This document shows positions 1 to 64,000 of a stretch of DNA of 64,000 nt, piece after piece. The translations under genes were made by a program, and so were the position numbers. Source of the stretch: Hyunsoonleella aestuarii (GTDB taxonomy: Bacteria; Bacteroidota; Bacteroidia; Flavobacteriales; Flavobacteriaceae); the NCBI RefSeq assembly GCF_006148925.1, contig NZ_VAWB01000001.1, positions 1,020,001 through 1,084,000 on the forward strand, written 5' to 3'. Numbering within the stretch: the first letter of the stretch is position 1; every line of letters starts with the position of its first letter. Below the pieces are notes generated by a model that searched no databases, had not been told where the DNA came from, and was given only the letters and a program-made list of their open reading frames with translations.

Positions 1-1077
1 GCGCATTATATGATTGATGCTATATCATATGTAAAGCAATTCCATTTTGATGGGTCTTTAGTTAGAGAAATAGTGCTTCCAGGAGAGGGAACAGCAGGTG
101 GTTTTGGTAGTAAAAAAGATGAAAAAGTAGACTATTTCACTTTTACAAATTATAATACACCCCCAAGTATTTATAAGCTAAATTTAGAAACAGGAGAAAC
201 AGAATTACGCTGGAAACCCTCTATAGCTTTCAACAGTAATGACTATGAAAGTCACCAGGTATTTTTCACATCAAAAGACGGCACAAAAGTACCTATGATG
301 ATTACCTATAAAAAAGGATTAGAACTTAACGGTAAAAACCCAACTATTCTGTACGGTTATGGCGGATTTAATATTAGTCAGACACCTAATTTTAGCATTA
401 CTAATGCCGTATGGATGGAACAAGGTGGTATTTATGCCGTTGCAAACTTACGAGGTGGTGGTGAATATGGAAAAGCATGGCATGAAGCAGGAACTAAAAT
501 GCAAAAACAAAATGTATTTGACGATTTTATCGCCGCAGGTGAATACCTTATTGATAAAAAATATACCTCATCGGACTATTTAGCAATTCGAGGTGGCTCG
601 AATGGAGGCTTATTGGTAGGTGCGGTAATAACCCAAAGACCGGATTTAGCTAAAGTAGCTTTACCTGCTGCAGGGGTGTTGGACATGTTACGATATCATA
701 AATTTACTATTGGGGCTGCATGGTCTTATGATTATGGTACTTCAGAAGACAGTAAAGAAATGTTTGAGTATTTGAAAGGCTATTCACCAATTCATAATGT
801 AAAAGAAGGTGTTCAGTATCCAGCAACTTTAATAACTACTAGTGATCATGATGACCGCGTTGTGCCTGCTCATAGTTTTAAATTTGCAGCAGAATTACAA
901 AGTAAACAAGCAGGAAATAATCCTGCGTTAATTCGCATTGAAACAGATGCTGGTCATGGCGCTGGAACTCCCGTTAGTAAAACTATTGAACAATATACCG
1001 ATATTTATGGATTTGCATTATACAACATGGGATTTGAAGTTTTGCCAAATAAAGCCACTAACAAAATAAAAGGATAA
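1..1077 (+). CDS. Prolyl oligopeptidase (S9A), C-terminal part, 5' end outside window
   Basis: Serine peptidase that cleaves short peptides after proline. The reading frame is open from base 1, so the N-terminal propeller is cut off by the window edge and only about 358 residues are seen. The catalytic alpha/beta-hydrolase domain is complete: the nucleophile serine lies in GGSNGG (near base 600), the acid aspartate in [12 protein letters not shown] (near 850) and the histidine in DAGHGAGTP (near 955). These are the S9A family positions. The C-terminus is followed directly by a strong hairpin terminator. Many flavobacterial homologues are exported, but the leader cannot be seen here. Confidence 0.93.
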
Positions 1078-1093
1078 TCGAAATCATTCTCTT

Positions 1094-1127
1094 AAAATAC
1101 GCTTCAATTACTGAAGCGTATTTTTTT
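1094..1127 (+). terminator. Intrinsic terminator after the prolyl oligopeptidase gene
   Basis: A 13-bp perfect stem (1094-1106 with 1112-1124) around a 5-nt loop runs into a T tract to 1127, 17 bp after the stop codon. Confidence 0.9.
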
Positions 1128-1131
1128 ATGC

Positions 1132-1139
1132 TATTTTTG
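1132..1139 (+). promoter_or_regulatory. Bacteroidota -7 box TATTTTTG for the ABC ATPase gene
   Basis: TATTTTTG matches the Bacteroidota sigma-A -7 consensus TAnnTTTG. It ends only 7 bp before the ATG at 1147, so the transcript would have almost no leader. No clear -33 TTG is visible. Confidence 0.5.
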
Positions 1140-1146
1140 CTTCGCT

Positions 1147-2055
1147 ATGTTACAGGTAAATCATATTACTTTTTCTTATAAAAAAACTCCCGTTTTAAAA
1201 GACGTTTCATTTGAGGTTAAATCTGGAGAAAATCTTGCCGTAATTGGAGAAAGTGGCTCTGGGAAAAGCACCCTTTTAAAAGTTTTGTATGGCGAATACG
1301 ATTTAGACCAGGGCCATATTTTTTGGAAAAATCAAGAAGTTTTAGGACCTAAATACAACTTAGTTGTTGGTTACGATTTTATGAAATCTGTGGCTCAAGA
1401 ATTTGATTTAATGCCCTTTATAAGTGTTTCAGAAAACATTGGAAAATTTCTTTCCAATTTTTACCCAGAAAAAAAGCAACAACGCATTGCTGAATTACTT
1501 GAAGTTGTAGAACTAACTGAGTTTGCTCATACCAAAGTGAAGATATTGAGTGGTGGTCAAAAACAACGCGTTGCTCTTGCACGTGCTCTAGCCAAAGAGC
1601 CAGAAATCATTTTACTAGATGAGCCTTTTAGTCATATTGATAATTTCAAAAAACAAAGTCTTAGACGCAGTGTTTTTAAATATTTAAAAGATAAAAACAT
1701 AACCTGTATTGTAGCTACACATGATAAGGAAGATGTTCTTGGTTTTGCTGATAACATGATAATTTTAAACAACCAAAAAGTTATTGTTAATGATTCACCA
1801 GAAGCGCTGTATAACTATCCAATATGTCCGCTAATTGCTTCCTTTTTTGGAGAGTTTAATGTTATTGACAATCAAATTGTTTACGCCCATCAGTTAAAAG
1901 TTATAGCAAAATCATCACTTAAAGCCATTGTTTTGCACAGCTATTTTAAAGGAAACTATTATTTGATTGAAGCGACACTAAACAAAGAAAAGGTATTCTT
2001 TGAACATGATTTTGCATTAAACAAAAACGAAAGTATTTGTCTCAAAATAAATTAG
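1147..2055 (+). CDS. ABC transporter ATP-binding protein (PotA/FbpC-like)
   Basis: 302-residue cytoplasmic ATPase subunit. Walker A is GESGSGKST (about residues 36-44), the signature is LSGGQKQR (about 137-144) and Walker B is IILLDEPFSHID (about 156-167), followed by a switch histidine in VATHDKED. The C-terminal ~80 residues after the ATPase core look like the regulatory TOBE-type extension of iron/polyamine/molybdate importers, which gives the PotA/FbpC resemblance. No permease or binding protein is next to it, so the substrate is unknown. It stands alone between a terminator and a convergent gene. Confidence 0.85.
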   Translation: MLQVNHITFSYKKTPVLKDVSFEVKSGENLAVIGESGSGKSTLLKVLYGEYDLDQGHIFWKNQEVLGPKYNLVVGYDFMKSVAQEFDLMPFISVSENIGKFLSNFYPEKKQQRIAELLEVVELTEFAHTKVKILSGGQKQRVALARALAKEPEIILLDEPFSHIDNFKKQSLRRSVFKYLKDKNITCIVATHDKEDVLGFADNMIILNNQKVIVNDSPEALYNYPICPLIASFFGEFNVIDNQIVYAHQLKVIAKSSLKAIVLHSYFKGNYYLIEATLNKEKVFFEHDFALNKNESICLKIN

Positions 2056-2063
2056 CTCGAAAC

Positions 2064-2513
2064 CTATAATACTTTTTCTATTAAAGATTTCTGGTTTCTA
2101 AAAACAATCTCATCTCTCGCCTTTTTACCAATTAATAAATTTCCAATTGGTGTACTAGGCGAAATGGCATAAAACCTTTCATCATTAACTTTTAATTCTC
2201 CAGCACTAATGGCAATAAAATAATTGAAGTGTGATGTGTAAACAAGACTACCCAGCCCAATAATTTCTGAAGAACAATTTATATCTATTTTAGCAAGACT
2301 TTCTTTTACCTTATTAATTTCGGCCAGTTGAGCTCCTGCCTTTTCTCGCTCCAGTTGCAGCATCGCTCTACCTGTTTCGTGCTTATCTCCTGCGCTACTT
2401 TTAGTTTCAGCAAGCAACGATTCTTGAATCTCATTAATTGTGTTTTTAATTGTTTGAAATCGATTATCAATAAATACCAAACATTGATTATATAAATTCT
2501 CTTTTAATGTCAT
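2064..2513 (-). CDS. GreA/GreB-like transcription factor C-terminal domain protein
   Basis: 149 residues when started at the ATG at 2513. A longer frame to 2588 exists but lies wholly inside the upstream gene. The N-terminal half is a charged, probably coiled-coil helix (KHETGRAMLQLEREKAGAQ); the C-terminal half ends in ISPSTPIGNLLIGKKARDE, the hallmark of the FKBP-like domain of Gre factors. The protein is therefore a probable RNA-polymerase secondary-channel binder. Database entries for such short flavobacterial proteins are often called 3-oxoacyl-ACP synthase, which nothing in this sequence supports. The start shares one base with the stop of the FAD oxidoreductase (TAATG), so the two are translationally coupled. 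Confidence 0.7.
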   Translation of the reverse strand: MTLKENLYNQCLVFIDNRFQTIKNTINEIQESLLAETKSSAGDKHETGRAMLQLEREKAGAQLAEINKVKESLAKIDINCSSEIIGLGSLVYTSHFNYFIAISAGELKVNDERFYAISPSTPIGNLLIGKKARDEIVFRNQKSLIEKVL

Positions 2514-3625
2514 TACAATAATTCTGCTAACTCCTTTCCAACTAAACTCCCAATAGCAACACCCATACCTCCCAAACGTACACCACAAAAAACATTGTCA
2601 CTAATTGGCCTTACAATCGCTCTTTTTTGGTTTCCAACACCCATAATACCACTCCATCTGTGTTCTACCTCAAAAGGAGTATTTGGAAGGATTGTATTTA
2701 TTAAAAGGTTTTCTAGTTTATTTTGAATTAAATCTGTTAACCCAAAATTTACAGTCTCTTCTCCTTTAAAATCAAGGTTTCGTCCACCTCCCAGAAGAAT
2801 CCTATTGTCTATATTTCTAAAATAATAATATCCTTTATCTAAATGAAATGTGCCCTTTATGTGTAAATTTTCTATGGGTTTGGTAATTAAAACCTGAGCT
2901 CTTGCCGGCTTAACTTTTTGACCAATAAACTGTGCAGCAAAACCATTGGTAGCGATTAGTAGTTTAGACGTAGAAATTTCAAATTGATTCGTTTTTAGTT
3001 TTACTGAATTTCCGTTCTCAACAAATTCTTCGATAACAATATTATTTAATATTTTAATCCCCTTTGAGTGGGCTTTTTGTAACAAAGCCTCCATCATCTT
3101 ACCCGTATCAATTTGTCCTTCGAAAGTATTTAAAATGTATTGGTTTTGAATATTTTTAAAATTGAAAATATTATCTTTTAAACTAAAAACATCCTCTTTA
3201 AAAATTGGAAATAGCATCTTATTAATTGCTTCTCTATTTTCTAAACAACTTTCAAATAACTCGACATCCTCGCGGGTAAACAGTTCAAATCCGCCATTAT
3301 TTTTATAGTTTATTTTATTATCCCCTAATGTTTTTCTTAATAGTTTTAAACCTTCATAGCGTTTTTCAACCAATTCTGTTACTTCTTCTTGAGAATGCGA
3401 TTTTAAATCATCTAAAATCTCACTAAGGCTTCCAAAGCAAGCAAATCCTGCATTCTTTGTGCTTGCACCTTGCGGTAACATCCCTTTTTCGAGCACCAGA
3501 ATTCTCGATTCGGGATAAAGTTCTTTTAAATGTAACGCACAATTAAGTCCAACAATACCGCTACCGACTATACAGAAATCGGTTTTTGAAAGCCATGTTT
3601 TTATTTCCCAATATGAAAAGTTCAT
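2513..3625 (-). CDS. FAD-dependent oxidoreductase (DadA/ThiO-like)
   Basis: 370 residues. The N-terminal dinucleotide-binding motif is IVGSGIVGLNCALHL, followed by an acidic strand end (LVLEKG). The C-terminal part has GVRLGGMGVAIGSLVG, the second FAD-contact segment of the D-amino-acid dehydrogenase/glycine oxidase (DAO) superfamily. No signal peptide is seen, so it should act in the cytoplasm or at the inner face of the membrane. The substrate cannot be told from sequence; a secondary amine or amino acid is likely. It is first of a two-gene unit with the GreA-like gene. Confidence 0.85.
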   Translation of the reverse strand: MNFSYWEIKTWLSKTDFCIVGSGIVGLNCALHLKELYPESRILVLEKGMLPQGASTKNAGFACFGSLSEILDDLKSHSQEEVTELVEKRYEGLKLLRKTLGDNKINYKNNGGFELFTREDVELFESCLENREAINKMLFPIFKEDVFSLKDNIFNFKNIQNQYILNTFEGQIDTGKMMEALLQKAHSKGIKILNNIVIEEFVENGNSVKLKTNQFEISTSKLLIATNGFAAQFIGQKVKPARAQVLITKPIENLHIKGTFHLDKGYYYFRNIDNRILLGGGRNLDFKGEETVNFGLTDLIQNKLENLLINTILPNTPFEVEHRWSGIMGVGNQKRAIVRPISDNVFCGVRLGGMGVAIGSLVGKELAELL

Positions 3626-3824
3626 TAAGCTAAGTTAGAATTTTAAATTGAAGTTCTATACTGTGTTAAGGATAGAAATGGCCTCCTTTTTTGTGCTTAA
3701 CCTAAAGTTTAATGTTGAACTATATTTAGTATATTGAAAATACTAGATTAGATACTAAAACAATTTCAGCACAAGAAAGATATAATGGATAGCCTGACCG
3801 CGATTAAAGGAGCGACAACACCAT

Positions 3825-3852
3825 AAAAAAACTCCGAAATTACTTTCGGAGT
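3825..3852 (-). terminator. Intrinsic terminator after accC
   Basis: 9-bp stem (3831-3839 with 3844-3852), 4-nt loop, and an A run on the plus strand (a T tract on the minus strand), directly beyond the accC stop codon. Confidence 0.88.
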
Positions 3853-3857
3853 CTTAT

Positions 3858-5210
3858 TTAATTATCTGTTTGAGGTTTCATCTTAAAATCTTCCATAAAC
3901 TTGGTGGTATAATTGCCTGCCAAATAATCTGGATGATCCATAAGCTGACGATGAAATGGAATAGTTGTTTTAATACCTTCTATTACAAATTCATCTAACG
4001 CTCGCTTCATTTTATTTATAGCCTCTTCTCTAGTTTGTGCCGTGGTTATTAACTTGGCAATCATAGAATCATAATTAGGCGGAATTGCGTAACCCGCGTA
4101 AACATGCGTATCTAAACGGACGCCATGACCTCCTGGAGCATGTAATGTATGAATAACCCCTGGGGATGGTCTAAAACCATTATATGGATCTTCAGCGTTA
4201 ATTCGACACTCAATAGAGTGTAATTTTGGCGTATAGTGCTTTCCAGAAATTGGCACACCTGCAGCTACTAATATTTGTTCGCGAATCAAATCGAAATCTA
4301 TTACTTGTTCGGTTATAGGGTGCTCAACTTGAATTCGTGTATTCATTTCCATAAAATAGAAATTACGATGCTTATCAACTAAAAACTCAACCGTTCCTGC
4401 ACCTTCATATTTAATATATTCGGCCGCTCTTACTGCGGCTAACCCCATTTTTTCACGGAGTTCGTCCGTCATAAAAGGCGAAGGTGTTTCTTCGGTTAGT
4501 TTTTGATGACGACGTTGTACAGAACAGTCTCTTTCTGAAAGATGACATGCTTTTCCACGAGAGTCTCCAACTACTTGAATTTCAATATGCCTTGGCTCTT
4601 CAATAAGCTTTTCCATGTACATATCGTCATTCCCAAAAGCTGCTTTAGATTCTTGTCTTGCAGAATCCCAAGCGTCTTTAAGGTCTTCCGGCTTGAATAC
4701 ACCTCGCATCCCTTTTCCACCACCACCTGCTGAAGCTTTTAGCATTACAGGATATCCTGTTTCTTTAGCAAGCTTTTTACATTCTTCGAACGATTCAATA
4801 ACCCCTTCACTACCTGGGACACAAGGAACACCGGCAGCCTTCATGGTTGCTTTGGCGTTTGCCTTATCACCCATTTTATCAATCATTTCGGCCGAAGCTC
4901 CAATAAATTTTATACCGTGCTCTTCACAGATTTTTGAAAATTTAGCATTTTCAGATAAAAATCCGTAACCTGGGTGAATGGCATCTGCATTTGTTATTTC
5001 CGCTGCAGATATTATATTCGACATTTTTAAATAGGACTCTGCACTAGAAGGTGGCCCTATACAAACAGCTTCATCGGCAAACTTAACATGCAAGCTTTCA
5101 CGATCGGCTGTCGAATAAACTGCCACTGTTTTAATACCCATTTCTTTACAAGTTCTAATAACACGAAGTGCTATCTCTCCTCTATTTGCTATTAATATTT
5201 TTTTAAACAT
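3858..5210 (-). CDS. accC: Acetyl-CoA carboxylase, biotin carboxylase subunit
   Basis: 450 residues, the usual length. It carries out ATP-dependent carboxylation of biotin on AccB, the first half-reaction of malonyl-CoA formation. The N-terminus [19 protein letters not shown] is the classic AccC start. The glycine-rich ATP-grasp loop [12 protein letters not shown] and the biotin/bicarbonate site [15 protein letters not shown] are intact. It is last in the fabH-accB-accC run and followed by a strong terminator. The 86-bp gap to accB shows no other gene. Confidence 0.97.
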
Positions 5211-5296
5211 AACTTCTTGAATTAAAAATTACAAATTCCAATCGCCAAATTCCAAATATTGGATTTTGAGATTTGTATATCGGAATTTTTAATAGG

Positions 5297-5788
5297 CTAT
5301 GATGGGTCTACTAAAAATAATGGTTGGTCGAACTCAACTGGTGAAGAGTCATCAACTAAAATCTTTACAATTTTACCTGAAACTTCAGATTCTATTTCAT
5401 TGAAAAGTTTCATGGCCTCTATAATACATAACACATCACCTTCGGCAATAGTTTGTCCTACCTCAACAAACAAAGGTTTATCTGGAGATGGTTTTCTATA
5501 GAAAGTCCCTATTATTGGTGATTTAATGGTAATATATTTTGAATCATCATCCGCTTTAGCGGCTGGTGTTGCAGGTGCAGCTGCCTCTGTTGTGGCCGGT
5601 ACAATAGCAGCTGATGGCGGCGCCATTTGAGGTATCTGAGCAATAGGAGCTGCTTGATGAACAACTGTTGTTTCTGAATCTGATCCAGTTTTTATGGTGA
5701 TTTTAATATCATCCATCTCTAATTTAACCTCACTTGCGCCAGATTTTGCAACAAATTTAATTAAGTTTTGAATCTCTTTAATATCCAT
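5297..5788 (-). CDS. accB: Acetyl-CoA carboxylase biotin carboxyl carrier protein
   Basis: 163 residues. A short N-terminal domain is joined by an Ala/Pro-rich flexible linker (about residues 45-78) to a biotinyl domain. The biotinylation motif EAMKLFNE places the modified lysine at residue 127, 36 residues from the C-terminus, the normal distance. It carries carboxybiotin between AccC and the carboxyltransferase (not in this window). It lies between fabH and accC on the same strand. Confidence 0.96.
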
Positions 5789-5819
5789 AATTATGCTAAT
5801 TAGTTAATGGTTAGTTTAA

Positions 5820-6812
5820 TTAATTATAGGCCCATTTTAAATAAATGGCACCCCAATTGAATCCTCCCCCAAAAGCAGCAAATATTAAGTTATCGCCCTT
5901 TTTTAGTTTAGATTCATAATCATTTAAAAGGAGTGGTAAGGTTGCAGATGTTGTATTCCCATATTTATGGATGTTCATCATCACCTTTTCATCTTCTAAT
6001 TCTATACGTTGTGCAGTAGCGTCAATAATGCGCTTATTTGCTTGATGAGCAACAAGCCAATCAACACTCTCTTTGTTTAGGTTGTTTCGTTCTAATATTT
6101 TAACGGTAGCATCCGCCATATTAAAAACGGCATTTTTAAAAACTGTTCTTCCTTCTTGAAATGCGTACTGTCCTCCTTGCTCCATAGACTCTGGAGTAAG
6201 CGGGAAAGATGAACCACCATAAGTGGCTTGTAAAAACTCTCTACCTGTACCGTCACTTCTTAAATATTCATCTTGAAAGCCTAAATTTTCAGTGTTTGGC
6301 TCAAACAATACAGCTCCAGCACCATCACCAAAAATAATACAAGTTGCCCTGTCTTTGTAGTTTATAATAGACGACATTTTATCGGCCCCAATTAGTAAAA
6401 CGTTTTTATATCTTCCAGACTCAATGTAGCTAGCTGCTACCGACATCCCGTATAAAAAACTAGAACAAGCGGCATCCATATCGAAAGAGAAAGCGTTTGT
6501 AGCTCCAATTTCAGATGCTGTAAAAGAAGCCGTTGAAGCAGCTTTCATATCTGGTGTTGCCGTGGCAACAATAACTAATTCTATATCTTTTGGGTTAATG
6601 CCTTTTTTATTAATAAGGTCTTTCGCTGCTTGAATTGCTAAAAAAGATGTTCCTTTTCCTTCTTCTTTAAGTATTCTTCGCTCTTTAATTCCTGTACGAG
6701 AAGTAATCCATTCGTCATTAGTATCAACCATAGTCTCAAGTATTTGATTGGTTAATACGTACTCTGGCACATAGCCACCTACAGCTGTAATCGCTGCTGA
6801 AATTTTACTCAT
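5820..6812 (-). CDS. fabH: Beta-ketoacyl-ACP synthase III
   Basis: 330 residues. It condenses an acyl-CoA primer with malonyl-ACP to start fatty-acid synthesis. The catalytic triad is visible: Cys116 in DAACSSF, His256 in VAHQANKR and Asn286 in KYGNTTSA. Placed directly before accB and accC, a common Bacteroidota arrangement that ties initiation to malonyl-CoA supply. A terminator-like hairpin separates it from rpmF upstream, so it may have its own promoter in 6813-6943. No exact -7 consensus was found there. Confidence 0.97.
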   Translation of the reverse strand: MSKISAAITAVGGYVPEYVLTNQILETMVDTNDEWITSRTGIKERRILKEEGKGTSFLAIQAAKDLINKKGINPKDIELVIVATATPDMKAASTASFTASEIGATNAFSFDMDAACSSFLYGMSVAASYIESGRYKNVLLIGADKMSSIINYKDRATCIIFGDGAGAVLFEPNTENLGFQDEYLRSDGTGREFLQATYGGSSFPLTPESMEQGGQYAFQEGRTVFKNAVFNMADATVKILERNNLNKESVDWLVAHQANKRIIDATAQRIELEDEKVMMNIHKYGNTTSATLPLLLNDYESKLKKGDNLIFAAFGGGFNWGAIYLKWAYN

Positions 6813-6943
6813 AACTTTTTAGTTAATTCGACCAAAATATCATCAAAATTGGACATAAATGCCCAAAGTTTTGTGAAAACTACTAAATTTTCATTTAAAA
6901 ACACGTAAAATAGTTAGTTTTTGTGTTTTTGAAAAAGTATTCA

Positions 6944-6970
6944 TAAAAAAAACGCTCACATGTGAGCGTT
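6944..6970 (-). terminator. Terminator/attenuator between rpmF and fabH
   Basis: A perfect 20-bp palindrome (6951-6970, AACGCTCACA and its complement) is followed on the minus strand by a T tract (A run at 6945-6952 on plus). It sits 23 bp beyond the rpmF stop and before fabH. Confidence 0.85.
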
Positions 6971-6992
6971 TTGTAATATAAATGCATATTTA

Positions 6993-7196
6993 CTATGCTA
7001 AATTTTCTGTCTCTTCAGAGTTGTCAATCAATACTTGACCTCTGTAATACAATTTTCCTTCATGCCAGTGAGCTCTATGATATAAATGAGCTTCTCCAGT
7101 TGTTGGACATGTAGCAATCTGTGGCGCAGTTGCTTTATAATGAGTTCTTCTTTTATCTCTTCTAGTTTTAGAGATTTTTCTTTTAGGATGTGCCAT
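6993..7196 (-). CDS. rpmF: 50S ribosomal protein L32
   Basis: 67 residues, highly basic. The N-terminus [19 protein letters not shown] is the conserved L32 start. The central [16 protein letters not shown] segment keeps one Cys but not the zinc-binding Cys pairs of some other L32 proteins, as in many Bacteroidota. It lies 9 bp behind the DUF177 gene, a widely conserved pair. Confidence 0.97.
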
Positions 7197-7205
7197 TTTA
7201 TGTTT

Positions 7206-7745
7206 TTATTTATCCGTTAATAATTTTTTCAATTTGTCCCAACGCGGATCATTCTCCTCATGGGTTTCTTTATCTTCATTAAGCCTAGGGCTTAATTCTT
7301 CTAACTTTTTAAGTATGTCTGAATCTAATGTTCCATCTTTAACACCAGGATGAATTCTTTTAATTGGCACAGCCAAAATAATAAGTTCATATAGATATTG
7401 TTGAATATTAAGTTCATAAGAGCCATGCGGCAATATTAGAATGTCAATATTCTCATCATTATATTCATCACCAAATTTAACCACCAAATCAAATTCATTA
7501 TTAATCTTTTGGTTGTAAGGTTCGTTAGTCACATCGCAATTAATGTTCACTAATCCTGAAACTTTAAAATGTAATTCTAATAATGTTGGTTTTTTGGTTA
7601 AAGCAACTTTTACATCAACTTTTACATTGTTAAAATCTTTATACTCAAAATGTTCAAAGAACGCTTGCTCAATTTTATAATCAAAATGATGTGTCGCTAC
7701 TTTTAGCCCTACAAATGGAATTGTAAACTCTGTCATTGGCTTCAT
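7206..7745 (-). CDS. DUF177 (YceD-like) protein, probable 23S rRNA accumulation factor
   Basis: About 179 residues. Three consecutive ATG codons occur (7751, 7748, 7745); the third gives the family-like start MKPMTEFTIPFVGLK, but the first cannot be excluded. The family is small, acidic and nearly always precedes rpmF, as here. The E. coli member YceD has been linked to 23S rRNA processing or accumulation. No catalytic motif is visible. The acidic C-terminus (LNEDKETHEENDPRWDKLKKL) is typical. A -7 box lies just upstream. Confidence 0.85.
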   Translation of the reverse strand: MKPMTEFTIPFVGLKVATHHFDYKIEQAFFEHFEYKDFNNVKVDVKVALTKKPTLLELHFKVSGLVNINCDVTNEPYNQKINNEFDLVVKFGDEYNDENIDILILPHGSYELNIQQYLYELIILAVPIKRIHPGVKDGTLDSDILKKLEELSPRLNEDKETHEENDPRWDKLKKLLTDK

Positions 7746-7767
7746 CATCACATCTATTTTGAGCCTG

Positions 7768-7775
7768 CAAATATA
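7768..7775 (-). promoter_or_regulatory. -7 box TATATTTG upstream of the DUF177-rpmF unit
   Basis: The plus strand reads CAAATATA, the reverse complement of TAnnTTTG. The box ends 17 bp before the first possible ATG. The -33 element is not obvious. Confidence 0.5.
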
Positions 7776-7848
7776 TAAATTTTTATTTACGTTGCATGAC
7801 TTATAAACATTTTTTTGTTTATATCTCTAATGCTTATTTCAACACTAT

Positions 7849-8901
7849 TTACTTGCGTGAATTTCTTGGTGCTTTTTTTAATGGATTTGATGTAAGTTGC
7901 TCAAAATCAAATCTATTTTTAAAAATTTTAATAGCAGTAAAAACAGCTTCTTTAAAAGAATTTTCATCTGCTATTCCCTTTCCAGCGACTTCATAAGCAG
8001 TTCCGTGATCTGGAGATGTTCGAATCCTATTAAGTCCTCCGGTAAAATTCACGCCTTGACCAAATGAAAGTGTTTTAAATGGTATTAAGCCTTGATCGTG
8101 ATAAGAGGCTATAATTGCATCAAAATTTTTGTAGTTATTTGAGCCAAAAAAACTATCCGCGGCATACGGCCCGAAAACTAATTTTCCAGATTCTTTTATC
8201 TTCTTTAAAGCAGGCCTCATAACGTCATCATCTTCATTACCAATAACACCGTTATCTCCTGTATGTGGGTTAATACCAAGCACTGCTATTTTTGGCTTAT
8301 TTATCCTAAAATCCTTCCTAAGCGAATTATAAACAGTATCAAGTTTTTTAGTAATTAATGCTTCGTTGATTTGATTTGAAACCTCCTTAACTGGCACATG
8401 ATCTGTTAAAAGACCAACCCTCAAAGAATCAGTAACCATAAACATTAAGCTCTCACCTTCTAATTGCTGATCTAAATAATCGGTATGTCCTGGAAAATTA
8501 AATTTTTCCGACTGTATGTTGTGCTTATTTATAGGTGCTGTTACTAGAACATCGATTTTGTGATTCTTAAGAGCGTTTGTGGCCGCTATGAAAGACTTTA
8601 TTGCGTATGCTCCTATCTTTGGGTCTTCTTTACCAAAATCTATATTAACAGGTTCTTTCCAACAATTAAATACGTTAACTTTCCCCTCGGAAATCTGATC
8701 CAGAGTATTTATACTATGAAAATTGATTTCAGAATTAAAATGATTCTTTAAAAAAGTCATCACTTTGATTGATGCAAAAACTACTGGGGTACAAAATTCT
8801 AAACTTCTATTATCTTCAAAGGTTTTTAAAACAATTTCACCTCCTATACCATTTAAATCTCCTATGGATATACCTACTTTAATATTTTCTATATGTTCCA
8901 T
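7849..8901 (-). CDS. pdxA: 4-hydroxythreonine-4-phosphate dehydrogenase
   Basis: 350 residues. NAD-dependent oxidation of 4-phosphohydroxy-L-threonine in the DXP-dependent pyridoxal phosphate pathway. The N-terminus VGISIGDLNGIGGEI and the metal-ligand histidines in FPGHTDYL, LLTDHVPV and SYHDQGLIPFK are the PdxA hallmarks. The end is slightly longer and basic (KKAPRNSRK). It is transcribed away from ribE with a 154-bp divergent intergenic region. Confidence 0.96.
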   Translation of the reverse strand: MEHIENIKVGISIGDLNGIGGEIVLKTFEDNRSLEFCTPVVFASIKVMTFLKNHFNSEINFHSINTLDQISEGKVNVFNCWKEPVNIDFGKEDPKIGAYAIKSFIAATNALKNHKIDVLVTAPINKHNIQSEKFNFPGHTDYLDQQLEGESLMFMVTDSLRVGLLTDHVPVKEVSNQINEALITKKLDTVYNSLRKDFRINKPKIAVLGINPHTGDNGVIGNEDDDVMRPALKKIKESGKLVFGPYAADSFFGSNNYKNFDAIIASYHDQGLIPFKTLSFGQGVNFTGGLNRIRTSPDHGTAYEVAGKGIADENSFKEAVFTAIKIFKNRFDFEQLTSNPLKKAPRNSRK

Positions 8902-9012
8902 TAAAAATGATAAATTTTGTTTGTGATTTTCTTAATGTAAAATAACCACTTATGCTTGTATTAAATATTTTTCAATTAGTGTTTTCTTAAATTCTAAATG
9001 AAAAAATTCACG

Positions 9013-9020
9013 TACTTTTG
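9013..9020 (+). promoter_or_regulatory. -7 box TACTTTTG for ribE
   Basis: Exact TAnnTTTG match, 35 bp before the ribE ATG, in the divergent pdxA/ribE intergenic region. Confidence 0.55.
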
Positions 9021-9055
9021 AATTGGCAAATTTAACCAAATAAACAGATAATACT

Positions 9056-9655
9056 ATGTTTACAGGAATTATTGAGTCAATAGGGCATGTAACTAATTTA
9101 GAGCAAGACAAGGACAACTTGCATATTACTATAAAAAGTGATTTAACTCCCGAACTAAAAATTGACCAAAGTGTTTCTCATAACGGTATTTGCCTAACTG
9201 TTGTTTTAATAAACGAAAAAACATATACAGTAACCGCGATTAAAGAAACCCTAATTAAAACTAATCTTAATTTTTTAGAAGTTGGTGATAAGGTAAATCT
9301 TGAACGTGCTATGAAATTAGGTGACAGGCTTGATGGCCATATTGTTCAAGGGCATGTAGACCAAGTAGCAACATGTACAAATATAAAAAATGAAAACGGG
9401 AGTTGGGTCTTTAGCTTTAATTATGACCCTAATTTAAATAATGTGACTATTGAAAAAGGTTCAATAACAATTAACGGAACCAGTTTAACGGTTATAAATT
9501 CTAAAAACAACTCCTTTAGTGTGGCTATTATACCTTATACCTATGAACACACGAATTTTAATGAATTTGAAATTGGGACAATTGTAAATCTAGAGTTTGA
9601 CGTCCTTGGTAAATATGTAGCAAGACTTATGTCCTTGAAACCAGATAATGATTAA
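9056..9655 (+). CDS. ribE: Riboflavin synthase, alpha chain
   Basis: 199 residues. Dismutates two 6,7-dimethyl-8-ribityllumazine molecules to riboflavin. Two tandem lumazine-binding barrels are visible: repeat 1 from MFTGIIESIG with NGICLTVV, repeat 2 from LDGHIVQGHVDQVA with INGTSLTVI. The MFTGI start is invariant in the family. Its last four bases overlap the stop of the convergent small gene. Confidence 0.96.
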   Translation: MFTGIIESIGHVTNLEQDKDNLHITIKSDLTPELKIDQSVSHNGICLTVVLINEKTYTVTAIKETLIKTNLNFLEVGDKVNLERAMKLGDRLDGHIVQGHVDQVATCTNIKNENGSWVFSFNYDPNLNNVTIEKGSITINGTSLTVINSKNNSFSVAIIPYTYEHTNFNEFEIGTIVNLEFDVLGKYVARLMSLKPDND

Positions 9656-9870
9656 ATTTTGACATCTTTTTTTAGTAAACGCCACGTACCATAAATTAAT
9701 GCTAAACAAATTAAAAACGTTGCGTCAACACCAACTGAAAGGCCTGGAGGAGGTGGAGGAGGAAGTGGTTGGGGAGGATTATTTCCATCCTTAGTTTGTT
9801 GCGCAATACAAACTACACTTATTAATACAAATAAGATTGAGGCAAATATTCTTTTATTTCGTAGTGTCAT
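9652..9870 (-). CDS. Small exported protein with proline run and C-terminal sorting-like anchor
   Basis: 72 residues. The N-terminal signal peptide (basic start, hydrophobic core, AQQ near residue 24) is followed by a short polar stretch and a run of prolines, PPPPPPGLS. After it come one hydrophobic helix (ATFLICLALIYGTW) and a basic tail (RLLKKDVKI). This tripartite layout resembles the short PID-CTERM-type proteins of Flavobacteriia, though the exact PID tripeptide is missing. The body between signal and anchor is almost absent, so its function is unknown. The gene overlaps the 3' end of ribE by 4 bp. Confidence 0.65.
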   Translation of the reverse strand: MTLRNKRIFASILFVLISVVCIAQQTKDGNNPPQPLPPPPPPGLSVGVDATFLICLALIYGTWRLLKKDVKI

Positions 9871-9877
9871 GGGGTGG

Positions 9878-9885
9878 CAAATGTA
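9878..9885 (-). promoter_or_regulatory. -7 box TACATTTG for the small exported protein
   Basis: CAAATGTA on the plus strand is an exact reverse complement of TAnnTTTG. It lies 7 bp before the ATG at 9870, so the mRNA would be nearly leaderless. Confidence 0.5.
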
Positions 9886-10133
9886 TAAAAAAAAGCGGTT
9901 TAACTAAAAATTCTTACCGTTTTTAATCGAAATAACACCGACAAAAAACAAATATTATCGATGAAACGTAAATTTTGACGTAAAAAACCATGTTTCCTAC
10001 TGAGTAACTTCACTCATCAAAAAAACTGTTTTTCTAAAAAAGCTATCCCTCTTTTTTACAATTACTTAACAAATATATATAATTTAAAAAGACTTGTAAA
10101 TTAAATTATTATTAAGTCTTTCTGCATATCCAG

Positions 10134-10170
10134 AAAAAAATCTCTTCCGCATAAGAAACGGTAAGATTTT
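10134..10170 (-). terminator. Probable terminator after the GH13_18 gene
   Basis: Interrupted stem (10138-10143 with 10064-type partner at 10164-10169, and 10147-10149 with 10159-10161) followed on the minus strand by a T tract (A run 10134-10140 on plus). It touches the stop codon of the upstream gene. Confidence 0.5.
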
Positions 10171-11906
10171 TAAAAAATTAATTCTTCGATATTTCCATCA
10201 AATTTATGCTTTATTGAAAAACTTAAAGCCCTTAGGTTAACTTTTAAATGGGCAAAATCACTTTCTTTTTCCCACTTCAAATTAATGTAGTCTTTATTCT
10301 CCTCTTTAATAATCAAGCTTCCTGTAAACGCCTTATTTGTATTTCTTATCCGCATCATATTAAGTTGATTAATAACCACGTTTCTTTTTAATCCCGCTTC
10401 AATTTCTTCATTAGAAAGATTAGTTCTATTAATCTCCTTGTGACCCCCACTTCCGGCTCTATCTGCAGCTTCATAATCATTTTTACCAGCAAACAAATCT
10501 AAATACCAAACTTGAGGAATCCCAGGCATAAACATTTGGATCGCTCTTGCAAGCAATAATTTTTGTTCATCTTCTCCAATCGCACTAAAAAAAGTTGCAT
10601 TTACCTGATAGTAGGATAGTTTTTTGCCTTCGGCATCATATAAATTCTTTACTCTACCACCTCGTTGAATAATCAAATTCATTAAACTATCTATTTCGAT
10701 ATCTGCTAATAGTCCTTCATTGTAATTTCCACCTACTTCTTTTCCTTTTAAATCTAAAACTGGAATCCCATCATGACAACCTAACATGTTAACGCAGGTA
10801 AAATTATTCTTAATAATTTCCTTAGCCCAATTTATTAGGGCAGAACTGTTTTGTGTCTCAAGTGTATGAATAACCAAGCCAGGGAGGAAAAAATCGTAAA
10901 TTTGATAACCTTCTTCTGCAATTTGATCGTGAAGATGTAGTCCATATTCTGCATGAATTTCTGGAAGTAGTTTTAAGTTGTTTTTTTTAGCTATTTGATT
11001 GATTCGGTCTAAATATTCCCAAGTTCCAGGTGTATTAAAAAAATTAGATTGCCCAATTTCTTTATGCAAATACGCAAAAGCATCCAGCCTTAATATTTCG
11101 CAGCCAAAACCTTTAAGTTTACACAAAGTTTCATTATAAAAATCCCAAACTAGGCTAGACTTGGCATTAACATCCATTTGACCTAAATAACTTCGCTTGG
11201 ACTCAACAATATCAAGGACTTCTTTCTTAGACTCTATTAATTCATTAAAATCTAAGCTGGATAACTCAACTCCATTGCCAATCGCCAAATTTATTTCAGA
11301 ACAAATCGATTCTGCATTAGCATGATTTAGTCCCTTAATATTAGACAAGTCGACTGGGTCAATATGGTTATATTCTATTTTTTGATAAAAAGTATTCCAA
11401 TAGGGTTGTTCTGTTCCATCTGGAAACCGAACCTTTAAAATAGGTAGCCCCGCCTTACGCATAAATAATTTTTGTAAGTGCTCATCTTTTGGGATAACGA
11501 CACCCTGTTCATTCATTTTACCATGACCTTCCCAAAACGTATTCCAGTTTATAAAAAAATCTTTGTATTTAGATTCCGTTCCGTTTTTTAGCAAATCATT
11601 AAACTGGGGGGATGCTACAGATAAATGATTTAAAACGATATCAAACTTAAGCCTAATATTTAATTCATGCAAAGCTTTTAAATCTTCATCTGAAACCAAC
11701 TCATTATTCAAATTATAGTCGATGATAGAAAACCCTCTATCTAAATCACTATTAAAGAAGGTTGGTAACACGTAAAAAAAAGAAAAAACATCTTGCAATT
11801 CCGGTTTTTTGAGCATTACAATTGTATCACTTAATCTGGACCCTATACTATCTGGATAAGCGTTAAGCATGACTCCATTTGAAATCCCTTTATATTCTTG
11901 CTTCAT
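10170..11906 (-). CDS. GH13_18 sucrose-phosphorylase-like glycoside phosphorylase
   Basis: 578 residues with no signal peptide, so cytoplasmic. The family splits an alpha-glucoside with phosphate to glucose-1-phosphate. Catalytic residues are Asp275 (EILRLDAF), Glu316 (LLPEIHAE) and Asp379 (GCHDGIPVLD). The segments YQVNATFFSA and AGKNDYE also match sucrose phosphorylase. Known members have roughly 480-510 residues. This one carries an extra stretch at about 185-245, and its acceptor-site residues differ from my memory of the Bifidobacterium enzyme. The real acceptor could be fructose, a phosphorylated fructose, glycerol or glycerate. A fructokinase-like gene 14 bp upstream favours sucrose. 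Second gene of a two-gene unit with a LacI-type operator. Confidence 0.85.
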   Translation of the reverse strand: MKQEYKGISNGVMLNAYPDSIGSRLSDTIVMLKKPELQDVFSFFYVLPTFFNSDLDRGFSIIDYNLNNELVSDEDLKALHELNIRLKFDIVLNHLSVASPQFNDLLKNGTESKYKDFFINWNTFWEGHGKMNEQGVVIPKDEHLQKLFMRKAGLPILKVRFPDGTEQPYWNTFYQKIEYNHIDPVDLSNIKGLNHANAESICSEINLAIGNGVELSSLDFNELIESKKEVLDIVESKRSYLGQMDVNAKSSLVWDFYNETLCKLKGFGCEILRLDAFAYLHKEIGQSNFFNTPGTWEYLDRINQIAKKNNLKLLPEIHAEYGLHLHDQIAEEGYQIYDFFLPGLVIHTLETQNSSALINWAKEIIKNNFTCVNMLGCHDGIPVLDLKGKEVGGNYNEGLLADIEIDSLMNLIIQRGGRVKNLYDAEGKKLSYYQVNATFFSAIGEDEQKLLLARAIQMFMPGIPQVWYLDLFAGKNDYEAADRAGSGGHKEINRTNLSNEEIEAGLKRNVVINQLNMMRIRNTNKAFTGSLIIKEENKDYINLKWEKESDFAHLKVNLRALSFSIKHKFDGNIEELIF

Positions 11907-11920
11907 TTTAAATAATCTTG

Positions 11921-12847
11921 CTATAAAAGTTTTGATAAAATATCAATATTATCGGGTAATCTTCCAACATTTTGGAGCTTTAAAGCAGCCAATTTTAATG
12001 CTATTTCTAAACATTCTTTTACAGGTTTCTTTTTTATCTGTGCGAATAAAAATCCAGACCAAAATGCATCACCAGCGCCTGTAGCATCAACAACCTTCTC
12101 AATTTTTATTGCTGGTAATTCTATAACAGGTTTTTTGTGCTGAGACAGCTTTACCCCCTTGCTTCCAAGCGTTAAACAAACGGTTTCTACGCCTAGATTA
12201 TGAAAAAAATCGAATATTTCGGAATGAGATAAGTGCTGCTCAAATAAGCGTAGCATATCATCTTCACTAATCTTTATCAAGGGGTTGTATTTACAGTACG
12301 TTGTGATAACATTTACAGCTTCTTCCCTTGAGTTCCATAACTTACTTGAATAATTAACATCAATACTCAATTTACAGCCCAAATTATAAGCTTCTTTAGC
12401 TTTGTTTAGAATTACAGATTGTGCTGGTTCTTTGCTTAAAGCAAAACATGTGGTATGAAATATTTTAGATTTCTGAAGAGTTTTTTCCGATATCTGATGA
12501 GCTTCAATATAACTGTCTGCCGCTCGAAAAGGAATAAAGTCTGGTGTTCCTTCTGATCTTGAAACAAAAATAACACTCGTGGGTTTTGACTCAATTTCAT
12601 TAATAAATTCTGTGTTTACACCTACACCTTTTAGCCTATCAAAAATGTATTCTCCAAAACCATCTCGACCAATTGTAGAAACCAACACTGCATTTAAACC
12701 TAGTCGTGATGAATTCATCGCAACATTTGCTGGAGAACCTCCCAAATATCTGTGATAATCTTTCGTGCTATTAATAAGTTCTCCTGCTTGATGACCAATA
12801 AAATCAATAAGCACTTCGCCCACACATAAAATATCTATATCTTCCAA
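11921..12847 (-). CDS. PfkB-family sugar kinase (fructokinase-like)
   Basis: 308 residues. ATP-dependent sugar kinase of the ribokinase fold. The substrate side has GEVLIDFIG and LGGSPANVAMNSSRLG; the C-terminal anion-hole motif DATGAGDAFWSG carries the catalytic Asp. Fructose is the likely substrate because the next gene is sucrose-phosphorylase-like and would release it. First gene of its unit. A LacI-type palindrome lies about 100 bp and a -7 box about 40 bp upstream. A second PfkB kinase is encoded at 42136-43017. Confidence 0.9.
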   Translation of the reverse strand: MEDIDILCVGEVLIDFIGHQAGELINSTKDYHRYLGGSPANVAMNSSRLGLNAVLVSTIGRDGFGEYIFDRLKGVGVNTEFINEIESKPTSVIFVSRSEGTPDFIPFRAADSYIEAHQISEKTLQKSKIFHTTCFALSKEPAQSVILNKAKEAYNLGCKLSIDVNYSSKLWNSREEAVNVITTYCKYNPLIKISEDDMLRLFEQHLSHSEIFDFFHNLGVETVCLTLGSKGVKLSQHKKPVIELPAIKIEKVVDATGAGDAFWSGFLFAQIKKKPVKECLEIALKLAALKLQNVGRLPDNIDILSKLL

Positions 12848-12885
12848 AACCTGATGTATTTACTTATAATTAATAACATGTTTTT

Positions 12886-12893
12886 CAAAAATA
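12886..12893 (-). promoter_or_regulatory. -7 box TATTTTTG for the kinase/phosphorylase unit
   Basis: CAAAAATA on plus is an exact reverse TAnnTTTG, 38 bp upstream of the kinase start. The palindromic operator lies upstream of it, not on top of it. Confidence 0.45.
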
Positions 12894-12948
12894 TAATGTC
12901 TGTGTTACTGTATAAAATAATTCCATTCGAAACTGATAAAGATTATAC

Positions 12949-12962
12949 CGAAAACGATTTCG
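12949..12962 (-). promoter_or_regulatory. LacI-type operator, copy 1 (CGAAAACGATTTCG)
   Basis: 14-bp near-perfect palindrome with central CG, the form bound by LacI-family proteins. It is one of four copies of CGAAAWCGWTTTCG in this window, each before a sugar operon. This copy serves the kinase/GH13_18 unit. Confidence 0.8.
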
Positions 12963-12997
12963 ATTTTAGGTTTCCAAATCTCTCTTCAATGCTCAAA

Positions 12998-14368
12998 CTA
13001 CTTCACAAAAACCATGTACTCCCACGGTTTTAAACTCAATGGATTATCATCAATCTTAACTGCTTTATTTGTAAAATAATCTTTAAAACTTCCGTATGCT
13101 TTATTGTTGGTTATTTCAACAGACTGCTCTTTTGAAGTGAAATTAAAAATTGCAATAACTTTGCTATTCTCAACTTCTCGGTAAAACCCTATAACATCTT
13201 CATTACTCTCAATTGAAATAGGGAACCCCCCTTCATCACCAGCCCAAATAGCTTTATTTTTCTTTTTAAGGTCAACTAATGATTTATAAAAAGGTTGAAG
13301 ATTTAGAGAGTCTGTCCAAACCATTGGGTCTTTTTCAAAAAACTCAAGTCTTTTATCCATTCCAGCTTCTTGACCTCCAAGAATAAGCGGGAATCCATAA
13401 GCGGTAAAAACGAAAGTTGCAAAGGTTTTGTGGCCTTCTCCAAATCGTTCGAAAACGGTACCGTTCCATGAGTTCAAGTCATGGTTAGATGTATAGGTCA
13501 TACGCAATGCTGTTCTGCCGTGCTTAAACATATCCTCATCAATCCAGTTTGACAAGGCATTAGCTTTTTTCTTGCCTTCAGCTACCTCACGCATAATCAC
13601 TTCAAATTCATCAGCATAACTTCCATCTAATATGAATGTTTCATGCCCACATTCGGCTAACCAAAATAGTTCTTTTATTGGGTCTAATTCGGCCCTAGCC
13701 TCTTCCCATAGATACAATGGGATCTTATCACCGCATCCGTGATCTAATCGAAACCCATCAATACCCATTTCTACCCAATAACGCATTTCATTAATCATTG
13801 CTTTACGAGTTTCAGGGTTGTTATTATCTAATAAAGCTGTATCCCACCAAACATCAGTAGGACTCATAGACTCGTAAGTCACATTTCCTTCTGCATCTCT
13901 AATATAAAAGTCAGGGTGTTCTGTAACCCAAGGGTGATCACGTCCTGTATGGTTTGGAACCCAATCTAAAATTAAATAGAACCCCATGTCTTGAGCTTTT
14001 TTAAGAAGCTCCTTAAAATCATCTACCGTTCCAAATTCTGGGTTTACAGCTGAGTAATCTTTTGGTGCATAGTAACTCCCTAATGTTCCTTTTCTATTTG
14101 TTTCGCTAATAGGATGTATAGGCATAAGCCAAAGAACATCTACCCCTAAGTCCTTTAGCCTTGGTAAATGTTCTGAGAATGCCTTAAACGTTCCTTCTGG
14201 TGTAAACTGCCTAATATTTACTTCGTAAATGGTAGAACCGTTTAGCTTTTCTGGAAATGTATTCTCATTAGTTTTAATAGGTTCTGAAACAATTGTGCCT
14301 TTATCCGATTGATTTTTACAAGCAGATAAAGCTATAAAAGCGACAAAAAAGAAAATGAATTTTTTCAT
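12998..14368 (-). CDS. GH13 alpha-amylase-family lipoprotein
   Basis: 456 residues. The lipoprotein signal ends FIALSAC, with the lipid-bearing cysteine at 17, so the enzyme faces the periplasm or cell surface. A GH13 barrel follows: region I DWVPNH, nucleophile Asp209 in GFRLDHG, acid/base Glu239 in WLAECGHE, and stabiliser Asp297 in TSNHD. The C-terminal beta domain ends in PLSLKPWEYMVF. The likely substrate is an alpha-glucan or malto-oligosaccharide; specificity is not decided by sequence. Last gene of the long operon that starts at 24510; a 76-bp gap separates it from the MFS gene upstream. Confidence 0.92.
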   Translation of the reverse strand: MKKFIFFFVAFIALSACKNQSDKGTIVSEPIKTNENTFPEKLNGSTIYEVNIRQFTPEGTFKAFSEHLPRLKDLGVDVLWLMPIHPISETNRKGTLGSYYAPKDYSAVNPEFGTVDDFKELLKKAQDMGFYLILDWVPNHTGRDHPWVTEHPDFYIRDAEGNVTYESMSPTDVWWDTALLDNNNPETRKAMINEMRYWVEMGIDGFRLDHGCGDKIPLYLWEEARAELDPIKELFWLAECGHETFILDGSYADEFEVIMREVAEGKKKANALSNWIDEDMFKHGRTALRMTYTSNHDLNSWNGTVFERFGEGHKTFATFVFTAYGFPLILGGQEAGMDKRLEFFEKDPMVWTDSLNLQPFYKSLVDLKKKNKAIWAGDEGGFPISIESNEDVIGFYREVENSKVIAIFNFTSKEQSVEITNNKAYGSFKDYFTNKAVKIDDNPLSLKPWEYMVFVK

Positions 14369-14444
14369 AATATGTAGTTTAAATCACAAAACATGTGAAT
14401 CATTATTTAATTATTTATGACTTGATAGAAATAATCAAAAGCAA

Positions 14445-15620
14445 CTATTCTATCTTAATTTTGCTTAATCTTAATTTTAGAAATGAGGTTAATAAAGCCA
14501 ATACGGTTAATATCAATAAGGTTATAAAACTCATTTCTAAACTATATGCATCGGAAATAAAACCTAAAACTACAGGGCCTAATAAAAATCCAATAAAACC
14601 AATTCCTGACACAAAAGAAATAGCCGATGAAGCGGATACATTTTTAGCCTTCCCTGCTATTCTAAACAACTCTGGTACAATTACAGATAATCCAAGCCCT
14701 ATAACACCAAAACCAATAACTGTTATGATTAGAGTATTAAATAATACACACAAATAGCCAACACAAGCTAAAACACAACCAAACAATATTGTTTTTGTTG
14801 ACCCTATTCTAGCGCTTACGCCATCCCCAAAAAATCTCCCAATTGTCATGGTAGCAGAAAATAAAATGAACCCTAACCCAGCAAGATTATCTGTTGTAAT
14901 CCCAACAACCTCAAATAAATATAAAGAGCTCCAATGCTCAATAGCTCCTTCACTGCTCATAATTACAAATGCCAAAAAAGCAACAATTATTAAAGGGGTG
15001 AATGTTGTTAGCTTAAAAGGTTCCTTTTCTTTGGAAACATTATGCTCTTCATTAATCTTAAGATAATGTTTTGATAGGCCAATATTTATTGTAATTACTA
15101 TGGTAGCCATTAGAGTCATGTGAAATATAGGATTCGTAAAATACATCATTAAAAATGACCCTAATATTGCTCCAATTGCACCTCCTAAACTAAAAAAACC
15201 ATGAGCAGAGGACATAATATTTTTACTATCTTCTTTTTCAATTCTTGACACGAGTGCGTTCATTGCTACATCGGTACTTCCAGAAAATATCCCGACAATG
15301 AATAGTGCAACACATAAAAAAACATAATTGGTAGCCAATAATGGACCTATAAAAGCCAGAGAAAAAAGAATAATCCCAATAATCGTATATTTCCCTAACC
15401 CTACTTTTTTAGTTATAAATGGCACTAATGGAAGAAACACCAGAATGCCTAGAGCGAGACAGAATAAAGCAACCCCTATCTGTGAATCGTTTAAATTTAA
15501 CTTCGCCTTAACCTGTGGAATATAAAGCACCCAGGTTCCAATCATAATATTTAATGAACAAAACACCCACGCAACCGAAAAGTATCTTGATTTAGATAAG
15601 ATAAGTCTTAACGAGCTCAT
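14445..15620 (-). CDS. MFS transporter
   Basis: 391 residues with about 12 predicted membrane helices. A typical inter-helix MFS loop is present (FITKKVGLGKYT), and SSAHGFFSLGGAIGA in helix 5 resembles fucose-permease-like transporters. It lies only 3 bp behind the trehalase gene and before the GH13 lipoprotein, so a sugar substrate is likely. It would act in the inner membrane; the exact substrate is unknown. Confidence 0.85.
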   Translation of the reverse strand: MSSLRLILSKSRYFSVAWVFCSLNIMIGTWVLYIPQVKAKLNLNDSQIGVALFCLALGILVFLPLVPFITKKVGLGKYTIIGIILFSLAFIGPLLATNYVFLCVALFIVGIFSGSTDVAMNALVSRIEKEDSKNIMSSAHGFFSLGGAIGAILGSFLMMYFTNPIFHMTLMATIVITINIGLSKHYLKINEEHNVSKEKEPFKLTTFTPLIIVAFLAFVIMSSEGAIEHWSSLYLFEVVGITTDNLAGLGFILFSATMTIGRFFGDGVSARIGSTKTILFGCVLACVGYLCVLFNTLIITVIGFGVIGLGLSVIVPELFRIAGKAKNVSASSAISFVSGIGFIGFLLGPVVLGFISDAYSLEMSFITLLILTVLALLTSFLKLRLSKIKIE

Positions 15621-15623
15621 TCT

Positions 15624-17498
15624 TTAAAAGATTTGATCTGGTTCAATAAGTTGGTTTAATTTAAAGATGTTTTCCGAATTAAGTATTGACAAACCATATT
15701 GGTAAGAGGCATTCATCCATCCAAATCCTTCTCTTGGTAAATATTCAAACTGAGCGCCAACATTACCATACTCTGCATCTACTTTATGTGAGGCTTTTAC
15801 AACGTCATATTTTTCACAAATCGTTCCATTATAATCCACAGCACACTTAGTAATCATATAAAGCCAGCGATAGATAAGTTCTTGAGCCTCATTAAGATAA
15901 CCATAGTTAATAAGCCCTTTCCAAATCATCATTTGGTGTGGTGCCCAACCATTAGGATAGTCCCATTGTCTAGGTGGTCTTTCGTCAGACAGCTTTCCTC
16001 TACTTTCCTCAGTACTTCCAGCTATTCCTCCTTTTTCTTTTAGAATGCTAAGTCCTTTTTTTACAAGGTTTTTGGCTTGGTCTTCACTTGCCATACTAGA
16101 CCACAAAGGTGTAAAAGTTGTAGCTGAAACAAATTGAGATTGATTACTTGTTTTTGTGTTATAATCAAAGTAAAGGCCCTGATCTTCGTTCCACAAATAC
16201 TTATCCGATAATTGTTTTCTGAAATTTGCTTTTTCTATCCAATAATCACTGGTATATATTCTGTTGCCAATATTTAAACCTTCTACATCATTATTAAGCA
16301 GTATGCTTATTAAATGTGCAAAATCATTTTCATATTTATAAAGCATAGCGTTTAATTCGACCAAGTTTAAATCTGCACAATTGCCTTCGATTCTATATGA
16401 GGTATCATGTCCAGATTCTCTAACCGTTCTGTCATGCACAAAGTAATTGTCAAGGGTTTTATTTTTAATTTCTCCATTTGCATAAGCCTTTTCATATGCC
16501 TCAATTGTCATATCCATAGCATCCGCATACGGTTTTAAAATGGCATGATAATGCCCTTCCTCTGCTTCAGGAGTTATACCAATTCCTTCGGCTAAAAATC
16601 TATTTAATCCATTTGGAGTCAATCTTTTTCCTTCAACCATCCAAACTGTTTCATATTCTTTGATAGCTGTTTTCAAATGACTTAATAACCAGTCTTTATC
16701 ATTAGTTTTTTCAAAAACTTCTCGAATCAAGCTAGAATACAATGGCGGTTGTGTTCTGGTTAAGTAATAAGAGCGATTTGCATTTAAAATTTTGCCATAA
16801 TGCTCTATTTCATATTGAAAGTTGTCTGCCATAGACTTAGCTAATTCGACTTTATCATCTAACAATAGCCCAACAGACTCGAAATAACTGTCCCAACCGT
16901 ACATCTCATTAAAACGACCTCCAGGAACAACAAATGGAACACCCTGCATCTTTCCATTAATCTCTTCAATTTTTAGAGATAATATACCCGGTTTATCATT
17001 TATCGATTTAACATATTGAGGTGTTATGCTCTCTGGTAATTTAATAACTTCAATTGGAAAGGAAGATTCAAGCTCTTTGTAATAATTAAAAACAATTTCA
17101 TCATTAAAAGGAATATAAACTCTTAATTTGTCAGAGATTAGGGTCTCATTCTTAGAATCGTGAATTAAGTTTTTAATTCCCGCCACGTCCATTGTTCTTG
17201 TTAAGCCCGCCCAAAAATAGTTTCGAATTATTCTTGAAATCCTATTAGCTGGTAGTTCCTCAATTTCATTGATTGAAATTTCAGTAACAATGTCTCCATT
17301 TTCTTTAGCCCGAGCTAAACCCTGAAGCAGATTTGACAGGTGATATGTTCCCGAAACTTGATAGGTTTCTCCTTCGGGTGAAACTAATTGAAACGACTTA
17401 GGCCCAATATCTTCAATAGTGATTTTCTTGTCCCCATCCGTGTCTTCTTGACTTAGTAACTGAGATAGAACTTTATCAATTTCTAATTTAAATTTCAT
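15624..17498 (-). CDS. GH37 trehalase with N-terminal neutral-trehalase-like calcium motif
   Basis: 624 residues, no signal peptide, so cytoplasmic. It hydrolyses trehalose to two glucose. Both family signatures are present: PGGRFNEMYGWDSYF (about 192-206) and QWDYPNGWAP (511-520). The probable acid is Asp365 in ESGHDTSYR and the base Glu585 in QFEYLPREGFGW. Unusual is the N-terminus: residues 19-34, DTDGDKKITIEDIGPK, match the EF-hand-like calcium motif of fungal neutral trehalase Nth1 (DTDxxxxITIED). Bacterial TreA and TreF lack it. The start overlaps the stop of the upstream MFS gene by 4 bp, suggesting a coupled uptake-hydrolysis pair. Confidence 0.93.
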   Translation of the reverse strand: MKFKLEIDKVLSQLLSQEDTDGDKKITIEDIGPKSFQLVSPEGETYQVSGTYHLSNLLQGLARAKENGDIVTEISINEIEELPANRISRIIRNYFWAGLTRTMDVAGIKNLIHDSKNETLISDKLRVYIPFNDEIVFNYYKELESSFPIEVIKLPESITPQYVKSINDKPGILSLKIEEINGKMQGVPFVVPGGRFNEMYGWDSYFESVGLLLDDKVELAKSMADNFQYEIEHYGKILNANRSYYLTRTQPPLYSSLIREVFEKTNDKDWLLSHLKTAIKEYETVWMVEGKRLTPNGLNRFLAEGIGITPEAEEGHYHAILKPYADAMDMTIEAYEKAYANGEIKNKTLDNYFVHDRTVRESGHDTSYRIEGNCADLNLVELNAMLYKYENDFAHLISILLNNDVEGLNIGNRIYTSDYWIEKANFRKQLSDKYLWNEDQGLYFDYNTKTSNQSQFVSATTFTPLWSSMASEDQAKNLVKKGLSILKEKGGIAGSTEESRGKLSDERPPRQWDYPNGWAPHQMMIWKGLINYGYLNEAQELIYRWLYMITKCAVDYNGTICEKYDVVKASHKVDAEYGNVGAQFEYLPREGFGWMNASYQYGLSILNSENIFKLNQLIEPDQIF

Positions 17499-18727
17499 GA
17501 TCCAACGAGTACTTTCTTCTTAGACATCCTATCAATTAGTAACACAAAAATTATTAATAACACCATTGGTATTAATAAAAAGTAGAAAGCACTTGCGCCA
17601 CCAACACTTTCAAACAATTCTCCAACAATTCTTGAACCTATAGTACCGCCCAAAGCAGAAAATATGATAATTAATCCAGACATTGGTGAATGCAGACTCT
17701 TGGGCAAAGAGCTTAGTACAGTTGAATTTAAAAGCGGATAAATAGGCGCAATAAACAACCCTATTAGAGGCAAAATAAAACCTAACCAAGGAACGTCTGA
17801 AAGACTAGATATTTCTCCAACAGATTGTATATCACCCTGAAGCTGCGGCAAAATATAGACTAAAATTCCACCTGAAATAACTACGCAGATTATTACTAGA
17901 ACCACCCAGTTCATAAACTTAGTTAGAAATCCAGCAATGAATCTCCCAAAGGCAAGGGACAAGGCTAAAATACTTGCCATTTGTACACTTAAAACAGAAT
18001 TGAAATTAAATATCTTTTTATTAAATGTTGGCAACCATGTCATAATCCCTTGCTCAATCATAACAAAGAGGAAAGCCGAAATAATAAAAACTAGTACAAG
18101 AGGAACTATCATTAATTTCAAAGATTCCTTTAAATCATCCTTTAGGCTTGTTCCTATTGCCTCAACCTTATATTCCACTTTAGAAAATAAGAGAAATAAA
18201 AATGATAGGAATATCAACCCGCACAAGAGGTAATAAACATTGAGCCACGAATTTTCATCTTCCGAATAAAAGGCAGGGAACAAGAAATAAGCTAAAGCTA
18301 TACCTACCATAAAGAAACCTTCAATAGAACTCATAAGAGAAGCGTGTTCTTTTTTTGTCTCAGTTAGTATCCCAATAAGTGAATAAACAGACAGTTTAAT
18401 TAAAGCAAAACTAACACCAATAGATAAGAACAAAACTTTGGTGTAAAAAAATGAATTCCCATATACCATTTGTAAACAACCAAAGAACACAATTGCTAAT
18501 GCCGCGAGCATTGCTTTCTTATATCCAAATCGAGGTAAAAAAGAAGCAATAATGAATGAAACTATTGCAATTGGTAAGTCCTTAAAAGCTTCTAAAACCG
18601 AGGCTTGAGACTCTGTGACTTGATAAACATCTATTGATTTTTCTATAACAATACCAACACTATTGAGTAAAATAGCAAACACAAAGTAATTGAGATAGAT
18701 GGAAATTTTAATACCTATATTTTTCAT
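17495..18727 (-). CDS. MFS transporter, possible trehalose/glucoside importer
   Basis: 410 residues with about 12 membrane helices (for example APIYPLLNSTVLSSLPKS near helix 10, as in FucP-type permeases). The stop overlaps the trehalase start by 4 bp, so the transported sugar may be trehalose; this is inference from position only. It lies 18 bp behind the SLC45-like transporter gene. Confidence 0.82.
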   Translation of the reverse strand: MKNIGIKISIYLNYFVFAILLNSVGIVIEKSIDVYQVTESQASVLEAFKDLPIAIVSFIIASFLPRFGYKKAMLAALAIVFFGCLQMVYGNSFFYTKVLFLSIGVSFALIKLSVYSLIGILTETKKEHASLMSSIEGFFMVGIALAYFLFPAFYSEDENSWLNVYYLLCGLIFLSFLFLLFSKVEYKVEAIGTSLKDDLKESLKLMIVPLVLVFIISAFLFVMIEQGIMTWLPTFNKKIFNFNSVLSVQMASILALSLAFGRFIAGFLTKFMNWVVLVIICVVISGGILVYILPQLQGDIQSVGEISSLSDVPWLGFILPLIGLFIAPIYPLLNSTVLSSLPKSLHSPMSGLIIIFSALGGTIGSRIVGELFESVGGASAFYFLLIPMVLLIIFVLLIDRMSKKKVLVGS

Positions 18728-18745
18728 AATTTTATTGTATTAAAA

Positions 18746-20059
18746 TTACTCGTTTATTTCCGACTTCGGTTCGTTTAAACGAAACGCTAGCAAAGCGGCA
18801 ATAATAAAGAAGACACCTGCAAATAGAATAGCATTTATAGCATTTCCTCCTAAAAGATACTTATAAATTAGGCCAAAGGTTAGTGTTTCGATACCCATTG
18901 GTATAACTATCATCATATTTAAAATACCCATATAAACACCTCTTCTGTCTTGAGGTACCGCTTTTGAAACCATAGTATAAGGTATTCCCATCATAGCTGC
19001 CCAACCAATTCCGAACAAAACCATAGGCGCTAATACCAATGTCATATTATCGATGAATGGAATTGAAAATAATGCTATTGCAGTACCTATTAAACTAAAA
19101 GCATACACTTTCTTCCCTCCAAATTTTAAAGTTAGAGGTACTAAAGCAAGTGCTACTACCATCGTTACTATGTTATAAGTCAAACTCATTTGAGCTGATT
19201 GTGAAGCGGCATCAGAAATGCCGTAACCCATGGTTTTCATAAACAAAGGAGTGATATACTGCCAATAAACAAATAACGCGTACCACTGAAATAAGTATAC
19301 CGCACTTATTTTCCACATAAATTTTGGCATCTCTCTTATGGCTAGACCAATTTCATTAAATGGTTGCCAAACCCGTTCCATAAATGGCTTACTCTTAGCT
19401 GCATTAATCTCTGACAATTCCTCTTCTGAAGGCGGTATTTCAGGAGTTTTAAGAACAGACCATAATACCGTTGAAATTGATAATATGCCTCCTAAAGAAA
19501 AAGAATAATACATCCAAGTAGGTATCACACCATTATCGGAAACTGCCTCGGCACCAAATATCTTTTGAAACAAGACAATTGAACCCATGGCAAGTAAAAT
19601 GCCTGCACCAACAAAAAGGCTTTGCATTTGATATCCTAAACTCAATTGTTTTTCAGGAAGTTTATCGCCCACAAAAGCTCTGTAAGGCTCCATAGCCATA
19701 TTGTTTCCAACGTCTAAAATCCACAACAAACCAACCGCAAACCATAAGACTGGGCTTGTGGGAAAGGCAAATAAGCAAATACTTCCAATAATGGCACCTA
19801 TTAAAAAATATGGCTTTCTTCTTCCCCAACGAGGAGACCAAGTTTTATCGGACATAGCACCAATAATAGGTTGCACTACTAAACCCGTTACGGGTCCAGC
19901 TATATTAAGAATTGGCAACATATCTTCAGGAGCACCTAAATAAAGAAAAATTGGATTTATTGCCGTTTGTTGTAATCCGAAGCTATATTGAATCCCGAGG
20001 AATCCAACATTCATATTAAAAATTTGCCAAAATGATAATTTAGGTTTCGTTAGCTTCAT
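18746..20059 (-). CDS. MFS glycoside transporter, SLC45/sucrose-maltose symporter-like
   Basis: 437 residues, about 12 helices. The N-terminal half has LSFWQIFNMNVGFLGIQYSF and the loop RWGRRKPYFLIGA. The RWGRR motif is the mark of plant SUT, animal SLC45 and bacterial SusT/MalT-like disaccharide:proton symporters. GNNMAMEPYRAFVGD is another shared segment. It is thus a good candidate for sucrose or maltose entry across the inner membrane. Third gene in the operon, 31 bp behind the six-hairpin glycosidase. Confidence 0.88.
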   Translation of the reverse strand: MKLTKPKLSFWQIFNMNVGFLGIQYSFGLQQTAINPIFLYLGAPEDMLPILNIAGPVTGLVVQPIIGAMSDKTWSPRWGRRKPYFLIGAIIGSICLFAFPTSPVLWFAVGLLWILDVGNNMAMEPYRAFVGDKLPEKQLSLGYQMQSLFVGAGILLAMGSIVLFQKIFGAEAVSDNGVIPTWMYYSFSLGGILSISTVLWSVLKTPEIPPSEEELSEINAAKSKPFMERVWQPFNEIGLAIREMPKFMWKISAVYLFQWYALFVYWQYITPLFMKTMGYGISDAASQSAQMSLTYNIVTMVVALALVPLTLKFGGKKVYAFSLIGTAIALFSIPFIDNMTLVLAPMVLFGIGWAAMMGIPYTMVSKAVPQDRRGVYMGILNMMIVIPMGIETLTFGLIYKYLLGGNAINAILFAGVFFIIAALLAFRLNEPKSEINE

Positions 20060-20090
20060 ATATCTATTTTTTTGTTTGGTTAGTTATTTT

Positions 20091-22769
20091 TTAATCTATG
20101 CTAACAATCCGCAGATAATCCAACATCGCAGAGTTAACATCAATATTCATATTATTATTCCAGTCTTCAAAATGGATTTTTACCGAGTTTATCCCTGCAT
20201 TCAATCTAACTTTATGGTTATTGGTAAAACCCCAGTCTGACCATTCATCCATTCCCCGTTGAGGCATAACTATTACCCCTTCATATTCATTATTTATGGA
20301 TAAACTTCTTATTGCACATTTATTGTTAGTATTCCATCGCCCACTACCATTAGAATATTTAAAATCTAATAAATAATCGCCTTCTTTTTCAATATTTAAA
20401 GGCATCAAAATCTCATTATTCTTATCTAAAGAAATCTCAACAAAACCTCTTCCTGAAAAGTTACTATAAGGTAGTTTTGAAGCAGATGCGAAATCTTCCA
20501 TTTCAAATATCTGAACATTCTTTGCAAAAACAACGGGTTCGCTAGAAAATCCTTCGTAACCTTTTTCATCAACCGCACTTACCATATAAGATGCATACGT
20601 TTCTGCTTCAGTTTCAAGAAAAGTATCAACGGTAGTTTTAAATAAATCTCCATTTTTATAAATACGATATTCATCTATTCCTTTAATCGCTTGCCATTTT
20701 AAAACATCTTCTTCCTTTGAAGCCAAAACAGTAGTTGGTGTGAAATGATTTTCAACCCTATTAATGTCTTGATGCGGGAATTCATTTTTTGCTAACTCGA
20801 TAACAATATCATGCATACCTTCGGTATCAGATGAAATAAATGCCTTATCGGTAGGCTTTGCATCAATGGTTACAGATTTAATTTTATTTCCAAAACCCTT
20901 AACAGCAATGTTTAAAATTGAATTTCTATATTTAAAATTTGATAGATTTTTTTCACCTCCATAAGATTTTGGAACAACGGGATTTATATATAAGCCATCC
21001 GTTTTAAATTCCATACCCATAAACACACGATGTACCATGGCTAAATTACCAGCCATACTCCAAAGCATGCGATGTGAATTTATTTCAGTACCTAAAAAAT
21101 CTCCTGTATCGGCAACCATGTTTTCATAGTTTGTAAGAAACAACCCCGCTGCACGATAAACACTTGCCAGTCCATGATTTAAAACAGCTTCATTCCCTGT
21201 TTTGGCAGCCGCCCAATTCCAATAGGCTTGCACAAATGGCCAAATACCGTTGTTGTGATAAGGTGGAATACCTGGAATTTGAGGATATATGCACGTTGCA
21301 CCATATTCCGTTAATGGTGATTTTGAAACAATTGATGCTGATTTATCTAAATCGGCTATATCAAATAAAATTGCTAAAGCTTCACCCAAGGCTTCATAGC
21401 GTGGAGATAATATTAGGTCACCTCTTCCATATAAAAACTGAGCATAATAACCTTTGTCTTGAATCCATAGATAATCATTTATTCCCTTTTTTATAGCTTC
21501 AGCTCTATCGCTATATACCTCAAAAGGTTCGCCTTTAATTTTAGCCATTTCAACTAAAATACGATGCGCTTGAAAATGAACCACGTTAGTTCCTAAATTA
21601 TGTGAAACAAAAATATCACGGTTGTCCATCCATTTAGGATACGTTTGTTCACGCCAATCTAAAAAAGAGGACTCGCCTGAATACAATCCGAATCTATTGT
21701 CATAAATCGTTTTGTAATCGTCATCTAAAGTGTTTTTTATTATTGGATAAACTTCGTCAAGCCAAGCGTTGTCACCCGTTACCTTGTAAATTTCCCAAGC
21801 TGCCAAGCACCATGTTGTTCTGTCTGTCGACACAGGCCATGCCCCACCAGAGCCGGTGTCTTGAATGATACGTCCTCGTTTAACTTTCTTACGCAAGCTA
21901 ATCTTAGCAACCTCTGGTTCATGATAAGCAAAGGCTAGCAAAATTGAATAGCTCACATCTCGTGTCCAAACACCTCCCCATTTTGCCCCTGTTCTTAAAG
22001 TACTGTCTGGTTCAATATTTTTAATAGCCTCTTCTAAAGACAGATTAAATAAGGCATCAACTATAGGTTGTTGTGATGTGTATTTTGGACGACTAGAAAT
22101 ATCTTCGGACAACTTCCATTCCTTATCTCGAGCAACACTTTCATCATAAGGATTCAAAGTCACTGTGATACTGTATATGTTTGGGTCCTCGGTAGGTTTT
22201 AAAACTAATCCTTTTTGATCCAAATTCACAAAATCCCAAGATAAAGGCTCAGAGCCTCCTGCAATATAAAACCCTTTAAAATCTTCATTAGCGACTCTAG
22301 TTCCTTCGTAAGTTTCGTAATAACCATTTTCTTCAAATTGGTTCAATACGGAAGATACGTCTACTTTAAAAGTGTAATTGTAATTAGTTGGTAGAAACGT
22401 TCCAGGGTTATCTGGTATAGACTGAGGTGTTTCACCGAAAGTAAGCACCGGTGACTCGTGCTCATCTTCTCCAATTATGATCCAATGATCTAAACCTGGC
22501 GGTAATTCATTATCTTTTTCATTGATTGAAAACTTAAACTTTAACAATCTTGAAAATGTTGAACTTACCGGACTTTTATAATTTGATTTTAAATGCGTTG
22601 GTAATATTGCTTTAGCTACATTTTCACCCTGAATAATTTTATCCTTATAAATTGTAAAATTCTCGGATACATATAATTTTTCTTCGGTCGAAGATTCATT
22701 CTTTTGACATGATATTACCAAGATAACCCCTATAAGAAATAGCGCTATTTTGTTTATTTGGTTATTCAT
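20091..22769 (-). CDS. Six-hairpin glycosidase lipoprotein with C-terminal carbohydrate-binding module
   Basis: 892 residues. The lipoprotein leader ends ILVISC (Cys21). Region 1 (about 30-215) is a beta-rich domain. Region 2 (about 230-640) is an (alpha/alpha)6 barrel with TGAKWGGVWTRDVSYS, SGGAWPVSTDRTTWC and NNGIWPFVQAYWNWA, all rich in acidic and aromatic residues. Region 3 (about 680-755) looks like an Fn3-type domain (WQAIKGIDEYRIYKNG). The last ~130 residues (FEMEDFASASK to MLDYLRIVSID) resemble a CBM35/CBM6 jelly roll. I cannot assign a GH family with certainty. Its start overlaps the alpha-glucosidase stop by 8 bp. Confidence 0.75.
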   Translation of the reverse strand: MNNQINKIALFLIGVILVISCQKNESSTEEKLYVSENFTIYKDKIIQGENVAKAILPTHLKSNYKSPVSSTFSRLLKFKFSINEKDNELPPGLDHWIIIGEDEHESPVLTFGETPQSIPDNPGTFLPTNYNYTFKVDVSSVLNQFEENGYYETYEGTRVANEDFKGFYIAGGSEPLSWDFVNLDQKGLVLKPTEDPNIYSITVTLNPYDESVARDKEWKLSEDISSRPKYTSQQPIVDALFNLSLEEAIKNIEPDSTLRTGAKWGGVWTRDVSYSILLAFAYHEPEVAKISLRKKVKRGRIIQDTGSGGAWPVSTDRTTWCLAAWEIYKVTGDNAWLDEVYPIIKNTLDDDYKTIYDNRFGLYSGESSFLDWREQTYPKWMDNRDIFVSHNLGTNVVHFQAHRILVEMAKIKGEPFEVYSDRAEAIKKGINDYLWIQDKGYYAQFLYGRGDLILSPRYEALGEALAILFDIADLDKSASIVSKSPLTEYGATCIYPQIPGIPPYHNNGIWPFVQAYWNWAAAKTGNEAVLNHGLASVYRAAGLFLTNYENMVADTGDFLGTEINSHRMLWSMAGNLAMVHRVFMGMEFKTDGLYINPVVPKSYGGEKNLSNFKYRNSILNIAVKGFGNKIKSVTIDAKPTDKAFISSDTEGMHDIVIELAKNEFPHQDINRVENHFTPTTVLASKEEDVLKWQAIKGIDEYRIYKNGDLFKTTVDTFLETEAETYASYMVSAVDEKGYEGFSSEPVVFAKNVQIFEMEDFASASKLPYSNFSGRGFVEISLDKNNEILMPLNIEKEGDYLLDFKYSNGSGRWNTNNKCAIRSLSINNEYEGVIVMPQRGMDEWSDWGFTNNHKVRLNAGINSVKIHFEDWNNNMNIDVNSAMLDYLRIVSID

Positions 22770-24510
22770 TTAATTCACTTATAACAGCCTGATAAGGCTT
22801 TAATGTAACTATCCCATTATTATTTGATAAACTGTTGTAGTTATTTATGAGTGTCGCTTCTATTTTTTTGGTTTCTGGAAAATCAATTTTAGAATCATGA
22901 TCCGTAAAATTCAATAATATTAATAATTCTCTTCCATCAAGCGTTCTTGTAAACGCATAAGTCTCATTGTTGTCTTCATCCAACAATTGATAATCACCAT
23001 AAACCATTATTTTATTCTCATTTCTTAACTTAACCATTTTCCTAAAGTGATTTAAGACACTATTTGGATCTTTATCTTGAGCAGCTACATTTATATTTGT
23101 AAAATTTTCATTTACTTTTTTCCAAGGGTTTCCTGTTGAAAAGCCAGCATTTTTTTCATCATTCCATTGCATCGGTGTTCGTGAGTTCTCACGAGAATTA
23201 TAGTTAAGCTGCTTCATAAACTCGTCCAGATCTCCACCATTTGCTTTGGCTCTTTGGTATTCTCCTAAAGCTGCTACATCGACATATTCTTTAATGGTTG
23301 GCATATCGATATTCGTCATTCCTAACTCGTCTCCGTAATAGGTATATGGCGTACCTCGCATACTCAATAGAAATGTATTGAGCATTTGTGTAGATACCGT
23401 TCTAAACTCTGGCCTTGGGTTCCCAAATCTATTTACCAAACGTGAATTATCATGATTAGATAGAAAAATAGCTAGCCATCCTTTTTCCGAAAAAGCCTTA
23501 TCCCATTTAGTAAAAACCTCTTTAAATTGCTTTAAAGTATAACCCTCTGTTGTTCTCGCCATATCGACATACTCAAAGTGATAGGCCGTTTGTAGTTCCT
23601 TTCTATCTTCATCTACAAGGTCATGAGCGTCTTGTAAGGTGGTTCCCGCGCCTTCGGCAACGGCAAAAACATTATAAGGCTCCATAACTTCCTTATACAT
23701 TTCGTTTAAGTACTCGTGTAATTGAGGTCGCATAGCATACCATTTAATGAAATCTTTTTCGTGGCCTTCAGGGAATTCTGGATAACTAGTATCCTTACTT
23801 GCAAATTGAAAGGCATCCATACGAAAACCGTCAACCCCTTTTTTTGCCCAAAATTTCATAATATCATATACTTCTTGTCTAACATTAGGGTTCTCCCAAT
23901 TTAAATCTGGCTGTGCTTCTGCAAAAGTGTGTAAATAATATGCATTTGTAGCTTCAACATAATCCCAACCTCCTTCTGGGTCAAAAAGACTATGCCTGTG
24001 TGGTGGTTCGCCCTTTTCTGCTGGCCACCAATGGTAATAATTATAATATTCGTTTTCTCTAGAGCTACTTGCTTGTTTAAACCAATCATGCTCATTACTA
24101 CTGTGGTTTACAACTACATCGAGAACAAATTTAATACCCCGCGATTTCATGCCGGCTAACATATTTTCAAAATCTTCCATGGTGCCATACCTAGGATGAA
24201 TAGCTCGGTAATTACTAACATCATAACCATTATCAACAAGTGGAGACTCAAAAAACGGGTTCATCCAAACCATAGTAATTCCCAAACTTTCTAGATAATC
24301 AAGCTTTTCCATAACTCCTTTAAAATCTCCAAAACCATCACCGTCGGAATCCTTAAAGCTTTGTGGATATATTTGATATAAAACCCCTTCTTTCCACCAA
24401 GTTTTTGATTCTATATTAATTGTTTGGTCTTTCAATTCTGTCTTATCTTCTTTATCCTTACATGCTGTTGTGCAGATAATAGTCAAAACTACAATGATTA
24501 AATTCTTCAT
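22762..24510 (-). CDS. GH13 alpha-glucosidase (oligo-1,6-glucosidase-like) lipoprotein
   Basis: 582 residues. Lipoprotein signal with Cys17 (CTTACKDKED), hence periplasmic or surface. It is a full GH13 exo-glucosidase: a calcium loop DSDGDGFGD, region I DVVVNHSS, nucleophile Asp232 (GFRMDAF), acid/base Glu286 (AVAEGAG) and Asp354 (LSNHDNSR). VVNHSS after region I is typical of alpha-glucosidases acting on small alpha-linked oligosaccharides or sucrose-like substrates. First gene of the 11.5-kb operon running down to 12998, with a LacI-type operator 104 bp upstream. Confidence 0.93.
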   Translation of the reverse strand: MKNLIIVVLTIICTTACKDKEDKTELKDQTINIESKTWWKEGVLYQIYPQSFKDSDGDGFGDFKGVMEKLDYLESLGITMVWMNPFFESPLVDNGYDVSNYRAIHPRYGTMEDFENMLAGMKSRGIKFVLDVVVNHSSNEHDWFKQASSSRENEYYNYYHWWPAEKGEPPHRHSLFDPEGGWDYVEATNAYYLHTFAEAQPDLNWENPNVRQEVYDIMKFWAKKGVDGFRMDAFQFASKDTSYPEFPEGHEKDFIKWYAMRPQLHEYLNEMYKEVMEPYNVFAVAEGAGTTLQDAHDLVDEDRKELQTAYHFEYVDMARTTEGYTLKQFKEVFTKWDKAFSEKGWLAIFLSNHDNSRLVNRFGNPRPEFRTVSTQMLNTFLLSMRGTPYTYYGDELGMTNIDMPTIKEYVDVAALGEYQRAKANGGDLDEFMKQLNYNSRENSRTPMQWNDEKNAGFSTGNPWKKVNENFTNINVAAQDKDPNSVLNHFRKMVKLRNENKIMVYGDYQLLDEDNNETYAFTRTLDGRELLILLNFTDHDSKIDFPETKKIEATLINNYNSLSNNNGIVTLKPYQAVISELNE

Positions 24511-24613
24511 GTTAAAAGCACAACGTTAAAGTTAATTTATTGAATTCCTAACAAGTTCACTATAAATAACATATTTAGCAATTTTATAGGACTAAAAAAT
24601 GGAATTCACTAAC

Positions 24614-24627
24614 CGAAATCGTTTTCG
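24614..24627 (-). promoter_or_regulatory. LacI-type operator, copy 2 (CGAAATCGTTTTCG)
   Basis: 14-bp palindrome with central CG, exactly the reverse complement of copy 1. It lies in the gap between the end of the SusCD-VCBS gene run and the start of the GH13-trehalase operon, 104 bp before the GH13 ATG. Confidence 0.8.
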
Positions 24628-24677
24628 AATGAAGCTGCCGTAACAAGAATTACTAAGAAAAGGAGGCTTAAACTAAT

Positions 24678-25595
24678 TTATTCTTGCGTTCTTATGGGCA
24701 TGTATATTTCGGCTTCCCAATCGAGTGGATTGCCGCCCTGATGGGGATCATTCAAATATATCTCAATTATAGACTTTTCTATATTAATATTATTTCTATT
24801 GGAATAATCTAAAATGCGATACCAACCTAAATGAGACATGTTATAATTTCCATTAAACACAGTCTTTAAAGCAAGATGCTCTTTAATAGATTTAAAAAAC
24901 AGTTGCTTATTCTCAGGATATTTTTCTCTATGCTCTAATGGAAAACAAAAATTAAATTTAATTTTTTCACTTTCTGTGTCCCAATAAGTAACTTCCGAAA
25001 AAGGATGTCCAGATAATTCAATATTATTATTCTTAGCATAGTCTGTTAAAACACTAATATTGCTAACCATAGTCAACGCTTTGCTTGATAAATCTGATTC
25101 TAAGGAAATACATGCACAGTTAATAAATGGAACTTTCGTTTTTGATATAGAAGATATTTTATGTCGTTTACTCTGCTCTTCTATTTTGTTGTTCAACTCT
25201 TTAACTTTTGATATTCTTTTTGCTATGAACGCATTATTACCAAATAATGCTCGAATATTTTGACTAAAGTTATTCTTAGAATCTTTGATTTTAAGCGTTA
25301 CGACCGTAATACTATCATTTTCCTTTTTAATTGTCCAATTCAAATTTACAATTGAATCTCCGTTTTTTAATTCTTGGTAAACCGATTCAAATGGCGTTTT
25401 TTTCAAATTTGAAACAACCTGTTGCTCTCTTTTTGATCTCCCATCATTCCAGTTAATAATTTCATTATAAACTATAACTGGAGTTTGCTTGGTTTTAAAG
25501 GTAATCTTATAATTATAATCCTTGATGAAAAAATACCATATCCCAATAGCAATAATTGCTATTGAAAGAATTTTTAAAATTTTTATTACTTTCAT
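24678..25595 (-). CDS. Membrane-anchored protein with SRPBCC-like and GyrI-like (effector-binding) domains
   Basis: 305 residues. One N-terminal membrane helix (ILSIAIIAIGIWYFF, about 10-24) is followed by a beta-rich segment (about 28-120) like a polyketide-cyclase/SRPBCC domain. The C-terminal half ends in NMSHLGWYRILDYSN and PLDWEAEIYMPIR, which resembles the GyrI/AraC effector-binding fold that holds small ligands. No DNA-binding domain is present. It is the last gene of the SusCD-VCBS run and directly abuts the haloperoxidase-like gene. The function is unknown. Confidence 0.65.
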   Translation of the reverse strand: MKVIKILKILSIAIIAIGIWYFFIKDYNYKITFKTKQTPVIVYNEIINWNDGRSKREQQVVSNLKKTPFESVYQELKNGDSIVNLNWTIKKENDSITVVTLKIKDSKNNFSQNIRALFGNNAFIAKRISKVKELNNKIEEQSKRHKISSISKTKVPFINCACISLESDLSSKALTMVSNISVLTDYAKNNNIELSGHPFSEVTYWDTESEKIKFNFCFPLEHREKYPENKQLFFKSIKEHLALKTVFNGNYNMSHLGWYRILDYSNRNNINIEKSIIEIYLNDPHQGGNPLDWEAEIYMPIRTQE

Positions 25596-26930
25596 TTAAT
25601 TAACCATATTCAACCTTTCAACAACTAAATCGCCTACTTTATTACCTTGCCCTATTCCTTCCTCTACCGCGGCTCTATAATGAATTCCACCATACATCCT
25701 GCTTATAGCCGCCTCTTCTGAAGCCTGCTTAAAGGAATTATAGGTTCTAATTGGTAGTCCATATCGCAATTCACTATCATCTAAAAAAGTGAAATTTTCA
25801 CCAAATACATCTGTAAGCACGGTAGCAGCAGAACCAGACACTACGGAGTGGCCACTAGTATACTCAGGAAACGGTGGTGTTTGTAATATTGGTTTCCATT
25901 CATCATCAAAATATTTATTGATAAGTGTTTCTGGTCTAACTAAATTGCTTCGGTATTTTTCATCCCAACAACTAATAAAAGCATCAGCAATTCCTATTGA
26001 CGATTTTGTGTAAGCATAAATTGATTTGTTAACATCTGAATCCGTATTCTTACATGCTATCTGTGTAATTAAAATCCAATGTGCTCCAGGTGTGATTTTT
26101 TTAACCGCAAACATAAGGTGCCCTCTGTTTACTGATACATAAGGGTTACAATCCCAAAATTTTGCTATTTGGACTTCCTCTGATTCATCTCCAATTTGAA
26201 TCATTTCATTGGTAATTTCATAGACTTCTCTTAACTCTTTATAAAATTTAGAGTTCTTATCCATTGAAAATTCAGGAGGAGGAATTGGTTTAAATTGAGA
26301 CGCTGAATCTAACACGAATGGTCTAATCTTATTCCAATGAGGTTCTAATCCATCCATATACGATGGAGGAGTCGGTTGCCACCTCCAATCTTCTGAGGAA
26401 TTAACCGTATACTTAGGCATAGTTCGCGTTTGATTATAATTATCTTTATCCATCCAATTCGAAATGTATCCAGTCACATCAGAAGCATAAGCTTTTGCCT
26501 CTTCAAACTCGATAGGATTAGCAGTTTCCCACAAACTATAAAGGCTGTCTTGATATACGTCTAACTTTTCTTCAGAAAAAATAAGTTTTTTGCTCAAGTC
26601 GAGATGTGTCATAAAAGCAGCCAACTGATAATTAATCTGGTCTTCGTTTTTAGGTTTTGGTATATTACCAAGAGTGTTTATCTGACCACTTAAAGAATTA
26701 TAGTTTTCATCATTTTGGGCAATAATTTCGTAAGCCGCTATGTTAGGATAAGCAAATACACGACTTGCTACTGGAGGAGAAAAAATATCATGAATCATAA
26801 CATCGATAACTCTATTGACCGAATTATGAAAATTATTAGCAGTAACCTTTATCGGTTCGTACTGTTTTTCACAAGATGTGATTATTAGAAAAGATGCTAT
26901 TAATACTAAAAACTTGTTCGTTGAATTCAT
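25596..26930 (-). CDS. PAP2 / vanadium-dependent haloperoxidase-like lipoprotein
   Basis: 444 residues from the ATG at 26930. An upstream in-frame ATG (26975) lies inside the previous gene and would bury the lipoprotein signal FLIITSC (Cys20). All three phosphate/vanadate-binding motifs are visible in order: KYRSNLVRP, TSGHS and SRMYGGIH. They define the PAP2/haloperoxidase fold. The long N-terminal helical region is typical of the haloperoxidase branch rather than short PAP2 phosphatases. Either vanadate-dependent halide oxidation or phosphatase activity is possible. It follows the third FG-GAP lipoprotein by 10 bp. Confidence 0.82.
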   Translation of the reverse strand: MNSTNKFLVLIASFLIITSCEKQYEPIKVTANNFHNSVNRVIDVMIHDIFSPPVASRVFAYPNIAAYEIIAQNDENYNSLSGQINTLGNIPKPKNEDQINYQLAAFMTHLDLSKKLIFSEEKLDVYQDSLYSLWETANPIEFEEAKAYASDVTGYISNWMDKDNYNQTRTMPKYTVNSSEDWRWQPTPPSYMDGLEPHWNKIRPFVLDSASQFKPIPPPEFSMDKNSKFYKELREVYEITNEMIQIGDESEEVQIAKFWDCNPYVSVNRGHLMFAVKKITPGAHWILITQIACKNTDSDVNKSIYAYTKSSIGIADAFISCWDEKYRSNLVRPETLINKYFDDEWKPILQTPPFPEYTSGHSVVSGSAATVLTDVFGENFTFLDDSELRYGLPIRTYNSFKQASEEAAISRMYGGIHYRAAVEEGIGQGNKVGDLVVERLNMVN

Positions 26931-26940
26931 TGTTAAAGAA

Positions 26941-29900
26941 TTAATTTGATAACTCATATACTTGGACTCTATCATTATTAATAGTTACAAGTAAATACTT
27001 TTTGCCTTTATTATTTATTATGTTGAGATGTCTAGCAGAATAATTACTTAACTGTAATCCTAATTTATTACCTAGCACAATCTCTTCCTTTGATTTTATA
27101 ATTGCCCCTGGAAATGAATCAAATCTACCATGAAAAGGCGTAACACCAAAATAATTTCCTGCAGCGAGTACCTCATTTTTTCCATCTTGATCAAAATCAA
27201 AATTTAAAAAACATGTTATTGGTGATACTTGCAACTCTTCTTTAAAAGGCACAAAAGAAAAACCATTACCATCATTCCTTAAATAACCTGAGCGCAGTTC
27301 ATGCACCTCTAATTCAATAGCCTTTTCTAAAGCTTGCTTGTCAAAAACTAATTCGATTGGTTTTCCAGCAAAATCTTTATATGACGAAAATTTTTTTCTT
27401 AAACTGACTATTTGGGTTGATAAGTCATCGAAATTTAACAACGGATAGTATTTACCTTCTTTTTCTGTGCAAACTATAGTTTCTGTACTACCATTACCAT
27501 CAAAATCAGAAAAGTACATTATCATTGGTGCCTCATTTGAGGCTTTGAATTTTGTATTATTTCCCCAATTACCTAATAAATAATCTTTGTCACCATCATT
27601 ATCAATATCAAACGCTTCAATACTTTGCCAAAGTCCATTTAGTTCTTCATTATAAACTTTTTCTTCTTTTAGCTTTCCTTTGTCATTCTTGAAGAACTTG
27701 GGCGCCATCCATTCTCCTAAAACTATCAGATCGGTATAGCCATCATTGTTATAATCATCCCAAATGGCATCGGTAATCATACCCGCTTTTTCTAATGATT
27801 TATTTTCTGCTAATGAAAATTCACCATTATCATTATTTAATATATAAGAACTTGGAATGCTGCCAAAGTCATTTGAAACAACATTACTTCCAACGAAAAT
27901 ATCAAGATCACCATCCTTATCAAAATCATTCGTAATGGTAACCGAAGCATTTTCAAAATAATTTGGTAATGCTTGTGAAGTAAAACTTGAATCCTTATAA
28001 ACATAATAACTGTCCAATAATGGTTTCATTTTATTGTAAAAATCTGCTCCTCCAGTTCCTATAACTATATCATTCCTTTTGTCATTATTGAAATCAGCAA
28101 TTAAAGAAACAACATCTTCTTTTACAGATTCGTTTTTTAAAATATCAATTTCAGCTTCGGAAAATTCTTCATTAGAATTTAAGTAGACTTTTGACTGCAT
28201 GTGTTTGGAGCTTCCAAAGAATATATCGTCCAATCCATCATTATCTAAATCTCCAACGGAGGTAGCTGGACCACGATCTGAAACTTGATAAGGAATTAAT
28301 TTTTGCCTATTAGAGTCTACATAATTGTCTTCTTTGTGAGTGAAATCAATTCCTAAATTATTTTCAACCTTATTAAATAATTGTTTGTCATTTCCTTTTA
28401 AGACTTCATAATTAAATACTGATGTATTACCTAAGTTTATTTCGATTGTTTGATTTACTTCAACATTAGATGATGTTTGAAATGTTTTATTTGGCCAGAC
28501 AATTTTTAATGAATCAACAATCTGTTGATTCCCTAATCCAAAATGAATTACTGGTTCCGAAGACGCCTGAAAACCTCTAACTGTATATAACTCTTTATAT
28601 TGCATTACACCATTACTGTATAAAAATATTTTAGCTCCAATTCCAAGGCTGTTAGGCTTTTTATATTTAAGCTTTATTTTTAAAAAATTTGCCTTCTCGT
28701 TAATGGTGTTTTCATAAATTGACACTGGTGAATTTAGATTATTTATCACTAAGTCTAAATCGCCATCGTTGTCCAAATCGCCTAGAGCTGTTGCCCCAGA
28801 AACAGTTTTATCGTCCGTGATCCAAGAACCCGATTTATCTTCAAAAGAAAAGCTCTCTGTTCCTTTAAAAATGTAATTATGAACTTTGCCTGAGGGCATC
28901 AAATCTAGGGCTTCCTGATCGACAAGTTTTGTTTTACTAATTTTAACTTGGATTTTATCACTTGATGCAAACTTTATAAAATCAAGGTCGTTTGGTCGTT
29001 TTGGTATGCCGTTTGAAACAAATAAATCTTGTTCTCCATCTTGATTGTAATCTGCAAATAGCGCACTCCAACTCCAGTCTGTACTAGAAATCCCACTCAG
29101 TAAAGCGGTTTCCAAATAAGGAGTGTCTTGCTGATTTATAAAGAGCATATTACGAGTAAACTGATAGTTATATCCGTATTGCTGAATTCTTAATTTTTGA
29201 ATTTGTATGTTATCATCACCTTCAGAAGATTTTAACACGGTTTCATCTTCAGCAAGCATGTCAAGCGAAATAAGATCTGGCCAACCATCATGGTTTATGT
29301 CGGCAACATCGTTACCCATTGAAAACCTTGAAGTGTGACCAAAATAGTTTCTACCACTTTCGGTAAATGCTCCATTTCCATTATTCAAATAATAATAATC
29401 ATCTTCATGAAAATCGTTACCAACAAAAATGTCTGGAAATCCATCTTGATTAAAATCTGCAATTGAGACCCCTAGTCCATAGCCATTAATTCCTCCATAA
29501 ATACCGGCTTCTTCACTCACATCAATAAACTTATTTCCATCATTACGTAAAAGCTTATCTCCTGTTTGATAGTTTCTTTTGTACCTTAAATTTGATCTTC
29601 CAAAAGATTCTTGGGTGTGAATGGCATGATTTAATAAATAAATATCTAAATCACCATCAAGGTCAAAATCTAAAAAAGCAGCGGAAGAGCTGAATGTATC
29701 AAAATCTAATCCATATTTAGCCGCACTTTCTGTAAATGTATTATCTCCATTATTAATAAACAGTTCATTGTATCCTATAAATCCATTTATACCTACTACA
29801 GCACAGACATAAATATCTAGAAAGCCATCTCCATTAACATCTCCCATTACTGCACCTGTGTTCCAAGTACTATTGCCAAAAACATTTGCTTTTTCTGTAA

Positions 29901-30189
29901 TATCTTCAAACTTTAGGTTCCCTTTATTTAAAAATAATCTATTCTTAACCTGATTACCTGAAAGATAAATATCTGAAAGACCATCGTTATTTATATCTCC
30001 AACAGCTACACCACCCCCATTATAGAAATACAAATAATCCAAAATATTTAAATCATCTGTTTCTGTTAATGCATTTGTAAAGTCGACACCTGTATTTTGA
30101 GGAGATGTATTTCTAAAAATAACTTCATCTTTACCTCCACAACTAAATAAAATTAAAAATGATACTATTGAAATATAGAATTTACTCAT
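26941..30189 (-). CDS. FG-GAP/VCBS repeat lipoprotein with ASPIC/UnbV domain, copy 3
   Basis: 1082 residues. Lipoprotein leader MSKFYISIVSFLILFSC with Cys17. It has two blocks of FG-GAP/VCBS beta-propeller repeats bearing calcium loops of the type DINNDGLSD, DLDNDGDLD and DFDKDGDLD. Between them, about residues 510-600, lies an ASPIC/UnbV domain (TVRGFQASSEP, then HFGLGNQQIVDSLKIVWP). The C-terminal block has GNWGNNTKFKAS and ends YSARHLNIINNKGKKYLLV. These proteins are thought to bind ligands at the surface; the exact role is unknown. It overlaps the gene upstream by 8 bp and is a paralogue of the next two entries. Confidence 0.88.
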   Translation of the reverse strand: MSKFYISIVSFLILFSCGGKDEVIFRNTSPQNTGVDFTNALTETDDLNILDYLYFYNGGGVAVGDINNDGLSDIYLSGNQVKNRLFLNKGNLKFEDITEKANVFGNSTWNTGAVMGDVNGDGFLDIYVCAVVGINGFIGYNELFINNGDNTFTESAAKYGLDFDTFSSSAAFLDFDLDGDLDIYLLNHAIHTQESFGRSNLRYKRNYQTGDKLLRNDGNKFIDVSEEAGIYGGINGYGLGVSIADFNQDGFPDIFVGNDFHEDDYYYLNNGNGAFTESGRNYFGHTSRFSMGNDVADINHDGWPDLISLDMLAEDETVLKSSEGDDNIQIQKLRIQQYGYNYQFTRNMLFINQQDTPYLETALLSGISSTDWSWSALFADYNQDGEQDLFVSNGIPKRPNDLDFIKFASSDKIQVKISKTKLVDQEALDLMPSGKVHNYIFKGTESFSFEDKSGSWITDDKTVSGATALGDLDNDGDLDLVINNLNSPVSIYENTINEKANFLKIKLKYKKPNSLGIGAKIFLYSNGVMQYKELYTVRGFQASSEPVIHFGLGNQQIVDSLKIVWPNKTFQTSSNVEVNQTIEINLGNTSVFNYEVLKGNDKQLFNKVENNLGIDFTHKEDNYVDSNRQKLIPYQVSDRGPATSVGDLDNDGLDDIFFGSSKHMQSKVYLNSNEEFSEAEIDILKNESVKEDVVSLIADFNNDKRNDIVIGTGGADFYNKMKPLLDSYYVYKDSSFTSQALPNYFENASVTITNDFDKDGDLDIFVGSNVVSNDFGSIPSSYILNNDNGEFSLAENKSLEKAGMITDAIWDDYNNDGYTDLIVLGEWMAPKFFKNDKGKLKEEKVYNEELNGLWQSIEAFDIDNDGDKDYLLGNWGNNTKFKASNEAPMIMYFSDFDGNGSTETIVCTEKEGKYYPLLNFDDLSTQIVSLRKKFSSYKDFAGKPIELVFDKQALEKAIELEVHELRSGYLRNDGNGFSFVPFKEELQVSPITCFLNFDFDQDGKNEVLAAGNYFGVTPFHGRFDSFPGAIIKSKEEIVLGNKLGLQLSNYSARHLNIINNKGKKYLLVTINNDRVQVYELSN

Positions 30190-33100
30190 TTAATAAAAAT
30201 ATTTTAGGTTTTTCGTTATTTATAGCTGCAATAATATATGCTCTTCCATCATTGTCTTTGAATTGCAACAAGTGTTTAACTTCGCCTTTAATGAAAAAAC
30301 CGCTTTCTTTATAGTCTTGCCATTCAAATTCTAAGTCACCATTGTTCAATAATATACTTCCAAAATTTGAATCCAATCGAGAAAACTGTGGTTTAAACTC
30401 AAAGTTGTTCCCTGCCATTACAAGATCAATATTTCCGTCATTATTTACATCTTCACACAGAATACCACAAACACATGAAAACTGTACTTCCTTTGGAAGG
30501 GCTTTTATATTAAAAACACCATTACCATTATTTATAGCAATTATAGTTTCTCCAATATTTAATGTTTTTACAATTGAGTTCTCAATTACATCTTGAGCAA
30601 ATAATTGGTCTATAGATTTTGAAGCATATTCTGAAGCCTTTAAATTTTGTTTTTTAAGTTTCACCATCTGACCAGTCAATTCCTTTTTCATTAAAATTGG
30701 ATAGTCTTTATTATCAACAAACTGAGTAGTTATTTGTTCTATAGTACCATTATCATCAAAATCATTAATCCATAATTTCATTGGGCTATCCTTAGAGGCT
30801 TTATAAAAGGTGTTCGTGCCTTGATTACCAATTATTAAATCTAAGTCTCCATCCTTATCCAAATCGGAAACTTCGATAGCGCTCCACATACCTGATAAAT
30901 CATCTAAACTAGACTGGAATTTAACGAGCTGTTTCCCGTTATTTAAAAATATTTTTGGCGTGTCCCATTCTGAAATGGTAATTAAATCTTTCTTACCATC
31001 AGTATTTATATCTGCCCACACAGCCCCTGTAATCATTCCAGCGTCCTTTAAATCGTATGCATATCTCTGTGTACCGTCAACAAATGAGCCATCCCCTTCA
31101 TTAATAAGTAGCAAATGATCTGGATTGAGCCCGTAAGTTCCTACAACACTCCTAGAGCCGATAAAAACATCTATATCGCCGTCATTATCATAATCATTTG
31201 TGCTAATAACAGAAATATTATTTCTAGTGTTTGGAATTTTGACTTCTGATCTTTTAAAGTTTCCAAGTCCATCATTTAAATAAAGTCTGGCAACATTATT
31301 TTTATCTTGACCTACTTCATTGCTTCCTGAGCCCACCATTAAATCTAAATCACTATCGCCGTCTACATCAAAAAATGACGCAGCAGTATCTTCATAAATA
31401 TCATCTTTCGAAAAAGATTTTTGAGTAGATAACCTAACTTTACCGTCGCCGATATTTAAGTACAAAGCCCCAGACTGAGATGATCCTCCTCCAATATAAA
31501 CATCTTCATTCCCGTCGTTATTAATATCACCTATAGCCATTGCAGGTCCTTCTTGAGATAACATTTTAGAAATTAAACCTTCATAATCGAAGTCAGAATA
31601 ATTATTCTCAGAATGGGTTATTAAATCATCATTTTGTAATTCTTTTAAAAATGCATCTTGACTACCAGGTGTAATTGGTCTGTAAACTTCTTTTGCACTT
31701 GATTGCTCAACTGTAATTTGTTGATTAGCCTTTACGTTTAAAAGCTTCTGGGTTTTATTATCCGGCCAAATTATGCGCAGGGAGTCAATAGTATTAACAT
31801 CTCCAAGTCCAATATTCATAATATAATCCATGGATGATTGAAACCCTCTTGAAGGCATTAGTTCTTGCACAATAATATTGTTTTGTGAGTGCAATTCCAA
31901 TTTGCTACCAATTGCAAAATTGTTAGGAGTATTACCATTAAGCTTTATCTTAATATAATTATTTGAGGTTAAAGATTCAGTGTTGTTTTCATAAATGAAC
32001 GATTTCATGTTAACATTATTTACTACTAAATCTAAATCGCCGTCATTATCTAAATCACCATACGCCACTCCATTCGATAAAGTTGGTGTTTCGAAACCCC
32101 ACTCTTTATTTGCGTTATTAAAGGTAAGGTTTCCATTGTTTTTAAAAGCATAATTTGGTTGAGGCTTAATAGGCATTTTATTGATAACGGAATCTATTTC
32201 TTCTTTTTGCCCTGTTAATACCATATTGTGTAATATGTCATTGGCAAAAAAATCCATGAAGTCCAAATCAGTGAGATCATGATTAATACCATTGGTGACA
32301 AAAATATCTTTAAACCCGTCATTATCCATATCAAAAATCAATCCTGCCCAGCTCCAATCTGTGGCAGAAACACCACTAAAGTGTGCTATTTCAGAAAAAG
32401 ATTTATTGCCATTATTTAACTGTAATGAATTTTGAATGTATTGTTGATAGAAATCCTTCCCTTGCTTTAATTTGAAGATATTATATCCTTCAAACTCCAT
32501 TACTGTTTTAATTCTTTTATCACTTTCTGGAAGCATGTCAGTTACAAAAACATCAATATTACCATCATTATTTACATCAGCCATATCCACACCCATTGCC
32601 GAAATATTTATATGAGATGCCCAATTTTTAATGTCTTCTGTAAAGGTGCCATCATGATTATTTATGTAGAGATAATCCCGCTCATAAAAATCATTGGTCA
32701 CATAAATATCTGGATATAAATCTCCATTAACATCACTTACCAAAACACCTAACCCAAAACCTATTAAACTTCCATAAATTCCAGCTTCTTCACTTACATC
32801 TGTAAAATAGCCGTTATCATTTCGCAGTAACATATCTCCCATGCCACGAAAGATTTCAGGAACATTTTCCCAATTTTCTGCTCTTTTATCTCTTTGCTCT
32901 GCATATCCTAATGTATTTACAGGAATGTTACTATTGTTTAAAATATATGCATCTAAATCGCCGTCTTTATCATAATCAAAAAATGAGGCGTGTATAGTAA
33001 AACCAGACTTCGCAAGATTGTATTCTTTGGCTTTTTCTGTAAAAGTTAAATCTCCATTATTGATAAACAACTCGTTATCATGATTATCTGCTTCCATATT

Positions 33101-33544
33101 GCCAGCATTACAGACATAAATATCTAAAAACCCATCTCCATTTATGTCGACCATAACAACCCCTGTAGTCCATGGCTTTTTTCCAAGAACCCCAGCTTTA
33201 TGTGAAATATCTTCAAACCTAAAATCACCTTTGTTTAAATAGAGTTTATTTTCTCCCATGTTCGCAGTAAGGTATACGTCTGGGAGTCCATCGTTATTTA
33301 TATCTCCAATAGACACGCCGCCTCCATTATAGAAATTTCTATACTTAAAGATATTCATGTCTTTTTGGTTAATTACCTCATTAGTGAAGTCTATACCAGT
33401 GTCTTCCGGATTTGTAAGTGAAAACAAGGGCTTATTTATAACTTCAGGCCGTTGTTCTTCCTTCTTATCAGAATTGCAAGAATTGAGCATTAACGCAAGA
33501 GCTATTGCCAACAAAATGCTTGTAAATTTTAAATGTAATCTCAT
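30182..33544 (-). CDS. FG-GAP/VCBS repeat lipoprotein with ASPIC/UnbV domain, copy 2
   Basis: 1120 residues, the longest of the three. Leader ends ALMLNSC (Cys23). Same architecture as its neighbours: start motif NFYNGGGVSIGDINNDG, repeats with calcium loops (DINGDGFLD, DYDKDGDLD, DVDGDSDLD), central ASPIC segment MPSRGFQSSMD and IDSLRIIWPDN, and a C-terminal GNQGTNTFYKAS. Where the other two copies have one tryptophan-containing GNWG, this copy has GNQG, and it also has an extra cysteine cluster (FSCVCGILCED) near residue 1030. Its start overlaps the stop of copy 1 by 4 bp. Confidence 0.88.
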   Translation of the reverse strand: MRLHLKFTSILLAIALALMLNSCNSDKKEEQRPEVINKPLFSLTNPEDTGIDFTNEVINQKDMNIFKYRNFYNGGGVSIGDINNDGLPDVYLTANMGENKLYLNKGDFRFEDISHKAGVLGKKPWTTGVVMVDINGDGFLDIYVCNAGNMEADNHDNELFINNGDLTFTEKAKEYNLAKSGFTIHASFFDYDKDGDLDAYILNNSNIPVNTLGYAEQRDKRAENWENVPEIFRGMGDMLLRNDNGYFTDVSEEAGIYGSLIGFGLGVLVSDVNGDLYPDIYVTNDFYERDYLYINNHDGTFTEDIKNWASHINISAMGVDMADVNNDGNIDVFVTDMLPESDKRIKTVMEFEGYNIFKLKQGKDFYQQYIQNSLQLNNGNKSFSEIAHFSGVSATDWSWAGLIFDMDNDGFKDIFVTNGINHDLTDLDFMDFFANDILHNMVLTGQKEEIDSVINKMPIKPQPNYAFKNNGNLTFNNANKEWGFETPTLSNGVAYGDLDNDGDLDLVVNNVNMKSFIYENNTESLTSNNYIKIKLNGNTPNNFAIGSKLELHSQNNIIVQELMPSRGFQSSMDYIMNIGLGDVNTIDSLRIIWPDNKTQKLLNVKANQQITVEQSSAKEVYRPITPGSQDAFLKELQNDDLITHSENNYSDFDYEGLISKMLSQEGPAMAIGDINNDGNEDVYIGGGSSQSGALYLNIGDGKVRLSTQKSFSKDDIYEDTAASFFDVDGDSDLDLMVGSGSNEVGQDKNNVARLYLNDGLGNFKRSEVKIPNTRNNISVISTNDYDNDGDIDVFIGSRSVVGTYGLNPDHLLLINEGDGSFVDGTQRYAYDLKDAGMITGAVWADINTDGKKDLITISEWDTPKIFLNNGKQLVKFQSSLDDLSGMWSAIEVSDLDKDGDLDLIIGNQGTNTFYKASKDSPMKLWINDFDDNGTIEQITTQFVDNKDYPILMKKELTGQMVKLKKQNLKASEYASKSIDQLFAQDVIENSIVKTLNIGETIIAINNGNGVFNIKALPKEVQFSCVCGILCEDVNNDGNIDLVMAGNNFEFKPQFSRLDSNFGSILLNNGDLEFEWQDYKESGFFIKGEVKHLLQFKDNDGRAYIIAAINNEKPKIFLLNE

Positions 33545-36500
33545 TTATTTTTCTTTAAAAAAACAGGTGTACCATTATTAATAGCGATGATATAGTATGT
33601 TTCATCATCAAAATTAATTTTCTGAATGTCTCTTGCTGAACCAGATACATCGAAGTCTTGATTTTTAAGGAGTGTAAAAAAACCTTCTTTATTGTTTAAC
33701 AAAATACTACCGTGTGAAGCGTCTAATTTACCTAATTGTGTACTAATATCATAAGTGTTTCCCGTTAAAAATATATCTAAAAAACCATCATCATTATAGT
33801 CATCTATATGCAAAGCGTTTATTGAAGAAATTTGGGTCATTAATGGCAACTTATGTTTCTTAAACGTGTTGTCACCAAGGTTTTCAAAATAACTACTAGA
33901 AAGATCGAACACTTGCTTTTTATTTGACTCATCAATTTTATTTTGAGGTAATAATTCAGAAAACGAAGCGTTTGCAAAATCTTTATAGCTTAAGAATTTT
34001 TTGTTAAGAAAAGGCAGTTGCTTTGCTAATTCATCTTTTGATGAAAATGGCGTTTCTTGTCCCTCATAATAATATGTTATTATTGGATCTGTATTCCCGT
34101 TATTATCAAAATCATTATTATAAAGTGTTATTGGCTCATTTTTGGATGCTTTTAACCTAGTATTAAGACCCCAGTTTCCAACTACTAAATCCATATCTCC
34201 ATCTTTATCAAAATCTGCAACTTTAATTGTATTCCACCAGCCATTAGTTTCAATAAGGTTACTTTCTTTATGTAACGCTAATTTTTCTCCATCATTTATA
34301 AATATAGAAATAGGCATCCAATGCCCGCAAACCAAAGCATCTACATAGGTATCATTATTAATATCAATCCACACAATATCTTCGACATTCCCAACACCCT
34401 GAAGGTCTTTTGCAAAAGTTTCACTTACATCGGTAAAAGACCCTTTTCCATTATTTTTAAAAACATATTGTTTTGGCGTATTTCCAAATTTCCATGGAAC
34501 TAGGTTTGATGATATTGAAACATCTAAATAACCATCATTATTAATGTCTACAGCTGTAACCTTTGAAGCATTAACCTCGACATTATTAAATTGAATGGTA
34601 TCCTTTTTAAATTCATTTCCATCATATAAATACAATCTTGGATTCAATGGTTTGCCATTTTTAAATTCGTTGCCGCCACTTACCACTAAAATATCTAGAA
34701 ACCCATCTAAATTTGCATCAAAAAAAATACTACTTACATCCTCATTTATCGCGTCTTTCAGAAAAAGATCTTCTTGATAAGAGATAAATTGCCCATTTTC
34801 GTTTTGAATAAACAATTGACTACTTTGTGCCTTTGCTCCACAAATAAATAGATCATCAAGTCCATCTTCATTGATATCGGCTACAGACATTTTTGGTCCG
34901 TGGTTTGTACTTGCATAAGGAATTAATGGATCCCTATTAAACTCAATAGAAGTAGGATCCTTATGTGTAAACTCAAATAAAGGGCTAGAGTTAACTAATA
35001 AAGATTTACGCTTTAATTTTTGATAATACTCATAATAATTTTTTGAGGCATTTTTAAAATCTGCTTCGATTCTATAATTAGCTGGAATATCTTTAATTGT
35101 TTGAAAAGCACCATTAGACCAAATAACCTCTAGGGAATCAATTTTAGGGAATGCTCCTAAACCTATATTCATTAAAGGTTCCACTGACGACAAATATCCT
35201 TTAGTAGTATAATTCTCTTCGGTAATAATTTTATCTTTTAAATAAACTTTTACTTTTGATCCGATTCCAAATATATTTTTTTCAGGCCCCTTAAACTTAA
35301 TCTTTAAGAACCTGTTATCTGGGTTATACTTTTCTGAATTATTTTTTAAAATAAAAGCTGGCTCGTTAATATTATTAATTACCAAGTCCATGTCTCCATC
35401 ATTGTCAAGGTCTGCATAAACGCCACCATTACTAAAAGAAACATTATCATTTGTCCAATCTCCTGTCTTGTCTAAAAACGTATTATCCCCTTTATTCTTA
35501 AAAATATAATTCTTTACTTTTTTAGGTGGAATTTCATTAGATAAAGCCAAATTCTTGTCAGATATACTTTTACCCAATTGTTTTTGAATATTCTCATTCG
35601 AAATGAAATTAATAAAATCCATGTCATTAGTGGCTCCTAAAATACCGTTGGTAATGTACATGTCTTTATTGCCATCATTATCAAAATCGCAAACTATTGG
35701 ACTCCATGACCATTCTGTAGCAGCAACCCCACCTAAGTGTGCTATTTCGCTAAAACTATTATTTCCATTGTTAATGTGTAAGGTGTTTTGCATGAATTGA
35801 GGTGAATAACCATTTTTCAAATAATACTCATACATTTGATAAGGGTACTCTAAGCCAGAAGTTTTATAAGTCTTTAAGTTTTCTGGCAGCATGTCAAGAG
35901 AAATAATATCCATGTTACCATCATTATTTATATCGCTAATTGCATTTCCCATTGAAAAATGAGAGGTATGCCCAAGCTGTAAATAATTATTGGAGATAAC
36001 ATCCTTGAATGTTTTATCTTTTTGATTGATATATAAATAGTCATTTTCAAAAAAATCATTACCAACATAAATATCGGGGTATCCATCATTATTAATATCT
36101 CCAGCAGACACTCCTAATCCATAACCTATTTTGCCTTGAAAAATTCCAGAATCAAAACTTACATCGCTAAACTTCCCGTCAACATTTTCATAAAATCTAT
36201 CTCCAGAAAGTGAATCTAATTTAGTTCTGTATTTACCTTTACCGTAGTTAGAATTTGGATGCGTGGAATGGTTTAACAAGAACATATCTAAATCGGAATC
36301 CTGATCATAATCTAAGAAAATGGCCTGAGTAGCATAAGTCTTAATGTTAAGACCATACTCGCTTGCACTCTCTTTAAAAACTGGCACTCCTTCTTTTAGC
36401 CCTTGATTTACATATAATAAGTTATGCCCATCTATACCAGGATAATTGCCTAATTTACTAATATAAATATCTAATAGACCGTCGTTGTTAATATCAATAA

Positions 36501-36846
36501 CCGTTGAGCCAGTTGTCCAATTCGAGCTATTATCAATATTTGCGGACAATGTAATATCCTCAAATTCAAAATTTCCTTTATTTAGGTATAACTTATCGGC
36601 CGCTTGGTTGGCGACAAAGTACAAATCGCAAAAACCATCATTATTAAAATCGGCAGCAGATACACCTGCTCCATTATAAAAATAAAGGTAGTTTAATATG
36701 TTAAAATCCTGCTTATTAAAAATTGTATTTTGAAAATCTATATGAGATGACTCAGTACTAATAGCGGTAAATAAAACATCTCTATCTTTCTTACAGGAGA
36801 ACCATATTATTACTGATAAGACCAGATAATATTTAATTTTTTGCAT
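33541..36846 (-). CDS. FG-GAP/VCBS repeat lipoprotein with ASPIC/UnbV domain, copy 1
   Basis: 1101 residues; leader ends IIWFSC (Cys18). N-terminal propeller block with YFYNGAGVSAADFNNDG and many DxDxDG-type loops; central ASPIC segment TTKGYLSSVEP and IDSLEVIWSNG; C-terminal propeller with GNWGLNTRLKAS. First of the three tandem paralogues. It is preceded by a stem-loop and by its own -7 box only 4 bp before the ATG, so it may begin a separate transcript from susCD. Confidence 0.88.
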   Translation of the reverse strand: MQKIKYYLVLSVIIWFSCKKDRDVLFTAISTESSHIDFQNTIFNKQDFNILNYLYFYNGAGVSAADFNNDGFCDLYFVANQAADKLYLNKGNFEFEDITLSANIDNSSNWTTGSTVIDINNDGLLDIYISKLGNYPGIDGHNLLYVNQGLKEGVPVFKESASEYGLNIKTYATQAIFLDYDQDSDLDMFLLNHSTHPNSNYGKGKYRTKLDSLSGDRFYENVDGKFSDVSFDSGIFQGKIGYGLGVSAGDINNDGYPDIYVGNDFFENDYLYINQKDKTFKDVISNNYLQLGHTSHFSMGNAISDINNDGNMDIISLDMLPENLKTYKTSGLEYPYQMYEYYLKNGYSPQFMQNTLHINNGNNSFSEIAHLGGVAATEWSWSPIVCDFDNDGNKDMYITNGILGATNDMDFINFISNENIQKQLGKSISDKNLALSNEIPPKKVKNYIFKNKGDNTFLDKTGDWTNDNVSFSNGGVYADLDNDGDMDLVINNINEPAFILKNNSEKYNPDNRFLKIKFKGPEKNIFGIGSKVKVYLKDKIITEENYTTKGYLSSVEPLMNIGLGAFPKIDSLEVIWSNGAFQTIKDIPANYRIEADFKNASKNYYEYYQKLKRKSLLVNSSPLFEFTHKDPTSIEFNRDPLIPYASTNHGPKMSVADINEDGLDDLFICGAKAQSSQLFIQNENGQFISYQEDLFLKDAINEDVSSIFFDANLDGFLDILVVSGGNEFKNGKPLNPRLYLYDGNEFKKDTIQFNNVEVNASKVTAVDINNDGYLDVSISSNLVPWKFGNTPKQYVFKNNGKGSFTDVSETFAKDLQGVGNVEDIVWIDINNDTYVDALVCGHWMPISIFINDGEKLALHKESNLIETNGWWNTIKVADFDKDGDMDLVVGNWGLNTRLKASKNEPITLYNNDFDNNGNTDPIITYYYEGQETPFSSKDELAKQLPFLNKKFLSYKDFANASFSELLPQNKIDESNKKQVFDLSSSYFENLGDNTFKKHKLPLMTQISSINALHIDDYNDDGFLDIFLTGNTYDISTQLGKLDASHGSILLNNKEGFFTLLKNQDFDVSGSARDIQKINFDDETYYIIAINNGTPVFLKKNK

Positions 36847-36850
36847 GGAT

Positions 36851-36858
36851 CAAATATA
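36851..36858 (-). promoter_or_regulatory. Promoter for the FG-GAP block: -7 box TATATTTG
   Basis: CAAATATA on plus is an exact reverse TAnnTTTG, 4 bp before the ATG at 36846. A TTTG (-33-like; CAAA on plus at 36881-36884) lies 22 bp upstream, near the upper end of accepted spacing. Confidence 0.5.
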
Positions 36859-36880
36859 ACCAAGTTTGATACTAAATAAA

Positions 36881-36906
36881 CAAAGAGGGCTATAAAACCC
36901 TCTTTG
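36881..36906 (-). terminator. Stem-loop between susD and the FG-GAP genes
   Basis: 9-bp perfect stem (36881-36889 with 36898-36906) around an 8-nt loop, 33 bp after the susD stop. On the minus strand it is followed by TTTATTTAG, a weak T tract, so it may terminate only part of the transcripts or stabilise the susCD mRNA 3' end. Confidence 0.6.
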
Positions 36907-36938
36907 AATAAACTCTATAAAATTTTTATACTATATTA

Positions 36939-38495
36939 TTAGTACCCTGGGTTTTGAACTAAGTTAGGGTTAGATAATAAAGCATTTGCAGGAATTGGAT
37001 ATAAATTTTTAGTTACATCTCCTACAGCGCTAGGATCCATAAACTCATATTCCTCAACAAATTTACCGAAACGGATTAAGTCAGTACGTCTAACCATTTC
37101 AATATATAATTCTCTACCACGTTCTGCTAATAAATCGCTTTCAGAAACACTACCAAGTGGTTGAGCGCCTCTTAGGGTTCTTAACTCATTCACCAAAGAG
37201 GTAGGATCGTCTCCAGTACGCATTAAAGCCTCAGCTTTCATTAAGAGAGCGTCCGCATATCTAAACAGAATAACACCTCCATAAAAAGCACCATTCGATG
37301 GATGATATTTTAATACACGTATACCAGTAACATCACTATTACCTACTAGTCCTGGAAGGTCTTTTGTAAATACTAGTGGTTTATTAGCTCTTGCCTGAAT
37401 TGGTGAACCAGAAGCGTTATATTGTTGCCCAATACCAAAACCATAGAAGAAACCTTGATTTGTCGCATCAGCGTTAGACGCATCTGGAACCCATCCTCTA
37501 CGTTCTTCTTGATTATCACCTACATAGTTTGAGTTTGGATTTCCTTCAAAAGAATCATAAAAAGCTCCTAAAGTAGTAAATCCATTCCATCCACCACCAC
37601 TGTTGTCTGTAGACGGCATATTATAATGTAATCCTCCCCACATTCTATTTCCTGTTCCAGCAGTAGTATACCATACACGCTCATTATTTGCTGTTCCATC
37701 AAACAGATCGAAATAACCAGACTGCAAAGCAAATCCATCGGCTGCAATAGCATCAACTGCAGAAATAACGTCAGCCATATCCGAGCTATTAGGCGCTCCC
37801 TCACCTCTATAAATACCAGCGTTTAACATAACTCTAGCCTTTAAAAAGTTTGCGGCAGCTTTACTAGCCAAATTTGTTGTACCAGTAGGCCCAATAGTTG
37901 GTAAATCAGGCATTGCATCAGAGATATCTTGTAATATAAATGCTAATGCCTCAGTGTTAGATAAAACTCTTGGGTTAATTTCTGGACCTTCATCAACTTC
38001 TCTAAAAGGTACTTGACCATAAAGGTCTAAGATAACCCACATACTATATGCTCTTAAAAACTTTGCTTGAGCCAATACATCAGCAGGAGCATTACTTCTT
38101 GAATCAATAATTTGATTTGCTAAAAATATATCTGAATTAAAGGCGTTCCATACATTCAAAACATATTGGTGAGAAGCAGGCCATGTGTGCGTATGTAATA
38201 CTCTCCATATACCATTATCCCCCCAGTCTGTTCCTCTTGTTGGTATTAACAACTCATCAGAAGAAACTTCTTGTAAGGCATAATATCCATCCTGTGGTTC
38301 AATTTGACCACGAATTGCATTATAAAGATTATCCAATGAGCTCTGAGCATCAGCAACTCCTGTAAATCCATCTCCAGTGGATTCAGAAACAATCGAGTCA
38401 TCAACAATCAAATCTAGATCGGTACATGACAATACAAACATTGCTATAAATGCATATAACAATGTTACTTTCATTTTACTTGTTCTTTTTTTCAT
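36939..38495 (-). CDS. susD: SusD/RagB-family outer-membrane glycan-binding lipoprotein
   Basis: 518 residues. Lipoprotein leader ends AMFVLSC (Cys24); an alternative start at Met8 would also work. The typical SusD body follows: N-terminal helices with TPR-like repeats, NLASKAAANFLKARVMLNAG, and a C-terminal RYADALLMKAEALMRTGD, VNELRTLRGAQ and LYPIPANALLSNPNLVQNPGY. The last element is the family's classic end. It sits as a lid on SusC and captures sugars at the surface. It is 13 bp behind susC. The sugar is not shown by sequence, but the locus suggests sucrose/fructo- or alpha-gluco-oligosaccharides. Confidence 0.95.
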   Translation of the reverse strand: MKKRTSKMKVTLLYAFIAMFVLSCTDLDLIVDDSIVSESTGDGFTGVADAQSSLDNLYNAIRGQIEPQDGYYALQEVSSDELLIPTRGTDWGDNGIWRVLHTHTWPASHQYVLNVWNAFNSDIFLANQIIDSRSNAPADVLAQAKFLRAYSMWVILDLYGQVPFREVDEGPEINPRVLSNTEALAFILQDISDAMPDLPTIGPTGTTNLASKAAANFLKARVMLNAGIYRGEGAPNSSDMADVISAVDAIAADGFALQSGYFDLFDGTANNERVWYTTAGTGNRMWGGLHYNMPSTDNSGGGWNGFTTLGAFYDSFEGNPNSNYVGDNQEERRGWVPDASNADATNQGFFYGFGIGQQYNASGSPIQARANKPLVFTKDLPGLVGNSDVTGIRVLKYHPSNGAFYGGVILFRYADALLMKAEALMRTGDDPTSLVNELRTLRGAQPLGSVSESDLLAERGRELYIEMVRRTDLIRFGKFVEEYEFMDPSAVGDVTKNLYPIPANALLSNPNLVQNPGY

Positions 38496-38508
38496 TTTCT
38501 TTCTTTTT

Positions 38509-41500
38509 TTAAAATTGTGCGTTAAGTCCTAAAGTAATCGTTCTTGGGTTAGGATAAGCTGCATAATCAATACCAGCAGTTGGTAATCCATTTAATAAGC
38601 CTGAATTTGCTGCAGAGGTGCTTACCTCAGGGTCTAAACCAGGGTAATCGGTTATTACAAATAAATTCTGCCCGTTAACATATAATCTTAAATTTGTAAA
38701 AGCAGCACCTTCTTTTAGGTCGAAATTGTACCCAAGGGTTGCATTTTGAAAACGGATAAAATCACTTTTATATAAGAATCTCGTAGAAACTGCCGCTTCA
38801 GCATTTCCAGCTTCTCCATTGGTTAATACGTTTCTAGTAACATTACGTCCACCAGCGATAGAACCAGCAGTGAATAAAGCGTTTTCCGTATTAAAATAAT
38901 TGTAACCACCAAATTGAGCGTTAAAATAGGCTGAGAAATCCCAGTTTTTATAAGTAACTGATGTAGAGAATCCACCTGTTACATCAGGTAAGGCGCTTTT
39001 ACCTACAAACGTCTGATTATCACCAATAGGCTGTCCATTAGAATCAAATCCTTCAAATTCTCTTAAGAAATACGAAAATAAAGGTTGACCTCCGGCTAAA
39101 ATTTGAGAAAACGCCTGCGACAATCCTTGACCATAAATAGTTCCTGCTGGAATTAATCCTCCGAAATCTTGTAATTCGTTTTCGTTATAAGCCATGTTAA
39201 AATTAACATTCCACGTTAGATCATCTTCATAAATAACATCATAATCAATTGAAAATTCAAGACCTTGATTTAATAAGGTTGCATCTAAGTTTTGAAAAAA
39301 CGTTGGTTGAGGTGAAGGTTGGGCGGCCTGAATTAAAAATAATAAATCATTAGTTTCTCTTCTATATACATCAATACTACCAGATAACCTATCATTATTA
39401 AAACCAAAATCTATACCTGCACCATAAGAAACTGTTTCTTCCCATCTTAAATCTGGGTTAGCAAACGAAACTGTAGATAACCCTGGAACATTTATATTTC
39501 CATTATTTTCAATACCAGCTCCAGCAAAACGTTCTCTTTGAATAAAATTACCATATCCTAAACCATCTTGATTACCAGTTATACCAGCACTTAATCTAAT
39601 TTTAAGAGTGGAAACATTGTCCCCAATAAAATCTTCTTCGTTTATTTTCCAAGCCACGGCTCCAGAAGGGAAGTAACCATACTGATTTGACCCACCAAAT
39701 TTTGATGAACCATCTGCTCTAATTGTACCAGTAAACAAGTATTTGTCTGCAATTGTATAATTAATTCTAGCAAAATATGACTGTAATTCGTCGGTTACGT
39801 CATAAGTATTAACAGCAAGCGACTTTACAGGAACCCCCGCTGGACCACCTTGATTAGTTGTTGCTGGCGTTGGAAATAACCTATTTACAAACACACCATT
39901 AGAAGTATAGCCATACTGCTGATAACCTCCTTGGATGCCGCCTCCTACTAAGTCAATAGCAGTTTCCATATCACTGTACATTTCTTGTAAAGCTAATGTT
40001 CCAAAGCCCCATCCAGTGGCATCAAAACCATTTCTATTAAAGCTCTGAAATGAATAACCTGCTAACACATCTAATTTAGAATTTCCAAATTCTTTTTTAT
40101 AATTAACTGTTAACTCCAATAACTGATTCTCTGTGTTTACATCTCCTTTGTATGCACGACCTTCGCCAAAAATTCCATCACCAATATTTCTTGCCAAAGC
40201 ACTTCCTGCAATATCTCTTGTAGAATTGGATTTATCATATCCAAGATTCAACTTCGCAGAAAACTCAGAGCTAATTTGATAATCAGCAAAACCATTTAAC
40301 AAAATTCTACTTGTCTCAGTATTACTACTAACATAATTGAAAAATGTTGCAGGACTAATTAATCCATTAGTCTCAGCAAAATCAGGATCGGTAGGCCATG
40401 TTGGATTAGCAGAGTAAGCTGCACCTAATAAATCTCCTTGGAAACCTGCACTACCACTTAAGCCAGGTCCAAAATTATTCTCTTGCGACCAAGTAGATTG
40501 TATTCCAACTTTTAACTTATCGTCGAAAAAACGATGGTTAGCATTTACCCTAGCTGTTATTCTTTCTAAACCAGAATTTCTTATAATTCCATTTTGTAAA
40601 CCGTAACCAAAAGTAGCTCTTACATTACCGTTTTCATATGAATTAGAATAAGCTAAACTGGTATTGTTAGATACGGCAGTTTGTAAAAGGTAATCTTGCC
40701 AATCTGTATTGTTCCCATAATCGGCTCCAACAGGATCACCTCCATATTGTTGAACAGCTTGCAAGAACTCAGGTCCATTTAAAAGATCATATCTCTCACG
40801 ATCTTTAGACACACTAATTGTTTGATTGAATTCCCATCTATCGCCTTGAACACCTTTACCAGATTTAGTGGTAATAATTACAACACCATTTGCACCTCTT
40901 GAACCATAAATAGCGGTTGAAGATGCATCTTTTAAAACACTAATGCTTTCAATATCATTAGGGTTAATAAAGTTTAAAGGGTTAGAAGCACTACTGGAAC
41001 CAAAACCAATATCAGCGCCGTCGGCAGAAGTACTATCACCAGCTAACGGAACACCGTCTACTACAAATAATGGATTATTCCCAGATCTAATAGATGCTGT
41101 ACCTCTAATTCTAATATTAACTGCAGCACCAGGTTGTCCACTCGATTGAACAATCTGCACACCAGCAGTCTTACCTTGAATAAGTTGCTCTGGAGAAGCA
41201 ATAACCCCTTTGTTAAAGTCTTCTGCTTTTACAGAAGCGACAGAGCCTGTTGCATCTTTCACAGTGGTTGTACCATAACCTATAATAACAACCTCATCAA
41301 GTTGCGCGGTATCTTCCTCCAAAGTCACATTAATTGTGGTTTGATTACCTACAGCTACCTCTTGAGTTTTGAAACCTAAGAAACTGAACACGATAACCGC
41401 ATCGGAAGAAACGTTTTCTAGTTTGTAAATCCCATCGAAGTCTGTCTGAGCTCCGATAGTAGTTCCTTTTACAAAAACGTTTACTCCTGGTAAGGGTCCT

Positions 41501-41601
41501 GAATTATCGGACACAACACCTGAAACTGTTTGCGCATAAGCAAATACCCCAAATAAGACAAATCCTAAAAGGGTCAAATTTTTAAGTAATTTAATTTTCA
41601 T
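38509..41601 (-). CDS. susC: SusC/RagA-family TonB-dependent outer-membrane transporter
   Basis: 1030 residues. Signal peptide to about residue 23 (FGVFAYAQ). An N-terminal carboxypeptidase-regulatory-like domain (SGVVSDNSGPLPGVNVFVKG) is followed by the TonB box region LDEVVIIGYGT. The plug domain has RIRGTASIRSGNNPLFVVDG and SISVLKDASSTAIYGSRGANG. The barrel ends with AAYPNPRTITLGLNAQF, a typical SusC C-terminus. It imports oligosaccharides through the outer membrane with TonB energy and pairs with SusD. A LacI-type operator lies 382 bp upstream. Confidence 0.96.
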   Translation of the reverse strand: MKIKLLKNLTLLGFVLFGVFAYAQTVSGVVSDNSGPLPGVNVFVKGTTIGAQTDFDGIYKLENVSSDAVIVFSFLGFKTQEVAVGNQTTINVTLEEDTAQLDEVVIIGYGTTTVKDATGSVASVKAEDFNKGVIASPEQLIQGKTAGVQIVQSSGQPGAAVNIRIRGTASIRSGNNPLFVVDGVPLAGDSTSADGADIGFGSSSASNPLNFINPNDIESISVLKDASSTAIYGSRGANGVVIITTKSGKGVQGDRWEFNQTISVSKDRERYDLLNGPEFLQAVQQYGGDPVGADYGNNTDWQDYLLQTAVSNNTSLAYSNSYENGNVRATFGYGLQNGIIRNSGLERITARVNANHRFFDDKLKVGIQSTWSQENNFGPGLSGSAGFQGDLLGAAYSANPTWPTDPDFAETNGLISPATFFNYVSSNTETSRILLNGFADYQISSEFSAKLNLGYDKSNSTRDIAGSALARNIGDGIFGEGRAYKGDVNTENQLLELTVNYKKEFGNSKLDVLAGYSFQSFNRNGFDATGWGFGTLALQEMYSDMETAIDLVGGGIQGGYQQYGYTSNGVFVNRLFPTPATTNQGGPAGVPVKSLAVNTYDVTDELQSYFARINYTIADKYLFTGTIRADGSSKFGGSNQYGYFPSGAVAWKINEEDFIGDNVSTLKIRLSAGITGNQDGLGYGNFIQRERFAGAGIENNGNINVPGLSTVSFANPDLRWEETVSYGAGIDFGFNNDRLSGSIDVYRRETNDLLFLIQAAQPSPQPTFFQNLDATLLNQGLEFSIDYDVIYEDDLTWNVNFNMAYNENELQDFGGLIPAGTIYGQGLSQAFSQILAGGQPLFSYFLREFEGFDSNGQPIGDNQTFVGKSALPDVTGGFSTSVTYKNWDFSAYFNAQFGGYNYFNTENALFTAGSIAGGRNVTRNVLTNGEAGNAEAAVSTRFLYKSDFIRFQNATLGYNFDLKEGAAFTNLRLYVNGQNLFVITDYPGLDPEVSTSAANSGLLNGLPTAGIDYAAYPNPRTITLGLNAQF

Positions 41602-42135
41602 ATTTATTTAGTATTGAGTTAGTGAATTAATTTATTGTTTTAGTTGTTGATTTATTATTAAATTTTCTCTTAAAATTCTTTATTTATTTCAATTCGGCTT
41701 TAAAACTATCAAAAAAAAAAATCAATATTGTTTGTTATTACTCAGTGAAAAAAATCAAACAATTTTAACATTTAATTAAATGTAGCTTCAAATATGCGTT
41801 TTTTTTCAAAAATCTTTTTAAAAAAAACCTATACAAAAACCATACACATCTGTGTTTTTGGTCATTTTAAAACGATAATAATGGCGCTCTGCACATTCAT
41901 CGTAAAAAAAACATGAAAAACAAATTTGAAGTTTCTTTTCTTTTGTGTCAAAAAATTGAGTGCAAAAGGCTAAAATTAACACCGAAAACGTTTTCGATTT
42001 TTGACACTTTGAGAAAAATCTACTACAAAAATTACTATATAAGCAATTAAACTAATTAAAATATGTGTACTTAGCAAGAAATTGAAGCTTTTTATAAAAA
42101 CCTTTAGGTGTCATTATTAACATCTTCTGAGTTCT
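41602..42135 (-). other. 534-bp intergenic region upstream of susC
   Basis: No gene is seen. The region is very AT-rich with several A or T tracts (for example near 41711-41720 and 41811-41830). It holds the perfect LacI-type palindrome at 41983-41996. No exact TAnnTTTG box on the minus strand was found; CAAATATG at about 41790 differs by one base. The distance from the operator to the susC ATG leaves room for a long mRNA leader. Confidence 0.6.
41983..41996 (-). promoter_or_regulatory. LacI-type operator, copy 3 (CGAAAACGTTTTCG)
   Basis: Perfect 14-bp palindrome with central CG, flanked by AC and AT as in the other copies. It lies upstream of susC in the large intergenic region. Confidence 0.82.
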
Positions 42136-43017
42136 TTATCTTTTTAAATATGTGTCAATCTCACTAGAGGTGACCTTAGGATTTGCTCCTGACTTCGATG
42201 CTACAATTGCTCCAACGACACATGAATAGTTTAATGCTTCACTTGGTTTACCATTTCTTAAAGTTTGATGAATTAGAGTTGCCAAAAACGAATCTCCAGC
42301 GCCAACTGTATCTATTACTTTAACCTTGTAACCATTATTTCTATAAAATTTTTTACCTTGAAATAATATAGCTCCATCACCTCCTAGTGTTACACAAATA
42401 GCTTCTGTGTTTGTTTCTTTAGATATAAATTCAATATTCTTTTGCAGGTCATTGGAATTAAAATTCAATTCTTTACAAATCTCAAATAACTCGTCATCAT
42501 TAAATTTTATAAAATTGGCCTTTTGCATAAGTTCAAATAAAACTGCAATTTTATAATGAGGCGGTCTTAAATTAACATCAAACACTTTAAATTTCGCAAC
42601 ATCCAGAAGTTGTAATAATGTGTTATAAGAAACGGTATTTCTTGAAACCAAACTACCAAAAACAAAAGCGTCAGCATATTTTACAACATCTAAAAACTTA
42701 TCATCAAGATGAATATTATCCCATGCGCATGGGAATTCTATGCTGTAATTGGCAGACCCTGTTTCGTCTAAACTTACTAACACTTTACTAGTCTTAAATT
42801 CTTTATTAATTTGAATAAACGACTTATCGAACCCAATATCTTCTAGGTACTTTAAGAGGTCTACACCAAGAGCGTCATCGCCTACGCTGCTTATCATAGT
42901 CACAGCATTATCAAAAGAATTAAGCCTTAAAGCAACATTAAGTGGTGCACCACCAATTTTTTTATAAGTTGGAAATACGTCCCACAAAACCTCGCCAAAA
43001 CAAACAATATTTGACAT
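42136..43017 (-). CDS. PfkB-family fructokinase
   Basis: 293 residues. N-terminal FGEVLWDVFP and IGGAPLNVALRL, the fructokinase-type substrate loop, and C-terminal DTVGAGDSFLATLI with the catalytic Asp. It phosphorylates free fructose to fructose-6-phosphate. It sits 14 bp behind the GH32 gene, which would release fructose, so the assignment is stronger than for the kinase at 11921. Last of a three-gene unit with the MFS porter. Confidence 0.92.
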   Translation of the reverse strand: MSNIVCFGEVLWDVFPTYKKIGGAPLNVALRLNSFDNAVTMISSVGDDALGVDLLKYLEDIGFDKSFIQINKEFKTSKVLVSLDETGSANYSIEFPCAWDNIHLDDKFLDVVKYADAFVFGSLVSRNTVSYNTLLQLLDVAKFKVFDVNLRPPHYKIAVLFELMQKANFIKFNDDELFEICKELNFNSNDLQKNIEFISKETNTEAICVTLGGDGAILFQGKKFYRNNGYKVKVIDTVGAGDSFLATLIHQTLRNGKPSEALNYSCVVGAIVASKSGANPKVTSSEIDTYLKR

Positions 43018-43031
43018 TCCTAAATATAGAT

Positions 43032-44645
43032 TTATTTAAATTCTTGAACTTTTATATTTGTTAAGTAAACGTAATCATCATGAATTGTAATCGAAAACGT
43101 TTCCATAGGTTCATTTGGAAAAAATAATTCCGTCATAACCACCTCCCCGTCATTGTAAAAAACCTCAATAGATGTTTTATCCAATAGTATTTGAACTTTT
43201 AATTCTTTATGAATTGCATCAGTTTTAACTTCAGAAACTTTAGGCGCGAACTTTTCGGAAAAATCTACTTTTCCTGATTTTCTTCGATCCAGAAAAAACG
43301 CCTTGTCTACATTATTTAATCCTAACGAAAGCGTATCACCTGATTTGTTGAGAAAATTTATAGTATAAATTTTCTCTTTCAAGTTGTTCAATTTCAATTC
43401 TAAATTCAATTTTGAAAGATCTATATTTTCGTTTCTAAAAATGTCATTAAGTCCGTCGACATTTAATGAATCTTTTTTGATGCTCTTTGAGGCATGCTTA
43501 TACAGTTCGCTAACTGGTAAATTTTGTAAATAATACTCCTTTTCCGTTTTTCTTAGTTTAAGTTCTCTTGGAATAGTCATGGTACTACGCCATTTAAAAG
43601 TGGGTACTTCTCGTGCGTAATCCCAATTAGACATCCAACCAATAAACAGTTTTCGTCCATCAGATTTTGGAATATTAGACCACGTGACACCCGCGTAATT
43701 ATCTTTGCCGTAATCTAACCATACAGCATTCTGTTTCTGCAATTGATTAGAAAAGTCCTCATCCAGAACAAACTTGTTGCCATCAAAATCCCCTACAAAA
43801 TATTGCGTGGCGCTACCGCCATTTGGCCCACCAGGGTTGATACTAACTATTAGCACCCATTTGCTTGTATCACTTCCATCAATTTTTAATGGAAATAAAT
43901 CTGGGCACTCCCAAACACCACCATGTGCGCCTAAAAACTCTCCAAATTCTGACTCAAAATTCCAGTTTTTTAAATTAATGGAACTGTAAAACATTATTTT
44001 ATTTCCAGCTGCTAAAGCCATTATCCATTTGCTACTTTTATCATCCCAAATCACTTTTGGGTCTCTAAAGTCCTTTATACCTGGGTTAGAAATTACTGGA
44101 TTTTTGTCATACTTAGTCCAGGTCATTCCTTCATCTAATGAATAAGCGATGGCTTGGGTTTGAAAATCTATTTTCCCTTCTTTTTCTCCTTGCATGTTGT
44201 GATAGGTGAAAATGGCAACTACTGGAGCGATACCATCTTTTCCAAATCCGGAAGTATTGTTTTTATCAACTACGGCACTTCCTGAAAAAATAAGCCCTAA
44301 ATCGTCTGGGTAAAGTGCAATGGGTTGTTCTTCCCAAGTAACCATGTCTTCACTAACGGCATGTCCCCAATGCATTGGACCCCAAACATTGCCGTCTGGA
44401 TAATATTGAAAATATAAATGATATTTACCATTTAAATAAAACATCCCATTAGGATCATTCATCCAATTAGCTTTGGGAGAAAAATGAAAATTAGGCCTGT
44501 ATAAGGTTTCTTCCTTATTAACTTCTGTTGGAGTTGTTATTTCTTCTATATCATTCGTTTTAATATTTTTTTTGCAACCAAAAGCAATAAAAAATGAAGC
44601 GAATAAAAGAACACATATTGTGTAAAACTGTTTTTTATTTTTCAT
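43032..44645 (-). CDS. GH32 fructan/sucrose hydrolase lipoprotein (levanase/invertase type)
   Basis: 537 residues; leader ends FIAFGC (Cys24), so exported. GH32 five-bladed propeller with nucleophile Asp64 in WMNDPNG, stabiliser Asp195 in FRDPK and acid/base Glu246 in WECPDLF. A C-terminal beta-sandwich follows (about 380-537). It hydrolyses beta-fructosyl bonds in levan, inulin, fructo-oligosaccharides or sucrose; endo or exo action is not decided by sequence. Its start overlaps the porter stop by 11 bp. Confidence 0.95.
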   Translation of the reverse strand: MKNKKQFYTICVLLFASFFIAFGCKKNIKTNDIEEITTPTEVNKEETLYRPNFHFSPKANWMNDPNGMFYLNGKYHLYFQYYPDGNVWGPMHWGHAVSEDMVTWEEQPIALYPDDLGLIFSGSAVVDKNNTSGFGKDGIAPVVAIFTYHNMQGEKEGKIDFQTQAIAYSLDEGMTWTKYDKNPVISNPGIKDFRDPKVIWDDKSSKWIMALAAGNKIMFYSSINLKNWNFESEFGEFLGAHGGVWECPDLFPLKIDGSDTSKWVLIVSINPGGPNGGSATQYFVGDFDGNKFVLDEDFSNQLQKQNAVWLDYGKDNYAGVTWSNIPKSDGRKLFIGWMSNWDYAREVPTFKWRSTMTIPRELKLRKTEKEYYLQNLPVSELYKHASKSIKKDSLNVDGLNDIFRNENIDLSKLNLELKLNNLKEKIYTINFLNKSGDTLSLGLNNVDKAFFLDRRKSGKVDFSEKFAPKVSEVKTDAIHKELKVQILLDKTSIEVFYNDGEVVMTELFFPNEPMETFSITIHDDYVYLTNIKVQEFK

Positions 44646-45960
44646 CTTTAATTAATTTTTTACTTAATTCTTCAAGCGAAACTCCTTTTGTTTCTGGCAT
44701 CATAAAAATCACAAATAATAGTTGGAAAACCATCATAATAGCAAAAAACAGGAATACAACTCCAGCTCCAATAGTTGAAAACAACAGCGGGATTAATGCA
44801 GGAATTAATGCTGCCAAAAACCAATGTGTGGAGCTGCCAAAAGATTGCCCTGAAGCTCTTAAATGATTTGGAAATATTTCAGAAATAAAAACCCAAATTA
44901 CCGCACCTTGTCCTATAGCGTGGGATGCAATAAATAAAAACAAAAAGATAGGCACTGCCATTCCTGTCCATTCAAAGAAAAAGGCACAAGCAACAAGTCC
45001 TAGCGAAATTATATACCCCACAGAACCAAAATACATTAATGTTTTTCTACCTAACCTATCTATTAAAAAGACGCCTAAAAGTGTGAACACTAAATTTGTA
45101 ACCCCAATACCTATGCTGCTCAATAACGCTGTACTTTCTCCTAAACCAGCTTCCTCGAAAATTCTCGGAGCATAATATAAAAACGCATTAATCCCAGATA
45201 ACTGATTAAACATGGCTATTAAGAACGCCAAGGTTAATGGCAACCTATATTTCTTTAAAAAAATATTTTCATTTTTTATTTCTGCTTGATTTGAAGATTG
45301 AAGACCTAATAATAATTTTTCTGTGTCCTCATTTGGATTTATTATTGATAAAACTTTTTTGGCTTCATCGTTTCTAGATTTTGACAGTAACCATCTTGGA
45401 CTTTTTGGAACGCTCAACATCAATACGGTATATATTACTGCCGGAAAAGCCTCGACGCCAACCATCCACCTCCATGCATGCTCACCAATGCCATTTAACA
45501 AATAGTTTGATAAGAACGCTATTAAAATCCCGAAAACAATATTGAATTGGTATAAGGCTACGAGCCTTCCTCTGTCCTTAGCTGGTGCTATTTCCGAAAT
45601 ATAAGCTGGTGCAGCAATGGTAGATGCTCCAACGCCAAGACCGCCAACAAATCTAAAAAAAGCAAACACAAAAGGGTCGTTGGCCAATGCTGAGCCAACT
45701 GCTGAAACTGTATATAAAACCCCTATAATTATTAAGGTTTTCTTTCTACCTAAGCGGTTAGTAGGAATACCTCCAAATAATGCTCCTACTACAGTTCCCC
45801 ATAATGCCATTGCCATTACCACGGTTCCATGAAAAGCATCAGAAGAGCCCCAAAGAGCTTGTAATTTCTTATCTGCGCCTGAAATTACAACAGTATCAAA
45901 CCCAAAAAGAAATCCTGCTAAAGCAGCGGTTACTGACCAAATTAAAATTTTATTATTCAT
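44635..45960 (-). CDS. MFS sugar porter (GLUT/XylE-type)
   Basis: 441 residues, 12 helices. All main signatures of the sugar porter family are present: GFLFGFDTVVISG in helix 1, NRLGRKKTL in loop 2-3, SVPKSPRWLL after helix 6, DRLGRKTLM in loop 8-9 and MPETKGVSLEEL after helix 12. It imports a free monosaccharide, probably fructose released by the next gene's GH32 enzyme. First gene of the unit, with a perfect LacI-type operator 97 bp upstream. Confidence 0.93.
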   Translation of the reverse strand: MNNKILIWSVTAALAGFLFGFDTVVISGADKKLQALWGSSDAFHGTVVMAMALWGTVVGALFGGIPTNRLGRKKTLIIIGVLYTVSAVGSALANDPFVFAFFRFVGGLGVGASTIAAPAYISEIAPAKDRGRLVALYQFNIVFGILIAFLSNYLLNGIGEHAWRWMVGVEAFPAVIYTVLMLSVPKSPRWLLSKSRNDEAKKVLSIINPNEDTEKLLLGLQSSNQAEIKNENIFLKKYRLPLTLAFLIAMFNQLSGINAFLYYAPRIFEEAGLGESTALLSSIGIGVTNLVFTLLGVFLIDRLGRKTLMYFGSVGYIISLGLVACAFFFEWTGMAVPIFLFLFIASHAIGQGAVIWVFISEIFPNHLRASGQSFGSSTHWFLAALIPALIPLLFSTIGAGVVFLFFAIMMVFQLLFVIFMMPETKGVSLEELSKKLIKDEK

Positions 45961-46056
45961 ATATTTTATTTAAATAATACCAAATCGGTTTAATAAATTT
46001 ACTTCTTAATCTTAATAAAGTTCGATTATAACTTTTAAAAGGTCATTATTAAACAC

Positions 46057-46070
46057 CGAAATCGATTTCG
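46057..46070 (-). promoter_or_regulatory. LacI-type operator, copy 4 (CGAAATCGATTTCG)
   Basis: Perfect 14-bp palindrome, 97 bp before the sugar-porter ATG on minus and 126 bp before the DoxX-like ATG on plus, so it could act on either side. Confidence 0.82.
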
Positions 46071-46195
46071 AAAGCTTAAGCCCTTTTTATTATAATCTAA
46101 TTTGGAAATTACCAAAATAAAAATGACTTTAGCAGTCATTGGTTCTTTCTTCAAGAATATGTTTTACTCCATTGTGCAACTTGTAAAATAAAGTT

Positions 46196-46627
46196 ATGGC
46201 AATTATTAGACTAATTAAAACCAACCATATTTTAGCCATTACAATTGGCATTGTATATCTATGGTTTGGTACTTTAAAGTTTTTCCCACTTCAAAGTCCC
46301 GCAGAAAGTTTAGCCCAAAACACAATTGACATCATTACACTACATTTAATACCGAAGAGTGTTTCCATAATTTTATTGGCTCTTTTGGAAACTTTAATTG
46401 GAATCATGCTAATTTTAAACATTAAAAGAAGACTTGTGCTAAAAGTAACTTTTGCTCACATTATTCTCACTTTTATACCTCTTTTTGCCTTTTCAGAGAT
46501 GTCTTTTTCTGTCGCGCCGTATTCTTTTACACTACTCGGTCAATATATATTTAAGAATATTATCATTATTGCTGCTTTAATCACATTATATAAGCTCCCA
46601 GATTCAACTGCCTTAAGACGTACTTAA
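46196..46627 (+). CDS. Small DoxX-like integral membrane protein
   Basis: 143 residues with four probable membrane helices (about 12-27, 50-75, 82-102 and 110-133). ITIGIVYLWFGTLKFFP at the N-terminus is like the DoxX/DoxD fold start, which has a lone lysine within or near the helix. It may have a redox or stress role, but nothing catalytic is visible. It is divergent from the porter operon and upstream of the GH65 gene by about 150 bp. Confidence 0.65.
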   Translation: MAIIRLIKTNHILAITIGIVYLWFGTLKFFPLQSPAESLAQNTIDIITLHLIPKSVSIILLALLETLIGIMLILNIKRRLVLKVTFAHIILTFIPLFAFSEMSFSVAPYSFTLLGQYIFKNIIIIAALITLYKLPDSTALRRT

Positions 46628-46779
46628 ATAACTCAAGAGAAGTTAAACATTATTAATTGCTTTGATTTTCTCTTAAGATAAAATAAATAACTTATTGTAA
46701 TGTCAATAAAAATTAATAATAAGCCTTTTAAAAATTATTGATTAATACCTTTTGGTGCAATCAATTAAAAGAAAAAATT

Positions 46780-48816
46780 ATGATTAGATTAATTTTCACA
46801 ATAGTATTCATGTCTGCAGTAATGACAATGAATGCACAGAACGACGGTTGGAATATTACAACCGATGTAAACACTAATTATACTGGTATTGCAGTAGCCA
46901 ATGGTCGAATAGGAATTTTACCTTCGGAAAAGCTATTTCAAACAGAACAAATTATTCTAAATAATGTTTATGATAAAGAATCGCCTTTAGGAGTAAGTAG
47001 AATCTTAAAAGGAATGAATTTTGGCAACTTAGAAGTAGAAATTGATAATGTTAAACTTAGTTCAGATAACATTAGTAATTGGAAACAGACTATAAATATG
47101 AAAGAGGCTTACTTCGAAACGTCTTTCTTATATAACAATAAAGCAAGTGTTTCATACAAGATTTATGCCCTTAGAAATGTTCCCTATTCTGGCTATATCG
47201 ATTTCAAAATCTCTGCAAAAGAAGATATTAATGTAAAAGTTACTGGAATTATTGAAACTCCTGAAGAATATAAAAAACCAGTGAGTACTTTCAGGGTTTT
47301 GAGAGATCTAGAAGTTACCATGCCTATTTTACAAACTGTCGCTAAAAGCAGGCTAGAACGCCATACGGTGGCAACGTCTGCGACATTTATCTGGCACAAT
47401 TTAAATAGTGGTGATGAACATCAAAGGCCGGAACTAGTTAATAACAAGGTTTCAGAATACGATAATCGTTTATCTTTTGAAATGTCTGTTAAAAAGGATG
47501 ATAATCTAGAATTTGCGTGGACAGGAGCACAATGCTCCACTCAAGATTTTAATGACCCTCAATCTGAGTCAGAACGCTTTGTGATTTTCAATTTATTAAC
47601 ACCTAAAAAAGATTTAATTATTCAGCATAACAATTTATGGGAAGAACTCTGGGAAGGTGATATAATAGTTGAAGGTGATTTGCAATCGCAACAAGACATT
47701 CGTTTAGCATTGTACCATTTATATGCTTTTGGCAGAGGCGATTCTAATTTAAGTATTGCCCCAATGGGCTTATCTTCTCAGAACTATAATGGCCATATTT
47801 TCTGGGATACCGAATTATGGATGTTTCCGCCGTTACTTTTACTTAATCAGGATATTGCTAGGTCATTAGTTAATTATCGTTCAGACCGGTTAGAGAAAGC
47901 CAAACAGAAGGCTATCAATTTTGGATTTAAAGGCGCCATGTTCCCTTGGGAAAGTGACGACACTGGAGAAGAAGCTACTCCAGCTTGGGCATTAACCGGC
48001 ACATTCGAACATCATATTACAGCAGATGTTGCTATTGCATTTTGGAACTATTATCGCGTAACAAGAAATAGGTCTTGGCTCGTGGAAAGAGGGTACCCAA
48101 TGTTAAAAGAAGTAGCCGATTATTGGGTAAGTCGTTCTGTAAAAAATGAAGACGGTTCTTATTCTATTAAAAATGTTGTTGGCGCTAATGAATTTGCTCC
48201 CAATGTAGATGACAATGCATTTACAAACGGATCTGCCATTACTGCTCTTGAATATGCTGTTTTGGCTGCAAAGGAAACTAATGCAACTCCAAATCCTATG
48301 TGGGCAGAAGTTGCAAAAAATATAAAAATTTACAAGTTTCCAGATGGCACAACTATGGAGCATAGCAAATACGATGGCGACATCATAAAACAGGCAGATG
48401 TAAACCTATTGTCATTTCCTCTTGATGTAATTTCTGATAAAGAGACCATATTAAAAGATTTAAGGTATTACGAGCCTAAACTTGCCAAGGAAGGACCAGC
48501 TATGGGTAAATCGGTGTTTGCGGTTATCTATGCACGACTTGGTGATGCTGAAAATGCCTTCCGTTTATTTAAAGAAAGTTACGAACCCAATAAAAGACCT
48601 CCGTTCGGTGCCCTTTCTGAAACTGCAACAGCAGATTTACCTTATTTTGCTACAGGTGCTGGTGGTATGTTACAAACCGTTTTATTCGGTTTTGCTGGGT
48701 TGCATTTAACAGAAGAGGGTATTATTCAGAAAGCTCCTATTCTTCCGAAGCAATGGAACTCATTAACAATTAAAGGGGTAGGTCCAGACAAAGAAAATTA
48801 TACTGTTAAAAACTAA
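46780..48816 (+). CDS. Exported GH65-family glycosidase (acid trehalase/kojibiose-type)
   Basis: 678 residues from the ATG at 46780, which follows an A/G-rich site and starts a good signal peptide (MIRLIFTIVFMSAVMTMNAQ). An earlier ATG at 46738 would bury it. N-terminal beta-sandwich (about 20-290), then an (alpha/alpha)6 barrel with HIFWDTELWMFPPLL. Glu471 in GANEFAPNVDDNAFTN aligns with the catalytic acid of GH65. Export without phosphate at hand and SETATADLPYFATGAGG instead of the phosphate-binding loop favour a hydrolase over a phosphorylase. The substrate is an alpha-glucoside such as trehalose, nigerose or kojibiose; it is not decided. lacI lies 49 bp downstream. Confidence 0.85.
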   Translation: MIRLIFTIVFMSAVMTMNAQNDGWNITTDVNTNYTGIAVANGRIGILPSEKLFQTEQIILNNVYDKESPLGVSRILKGMNFGNLEVEIDNVKLSSDNISNWKQTINMKEAYFETSFLYNNKASVSYKIYALRNVPYSGYIDFKISAKEDINVKVTGIIETPEEYKKPVSTFRVLRDLEVTMPILQTVAKSRLERHTVATSATFIWHNLNSGDEHQRPELVNNKVSEYDNRLSFEMSVKKDDNLEFAWTGAQCSTQDFNDPQSESERFVIFNLLTPKKDLIIQHNNLWEELWEGDIIVEGDLQSQQDIRLALYHLYAFGRGDSNLSIAPMGLSSQNYNGHIFWDTELWMFPPLLLLNQDIARSLVNYRSDRLEKAKQKAINFGFKGAMFPWESDDTGEEATPAWALTGTFEHHITADVAIAFWNYYRVTRNRSWLVERGYPMLKEVADYWVSRSVKNEDGSYSIKNVVGANEFAPNVDDNAFTNGSAITALEYAVLAAKETNATPNPMWAEVAKNIKIYKFPDGTTMEHSKYDGDIIKQADVNLLSFPLDVISDKETILKDLRYYEPKLAKEGPAMGKSVFAVIYARLGDAENAFRLFKESYEPNKRPPFGALSETATADLPYFATGAGGMLQTVLFGFAGLHLTEEGIIQKAPILPKQWNSLTIKGVGPDKENYTVKN

Positions 48817-48865
48817 AGGGTAAGAATAAATTGTTGTAACTTTCTTTAACTTTTTAAGTTCAATT

Positions 48866-49888
48866 ATGAAACCCGTAACGTTAAAGGATCTTGCAAAGCA
48901 ATTGGGTTTATCTGTAACTACAGTTTCGAAAGCCTTAAAAGGCTATCCGGATGTAAGTGAAAAAACCCGTGAACTTGTTAAGAGTTTAGCCGATGAATTG
49001 AATTACGTGCCTAATTCATTTGCTGTTGGTTTAAGAAAACAGCAATCCAAAACTATTGGTGTTATTATTCCTGCAATGGTGCACTATTTCTTTTCAAATA
49101 TTCTTGATGCTATTCTTAAAGAAGCCGAGAATAGAGATTATATGGTAATTATAATGCAATCGAATGAAGATTACGAACTTGAAAAGAAACAAGTAGACCT
49201 ATTACTAAACAAAGGAGTAGACGGCATGCTTATCTCTTTATCTAATCACACTAGAGACTTCAAGCATTTACAAAAAATAATAGATTATGAGATCCCCTTA
49301 GTTCTTTTCGATAAAATAGCCAAACTTGTAGATTGCTCGAAAGTTATCATTGATGACAGAAAAGCAGCCTATGATGCCGTTAGTTATTTAATAAAAAAAG
49401 GATATAAACGTATTGCTCATTTTAGAGGAGATCTTAACCCTCAAAATTCAATTGATCGTTTTCTTGGGTACAAAAAGGCTTTATTAGATCATAATATTGA
49501 ATTTGACCCTTCTCTGGTTTATTTATGTAATAGTAATTCAGACTTTTCAGAGGGTTATTCAAATGCTGAAAAATTAATGCAAGATCATGGTGACAATGTT
49601 GATGCTCTATTTACCGTAAATGATTTATTAGCTATTGGTGCCATTAATTATTTCAATAAAAAGAATATTAAAATCCCTGAGCAAATAGCCTTAATTGGGT
49701 TTAGCAATTGGTTTATGGCATCGGTTGTTACACCGTCTCTATCTTCAATTGAACAAAATGCCTATAACATGGGTACTAAAGCGGTTGAAATCTTATTCAA
49801 TGAAATAGACGCTAAATTAAACGACACGGCAATTGAGCATCAAAAAATTACTATTGATACAGAGTTGGTTCTTAGAAACTCATGTTAA
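48866..49888 (+). CDS. LacI-family transcriptional regulator
   Basis: 340 residues. N-terminal helix-turn-helix VTLKDLAKQLGLSVTTVSKA, then PDVSEKTRELV and the hinge helix NYVPNSFAVGLRK, whose small/hydrophobic residues insert at a central CG. The C-terminal ~280 residues form a periplasmic-binding-protein fold (TIGVIIPAMVHYFFSNI, DALFTVNDLLAIGA, IGFSNWFMASVVTPSLSSIEQ). It is the only such regulator in the window and sits beside a locus with four palindromic operators that have central CG. It is therefore the best candidate to bind them. The effector is unknown; sign of control is discussed in the findings. Confidence 0.95.
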   Translation: MKPVTLKDLAKQLGLSVTTVSKALKGYPDVSEKTRELVKSLADELNYVPNSFAVGLRKQQSKTIGVIIPAMVHYFFSNILDAILKEAENRDYMVIIMQSNEDYELEKKQVDLLLNKGVDGMLISLSNHTRDFKHLQKIIDYEIPLVLFDKIAKLVDCSKVIIDDRKAAYDAVSYLIKKGYKRIAHFRGDLNPQNSIDRFLGYKKALLDHNIEFDPSLVYLCNSNSDFSEGYSNAEKLMQDHGDNVDALFTVNDLLAIGAINYFNKKNIKIPEQIALIGFSNWFMASVVTPSLSSIEQNAYNMGTKAVEILFNEIDAKLNDTAIEHQKITIDTELVLRNSC

Positions 49889-49953
49889 ATTCATAATTGT
49901 CAAAACTCATTTTAATTAAGATTTAAGCATAATTTTAGCGTTAATAAATATTC

Positions 49954-49961
49954 TATTTTTG
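49954..49961 (+). promoter_or_regulatory. -7 box TATTTTTG for the SRAP gene
   Basis: Exact TAnnTTTG, 12 bp before the ATG at 49974; a very short leader is implied. Confidence 0.5.
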
Positions 49962-49973
49962 TAACTTAGTTAC

Positions 49974-50702
49974 ATGTGTTATTCGACAGCTTTAAGAAAA
50001 GAAAGAGAGAAAGTTGAGCAGCGATTATTAAATCAATCTGGTGTTAAAATAGAAACACCTAATGAATACAACCCATACTTCCATCTTAACGGATTTACTC
50101 ATGGAAATTTGTATATCATTAAAATGGATGAACACGACAAAATTTATCCGGCATCATGGGGTTTAATTCCAGATTGGGCAAGTCATAACTCAGTTGAATT
50201 TAGAAAAAAAAGTAATACTTTAAACGCACGTTCGGAAAGCATTTTTGAGAAAGCTTCCTTCAAAAATAGCGCAAACGAAAAGAGGTGTTTAATTCTTGCA
50301 GATGGTTTTTATGAACCTCATCATGAAAACGGAATTGCCTTACCATATTTTTGCTTTCAACCGACCGAGGAATTTCCGGAAGGCGACTTATTTTTATTTG
50401 CTGGTTTGTATAATGAACTTGATGAAGAACTAACAACAACTATTTTAACTGTAGAGGCAAATGATTTCTTTTCTGAAGTACACAATAAAAAGAAAAGAAT
50501 GCCTTTAGTCCTTGATGATAGTGTTTTAGAAGATTGGTTTGATGATGGAATGAATCAGTCACAAATTAATGAATTAATGGCGTTTGGTTTTTCGACCAAA
50601 AAATTCAAAGCGCATCAGGTAAGTAGGGATTTATATAAAAAAGGTGTTAATACTAATAGACCGTATATTGTAGAAAAGGTGACTAAGCAAACTCTGTTTT
50701 AA
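49974..50702 (+). CDS. SOS-response-associated peptidase (HMCES/YedK family)
   Basis: 242 residues. Cys2 (after Met1 is removed it becomes the N-terminal nucleophile) forms a thiazolidine crosslink with abasic sites in single-stranded DNA. Other conserved points: WGLIPDWA, the catalytic Asn in NARSES, Glu in DGFYEPH and the HNKKKRMPLVL segment with the conserved histidine and RMP. It stands alone. Confidence 0.93.
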   Translation: MCYSTALRKEREKVEQRLLNQSGVKIETPNEYNPYFHLNGFTHGNLYIIKMDEHDKIYPASWGLIPDWASHNSVEFRKKSNTLNARSESIFEKASFKNSANEKRCLILADGFYEPHHENGIALPYFCFQPTEEFPEGDLFLFAGLYNELDEELTTTILTVEANDFFSEVHNKKKRMPLVLDDSVLEDWFDDGMNQSQINELMAFGFSTKKFKAHQVSRDLYKKGVNTNRPYIVEKVTKQTLF

Positions 50703-50737
50703 TTAGGATTTCTGCCATCAAATTATTTCTGTTGACT

Positions 50738-50773
50738 AAAAAAGCCTTATAAACAATATGTCTACAAGGCTTT
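50738..50773 (-). terminator. Terminator after tRNA-Met
   Basis: 8-bp stem (50741-50748 with 50766-50773) around a 17-nt loop, with an A run on plus (T tract on minus), 15 bp beyond the tRNA 3' end. Confidence 0.7.
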
Positions 50774-50787
50774 ACAATTTCTATTTG

Positions 50788-50861
50788 TGGTCCCACCTGG
50801 GCTCGAACCAGGGACTTTCTGATTATGAGTCAGATACTCTAACCAACTGAGTTATAGGACC
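50788..50861 (-). tRNA. tRNA-Met (anticodon CAT)
   Basis: 74 nt, no CCA encoded. All four arms pair: acceptor GGTCCTA/TGGGACC with one G-T, D arm ACTC/GAGT, anticodon arm TCTGA-CTCATAA-TCAGA, T arm CCTGG-TTCGAGC-CCAGG. Discriminator base is A. CAT could also be tRNA-Ile2 (after lysidine modification). An initiator is excluded because the first acceptor pair is a normal G-C. Confidence 0.9.
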
Positions 50862-50910
50862 CGAAATTGGAGTGCAATATTACTACTTATTTTATTTCTT
50901 AGCAAGAAAA

Positions 50911-51315
50911 TTATTTCTTTATCTCTTGACAAAGCTCTATTAAAACACCATTTGTGGATTTTGGATGTAAAAACACAACCAGCTTGTTATCTGCTCCTTT
51001 TTTGGGAGTATCATTTAACACCACAAAGTCTTCTTTTTTTAATCGTTCGACTTCAGTATTTATATCCTTTACATCAAAAGCAATATGGTGAACACCTTCA
51101 CCTTTCTTTTCTATAAACTTTGCGATTGGACTTTCTTCATTTGTAGCTTCTAATAATTCAATTTTATTTTTACCAACTTTAAAAAAGGACGTTTTAACAC
51201 CTTCACTTTCTACAACCTCAGTCTTGTAGTGGTCTTTTCCAAACAACTTAGAAAACAATTTATTAGAATCTTCAAGGTTTTTTACTGCTATTCCAATATG
51301 TTCTATTTTTTTCAT
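50911..51315 (-). CDS. mce: Methylmalonyl-CoA epimerase
   Basis: 134 residues, glyoxalase/VOC fold. Interconverts (2R)- and (2S)-methylmalonyl-CoA in the propionate/succinate route. Metal ligands are visible at IEHIGIAV, GVHHIAFDV and VLIELCQ. The length is normal. It is divergent from rbfA with a TACTTTTG box at 51396-51403. Confidence 0.93.
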   Translation of the reverse strand: MKKIEHIGIAVKNLEDSNKLFSKLFGKDHYKTEVVESEGVKTSFFKVGKNKIELLEATNEESPIAKFIEKKGEGVHHIAFDVKDINTEVERLKKEDFVVLNDTPKKGADNKLVVFLHPKSTNGVLIELCQEIKK

Positions 51316-51395
51316 TAGTAGAATCTTCGTTTAATTAAAACTTACTTTTTAAATTAATATTCGAAACCTCTATACAAGATATGAAAATACCGAAC

Positions 51396-51403
51396 CAAAA
51401 GTA
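51396..51403 (-). promoter_or_regulatory. -7 box TACTTTTG for mce
   Basis: CAAAAGTA on plus; exact reverse TAnnTTTG, 80 bp before the mce start and just upstream of the divergent rbfA promoter. Confidence 0.4.
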
Positions 51404-51424
51404 ACATAATCCTTAAATATCCGT

Positions 51425-51432
51425 TATTTTTG
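51425..51432 (+). promoter_or_regulatory. -7 box TATTTTTG for rbfA
   Basis: Exact TAnnTTTG ending 4 bp before the rbfA ATG at 51437, so transcription would begin at or next to the start codon. Confidence 0.5.
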
Positions 51433-51436
51433 CATC

Positions 51437-51832
51437 ATGGAAGAAAGTCAAAGACAACGAAAGATTGCATCGGTTTTACAACGTGATTTAGCAGAAGTGT
51501 TACAAAATGCGGCCACACACGGTGGTATGCGAGGTGTATTGATATCTGTTACCAAAGTGAAGGTTACTGTAGATTTATCGGTTGCAAAAGTATACTTGAG
51601 TGTTTTCCCAAACGAAAAAGGATCTGAATTACTTAAAGGCATTAAGTCTAACAGTTCTTTAATAAAACATGAGCTCGCACAAAGGACTAAACACCAATTA
51701 AGGCGCATGCCTCAATTGGAATTCTTTATAGATGATTCTCTTGAGTATATCGACAAAATTGAGCAGTCTTTGAAAGGAAAAGACAATCCGCTTGACAATC
51801 CAGATTTACTTGATAAAAGAAAAAAATCTTAG
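51437..51832 (+). CDS. rbfA: 30S ribosome-binding factor A
   Basis: 131 residues. KH-like fold factor for late maturation of 16S rRNA. N-terminal ESQRQRKIASVLQRDLAEVLQ and central KVTVDLSVAKVYLSVFP are family-typical, as is the RMPQLEFFIDDSLEY end motif. The stop codon directly abuts the TTG start of the next gene. Confidence 0.95.
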   Translation: MEESQRQRKIASVLQRDLAEVLQNAATHGGMRGVLISVTKVKVTVDLSVAKVYLSVFPNEKGSELLKGIKSNSSLIKHELAQRTKHQLRRMPQLEFFIDDSLEYIDKIEQSLKGKDNPLDNPDLLDKRKKS

Positions 51833-53050
51833 TTGAATGCGTCGCTTTACATAGCTAAAAGATATCTGCGCTCTAAAAGCAGTAATAATGCTATTAACTT
51901 CATAACCATTTTAGCAATTATTGGTGTTATCTTGGGTGCAGCTTCACTCTTTGTTGTGCTCTCTGGCTTTGCTGGATTAAAAGATTTTACAATTCAATTT
52001 TCAACCATTGTAGACCCCGATTTAAAAGTTGAGGCTTCAACAGGTAAATCTTTTATTTTATCTGAAGAAGATATTAATGAGCTTAATGCCATAGAAGAAA
52101 TTGCATTGTTTTCAAAAATTATTGAAGAACGCATCTTCATTGTCGCCGATGATAAAACTTATCCCAGCGCATATATCAAAGGTGTAGACAAGAATTTTGA
52201 AAAGGTAAACCCTATAGACTCTATTATTGATCAAGGCAGTTGGTTGAGTGAAAAAACCAATCAAATAGTAGTTGGTTCTGGAATTTCAAGAAATTTGTCT
52301 TTTGGCGTTTTAGATTATGCAAAAGACATAAACATATATGTTCCTAAACCAGGAAAAGGTGCTATAAATTCTATTGAAAAGGCCTTTAACACCGTTAGCG
52401 CCATTAATGTTGGTGTTTTTTCAATAAATGAAAAATTAGATGATACTTATGTTTACGCTTCTATTGATCTCGCACGACATCTATTAGGTTATGATAGCAA
52501 TGAAATTTCTTCAGTCGAAATAAAACTTAAAGAAGGGTCAGATGAAAACGTTGTACGAGAAAAGCTTAATAATATTCTCGGTAATAGGATTGTCATAAAA
52601 AATAGAGCGCAATTAAATGACGCGCTTTACAAAATGCTAAATACCGAAAACCTTGCTGTTTATCTCATTTTTACATTGGTATTAATTATCGCGCTATTTA
52701 ATGTTATAGGCTCGATAATAATGATGATTTTGGATAAAAGGAAAAACCTTGCAACATTATTTAATATAGGAGTTACGCCCAAAGACATTAGAAAAATATT
52801 TTTTTATCAAGGAAGCTTAATGAGTATTCTAGGAGGGCTACTTGGTATAGGTGTTGGTTTATTGCTAACTATGAATCAAATTTACGGCCCAGAAACTTTA
52901 AAAGTATTTATTACACCCTCACTACCTTACCCTGTGAAGATTAAGTTTGGAAATCTTTTGTTAGTGTTTTTAACTATTTCAATTTTAGGAATATTAGCTT
53001 CTAAAATAGCATCTTCAAGAATTACTAAAAAACTAATTCAATCAACATAA
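51833..53050 (+). CDS. LolC/LolE-like ABC transporter permease (FtsX domain)
   Basis: 405 residues, starting with TTG immediately after the rbfA stop. The family-typical start (N)ASLYIAKRYLRSKSSNNAINFIT fits only this frame, and no upstream ATG exists in frame. One membrane helix near residues 25-50, a large periplasmic domain (about 55-260) and three helices (about 275-390) form the MacB/FtsX layout. It likely acts in outer-membrane lipoprotein release or related transport. Its ATPase is not here. Confidence 0.88.
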   Translation: MNASLYIAKRYLRSKSSNNAINFITILAIIGVILGAASLFVVLSGFAGLKDFTIQFSTIVDPDLKVEASTGKSFILSEEDINELNAIEEIALFSKIIEERIFIVADDKTYPSAYIKGVDKNFEKVNPIDSIIDQGSWLSEKTNQIVVGSGISRNLSFGVLDYAKDINIYVPKPGKGAINSIEKAFNTVSAINVGVFSINEKLDDTYVYASIDLARHLLGYDSNEISSVEIKLKEGSDENVVREKLNNILGNRIVIKNRAQLNDALYKMLNTENLAVYLIFTLVLIIALFNVIGSIIMMILDKRKNLATLFNIGVTPKDIRKIFFYQGSLMSILGGLLGIGVGLLLTMNQIYGPETLKVFITPSLPYPVKIKFGNLLLVFLTISILGILASKIASSRITKKLIQST

Positions 53051-53053
53051 ACT

Positions 53054-54049
53054 TTAACTCGTAAACTGATAGTCTGAGAATTTCTCCAGCACCTCATCAA
53101 AGGCAGCAAAAACATCTTCAGATCGATCACTCGTTACCATTTTCATTCGATATTCTTTGAAATGTGGAATCCCTTTGAAATAATTGGTGTAATGTCTCCG
53201 TGTCTCAAAAACACCTAGAATTTCACCCTTCCAATCTATTGACATTTGTAGATGCCTACGCGCAGCTTCAACACGCTCTTCTAAAGAAATAGGAGCTAAA
53301 TAATTTCCTGTTTCAAAATAGTGCTTTACTTGTTTAAAAAACCAAGGATTACCAATACTAGCTCGTCCAATCATAGCGCCATCCAACCCATAACTATCTC
53401 TCATTTCAACTGCCTTTTCTGGAGTGTCAACATCACCATTTCCAAAAACAGGAATATGCATTCGTGGATTATTTTTTACTGCGGCAATTGGCTTCCAATC
53501 TGCGTTACCTTTATACATCTGTGCCCGTGTACGCCCGTGTATAGCAATAGCCTTACAGCCCACGTCTTGGAGACGCTCAGCAACCTCAACAATTTTTATA
53601 GAATCATGATCCCAGCCTAAGCGGGTTTTTACAGTAATTGGTAAATTAGTGCGTTTTACCATTTCCGCTGTTAGCTTTTCCATTAAACAGATATCTTTTA
53701 AAATACCTGCGCCAGCACCCTTACTTACTACCTTTTTTACAGGACAACCAAAGTTTATATCAATAATATCTGGGTTAGACTTTTCTACAATATCAATGGT
53801 CTGTAGCATGCTGTCTAGATTTGCTCCAAAAATTTGGATACCTACGGGTCGTTCTTTTTCATAAATATCCAGCTTCATAACACTTTTAGCAGCGTTACGT
53901 ATTAACCCTTCGCTAGACACAAATTCGGTATAGACAACATCTGCCCCCTGCTCCTTACACAGCGCACGAAATGGTGGGTCGCTTACATCCTCCATAGGCG
54001 CTAAAAGCAATGGGAAATCTGGAAGTTCTATCTTGTCTATTTTTACCAC
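53054..54049 (-). CDS. dusB: tRNA-dihydrouridine synthase
   Basis: 331 residues when started at the GTG at 54049, giving MVKIDKIELPDFPLLLAPMED, the usual flavobacterial DusB start. A TTG at 54070 gives seven more residues but overlaps the -7 box TAATTTTG (54068-54075), so it cannot be transcribed from that promoter. FMN enzyme that reduces uridines in tRNA D-loops. The catalytic Cys is in INFGCPVKKVV, with the FMN site in FGNGDVDTPEK and DGAMIGRASIGNPW. Confidence 0.92.
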   Translation of the reverse strand: MVKIDKIELPDFPLLLAPMEDVSDPPFRALCKEQGADVVYTEFVSSEGLIRNAAKSVMKLDIYEKERPVGIQIFGANLDSMLQTIDIVEKSNPDIIDINFGCPVKKVVSKGAGAGILKDICLMEKLTAEMVKRTNLPITVKTRLGWDHDSIKIVEVAERLQDVGCKAIAIHGRTRAQMYKGNADWKPIAAVKNNPRMHIPVFGNGDVDTPEKAVEMRDSYGLDGAMIGRASIGNPWFFKQVKHYFETGNYLAPISLEERVEAARRHLQMSIDWKGEILGVFETRRHYTNYFKGIPHFKEYRMKMVTSDRSEDVFAAFDEVLEKFSDYQFTS

Positions 54050-54067
54050 TTTATTTTCAATTTGGCG

Positions 54068-54075
54068 CAAAATTA
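54068..54075 (-). promoter_or_regulatory. -7 box TAATTTTG for dusB
   Basis: CAAAATTA on plus, exact reverse TAnnTTTG, 18 bp before the GTG start. It decides the start choice. Confidence 0.55.
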
Positions 54076-54138
54076 CATCTTTTTAGTTAAAAGACATTCT
54101 GGGTTATAAAAACCTAATCGCTCTGAATAAAAATCAAC

Positions 54139-54146
54139 TATATTTG
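54139..54146 (+). promoter_or_regulatory. -7 box TATATTTG for lepA
   Basis: Exact TAnnTTTG match, 13 bp before an ATG at 54160 and 28 bp before the family-typical ATG at 54175. Confidence 0.5.
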
Positions 54147-54174
54147 CAGAATCTTTTTTATGAAGATTCCGAGT

Positions 54175-55971
54175 ATGAAAAACATCAGAAATTTTTGCAT
54201 AATTGCGCATATTGATCACGGCAAAAGCACATTGGCAGACCGCTTGTTAGACTATACAGGTTCTGTGACTGATAGAGAAAAACAAGATCAATTATTAGAT
54301 AATATGGATTTGGAACGTGAACGAGGCATTACTATTAAATCGCACGCCATCCAAATGGACTATGAATATGAAGGTGAAAAATATGTTTTAAATTTAATCG
54401 ACACTCCTGGTCACGTAGATTTCTCATACGAAGTATCACGTTCTATCGCAGCATGTGAAGGAGCGCTTTTAATTGTAGACGCGGCTCAAAGTATTCAAGC
54501 ACAAACAATTTCTAATCTATATCTAGCTTTAGAAAACGATTTAGAAATTATTCCGGTCTTAAATAAGGTTGACTTACCAAGTGCAAATCCAGAGGAGGTT
54601 ACAGATGATATTGTAGATTTATTGGGATGTACACCAGAAGAGGTTATCCACGCCAGCGGGAAAACTGGTTTTGGTGTAGACAATGTTTTGGCAGCAATTA
54701 TTAAACGTATTCCTGCTCCAAAAGGAGACCCGACAGCGCCTTTACAGGCTTTAATTTTTGACTCAGTTTACAATACCTTTCGAGGGATCGAAACTTATTT
54801 TAGAGTGTTTAATGGTGAGATTAAAAAAGGACAGCACATCAAATTTGTTGCTACCAATAAAGATTACTATGCCGATGAAATAGGCACATTAAAACTTAAC
54901 CAGGTTGCAAAACAATCGGTTAAAGCTGGAGATGTTGGCTACCTTATTACAGGTATTAAAACTGCAAAAGAAGTAAAAGTTGGTGATACTATAACAGATT
55001 TCGCAAAACCTACCACCAATATTGTAGAAGGATTTGAAGATGTAAAACCCATGGTGTTTGCTGGGATTTATCCAGTAGATACGGAGGATTATGAAGACTT
55101 AAGAGCTTCCATGGAAAAACTACAATTGAATGATGCTTCTTTGGTGTTTCAACCCGAAAGTTCTGCGGCACTAGGGTTTGGTTTCCGTTGTGGATTTTTG
55201 GGTATGTTACACATGGAAATTATCCAAGAGCGCCTAGAGCGTGAGTTTGATATGACGGTTATTACAACAGTACCAAACGTATCGTATCATGCGTATACCA
55301 ATAAAAATCCAGACGAAGCAATCATCGTAAATAATCCGTCTGATTTACCCGAACCTTCTACATTAAATCGTGTTGAGGAGCCATACATAAAGGCAACAAT
55401 CATTACAAAAGCAGATTTTGTTGGAAACGTCATGTCGCTTTGTATTGAGAAACGCGGAAATATTACAAATCAAACCTATTTAACTACAGAACGCGTTGAA
55501 TTAACGTTTGAAATGCCTTTGGCCGAAATTGTCTTCGATTTTTACGATCGATTAAAAACAGTTTCGAAAGGTTATGCCTCTTTCGATTATCATCCGATCG
55601 GGATGAAACCATCGAAATTAGTTCGTTTAGATATTTTATTAAATGCTCAGACGGTTGATGCGCTTTCTGCATTGATACATGCCGATAATGCTCAATATAT
55701 TGGTCGTAAAATGTGTGAAAAATTAAAGGAATTGATTCCGCGTCAGCAATTCGATATTCCAGTACAAGCTGCAATTGGTGCCAAAATTATCTCTAGGGAA
55801 ACTATTAAAGCGCTTCGTAAAGATGTAACTGCGAAATGTTATGGTGGAGATATTTCTCGTAAGCGTAAATTGCTTGAAAAACAAAAGAAAGGTAAAAAAC
55901 GTATGCGCCAAGTAGGTAATGTGGAAATTCCTCAACAGGCATTTATGGCCGTTTTAAAATTGAATGATTAA
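54175..55971 (+). CDS. lepA: Elongation factor 4 (back-translocating GTPase)
   Basis: 598 residues from the ATG at 54175 ([19 protein letters not shown]). An in-frame ATG at 54160 would add five residues. GTPase motifs G1 [10 protein letters not shown]3 DTPGH and G4 NKVDLPSA are intact. The C-terminal domain unique to LepA ends in [20 protein letters not shown]. It is ribosome-bound and helps translation under stress or in assembly. Length equals the E. coli protein within one residue. Confidence 0.97.
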
Positions 55972-55975
55972 AATA

Positions 55976-56004
55976 GAAACCTCATGAATATTTCATGAGG
56001 TTTC
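55976..56004. terminator. Convergent terminator between lepA and the small lipoprotein gene
   Basis: A perfect 13-bp stem (55976-55988 with 55992-56004) around a 3-nt loop lies between two converging genes. Its tails are only weakly T-rich, better on the minus strand. Confidence 0.65.
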
Positions 56005-56010
56005 AAAACA

Positions 56011-56283
56011 TTAATTACACGTTGCGCCAAATTCTTCAAAAGCGGCAATAAATTGGGCAAATGTGACGCCTTCATCAAGCTCCTCTACTTCTTCTTGCCC
56101 TAATGTTGTAAGTGTTATTGTTCCATCGCCATTATCACAAATTTCTGAGGTTATAGACTCTCCTAAAATCTCTAAATTACAGGTTTGGCATTCTTCGAGC
56201 GGTTTATTTTCATCATCACTACTACTACAAGAATTAAATAATAGTAATCCAGCAAAAAATGTACTTAAAGCTATTTTTTTCAT
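56011..56283 (-). CDS. Small cysteine-containing lipoprotein of unknown function
   Basis: 90 residues. Lipoprotein signal ends LLLFNSC (Cys19), followed by an acidic Ser/Asp stretch. Four more cysteines (32, 35, 49, 89), including ECQTC, suggest disulfides in the periplasm or at the surface. Very acidic (QEEVEELDEGVTF). No family recognised. Monocistronic, facing lepA. Confidence 0.7.
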   Translation of the reverse strand: MKKIALSTFFAGLLLFNSCSSSDDENKPLEECQTCNLEILGESITSEICDNGDGTITLTTLGQEEVEELDEGVTFAQFIAAFEEFGATCN

Positions 56284-57005
56284 TTGGTTGGTTTTTGGTT
56301 ATAATCTACAATAAAGCCCTTCTTTTTAGCTCTAGCAATTATTAGAGACATAATTACAGATTTAAAACAAATATTTATGATATAATAATAGTAACCCTTA
56401 AAATAAACATATTTGACATGAAGTAATAATGTTAATTGCTAAATTCTTATTTGGGTATTATGTATTTTAGAGTTGATTGAATGAAAAAATCACTCTTAAG
56501 CTCAAGCCTACATTCCGATTGTAAAGATTAAATTTGTTTGAATGATTACAAGTAAAATAGTGTTTTCTCAAAGGTTTTTTATCGATAATTTCCATTAAAA
56601 GTGTTTCTGCCTTATATTCCTCAAAAATAATAACCGCCTAAATTTGTTAACAATTATTTCGTATGTTTATAACATTACAACCGTTGTTTATGGCTAAACT
56701 TGCTCAGAAGCCATAGCCTTATTAAGTTTTGGCTGTTTAATGGTTTGTAAAAAACATATTCTGAGTCAAAAATTGTTATTAACAATTTTACGAATTTCAG
56801 GCAATGATTTGCTTGATTTTCAATAAAATGGCTTGCAAAAAACAGTTTTTATAATTTTTTAAATTAACACTAGAAAAAAGGTCTTTTGTTTATTAATTTT
56901 ATTTTTTTTGATGTGGAATTAAGTGATTTATTGACAAATTATCAGAATAATTAACTCAAAGCAAACTAATTTGAAAAATCATCTAAGCGAAATAAAACCA
57001 ACTAT
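56284..57005. other. 722-bp intergenic region upstream of the glycogen operon
   Basis: No coding region is supported. It holds several structured elements: a 10-bp palindrome TTGTTAACAA (56644-56653), an inverted repeat TATGGCT/AGCCATA (56689-56695 with 56709-56715), a 9-bp inverted repeat AAAATTGTT/AACAATTTT (56769-56777 with 56781-56789), and a 17-bp imperfect direct repeat (56740-56756 and 56828-56844, 15 of 17 identical). The promoter of the glg operon should lie here; no exact TAnnTTTG box was found within 100 bp of glgA. Confidence 0.55.
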
Positions 57006-58208
57006 ATGAAAGCACTTTTTTACACTCGAGAATTTCCACCTTATGTTTATGGTGGCGCTGGGGTTCATGTTGAATATTTAGCTGAAGAATTAGCTGAATT
57101 AATGGAGATGGATGTGAGGTGTTTTGGTGATCAGGATGATAATACTGGTAATCCTATTGTGAAAGGCTATCTGTTTGATAATCCTATTTTTGAGGATGCC
57201 GATGATAAATTAAAATCTGTTTTTAAGACGTTGAGTACATGTATTCATATGAATGCAGAACCAATTGATGCAGATGTGGTTCATTGTCATACTTGGTACG
57301 CACATTTTGCTGGAATTGTTGCAAAGTTGTGTTATGGTGTTCCGTTGGTTATTACGACCCACTCTCTTGAGCCTTTAAGACCATGGAAAAGAGAACAATT
57401 AGGCAGGGGTTATGATGCTTCTTCATGGGTTGAAAAAACAGCCATTGAAATGGCTGACGCGCTTATTGCGGTTTCAGAAGAGACAAAAGAAGATGTTATA
57501 AAACATTTTGACGTCGACGAAAACAAAGTGCATGTTATCTATAATGGCATCAATCTTCAGCAGTACGTTACAACTTCTGAAACATCTACTTTAGATGAAT
57601 ATAGTATTGATAAATCCAAGCCATATGTTCTTTTTGTTGGAAGAATTACCCGTCAGAAAGGAATCATTCATTTGGTAAATGCTATTAAATACATAGATCC
57701 TGAAACACAAATCGTACTTTGTGCTGGTGCTCCAGATACTAAAGAAATTGGTGAAGAAATGGAGGCTGCAGTAAACGAAGTTAAAAAGACGCGAGACAAC
57801 GTGATATGGATAGATAAAATGGTAACCAAAGAAGAAATCATTCAGCTTTATTCACATGCTGATGTTTTTTGCTGCCCTTCTATTTATGAGCCTTTTGGAA
57901 TTATAAACATTGAAGCCATGGCTTGCAACACGGCGGTAGTAGCAAGTGCAGTTGGAGGCATTAAAGAGGTTGTTGTTGACGGTGAGACAGGAATTTTAAT
58001 ACCACTTGAACAGCAAAATGAAGCGCCTTTTGAGCCAATCGATCCAGAAAAATTTGCGCGTGATTTAGCTGATGGAGTTAATAAAGTAATTAACGACAAA
58101 GAGTTAAGAGAAAATATGGCCAAAAATGGTCGTAAACGTGTTGAGGATTATTTCGATTGGATCGCCATAGCAAAACAAGTGAAAGAATTATATAAATCTT
58201 TACTATAA
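57006..58208 (+). CDS. glgA: GT4 glycogen synthase / GlgM-type glucosyltransferase
   Basis: 400 residues, GT-B fold. FPPYVYGGAGVHVEYLAEEL at the N-terminus and the EX7E motif EPFGIINIE in the C-half mark the retaining GT4 family. HTWYAHFAG and FVGRITRQKG complete the ADP-glucose site. The short GT4 form resembles the actinobacterial type (GlgM, which makes maltose-1-phosphate from ADP-glucose and glucose-1-phosphate) rather than the ~480-residue GT5 GlgA. GlgE two genes on supports a GlgM role; direct glucan elongation is the alternative. Confidence 0.88.
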   Translation: MKALFYTREFPPYVYGGAGVHVEYLAEELAELMEMDVRCFGDQDDNTGNPIVKGYLFDNPIFEDADDKLKSVFKTLSTCIHMNAEPIDADVVHCHTWYAHFAGIVAKLCYGVPLVITTHSLEPLRPWKREQLGRGYDASSWVEKTAIEMADALIAVSEETKEDVIKHFDVDENKVHVIYNGINLQQYVTTSETSTLDEYSIDKSKPYVLFVGRITRQKGIIHLVNAIKYIDPETQIVLCAGAPDTKEIGEEMEAAVNEVKKTRDNVIWIDKMVTKEEIIQLYSHADVFCCPSIYEPFGIINIEAMACNTAVVASAVGGIKEVVVDGETGILIPLEQQNEAPFEPIDPEKFARDLADGVNKVINDKELRENMAKNGRKRVEDYFDWIAIAKQVKELYKSLL

Positions 58209-58225
58209 AATAAAAATAACTAAAT

Positions 58226-59494
58226 ATGATTAATAATAAGGTTTTAGCCATAATATTAGGTGGCGGTCAAGGTTCAAGATTATATCCACTTACAAAAGAC
58301 AGGTCAAAGCCGGCTGTTCCTATTGCTGGAAAGTACAGGCTAGTAGATATTCCTATTTCTAACTGTATTAATTCAGATATTAAACGCATGTTCGTATTAA
58401 CACAGTTTAATTCTGCCTCATTAAATCGTCACATAAAAAACACCTATCATTTTAGTTTTTTTAGTAGTGCTTTTGTTGATGTATTGGCCGCGGAACAAAC
58501 ACCACAAAATAAAACATGGTTTCAAGGCACAGCAGATGCGGTGAGGCAAAGTATGCATCATTTTTTAAGCCATGATTTTGAGTATTTCTTAATTTTATCA
58601 GGGGATCAATTATATCAAATGGATTATCAACAAATGATTAGGGCTCATCAGGAAAATGGTGCTGAAATTTCAATTGCAACAATTCCTGTTAATGCTAAAG
58701 AAGCTACCGAATTTGGTATTCTTAAGTCTGATGATGCCAACGTTATTAAATCATTTATTGAAAAACCTAGTGCCGACTTACTTCCAGATTGGACATCGGA
58801 GGTAAGTGACGAAATGAAAAACCAAGGAAGAAACTATTTAGCCTCAATGGGTATTTATGTTTTCAATAAAAGTTTATTAACTAAACTCATGGAAAGCCCA
58901 GACACGAATGACTTTGGTAAAGAAATTATTCCTCAAGCCATTGATAAGCACAAGACTTTAAGTTATCAATATGAAGGTTATTGGACAGATATAGGAAATA
59001 TTGATTCGTTTTTCGAAGCCAATATTGGACTTACCGCCGATATTCCACAGTTTGATTTATACGACAAAAAGAAACGAATTTATACACGTGCCAGAATGCT
59101 TCCTACAACAAAATTAGCAGGAACTATACTTGAAAAAACTGTAATTGCAGAGGGTTGTATTATTAGCGCAGCGAAAATAGAACAATCTGTTATTGGAATC
59201 CGCTCAAGAATTGGTGACGATTCGACGATTATTAACACCTACATGATGGGCTGTGACCACTACGAAACATTAGAAGAAATAGATAAGAATAAGGTTGAGA
59301 TTTTAATGGGTATTGGTCAACGTTGTTTCATAAAAAATGCAATTATTGATAAAAATTGCCGTATTGGAGATGATGTTAGAATTAACGGAGGCAAGCATTT
59401 AGAAGATACGGAAACTGACACCTATTTCGTTAAAGACGGCATCGTTGTTATTAAAAAGGGCGCTGTTATTCCAAAGAACACAACCATTCAATAA
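58226..59494 (+). CDS. glgC: Glucose-1-phosphate adenylyltransferase (ADP-glucose pyrophosphorylase)
   Basis: 422 residues. Forms ADP-glucose from ATP and glucose-1-phosphate. N-terminal nucleotide site GGGQGSRLYPLTKDRSKPA and the sugar site FGILK and IEKP are present; a left-handed beta helix closes the C-terminus. 17 bp behind glgA. It supplies the donor for glgA. Confidence 0.96.
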   Translation: MINNKVLAIILGGGQGSRLYPLTKDRSKPAVPIAGKYRLVDIPISNCINSDIKRMFVLTQFNSASLNRHIKNTYHFSFFSSAFVDVLAAEQTPQNKTWFQGTADAVRQSMHHFLSHDFEYFLILSGDQLYQMDYQQMIRAHQENGAEISIATIPVNAKEATEFGILKSDDANVIKSFIEKPSADLLPDWTSEVSDEMKNQGRNYLASMGIYVFNKSLLTKLMESPDTNDFGKEIIPQAIDKHKTLSYQYEGYWTDIGNIDSFFEANIGLTADIPQFDLYDKKKRIYTRARMLPTTKLAGTILEKTVIAEGCIISAAKIEQSVIGIRSRIGDDSTIINTYMMGCDHYETLEEIDKNKVEILMGIGQRCFIKNAIIDKNCRIGDDVRINGGKHLEDTETDTYFVKDGIVVIKKGAVIPKNTTIQ

Positions 59495-59533
59495 TTATCT
59501 AAAACCTTTTATTTTTTCTATAACCAACCTGAT

Positions 59534-61471
59534 ATGAAGGACCAAAGAAGAGTTGTCATTGATTATGTATCCCCCAGTGTAAATTGTGGCAAATTTTACA
59601 TAAAGCGTGTCGTAAACGAGCTTGTTAATGTAGAAGCTCATATTCTTGCAGATGGACATGATGTTCTTAGTGCGTCTGTGCTTTACAGGCACGAAAGTGA
59701 TAAATCTTGGAGTGAAATTAGAATGAATCTGGTTTCAAACGATGAGTGGCAAGCAACTTTTAAAGTTGAAAAACAAGGATATTATAGCTATAAAGTCCAA
59801 GCTTGGGTAGATTATGCTTTAAATTGGAGGCATGGCCTTATTCGAAAAATTGATGACGGACAACATGTTGTTTCAGAACTTCTAGAAGGAGCAGATTATG
59901 TGCAGGCCGTTTCAAGAAGGGTCAAAGGAAAGGACAAAGCCTACCTCCTGCATTTACATAATATTTTTAAAAATGAAAATGATTATGGTGAAGCTATTAC
60001 CGAAGCGACTTCAGATAAACTATTTCAACTGTTTTTTAATAACCCTATTAAGTTTCTTGACCAAACGTCCCCAGAATATAAAGTTTACGTGGACAGAAAA
60101 AAAGCTAGGTTTAGTACTTGGTATGAGTTTTTCCCGCGTTCCACTTCAGAAAAAGAAGGTGTTCATGGTACTTTTAAAGATTGTGAACGTTTGCTTCCTA
60201 GAGTTAAAAACATGGGGTTTGATGTAGTTTATTTACCCCCTATAAATCCGATAGGAGAGGTTAACAGAAAAGGTAAAAATAACACAACCGAAGCAGTTGT
60301 AGGTGATGTTGGTTCTACATGGGGTATTGGCTCCAAACATGGTGGGCACAAAGATATTCATCCACAACTTGGATCTCTTGACGATTTTAAGTCTTTAATA
60401 CAACGAGCAAAAGACAATGATTTGGAGATTGCAATGGATTATGCTCTTCAAGCAGCACCAGACCATCCATGGGTAAAAGAACATCCTAAATGGTTTAAGT
60501 GGCGTCCCGATGGCACTGTTCAATATGCTGAAAACCCTCCAAAAAAATACCAAGATATCTTACCAATTTATTGGGAAAGCGAGGATTATAAAGCGCTTTG
60601 GAGCGAGTGTTTAGACATTTTACTATATTGGATTGATTGTGGTATTAAAATCTTTAGGGTAGATAACCCGCATACAAAACCATTTAACTTTTGGAATTGG
60701 ATTATAAAAAATGTTAAGGCGTCCCATCCGGATGTTATATTTTTAGCTGAAGCCTTTACAGCTCCAAAAGTTATGCAACAACTAGCAAAACAAGGTTATG
60801 CCCAGTCGTATACATATTTCACATGGCGTAATTCTAAGCATGAATTAATTGAATACATAAATGAGCTTACCCAAAGTGAGCTAAAAGAATACATGCAACC
60901 CAATTTTTGGCCAAATACACCAGACATTAACCCATATCATTTACAAGGAGCGAACGAATCTAAGCATATACAGCGCTATGCGCTTGCTGCAACTTTAAGT
61001 TCATGCATTGGTATATATGGTCCTGTATTTGAATATATGCTTTCAGATTCTTTACTAGGAAAAGAAGAGTACTTAAATTCTGAAAAGTTTCAAATTACTC
61101 ACTACGATTGGACTATTCAAAACAAGTTAATAACCATTATTGCTAAGATTAATTATATAAGAAACCATAATGAGGCTCTTCAGCAAACTAATAATATTAA
61201 GTTCTGTCATGTTGAAAACAACAATTTATTAGCGTTCTACAAGTGGAATGATGATAGAACCAATGAAATCTTTGTAGTTATTAGTTTAGATGCTTATAAT
61301 TCTCAGCAAGGGACTGTACAGTTGCCTTTATATGAATTAGGTATTCACCCTGGTCACAACCTAGAAATGCATGATCTAATCACCGATAGCCGTTACAATT
61401 GGTACAACGAATGGAGCTTTGTTGAATTACACCCAACACTGCCATTTCACATCTTCAAGATTAATAAGTAG
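59534..61471 (+). CDS. glgE: Alpha-1,4-glucan:maltose-1-phosphate maltosyltransferase
   Basis: 645 residues, GH13 subfamily 3. Transfers maltose from alpha-maltose-1-phosphate to the non-reducing end of alpha-glucans. Typical segments are WYEFFPRSTSEKEGVHGTF, LPPINPIGEVNRKGKNN and HPQLGSLDDF. The nucleophile is Asp377 in IFRVDNPHTKP and the acid/base Glu406 in IFLAEAFTAP, 29 residues apart, the same spacing as I recall for the Streptomyces enzyme. Cytoplasmic; an N-terminal all-beta domain (about 1-120) precedes the barrel. It lies 8 bp before the maltokinase gene. Confidence 0.94.
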   Translation: MKDQRRVVIDYVSPSVNCGKFYIKRVVNELVNVEAHILADGHDVLSASVLYRHESDKSWSEIRMNLVSNDEWQATFKVEKQGYYSYKVQAWVDYALNWRHGLIRKIDDGQHVVSELLEGADYVQAVSRRVKGKDKAYLLHLHNIFKNENDYGEAITEATSDKLFQLFFNNPIKFLDQTSPEYKVYVDRKKARFSTWYEFFPRSTSEKEGVHGTFKDCERLLPRVKNMGFDVVYLPPINPIGEVNRKGKNNTTEAVVGDVGSTWGIGSKHGGHKDIHPQLGSLDDFKSLIQRAKDNDLEIAMDYALQAAPDHPWVKEHPKWFKWRPDGTVQYAENPPKKYQDILPIYWESEDYKALWSECLDILLYWIDCGIKIFRVDNPHTKPFNFWNWIIKNVKASHPDVIFLAEAFTAPKVMQQLAKQGYAQSYTYFTWRNSKHELIEYINELTQSELKEYMQPNFWPNTPDINPYHLQGANESKHIQRYALAATLSSCIGIYGPVFEYMLSDSLLGKEEYLNSEKFQITHYDWTIQNKLITIIAKINYIRNHNEALQQTNNIKFCHVENNNLLAFYKWNDDRTNEIFVVISLDAYNSQQGTVQLPLYELGIHPGHNLEMHDLITDSRYNWYNEWSFVELHPTLPFHIFKINK

Positions 61472-61479
61472 GACATATA

Positions 61480-63102
61480 ATGGAAACGGCTGCAACAGAT
61501 AATACCCCCGCCTTTCAGTTTAATAAAACTTGGGAAGAATTGCTGGACAGCAGCGAGTTTGTTCAGATTTTTTTGTCGGATGTTTTAGAGGAATATATTG
61601 TTAAACAGAGGTGGTATGCTGGTAAGGCTAGTAAACTGAAATATATAGAACTAGCTGAATTTTTTAAAATTCAGCAGAAAGGCGAAGTATATTACGGACT
61701 TATTCTAGAAGTAAATTTTGTTGAAGCTTTTTATCAGCATTATTTTCTGCCTATTGCATTCGTAACAGATGATAATTTTGCACAACACGACAGAATTCTG
61801 CCTATTGAAATTAACAACCAGAGAGGATACATAATTGATGCTGCCAATCTAGAAGCTTTTAGAAAGTTAGTTTTTGAACGAATTGCTACGGCAGATCCAA
61901 TAGATACTACAAAAGTACAGTACCATAAAAGTCATGGGTTTGAAAATAAATCCTATGAATCATCTCGGTTTATGGGTTTAGAGCAAAGTAATACATCGCT
62001 AGTTTATAATGAAAAGTATGTGTTAAAGTTTTTTAGGCGAATTTTTGCTGATAAGAATCCTGATTATGAAATGAGTCGTTTTTTATCAGAAAAAAAAGGT
62101 TTCAGAAACACACCTTCTTATTTAGGTAGTATTAATTTGGTAGATTCTGAAAACTCCAATATTACAATAGGATTAATGCAGGAGATGATTCCAAATGAGG
62201 GGGATTCTTGGGATTATATGCTTAAAGAACTACATAAAGTCTTTTCTAACTTAGAATATAAGAGTATCGATATTGAATCTTTACCTAATATTGACTTATA
62301 TGAGCGATTAAGCATCGAAAATATTCCACCACAAATTATTGATTGGGCTGGATTAAATTTATTTTTAAAAGTTCAAACTTTAGCTAAGCGTACCGCAGAA
62401 ATGCATATTGCTCTTGGTTCAGAATTCGAAGAGACGGCCTTTACACCAGAACACTATAATGGTGATTATGAAGTGTGGTTAAAAAATAAAATGCTTTACC
62501 AATTTCAAAACAGATTAAATACTGTTGAAAACAACATGCACAAGCTTGATGGTTTGGCTTTAGATTTAGCAAAAGAATTTCTCGATAAAAAAAATAGTAT
62601 TAGAAAACGTTTTGTGGATTTTGACTGGACAAAGCTTAAAGGAGAACGCATAAGGATTCATGGCGATTATCATTTAGGGCAAGTATTAGTTGAGAATAAT
62701 GATTTTTATATTTTAGATTTCGAAGGTGAGCCAGAAAGCACTATAAGAGACAGAAAAGTAAAGCAACCACCGTTAAAAGATGTAGCTGGTTTGTTCAGGT
62801 CATTTCACTATGCAATTTATGCCACTATTTTTAATAATAAAGATAGTTATCCATCTAGTCAGAATAACTTATTTAAAGGTGGAGAGATTTTATACCGTTA
62901 TATTACAGGACTATTTTTAGGCACCTATGTTACCTTAACACAAAATGCAAATTTAAATTTAGGATACAATCAAGAACGTATATTCATATTAAAATACTGC
63001 TTACTAGAAAAAGCAATTTACGAATTGGGTTACGAACTTAATTCACGCCCAAAATGGGCGGTTATTCCATTAAAAGGAATATCAAATATTATAAATCATT
63101 AA
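61480..63102 (+). CDS. Maltokinase (Pep2-like)
   Basis: 540 residues. ATP-dependent phosphorylation of maltose to maltose-1-phosphate, the GlgE substrate. C-terminal kinase motif IRIHGDYHLGQVLVEN (catalytic His394/Asp396) and LDFEGEP (metal-binding Asp413) are exact Pep2 hallmarks. KQRWYAGKASKLKYIEL at 42-58 is the conserved N-cap. At 540 residues it is longer than the ~450 of mycobacterial Pep2. In many genomes it is fused to or beside treS; no treS is seen in the window, though it may lie beyond glgB. Confidence 0.92.
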   Translation: METAATDNTPAFQFNKTWEELLDSSEFVQIFLSDVLEEYIVKQRWYAGKASKLKYIELAEFFKIQQKGEVYYGLILEVNFVEAFYQHYFLPIAFVTDDNFAQHDRILPIEINNQRGYIIDAANLEAFRKLVFERIATADPIDTTKVQYHKSHGFENKSYESSRFMGLEQSNTSLVYNEKYVLKFFRRIFADKNPDYEMSRFLSEKKGFRNTPSYLGSINLVDSENSNITIGLMQEMIPNEGDSWDYMLKELHKVFSNLEYKSIDIESLPNIDLYERLSIENIPPQIIDWAGLNLFLKVQTLAKRTAEMHIALGSEFEETAFTPEHYNGDYEVWLKNKMLYQFQNRLNTVENNMHKLDGLALDLAKEFLDKKNSIRKRFVDFDWTKLKGERIRIHGDYHLGQVLVENNDFYILDFEGEPESTIRDRKVKQPPLKDVAGLFRSFHYAIYATIFNNKDSYPSSQNNLFKGGEILYRYITGLFLGTYVTLTQNANLNLGYNQERIFILKYCLLEKAIYELGYELNSRPKWAVIPLKGISNIINH

Positions 63103-63105
63103 TTT

Positions 63106-64000
63106 ATGGCTCAAGTAAAAGTTCACAGTTTATTTACAGAATTTGATATTAATCTCTTTAAGGCTGGGAAGCATTTTAGGCTCTACGAAAAATTTGGCTC
63201 TCACCTAGTAACTGTAGACGGTATAGACGGGGTTTATTTTGCTGTTTGGGCTCCTACAGCAAAACAAGTATCTGTTATTGGCGATTTCAACTATTGGATG
63301 GAAGGCGAACATCAGCTTAATGTTAGATGGGATTCTAGTGGTATATGGGAAGGTTTTATCCCGCTAATTGGTAAAGGAACGAGTTACAAGTATAAAATCC
63401 AAAGCCATAATAATGACATAAAGACTGAAAAAGCAGATCCATACGCAAGACGTTTCGAACACCCTCCAAGAACCGCCTCTATAGTTTGGGATGATGGTTA
63501 CAAATGGAAAGATAAGGATTGGATGAAAACCCGTAAAAAGAATAATGCAATTGATGCACCATTTTCTGTTTATGAAGTCCATTTAGGTTCTTGGAAAAAA
63601 CAAATTGAAGAAGATCGATTCATGTCCTATTTTGAATTGGCAGACGATTTAGTAAAATATGTTAGCGAAATGAATTTTACCCATGTGGAGCTCATGCCTA
63701 TTATGGAATATCCTTACGATCCGTCTTGGGGATATCAACTTACAGGATATTTCGCACCAACCTCTCGTTTTGGATATCCAGAAGAATTTAAATATTTAGT
63801 GGATAAATTACATCAAGCTGGTGTTGGTCTTATTTTGGATTGGGTGCCATCCCATTTCCCTGAAGATGCGCACGGGTTAGGGTTCTTTGATGGTTCGCAT
63901 TTATATGAGCATCCAGATAAACGAAAAGGATATCATCAAGACTGGAAGAGTTTAATTTTTAATTACGAACGTAATGAGGTTCGCTCTTTCCTTATTAGTA
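63106..64000 (+). CDS. glgB: 1,4-alpha-glucan branching enzyme, 5' part (cut by window end)
   Basis: The frame opens at ATG 63106, 3 bp after the maltokinase stop, and is still open at the last base, about 298 codons. It starts MAQVKVHSLFTEFDINLF. A CBM48 domain follows with VYFAVWAPTAKQVSVIGDFN, then the GH13_9 barrel entry YEVHLGSWK, VELMPIMEYPYDPSWGYQ and LILDWVPSHFPEDAHGL. It adds alpha-1,6 branches to glucan made by GlgE or GlgA. The catalytic Asp and Glu lie beyond the window. Confidence 0.95.
   Translation, partial: MAQVKVHSLFTEFDINLFKAGKHFRLYEKFGSHLVTVDGIDGVYFAVWAPTAKQVSVIGDFNYWMEGEHQLNVRWDSSGIWEGFIPLIGKGTSYKYKIQSHNNDIKTEKADPYARRFEHPPRTASIVWDDGYKWKDKDWMKTRKKNNAIDAPFSVYEVHLGSWKKQIEEDRFMSYFELADDLVKYVSEMNFTHVELMPIMEYPYDPSWGYQLTGYFAPTSRFGYPEEFKYLVDKLHQAGVGLILDWVPSHFPEDAHGLGFFDGSHLYEHPDKRKGYHQDWKSLIFNYERNEVRSFLIS

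Follow-up and report, generated by a model that had tools for sequence, protein, structure and literature searches.

One of the questions raised by this locus of Hyunsoonleella aestuarii concerns why three very large propeller proteins and a haloperoxidase-like enzyme should be encoded directly behind a sugar importer. What is it about such an enzyme that suits it to a SusCD locus, and what might the propeller proteins contribute? The answer that we favour, with a confidence that falls a little short of even, is that a SusCD importer is accompanied by surface propeller lipoproteins and by an adjacent iodoperoxidase, which would remove H2O2 and make hypoiodous acid during feeding.

The module and its conservation

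The seven genes lie on the reverse strand of the window, by which is meant the whole stretch of 64,000 nucleotides that was analysed. The first encodes SusC, a TonB-dependent outer-membrane transporter of 1030 aa (38509-41601) with CarbopepD_reg, plug and barrel domains and a TIGR04056 score of 666.6 bits, and it is separated by 13 bp from the gene for a SusD-like surface lipoprotein of 518 aa (36939-38495), in which SusD_RagB and SusD-like_3 score above cut-off. The pair stands directly upstream of ASP1 (33541-36846), which is followed by ASP2 (30182-33544), ASP3 (26941-30189), the haloperoxidase VHPO (25596-26930) and a GyrI-like protein (24678-25595). ORF coordinates confirm exactly the 4-bp and 8-bp overlaps among the three ASP genes that were given in the preliminary description, and the 10-bp gap that it placed between ASP3 and the enzyme is obtained with the internal ATG at 26930 as the start of VHPO, the likely start in an ORF that opens at 26975 (25596-26975, 459 aa). 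The same description had a PAP2/haloperoxidase-like protein followed by a GyrI-like membrane protein, and Pfam places PAP2 in the fourth ORF, counted from ASP1, and a GyrI-like domain in the fifth.

Adjacent SusC and SusD genes, with carbohydrate-active enzymes (GH13, GH32, GH37, GH65) at the same locus, identify this as a SusCD-type uptake locus. By Pfam, the cargo downstream on the reverse strand (10170-24510) comprises a GH13 enzyme (22762-24510), a GH78/MGH1-like protein (20091-22769), three MFS transporters, a GH37 trehalase (15624-17498), a GH13 enzyme, a PfkB kinase and a further GH13 enzyme, while that upstream, also on the reverse strand (42136-45960), holds a PfkB sugar kinase, a GH32 enzyme and a sugar transporter; a GH65 enzyme and a LacI-type regulator diverge on the forward strand (46738-49888). 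The sugar genes beside the module differ by locus, being those for sucrose, trehalose and alpha-glucosides or those for xylose. The earlier idea of a sulfated ligand was not borne out, as no sulfatase occurs among the 36 that were scanned of the 39 window ORFs of at least 150 aa. In the excerpt available of the work on SusCD utilisomes and polysaccharide utilisation loci (PMC7618045), a SusC-SusD pair likewise precedes glycoside hydrolases and large lipoproteins, whereas the lipoproteins that accompany it here have two propellers each and a haloperoxidase belongs to the set.

The order susC-susD-ASP1-ASP2-ASP3-VHPO-GyrI represents a conserved operonic module, a conclusion that is well supported. 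Two sets of loci, 62 sampled and 80 named with seven in both, give 135 distinct loci, and an ASPIC gene adjoins VHPO in 53 of the 62, 67 of the 80 and 114 of the 135, where the count of 67 leaves out one locus (L128) in which ASP3 is followed only by a 97-residue VHPO remnant. Viewed in reverse, VHPO lies directly downstream of ASP3 in 98/107 orthologues (the best 107 listed). Within about 20 kb around VHPO an ASPIC gene is present in 56/62 loci and SusC or SusD in 41/62, such that the five genes first noted in this order are linked in other genomes, usually with SusCD; the contrary outcome, a scattered gene set lacking linkage to SusCD, was not encountered when looked for in the 62 loci. In the 80 named loci, whose 10-kb flanks are too short to judge linkage, SusC or SusD is seen in 13. 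Where a GyrI gene is present it stands directly behind VHPO (39/39 sampled and 61/64 named loci), and the median intergenic distances are -8 bp (ASP-ASP), 2 bp (ASP-VHPO) and 4 bp (VHPO-GyrI). In a sample of 20 loci that covers 17 other families of the phylum, ASPIC is directly beside VHPO in 11, and two of these distant loci (L181, L182) have SusC-SusD-ASPIC(s)-VHPO with nothing in between.

Some loci depart from this pattern and count against the favoured reading. Neither SusC nor SusD is seen within about 20 kb of VHPO in 21/62 loci, some of them cut at an edge, the GyrI gene is apart from VHPO in 3 of the 64 named loci (L128, L150, L163), VHPO has no adjacent ASPIC gene in 9/62 sampled and 13/80 named loci, and no ASPIC gene is in view in 6 of the 20 distant-family loci. 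Several of the VHPO genes that lack an adjacent ASPIC gene are found beside xylose genes (for instance L066, L080, L099 and L104). One SusCD locus (L054) has a single ASPIC protein and no VHPO, from which it follows that the basic role of ASPIC is not tied to the enzyme.

Two simpler causes of the gene order were considered and rejected: chance neighbourhood is contradicted by the ASPIC adjacency, ASP3-VHPO and distant-family counts given above, and inherited synteny as the sole cause by the finding that only 330 of 1891 locus pairs have in common a neighbour that belongs neither to the module nor to the sugar genes. One clade shares L287, P931 and the genes next to them as flanks (P931 in 22/62 loci), and these were not counted as module. 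Co-divergence among six families over 23 loci gave Pearson r values of 0.25-0.76, in which kinship is uncontrolled (no species tree) and which are not used as evidence.

The haloperoxidase and the GyrI-like protein

The initial guess of a haloperoxidase can be firmed up to a vanadium enzyme of the 4CIT/4USZ type, both by homology and by the vanadate site. Residues 18-458 of this lipoprotein match 4cit/4usz, the vanadium-dependent haloperoxidase crystallised from Zobellia, at E 1e-205, which is homology over nearly the full length, and VHPO shares 63% identity with a Zobellia protein whose own identity to 4CIT is 98%. In Zobellia uliginosa (L096) the 98%-identical copy of 4CIT (7 mismatches in 450, by hand count from the alignment) stands in the same ASP1-ASP2-ASP3-VHPO-GyrI order as in the window. 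The vanadate-site residues K340, R347, S374, G375, H376, R426 and H432, the same as in the Zobellia enzyme, are kept in 136/136 distinct homologues (143 rows), the window included. W337 and F369 are likewise found in 136/136 and D338 in 130/136, and all three match what we take to be the active-site surroundings of the 4CIT/4USZ enzyme. The latter was deposited as a haloperoxidase and reportedly published by Fournier et al. in 2014 as an iodoperoxidase. The halogenated ligand that had been envisaged is not required, as it is from the oxidation of iodide that the characterised relative takes its name. Judged from its sequence, VHPO is probably a 4CIT/4USZ-type vanadium haloperoxidase for which iodide may serve as substrate in H. 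aestuarii. Among the matches listed in a literature search, mostly at title and abstract level, no genetic partners and no SusCD or ASPIC context were reported for the crystallised Zobellia haloperoxidase.

The GyrI-like protein (305 aa) has an N-terminal membrane anchor, a START/Bet v 1-like domain (28-145) and a GyrI-like domain (146-303), the latter recognised by PF06445 at 45.3 bits. Its AF2 model (pLDDT 89.2) has the GyrI-like fold, matching the Rho-tag/CTR107 protein at Z 19 (9rtm), CtaZ at Z 18.6 and START/Bet v 1-like structures at Z 10-11. The cyclopropanoid hydrolases are characterised by a glutamate pair and an aromatic cage, and of these one glutamate, E278, was mapped here, invariant in 38/38 sequences. 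CTR107, CtaZ and lin2189, which belong to the GyrI-like proteins that bind or hydrolyse small molecules (PMC5684135), have the fold (Z 13-19 to the model) and the invariant C-terminal glutamate in common with the window protein, whereas in the latter the GyrI-like domain is fused to the START-like domain and the membrane anchor.

The propeller proteins and natural fusions

The three paralogues were described at the outset as propeller - ASPIC/UnbV - propeller proteins, and in each of them Pfam finds a single UnbV_ASPIC domain and FG-GAP_3 in nine stretches. ASP1 (1101 aa) has its UnbV_ASPIC domain at 527-593 and 13 DxDxDG-type loops; ASP2 (1120 aa), which also gives a CRTAC1 match, has the domain at 544-611 and 12 such loops, and the propellers may bind calcium. 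ASP3 (1082 aa) is the paralogue tied closest to VHPO. In its AF2 model (pLDDT 89.4, pTM 0.90) residues 21-588 match CRTAC1 (PDB 9etn) at Z 38, with an rmsd of 2.4 A over 460 residues, and residues 601-1082 form a second propeller. Repeats, domain and, for the ASP3 model, fold thus place these proteins in the CRTAC1/ASPIC family. The propeller and ASPIC domain are common to CRTAC1 and the bacterial proteins, whereas the latter carry an extra whole propeller and a lipid anchor. The C-terminal half of the ASP3 model also resembles the propeller of aldos-2-ulose dehydratase (Z 27), a likeness that suggests a possible sugar-dehydratase role; the dehydratase gave no row in a sequence search with the ASP profile, an absence that is no proof against such a role.

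The pairwise identity of ASP1, ASP2 and ASP3 is 38-39%, as compared with 47-70% between ASP3 and its relatives in other genomes (the best 107 listed). The triplication is therefore old, and recent tandem duplication is ruled out. A lipoprotein signal had been claimed for each paralogue. The strict lipobox pattern matches ASP3 (C17), as it does SusD and VHPO (C35, or C20 counted from the internal start), but it misses ASP1 and ASP2, in which, by eye, the hydrophobic stretch is nonetheless followed immediately by a cysteine (C18 in W-F-S-C; C23 in L-N-S-C). The cysteine matching position 17 of ASP3 is invariant in 43/43 aligned ASP rows, among them ASP1 and ASP2 of the window. With this cysteine alignment and a gene order that puts them beside SusD, ASP1-3 are candidate surface glycan-binding lipoproteins, probably exposed at the cell surface. 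A role in adhesion has also been proposed for FG-GAP proteins of marine flavobacteria, according to the excerpt available of PMC2668756.

ASPIC and haloperoxidase domains also occur within single proteins. An ORF of the organism's own genome (L055, 7947-11912) combines FG-GAP, ASPIC and VCPO_2nd domains with a type IX secretion tail and carries K-x6-RP, SGH and SR-x3-G-x-H, and two more ASPIC-VHPO fusion ORFs, in genome G007, have K-x6-RP and SR-x3-G-x-H.

Sugar uptake and iodine chemistry

What else could bring such an enzyme to an importer? VHPO might act on an imported ligand, an account near to that of the preliminary description, in which SusCD and the ASPs would bind a sugar conjugate such as an algal phenolic glycoside, VHPO would oxidise or halogenate the aglycone, the sugar would feed the cargo genes and the GyrI-like protein would handle the aromatic remainder. 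Such a route fits with VHPO and GyrI being constant while the sugar genes vary, with the binding of flat hydrophobic compounds by relatives of the GyrI fold (the rhodamine tag, and CtaZ with closthioamide) and with redox-type genes between SusD and ASPIC in L183, L186 and L188 (weak Pfam matches). We place it on the unlikely side, as the cargo enzymes serve sucrose, trehalose, alpha-glucosides or xylose and none of the scanned window genes was noticed to serve the breakdown of aromatics. Far less probable is a phosphatase role for the PAP2-type enzyme, with phosphate being removed from the ligand ahead of uptake. PAP2 phosphatases and vanadium haloperoxidases have a common fold and common metal-site residues, and PAP2 is the only name that Pfam gives to VHPO, but the identity to the Zobellia protein and the conservation of W337, F369 and D338 argue for the haloperoxidase.

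Co-regulation alone would also bring the genes together, if the release of algal sugar coincides with H2O2 and iodine stress, with no complex being formed and the ASPs acting as general binding or adhesion proteins at the side of SusCD. At least 10 of 20 ASPIC genes of 1,000-1,200 aa that are not associated with VHPO also lie behind SusCD (hand count, in 12 genomes for which the SusC listing is incomplete), and VHPO does occur without ASPIC. This too seems rather improbable to us, given that the ASP3-VHPO pair is nearly obligatory among the best 107 listed, with genes that overlap or abut, and that an independent ASPIC-VHPO fusion exists.

In the favoured reading, that of an importer with an adjacent iodoperoxidase, the seven-gene module would plug into varied loci for the utilisation of simple sugars. 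Sugar would be imported by SusCD, with the three calcium-type double-propeller lipoproteins as its surface partners and ASP3 at least serving as the docking or scaffold partner of VHPO, which would act at the cell surface next to the transporter. There it would use sea-water iodide, together with H2O2 supplied either by the algal host or by the cell's own sugar oxidation, to produce hypoiodous acid, thereby clearing peroxide and keeping competitors off at the site of sugar uptake. The membrane-anchored GyrI-like protein may bind or hydrolyse reactive or hydrophobic small molecules that enter the periplasm. A point against this scheme is that none of the module genes was recognised as encoding an H2O2-producing enzyme. 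The distant modules L183, L186 and L188 encode redoxin and cytochrome- or copper-like proteins (weak Pfam matches), which are a lead to an H2O2 source only.

Iodine uptake by Arenibacter sp. C-21 requires glucose, O2 and Ca2+, and was proposed to proceed via glucose oxidase and a haloperoxidase, the strain having at least 5 VIPO homologues (PMC5064120). The module is present in A. palladensis and A. nanhaiticus (L118, L175). A bolder proposal, which we regard as unlikely as it stands, is that SusCD is assembled at the outer membrane with propeller scaffolds that depend on calcium and with a vanadium iodoperoxidase, the whole oxidising iodide to hypoiodous acid only during feeding on simple sugars. 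If true, this would account for the need of strain C-21 for glucose, oxygen and calcium in taking up iodine, and the sugar consumers of the Bacteroidota would be a general source of reactive iodine.

No link of haloperoxidases or ASPIC proteins with SusCD was found among the matches listed in the literature search, mostly at title and abstract level. That many marine bacteria have an iodoperoxidase relative in one operon with a sugar importer and two or three giant propeller lipoproteins suggests that sugar feeding is linked to cell-surface halogen chemistry. The crystallised Zobellia haloperoxidase gains a genetic context, a sugar-uptake module that occurs both in Zobellia and in further families of the phylum, and a first concrete partner can be named for the double-propeller ASPIC lipoproteins of marine Bacteroidota, which are large and uncharacterised. 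The module also makes the unexplained requirement of bacterial iodine accumulation for glucose and calcium directly testable.

The module and its proteins

On the minus strand of the window the genes for SusC and SusD are followed, in order, by those for three double-propeller ASPIC proteins, ASP1 (33541-36846, 1101 aa), ASP2 (30182-33544, 1120 aa) and ASP3 (26941-30189, 1082 aa), a haloperoxidase-like protein (VHPO, 25596-26930) and a GyrI-like membrane-anchored protein (24678-25595). The open reading frame coordinates bear out the preliminary description: ASP1 and ASP2 overlap by 4 bp, ASP2 and ASP3 by 8 bp, and 10 bp separate ASP3 from VHPO, provided that VHPO starts at 26930. The N-terminus of SusC (38509-41601) has a weak match to the NCBIfam model BamP, which probably reflects just the shared CarboxypepD_reg-like domain.

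In a sequence search of solved structures, the window VHPO matches the crystallised Zobellia vanadium-dependent haloperoxidase (4CIT/4USZ) over nearly its full length (E 1e-205). It is 63% identical to the homologue of a relative (G002), which is 100% identical to the Zobellia uliginosa VHPO of locus L096, itself 98% identical to 4CIT. Seven vanadate-site residues are invariant across the 143 VHPO rows compared (136 distinct). We take the active-site numbering of the 4CIT/4USZ-type enzyme to be K324, R331, S358, H360, R410 and H416, with an offset of 16 leading to the residues of the window VHPO. Iodide may be the substrate, following the published name of the crystallised enzyme, an iodoperoxidase, as known through titles and citations.

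Judged from their mutual identity of 38-39%, ASP1-3 are old paralogues, each with 11-13 DxDxDG-type loops when a loose pattern is applied. FG-GAP repeats of the family are known to bind calcium through loops of this pattern, and the sites here are predicted. The predicted model of ASP3, built from a 43-row alignment (pLDDT 89.4, pTM 0.90), superposes through residues 21-588 on CRTAC1 (PDB 9etn; Z 38, 2.4 A, 460 residues), while its second propeller, residues 601-1082, is nearest to LGI1 EPTP (Z 29.9) and then to the propeller of aldos-2-ulose dehydratase (Z 27).

The genome has six ASPIC genes, ASP1-3 together with one behind a SusCD pair in a GH20 locus (L054), one close to GH17 and GH30 genes (L053) and one in L055. 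The last is a single open reading frame (L055:7947-11912) in which FG-GAP repeats and ASPIC are joined to DUF6851, VCPO_2nd and a type IX secretion tail, with K-x6-RP, SGH and SR-x3-G-x-H in that order. Two further fusions, of 1348 and 1335 residues, are found in G007 (L196, L197) with K-x6-RP and SR-x3-G-x-H; the middle motif was sought there with too narrow a pattern, which overlooked the SGH of L055 as well. Such natural fusions are a separate line of evidence for joint action of ASPIC propellers and haloperoxidases.

In the model of the GyrI-like protein (pLDDT 89.2), residues 2-24 form an N-terminal helix. Beyond it are a START/Bet v 1-like domain (Z 10-11) and a GyrI-like domain, for which the predicted structure best matches CTR107, a tag that binds rhodamine, and CtaZ, which binds closthioamide (Z 18-19). 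GyrI-like proteins contain a highly conserved glutamate, essential in the hydrolase lin2189, according to excerpts of PMC5684135, and the invariant E278 is probably its counterpart. The protein may bind or hydrolyse toxic small molecules.

Conservation across the family and phylum

Counting the own genome each time, VHPO occurs in 20 of the 99 relatives, in 182 of the 397 family genomes and, at a different cut-off from the family search, in 74 of 395 genomes of the phylum; it is absent from G001, the sole same-genus genome among the 99 relatives searched. Neighbours were annotated by clustering in 62 loci, 22 from the search of relatives and 40 from that of the family. An ASPIC gene lies inside the fetched stretch in 56 of these and directly adjoins VHPO in 53, SusC or SusD is inside the stretch in 41, and the complete string ASP1-ASP2-ASP3-VHPO-GyrI occurs in 27. 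The GyrI gene, found in 39 loci, comes immediately after VHPO in all 39. Among the six loci for which no ASPIC gene was called, two have an ASPIC-family fragment at the stretch edge (L038, L066), and no such fragment was found within the fetched stretch in the other four (L042, L046, L047, L080).

A named set of 80 loci, seven of them duplicates from the 62-locus set, includes three Zobellia species, Arenibacter palladensis, A. nanhaiticus, Cellulophaga baltica, Maribacter and Dokdonia. Here full-length VHPO is adjoined by ASPIC in 67 of 80 loci, the string ASP2-ASP3-VHPO-GyrI occurs in 57 of 80, and GyrI directly follows VHPO in 61 of 64. Locus L128 (3182-11353) carries, besides an intact VHPO, ASP2-ASP3, GyrI and a symporter. 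Its ASP3 is immediately followed by a 97-residue remnant of VHPO, possibly what is left of a first copy that decayed.

Viewed from ASP3, VHPO lies directly downstream in 98 of the 107 top-listed orthologues. Of the nine exceptions, one lies at the end of a contig (G271) and one is a second copy (G258). In two more (G211, G395) VHPO is still downstream, ~6 kb farther on; in four it is on a different contig among the matches listed (G327, G345, G264, G409), and in one genome there is no VHPO among the matches listed (G047). Twelve sampled genomes have 0-8 ASPIC genes each, from which chance adjacency to VHPO is estimated at <1% in such genomes.

Twenty loci from 17 other families of the phylum were hand-picked for spread across families. 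ASPIC is directly beside VHPO in 11, no more than three open reading frames away in three further loci (L176, L179, L187) and not in view in six; L181 and L182 have the order SusC-SusD-ASPIC(s)-VHPO. In three distant families the stretch between SusD and ASPIC encodes a protein resembling cytochrome c or a copper monooxygenase (L183:5715-7614; L186:12542-14656; L188:12433-13803), accompanied in L183 and L186 by a redoxin-like neighbour, these assignments being mostly weak Pfam hits.

Variable sugar cargo

In the window the module is surrounded by a disaccharide locus with GH13 enzymes, a GH37 trehalase, GH32, GH65, two PfkB kinases, MFS transporters and a LacI regulator. Near this locus, at 57006-63102, are a glycosyltransferase, GlgC-like and GlgE-like genes, which suggest alpha-glucan storage from imported sugar, and a 540-aa open reading frame without a Pfam match. 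Elsewhere the module or VHPO is found beside genes for an FGGY kinase and a protein resembling xylose isomerase, frequently joined by a sodium:solute symporter (10 of 62 loci), or beside GH13, GH97, GH65, GH100-like or related MFS genes (21 of 62), with both types in one locus and neither in view in 32; the named relative L167 has a trehalase as further cargo. Since the cargo differs among loci, the constant part is the outer-membrane and VHPO set, with the sugar interchangeable. In some xylose loci (L037, L040, L066, L080) VHPO accompanies the sugar genes but is separated from ASPIC, so the tie between VHPO and sugar use is independent of ASPIC.

A second lineage of the module (10 of 62 loci) has no GyrI and has a gene of ~190 residues between its ASPIC genes. 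The encoded protein, of about 190-200 residues, is lipoprotein-like and without a Pfam match (L043:12422-12991, L037:17614-18216).

A possible link between sugar uptake and iodide

Excerpts of PMC9296495 describe Zobellia vIPO3 as up-regulated on Ascophyllum versus alginate. An operon tied to sugar, with propellers of the calcium type and an enzyme of this kind, fits the need of Arenibacter sp. C-21 for glucose, O2 and Ca2+ in iodine uptake (PMC5064120). The dependence on sugar could come about in two ways, in that sugar would feed H2O2 formation or would induce the operon.

Two serious rivals have to be weighed, both rather unlikely and neither more so than the other: that the haloperoxidase modifies the ligand, and that the genes are co-regulated and nothing further. 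The individual parts are already known, and no description of SusCD, ASPIC and VHPO together was found in the literature searched, mainly titles and the starts of abstracts; within that literature the combination is an apparently undescribed variant of the SusCD kind. The reading we favour, held tentatively and at a little under an even chance, is that an assembly at the cell surface would link the uptake of sugar with the oxidation of iodide, so as to dispose of peroxide and interfere with competitors.
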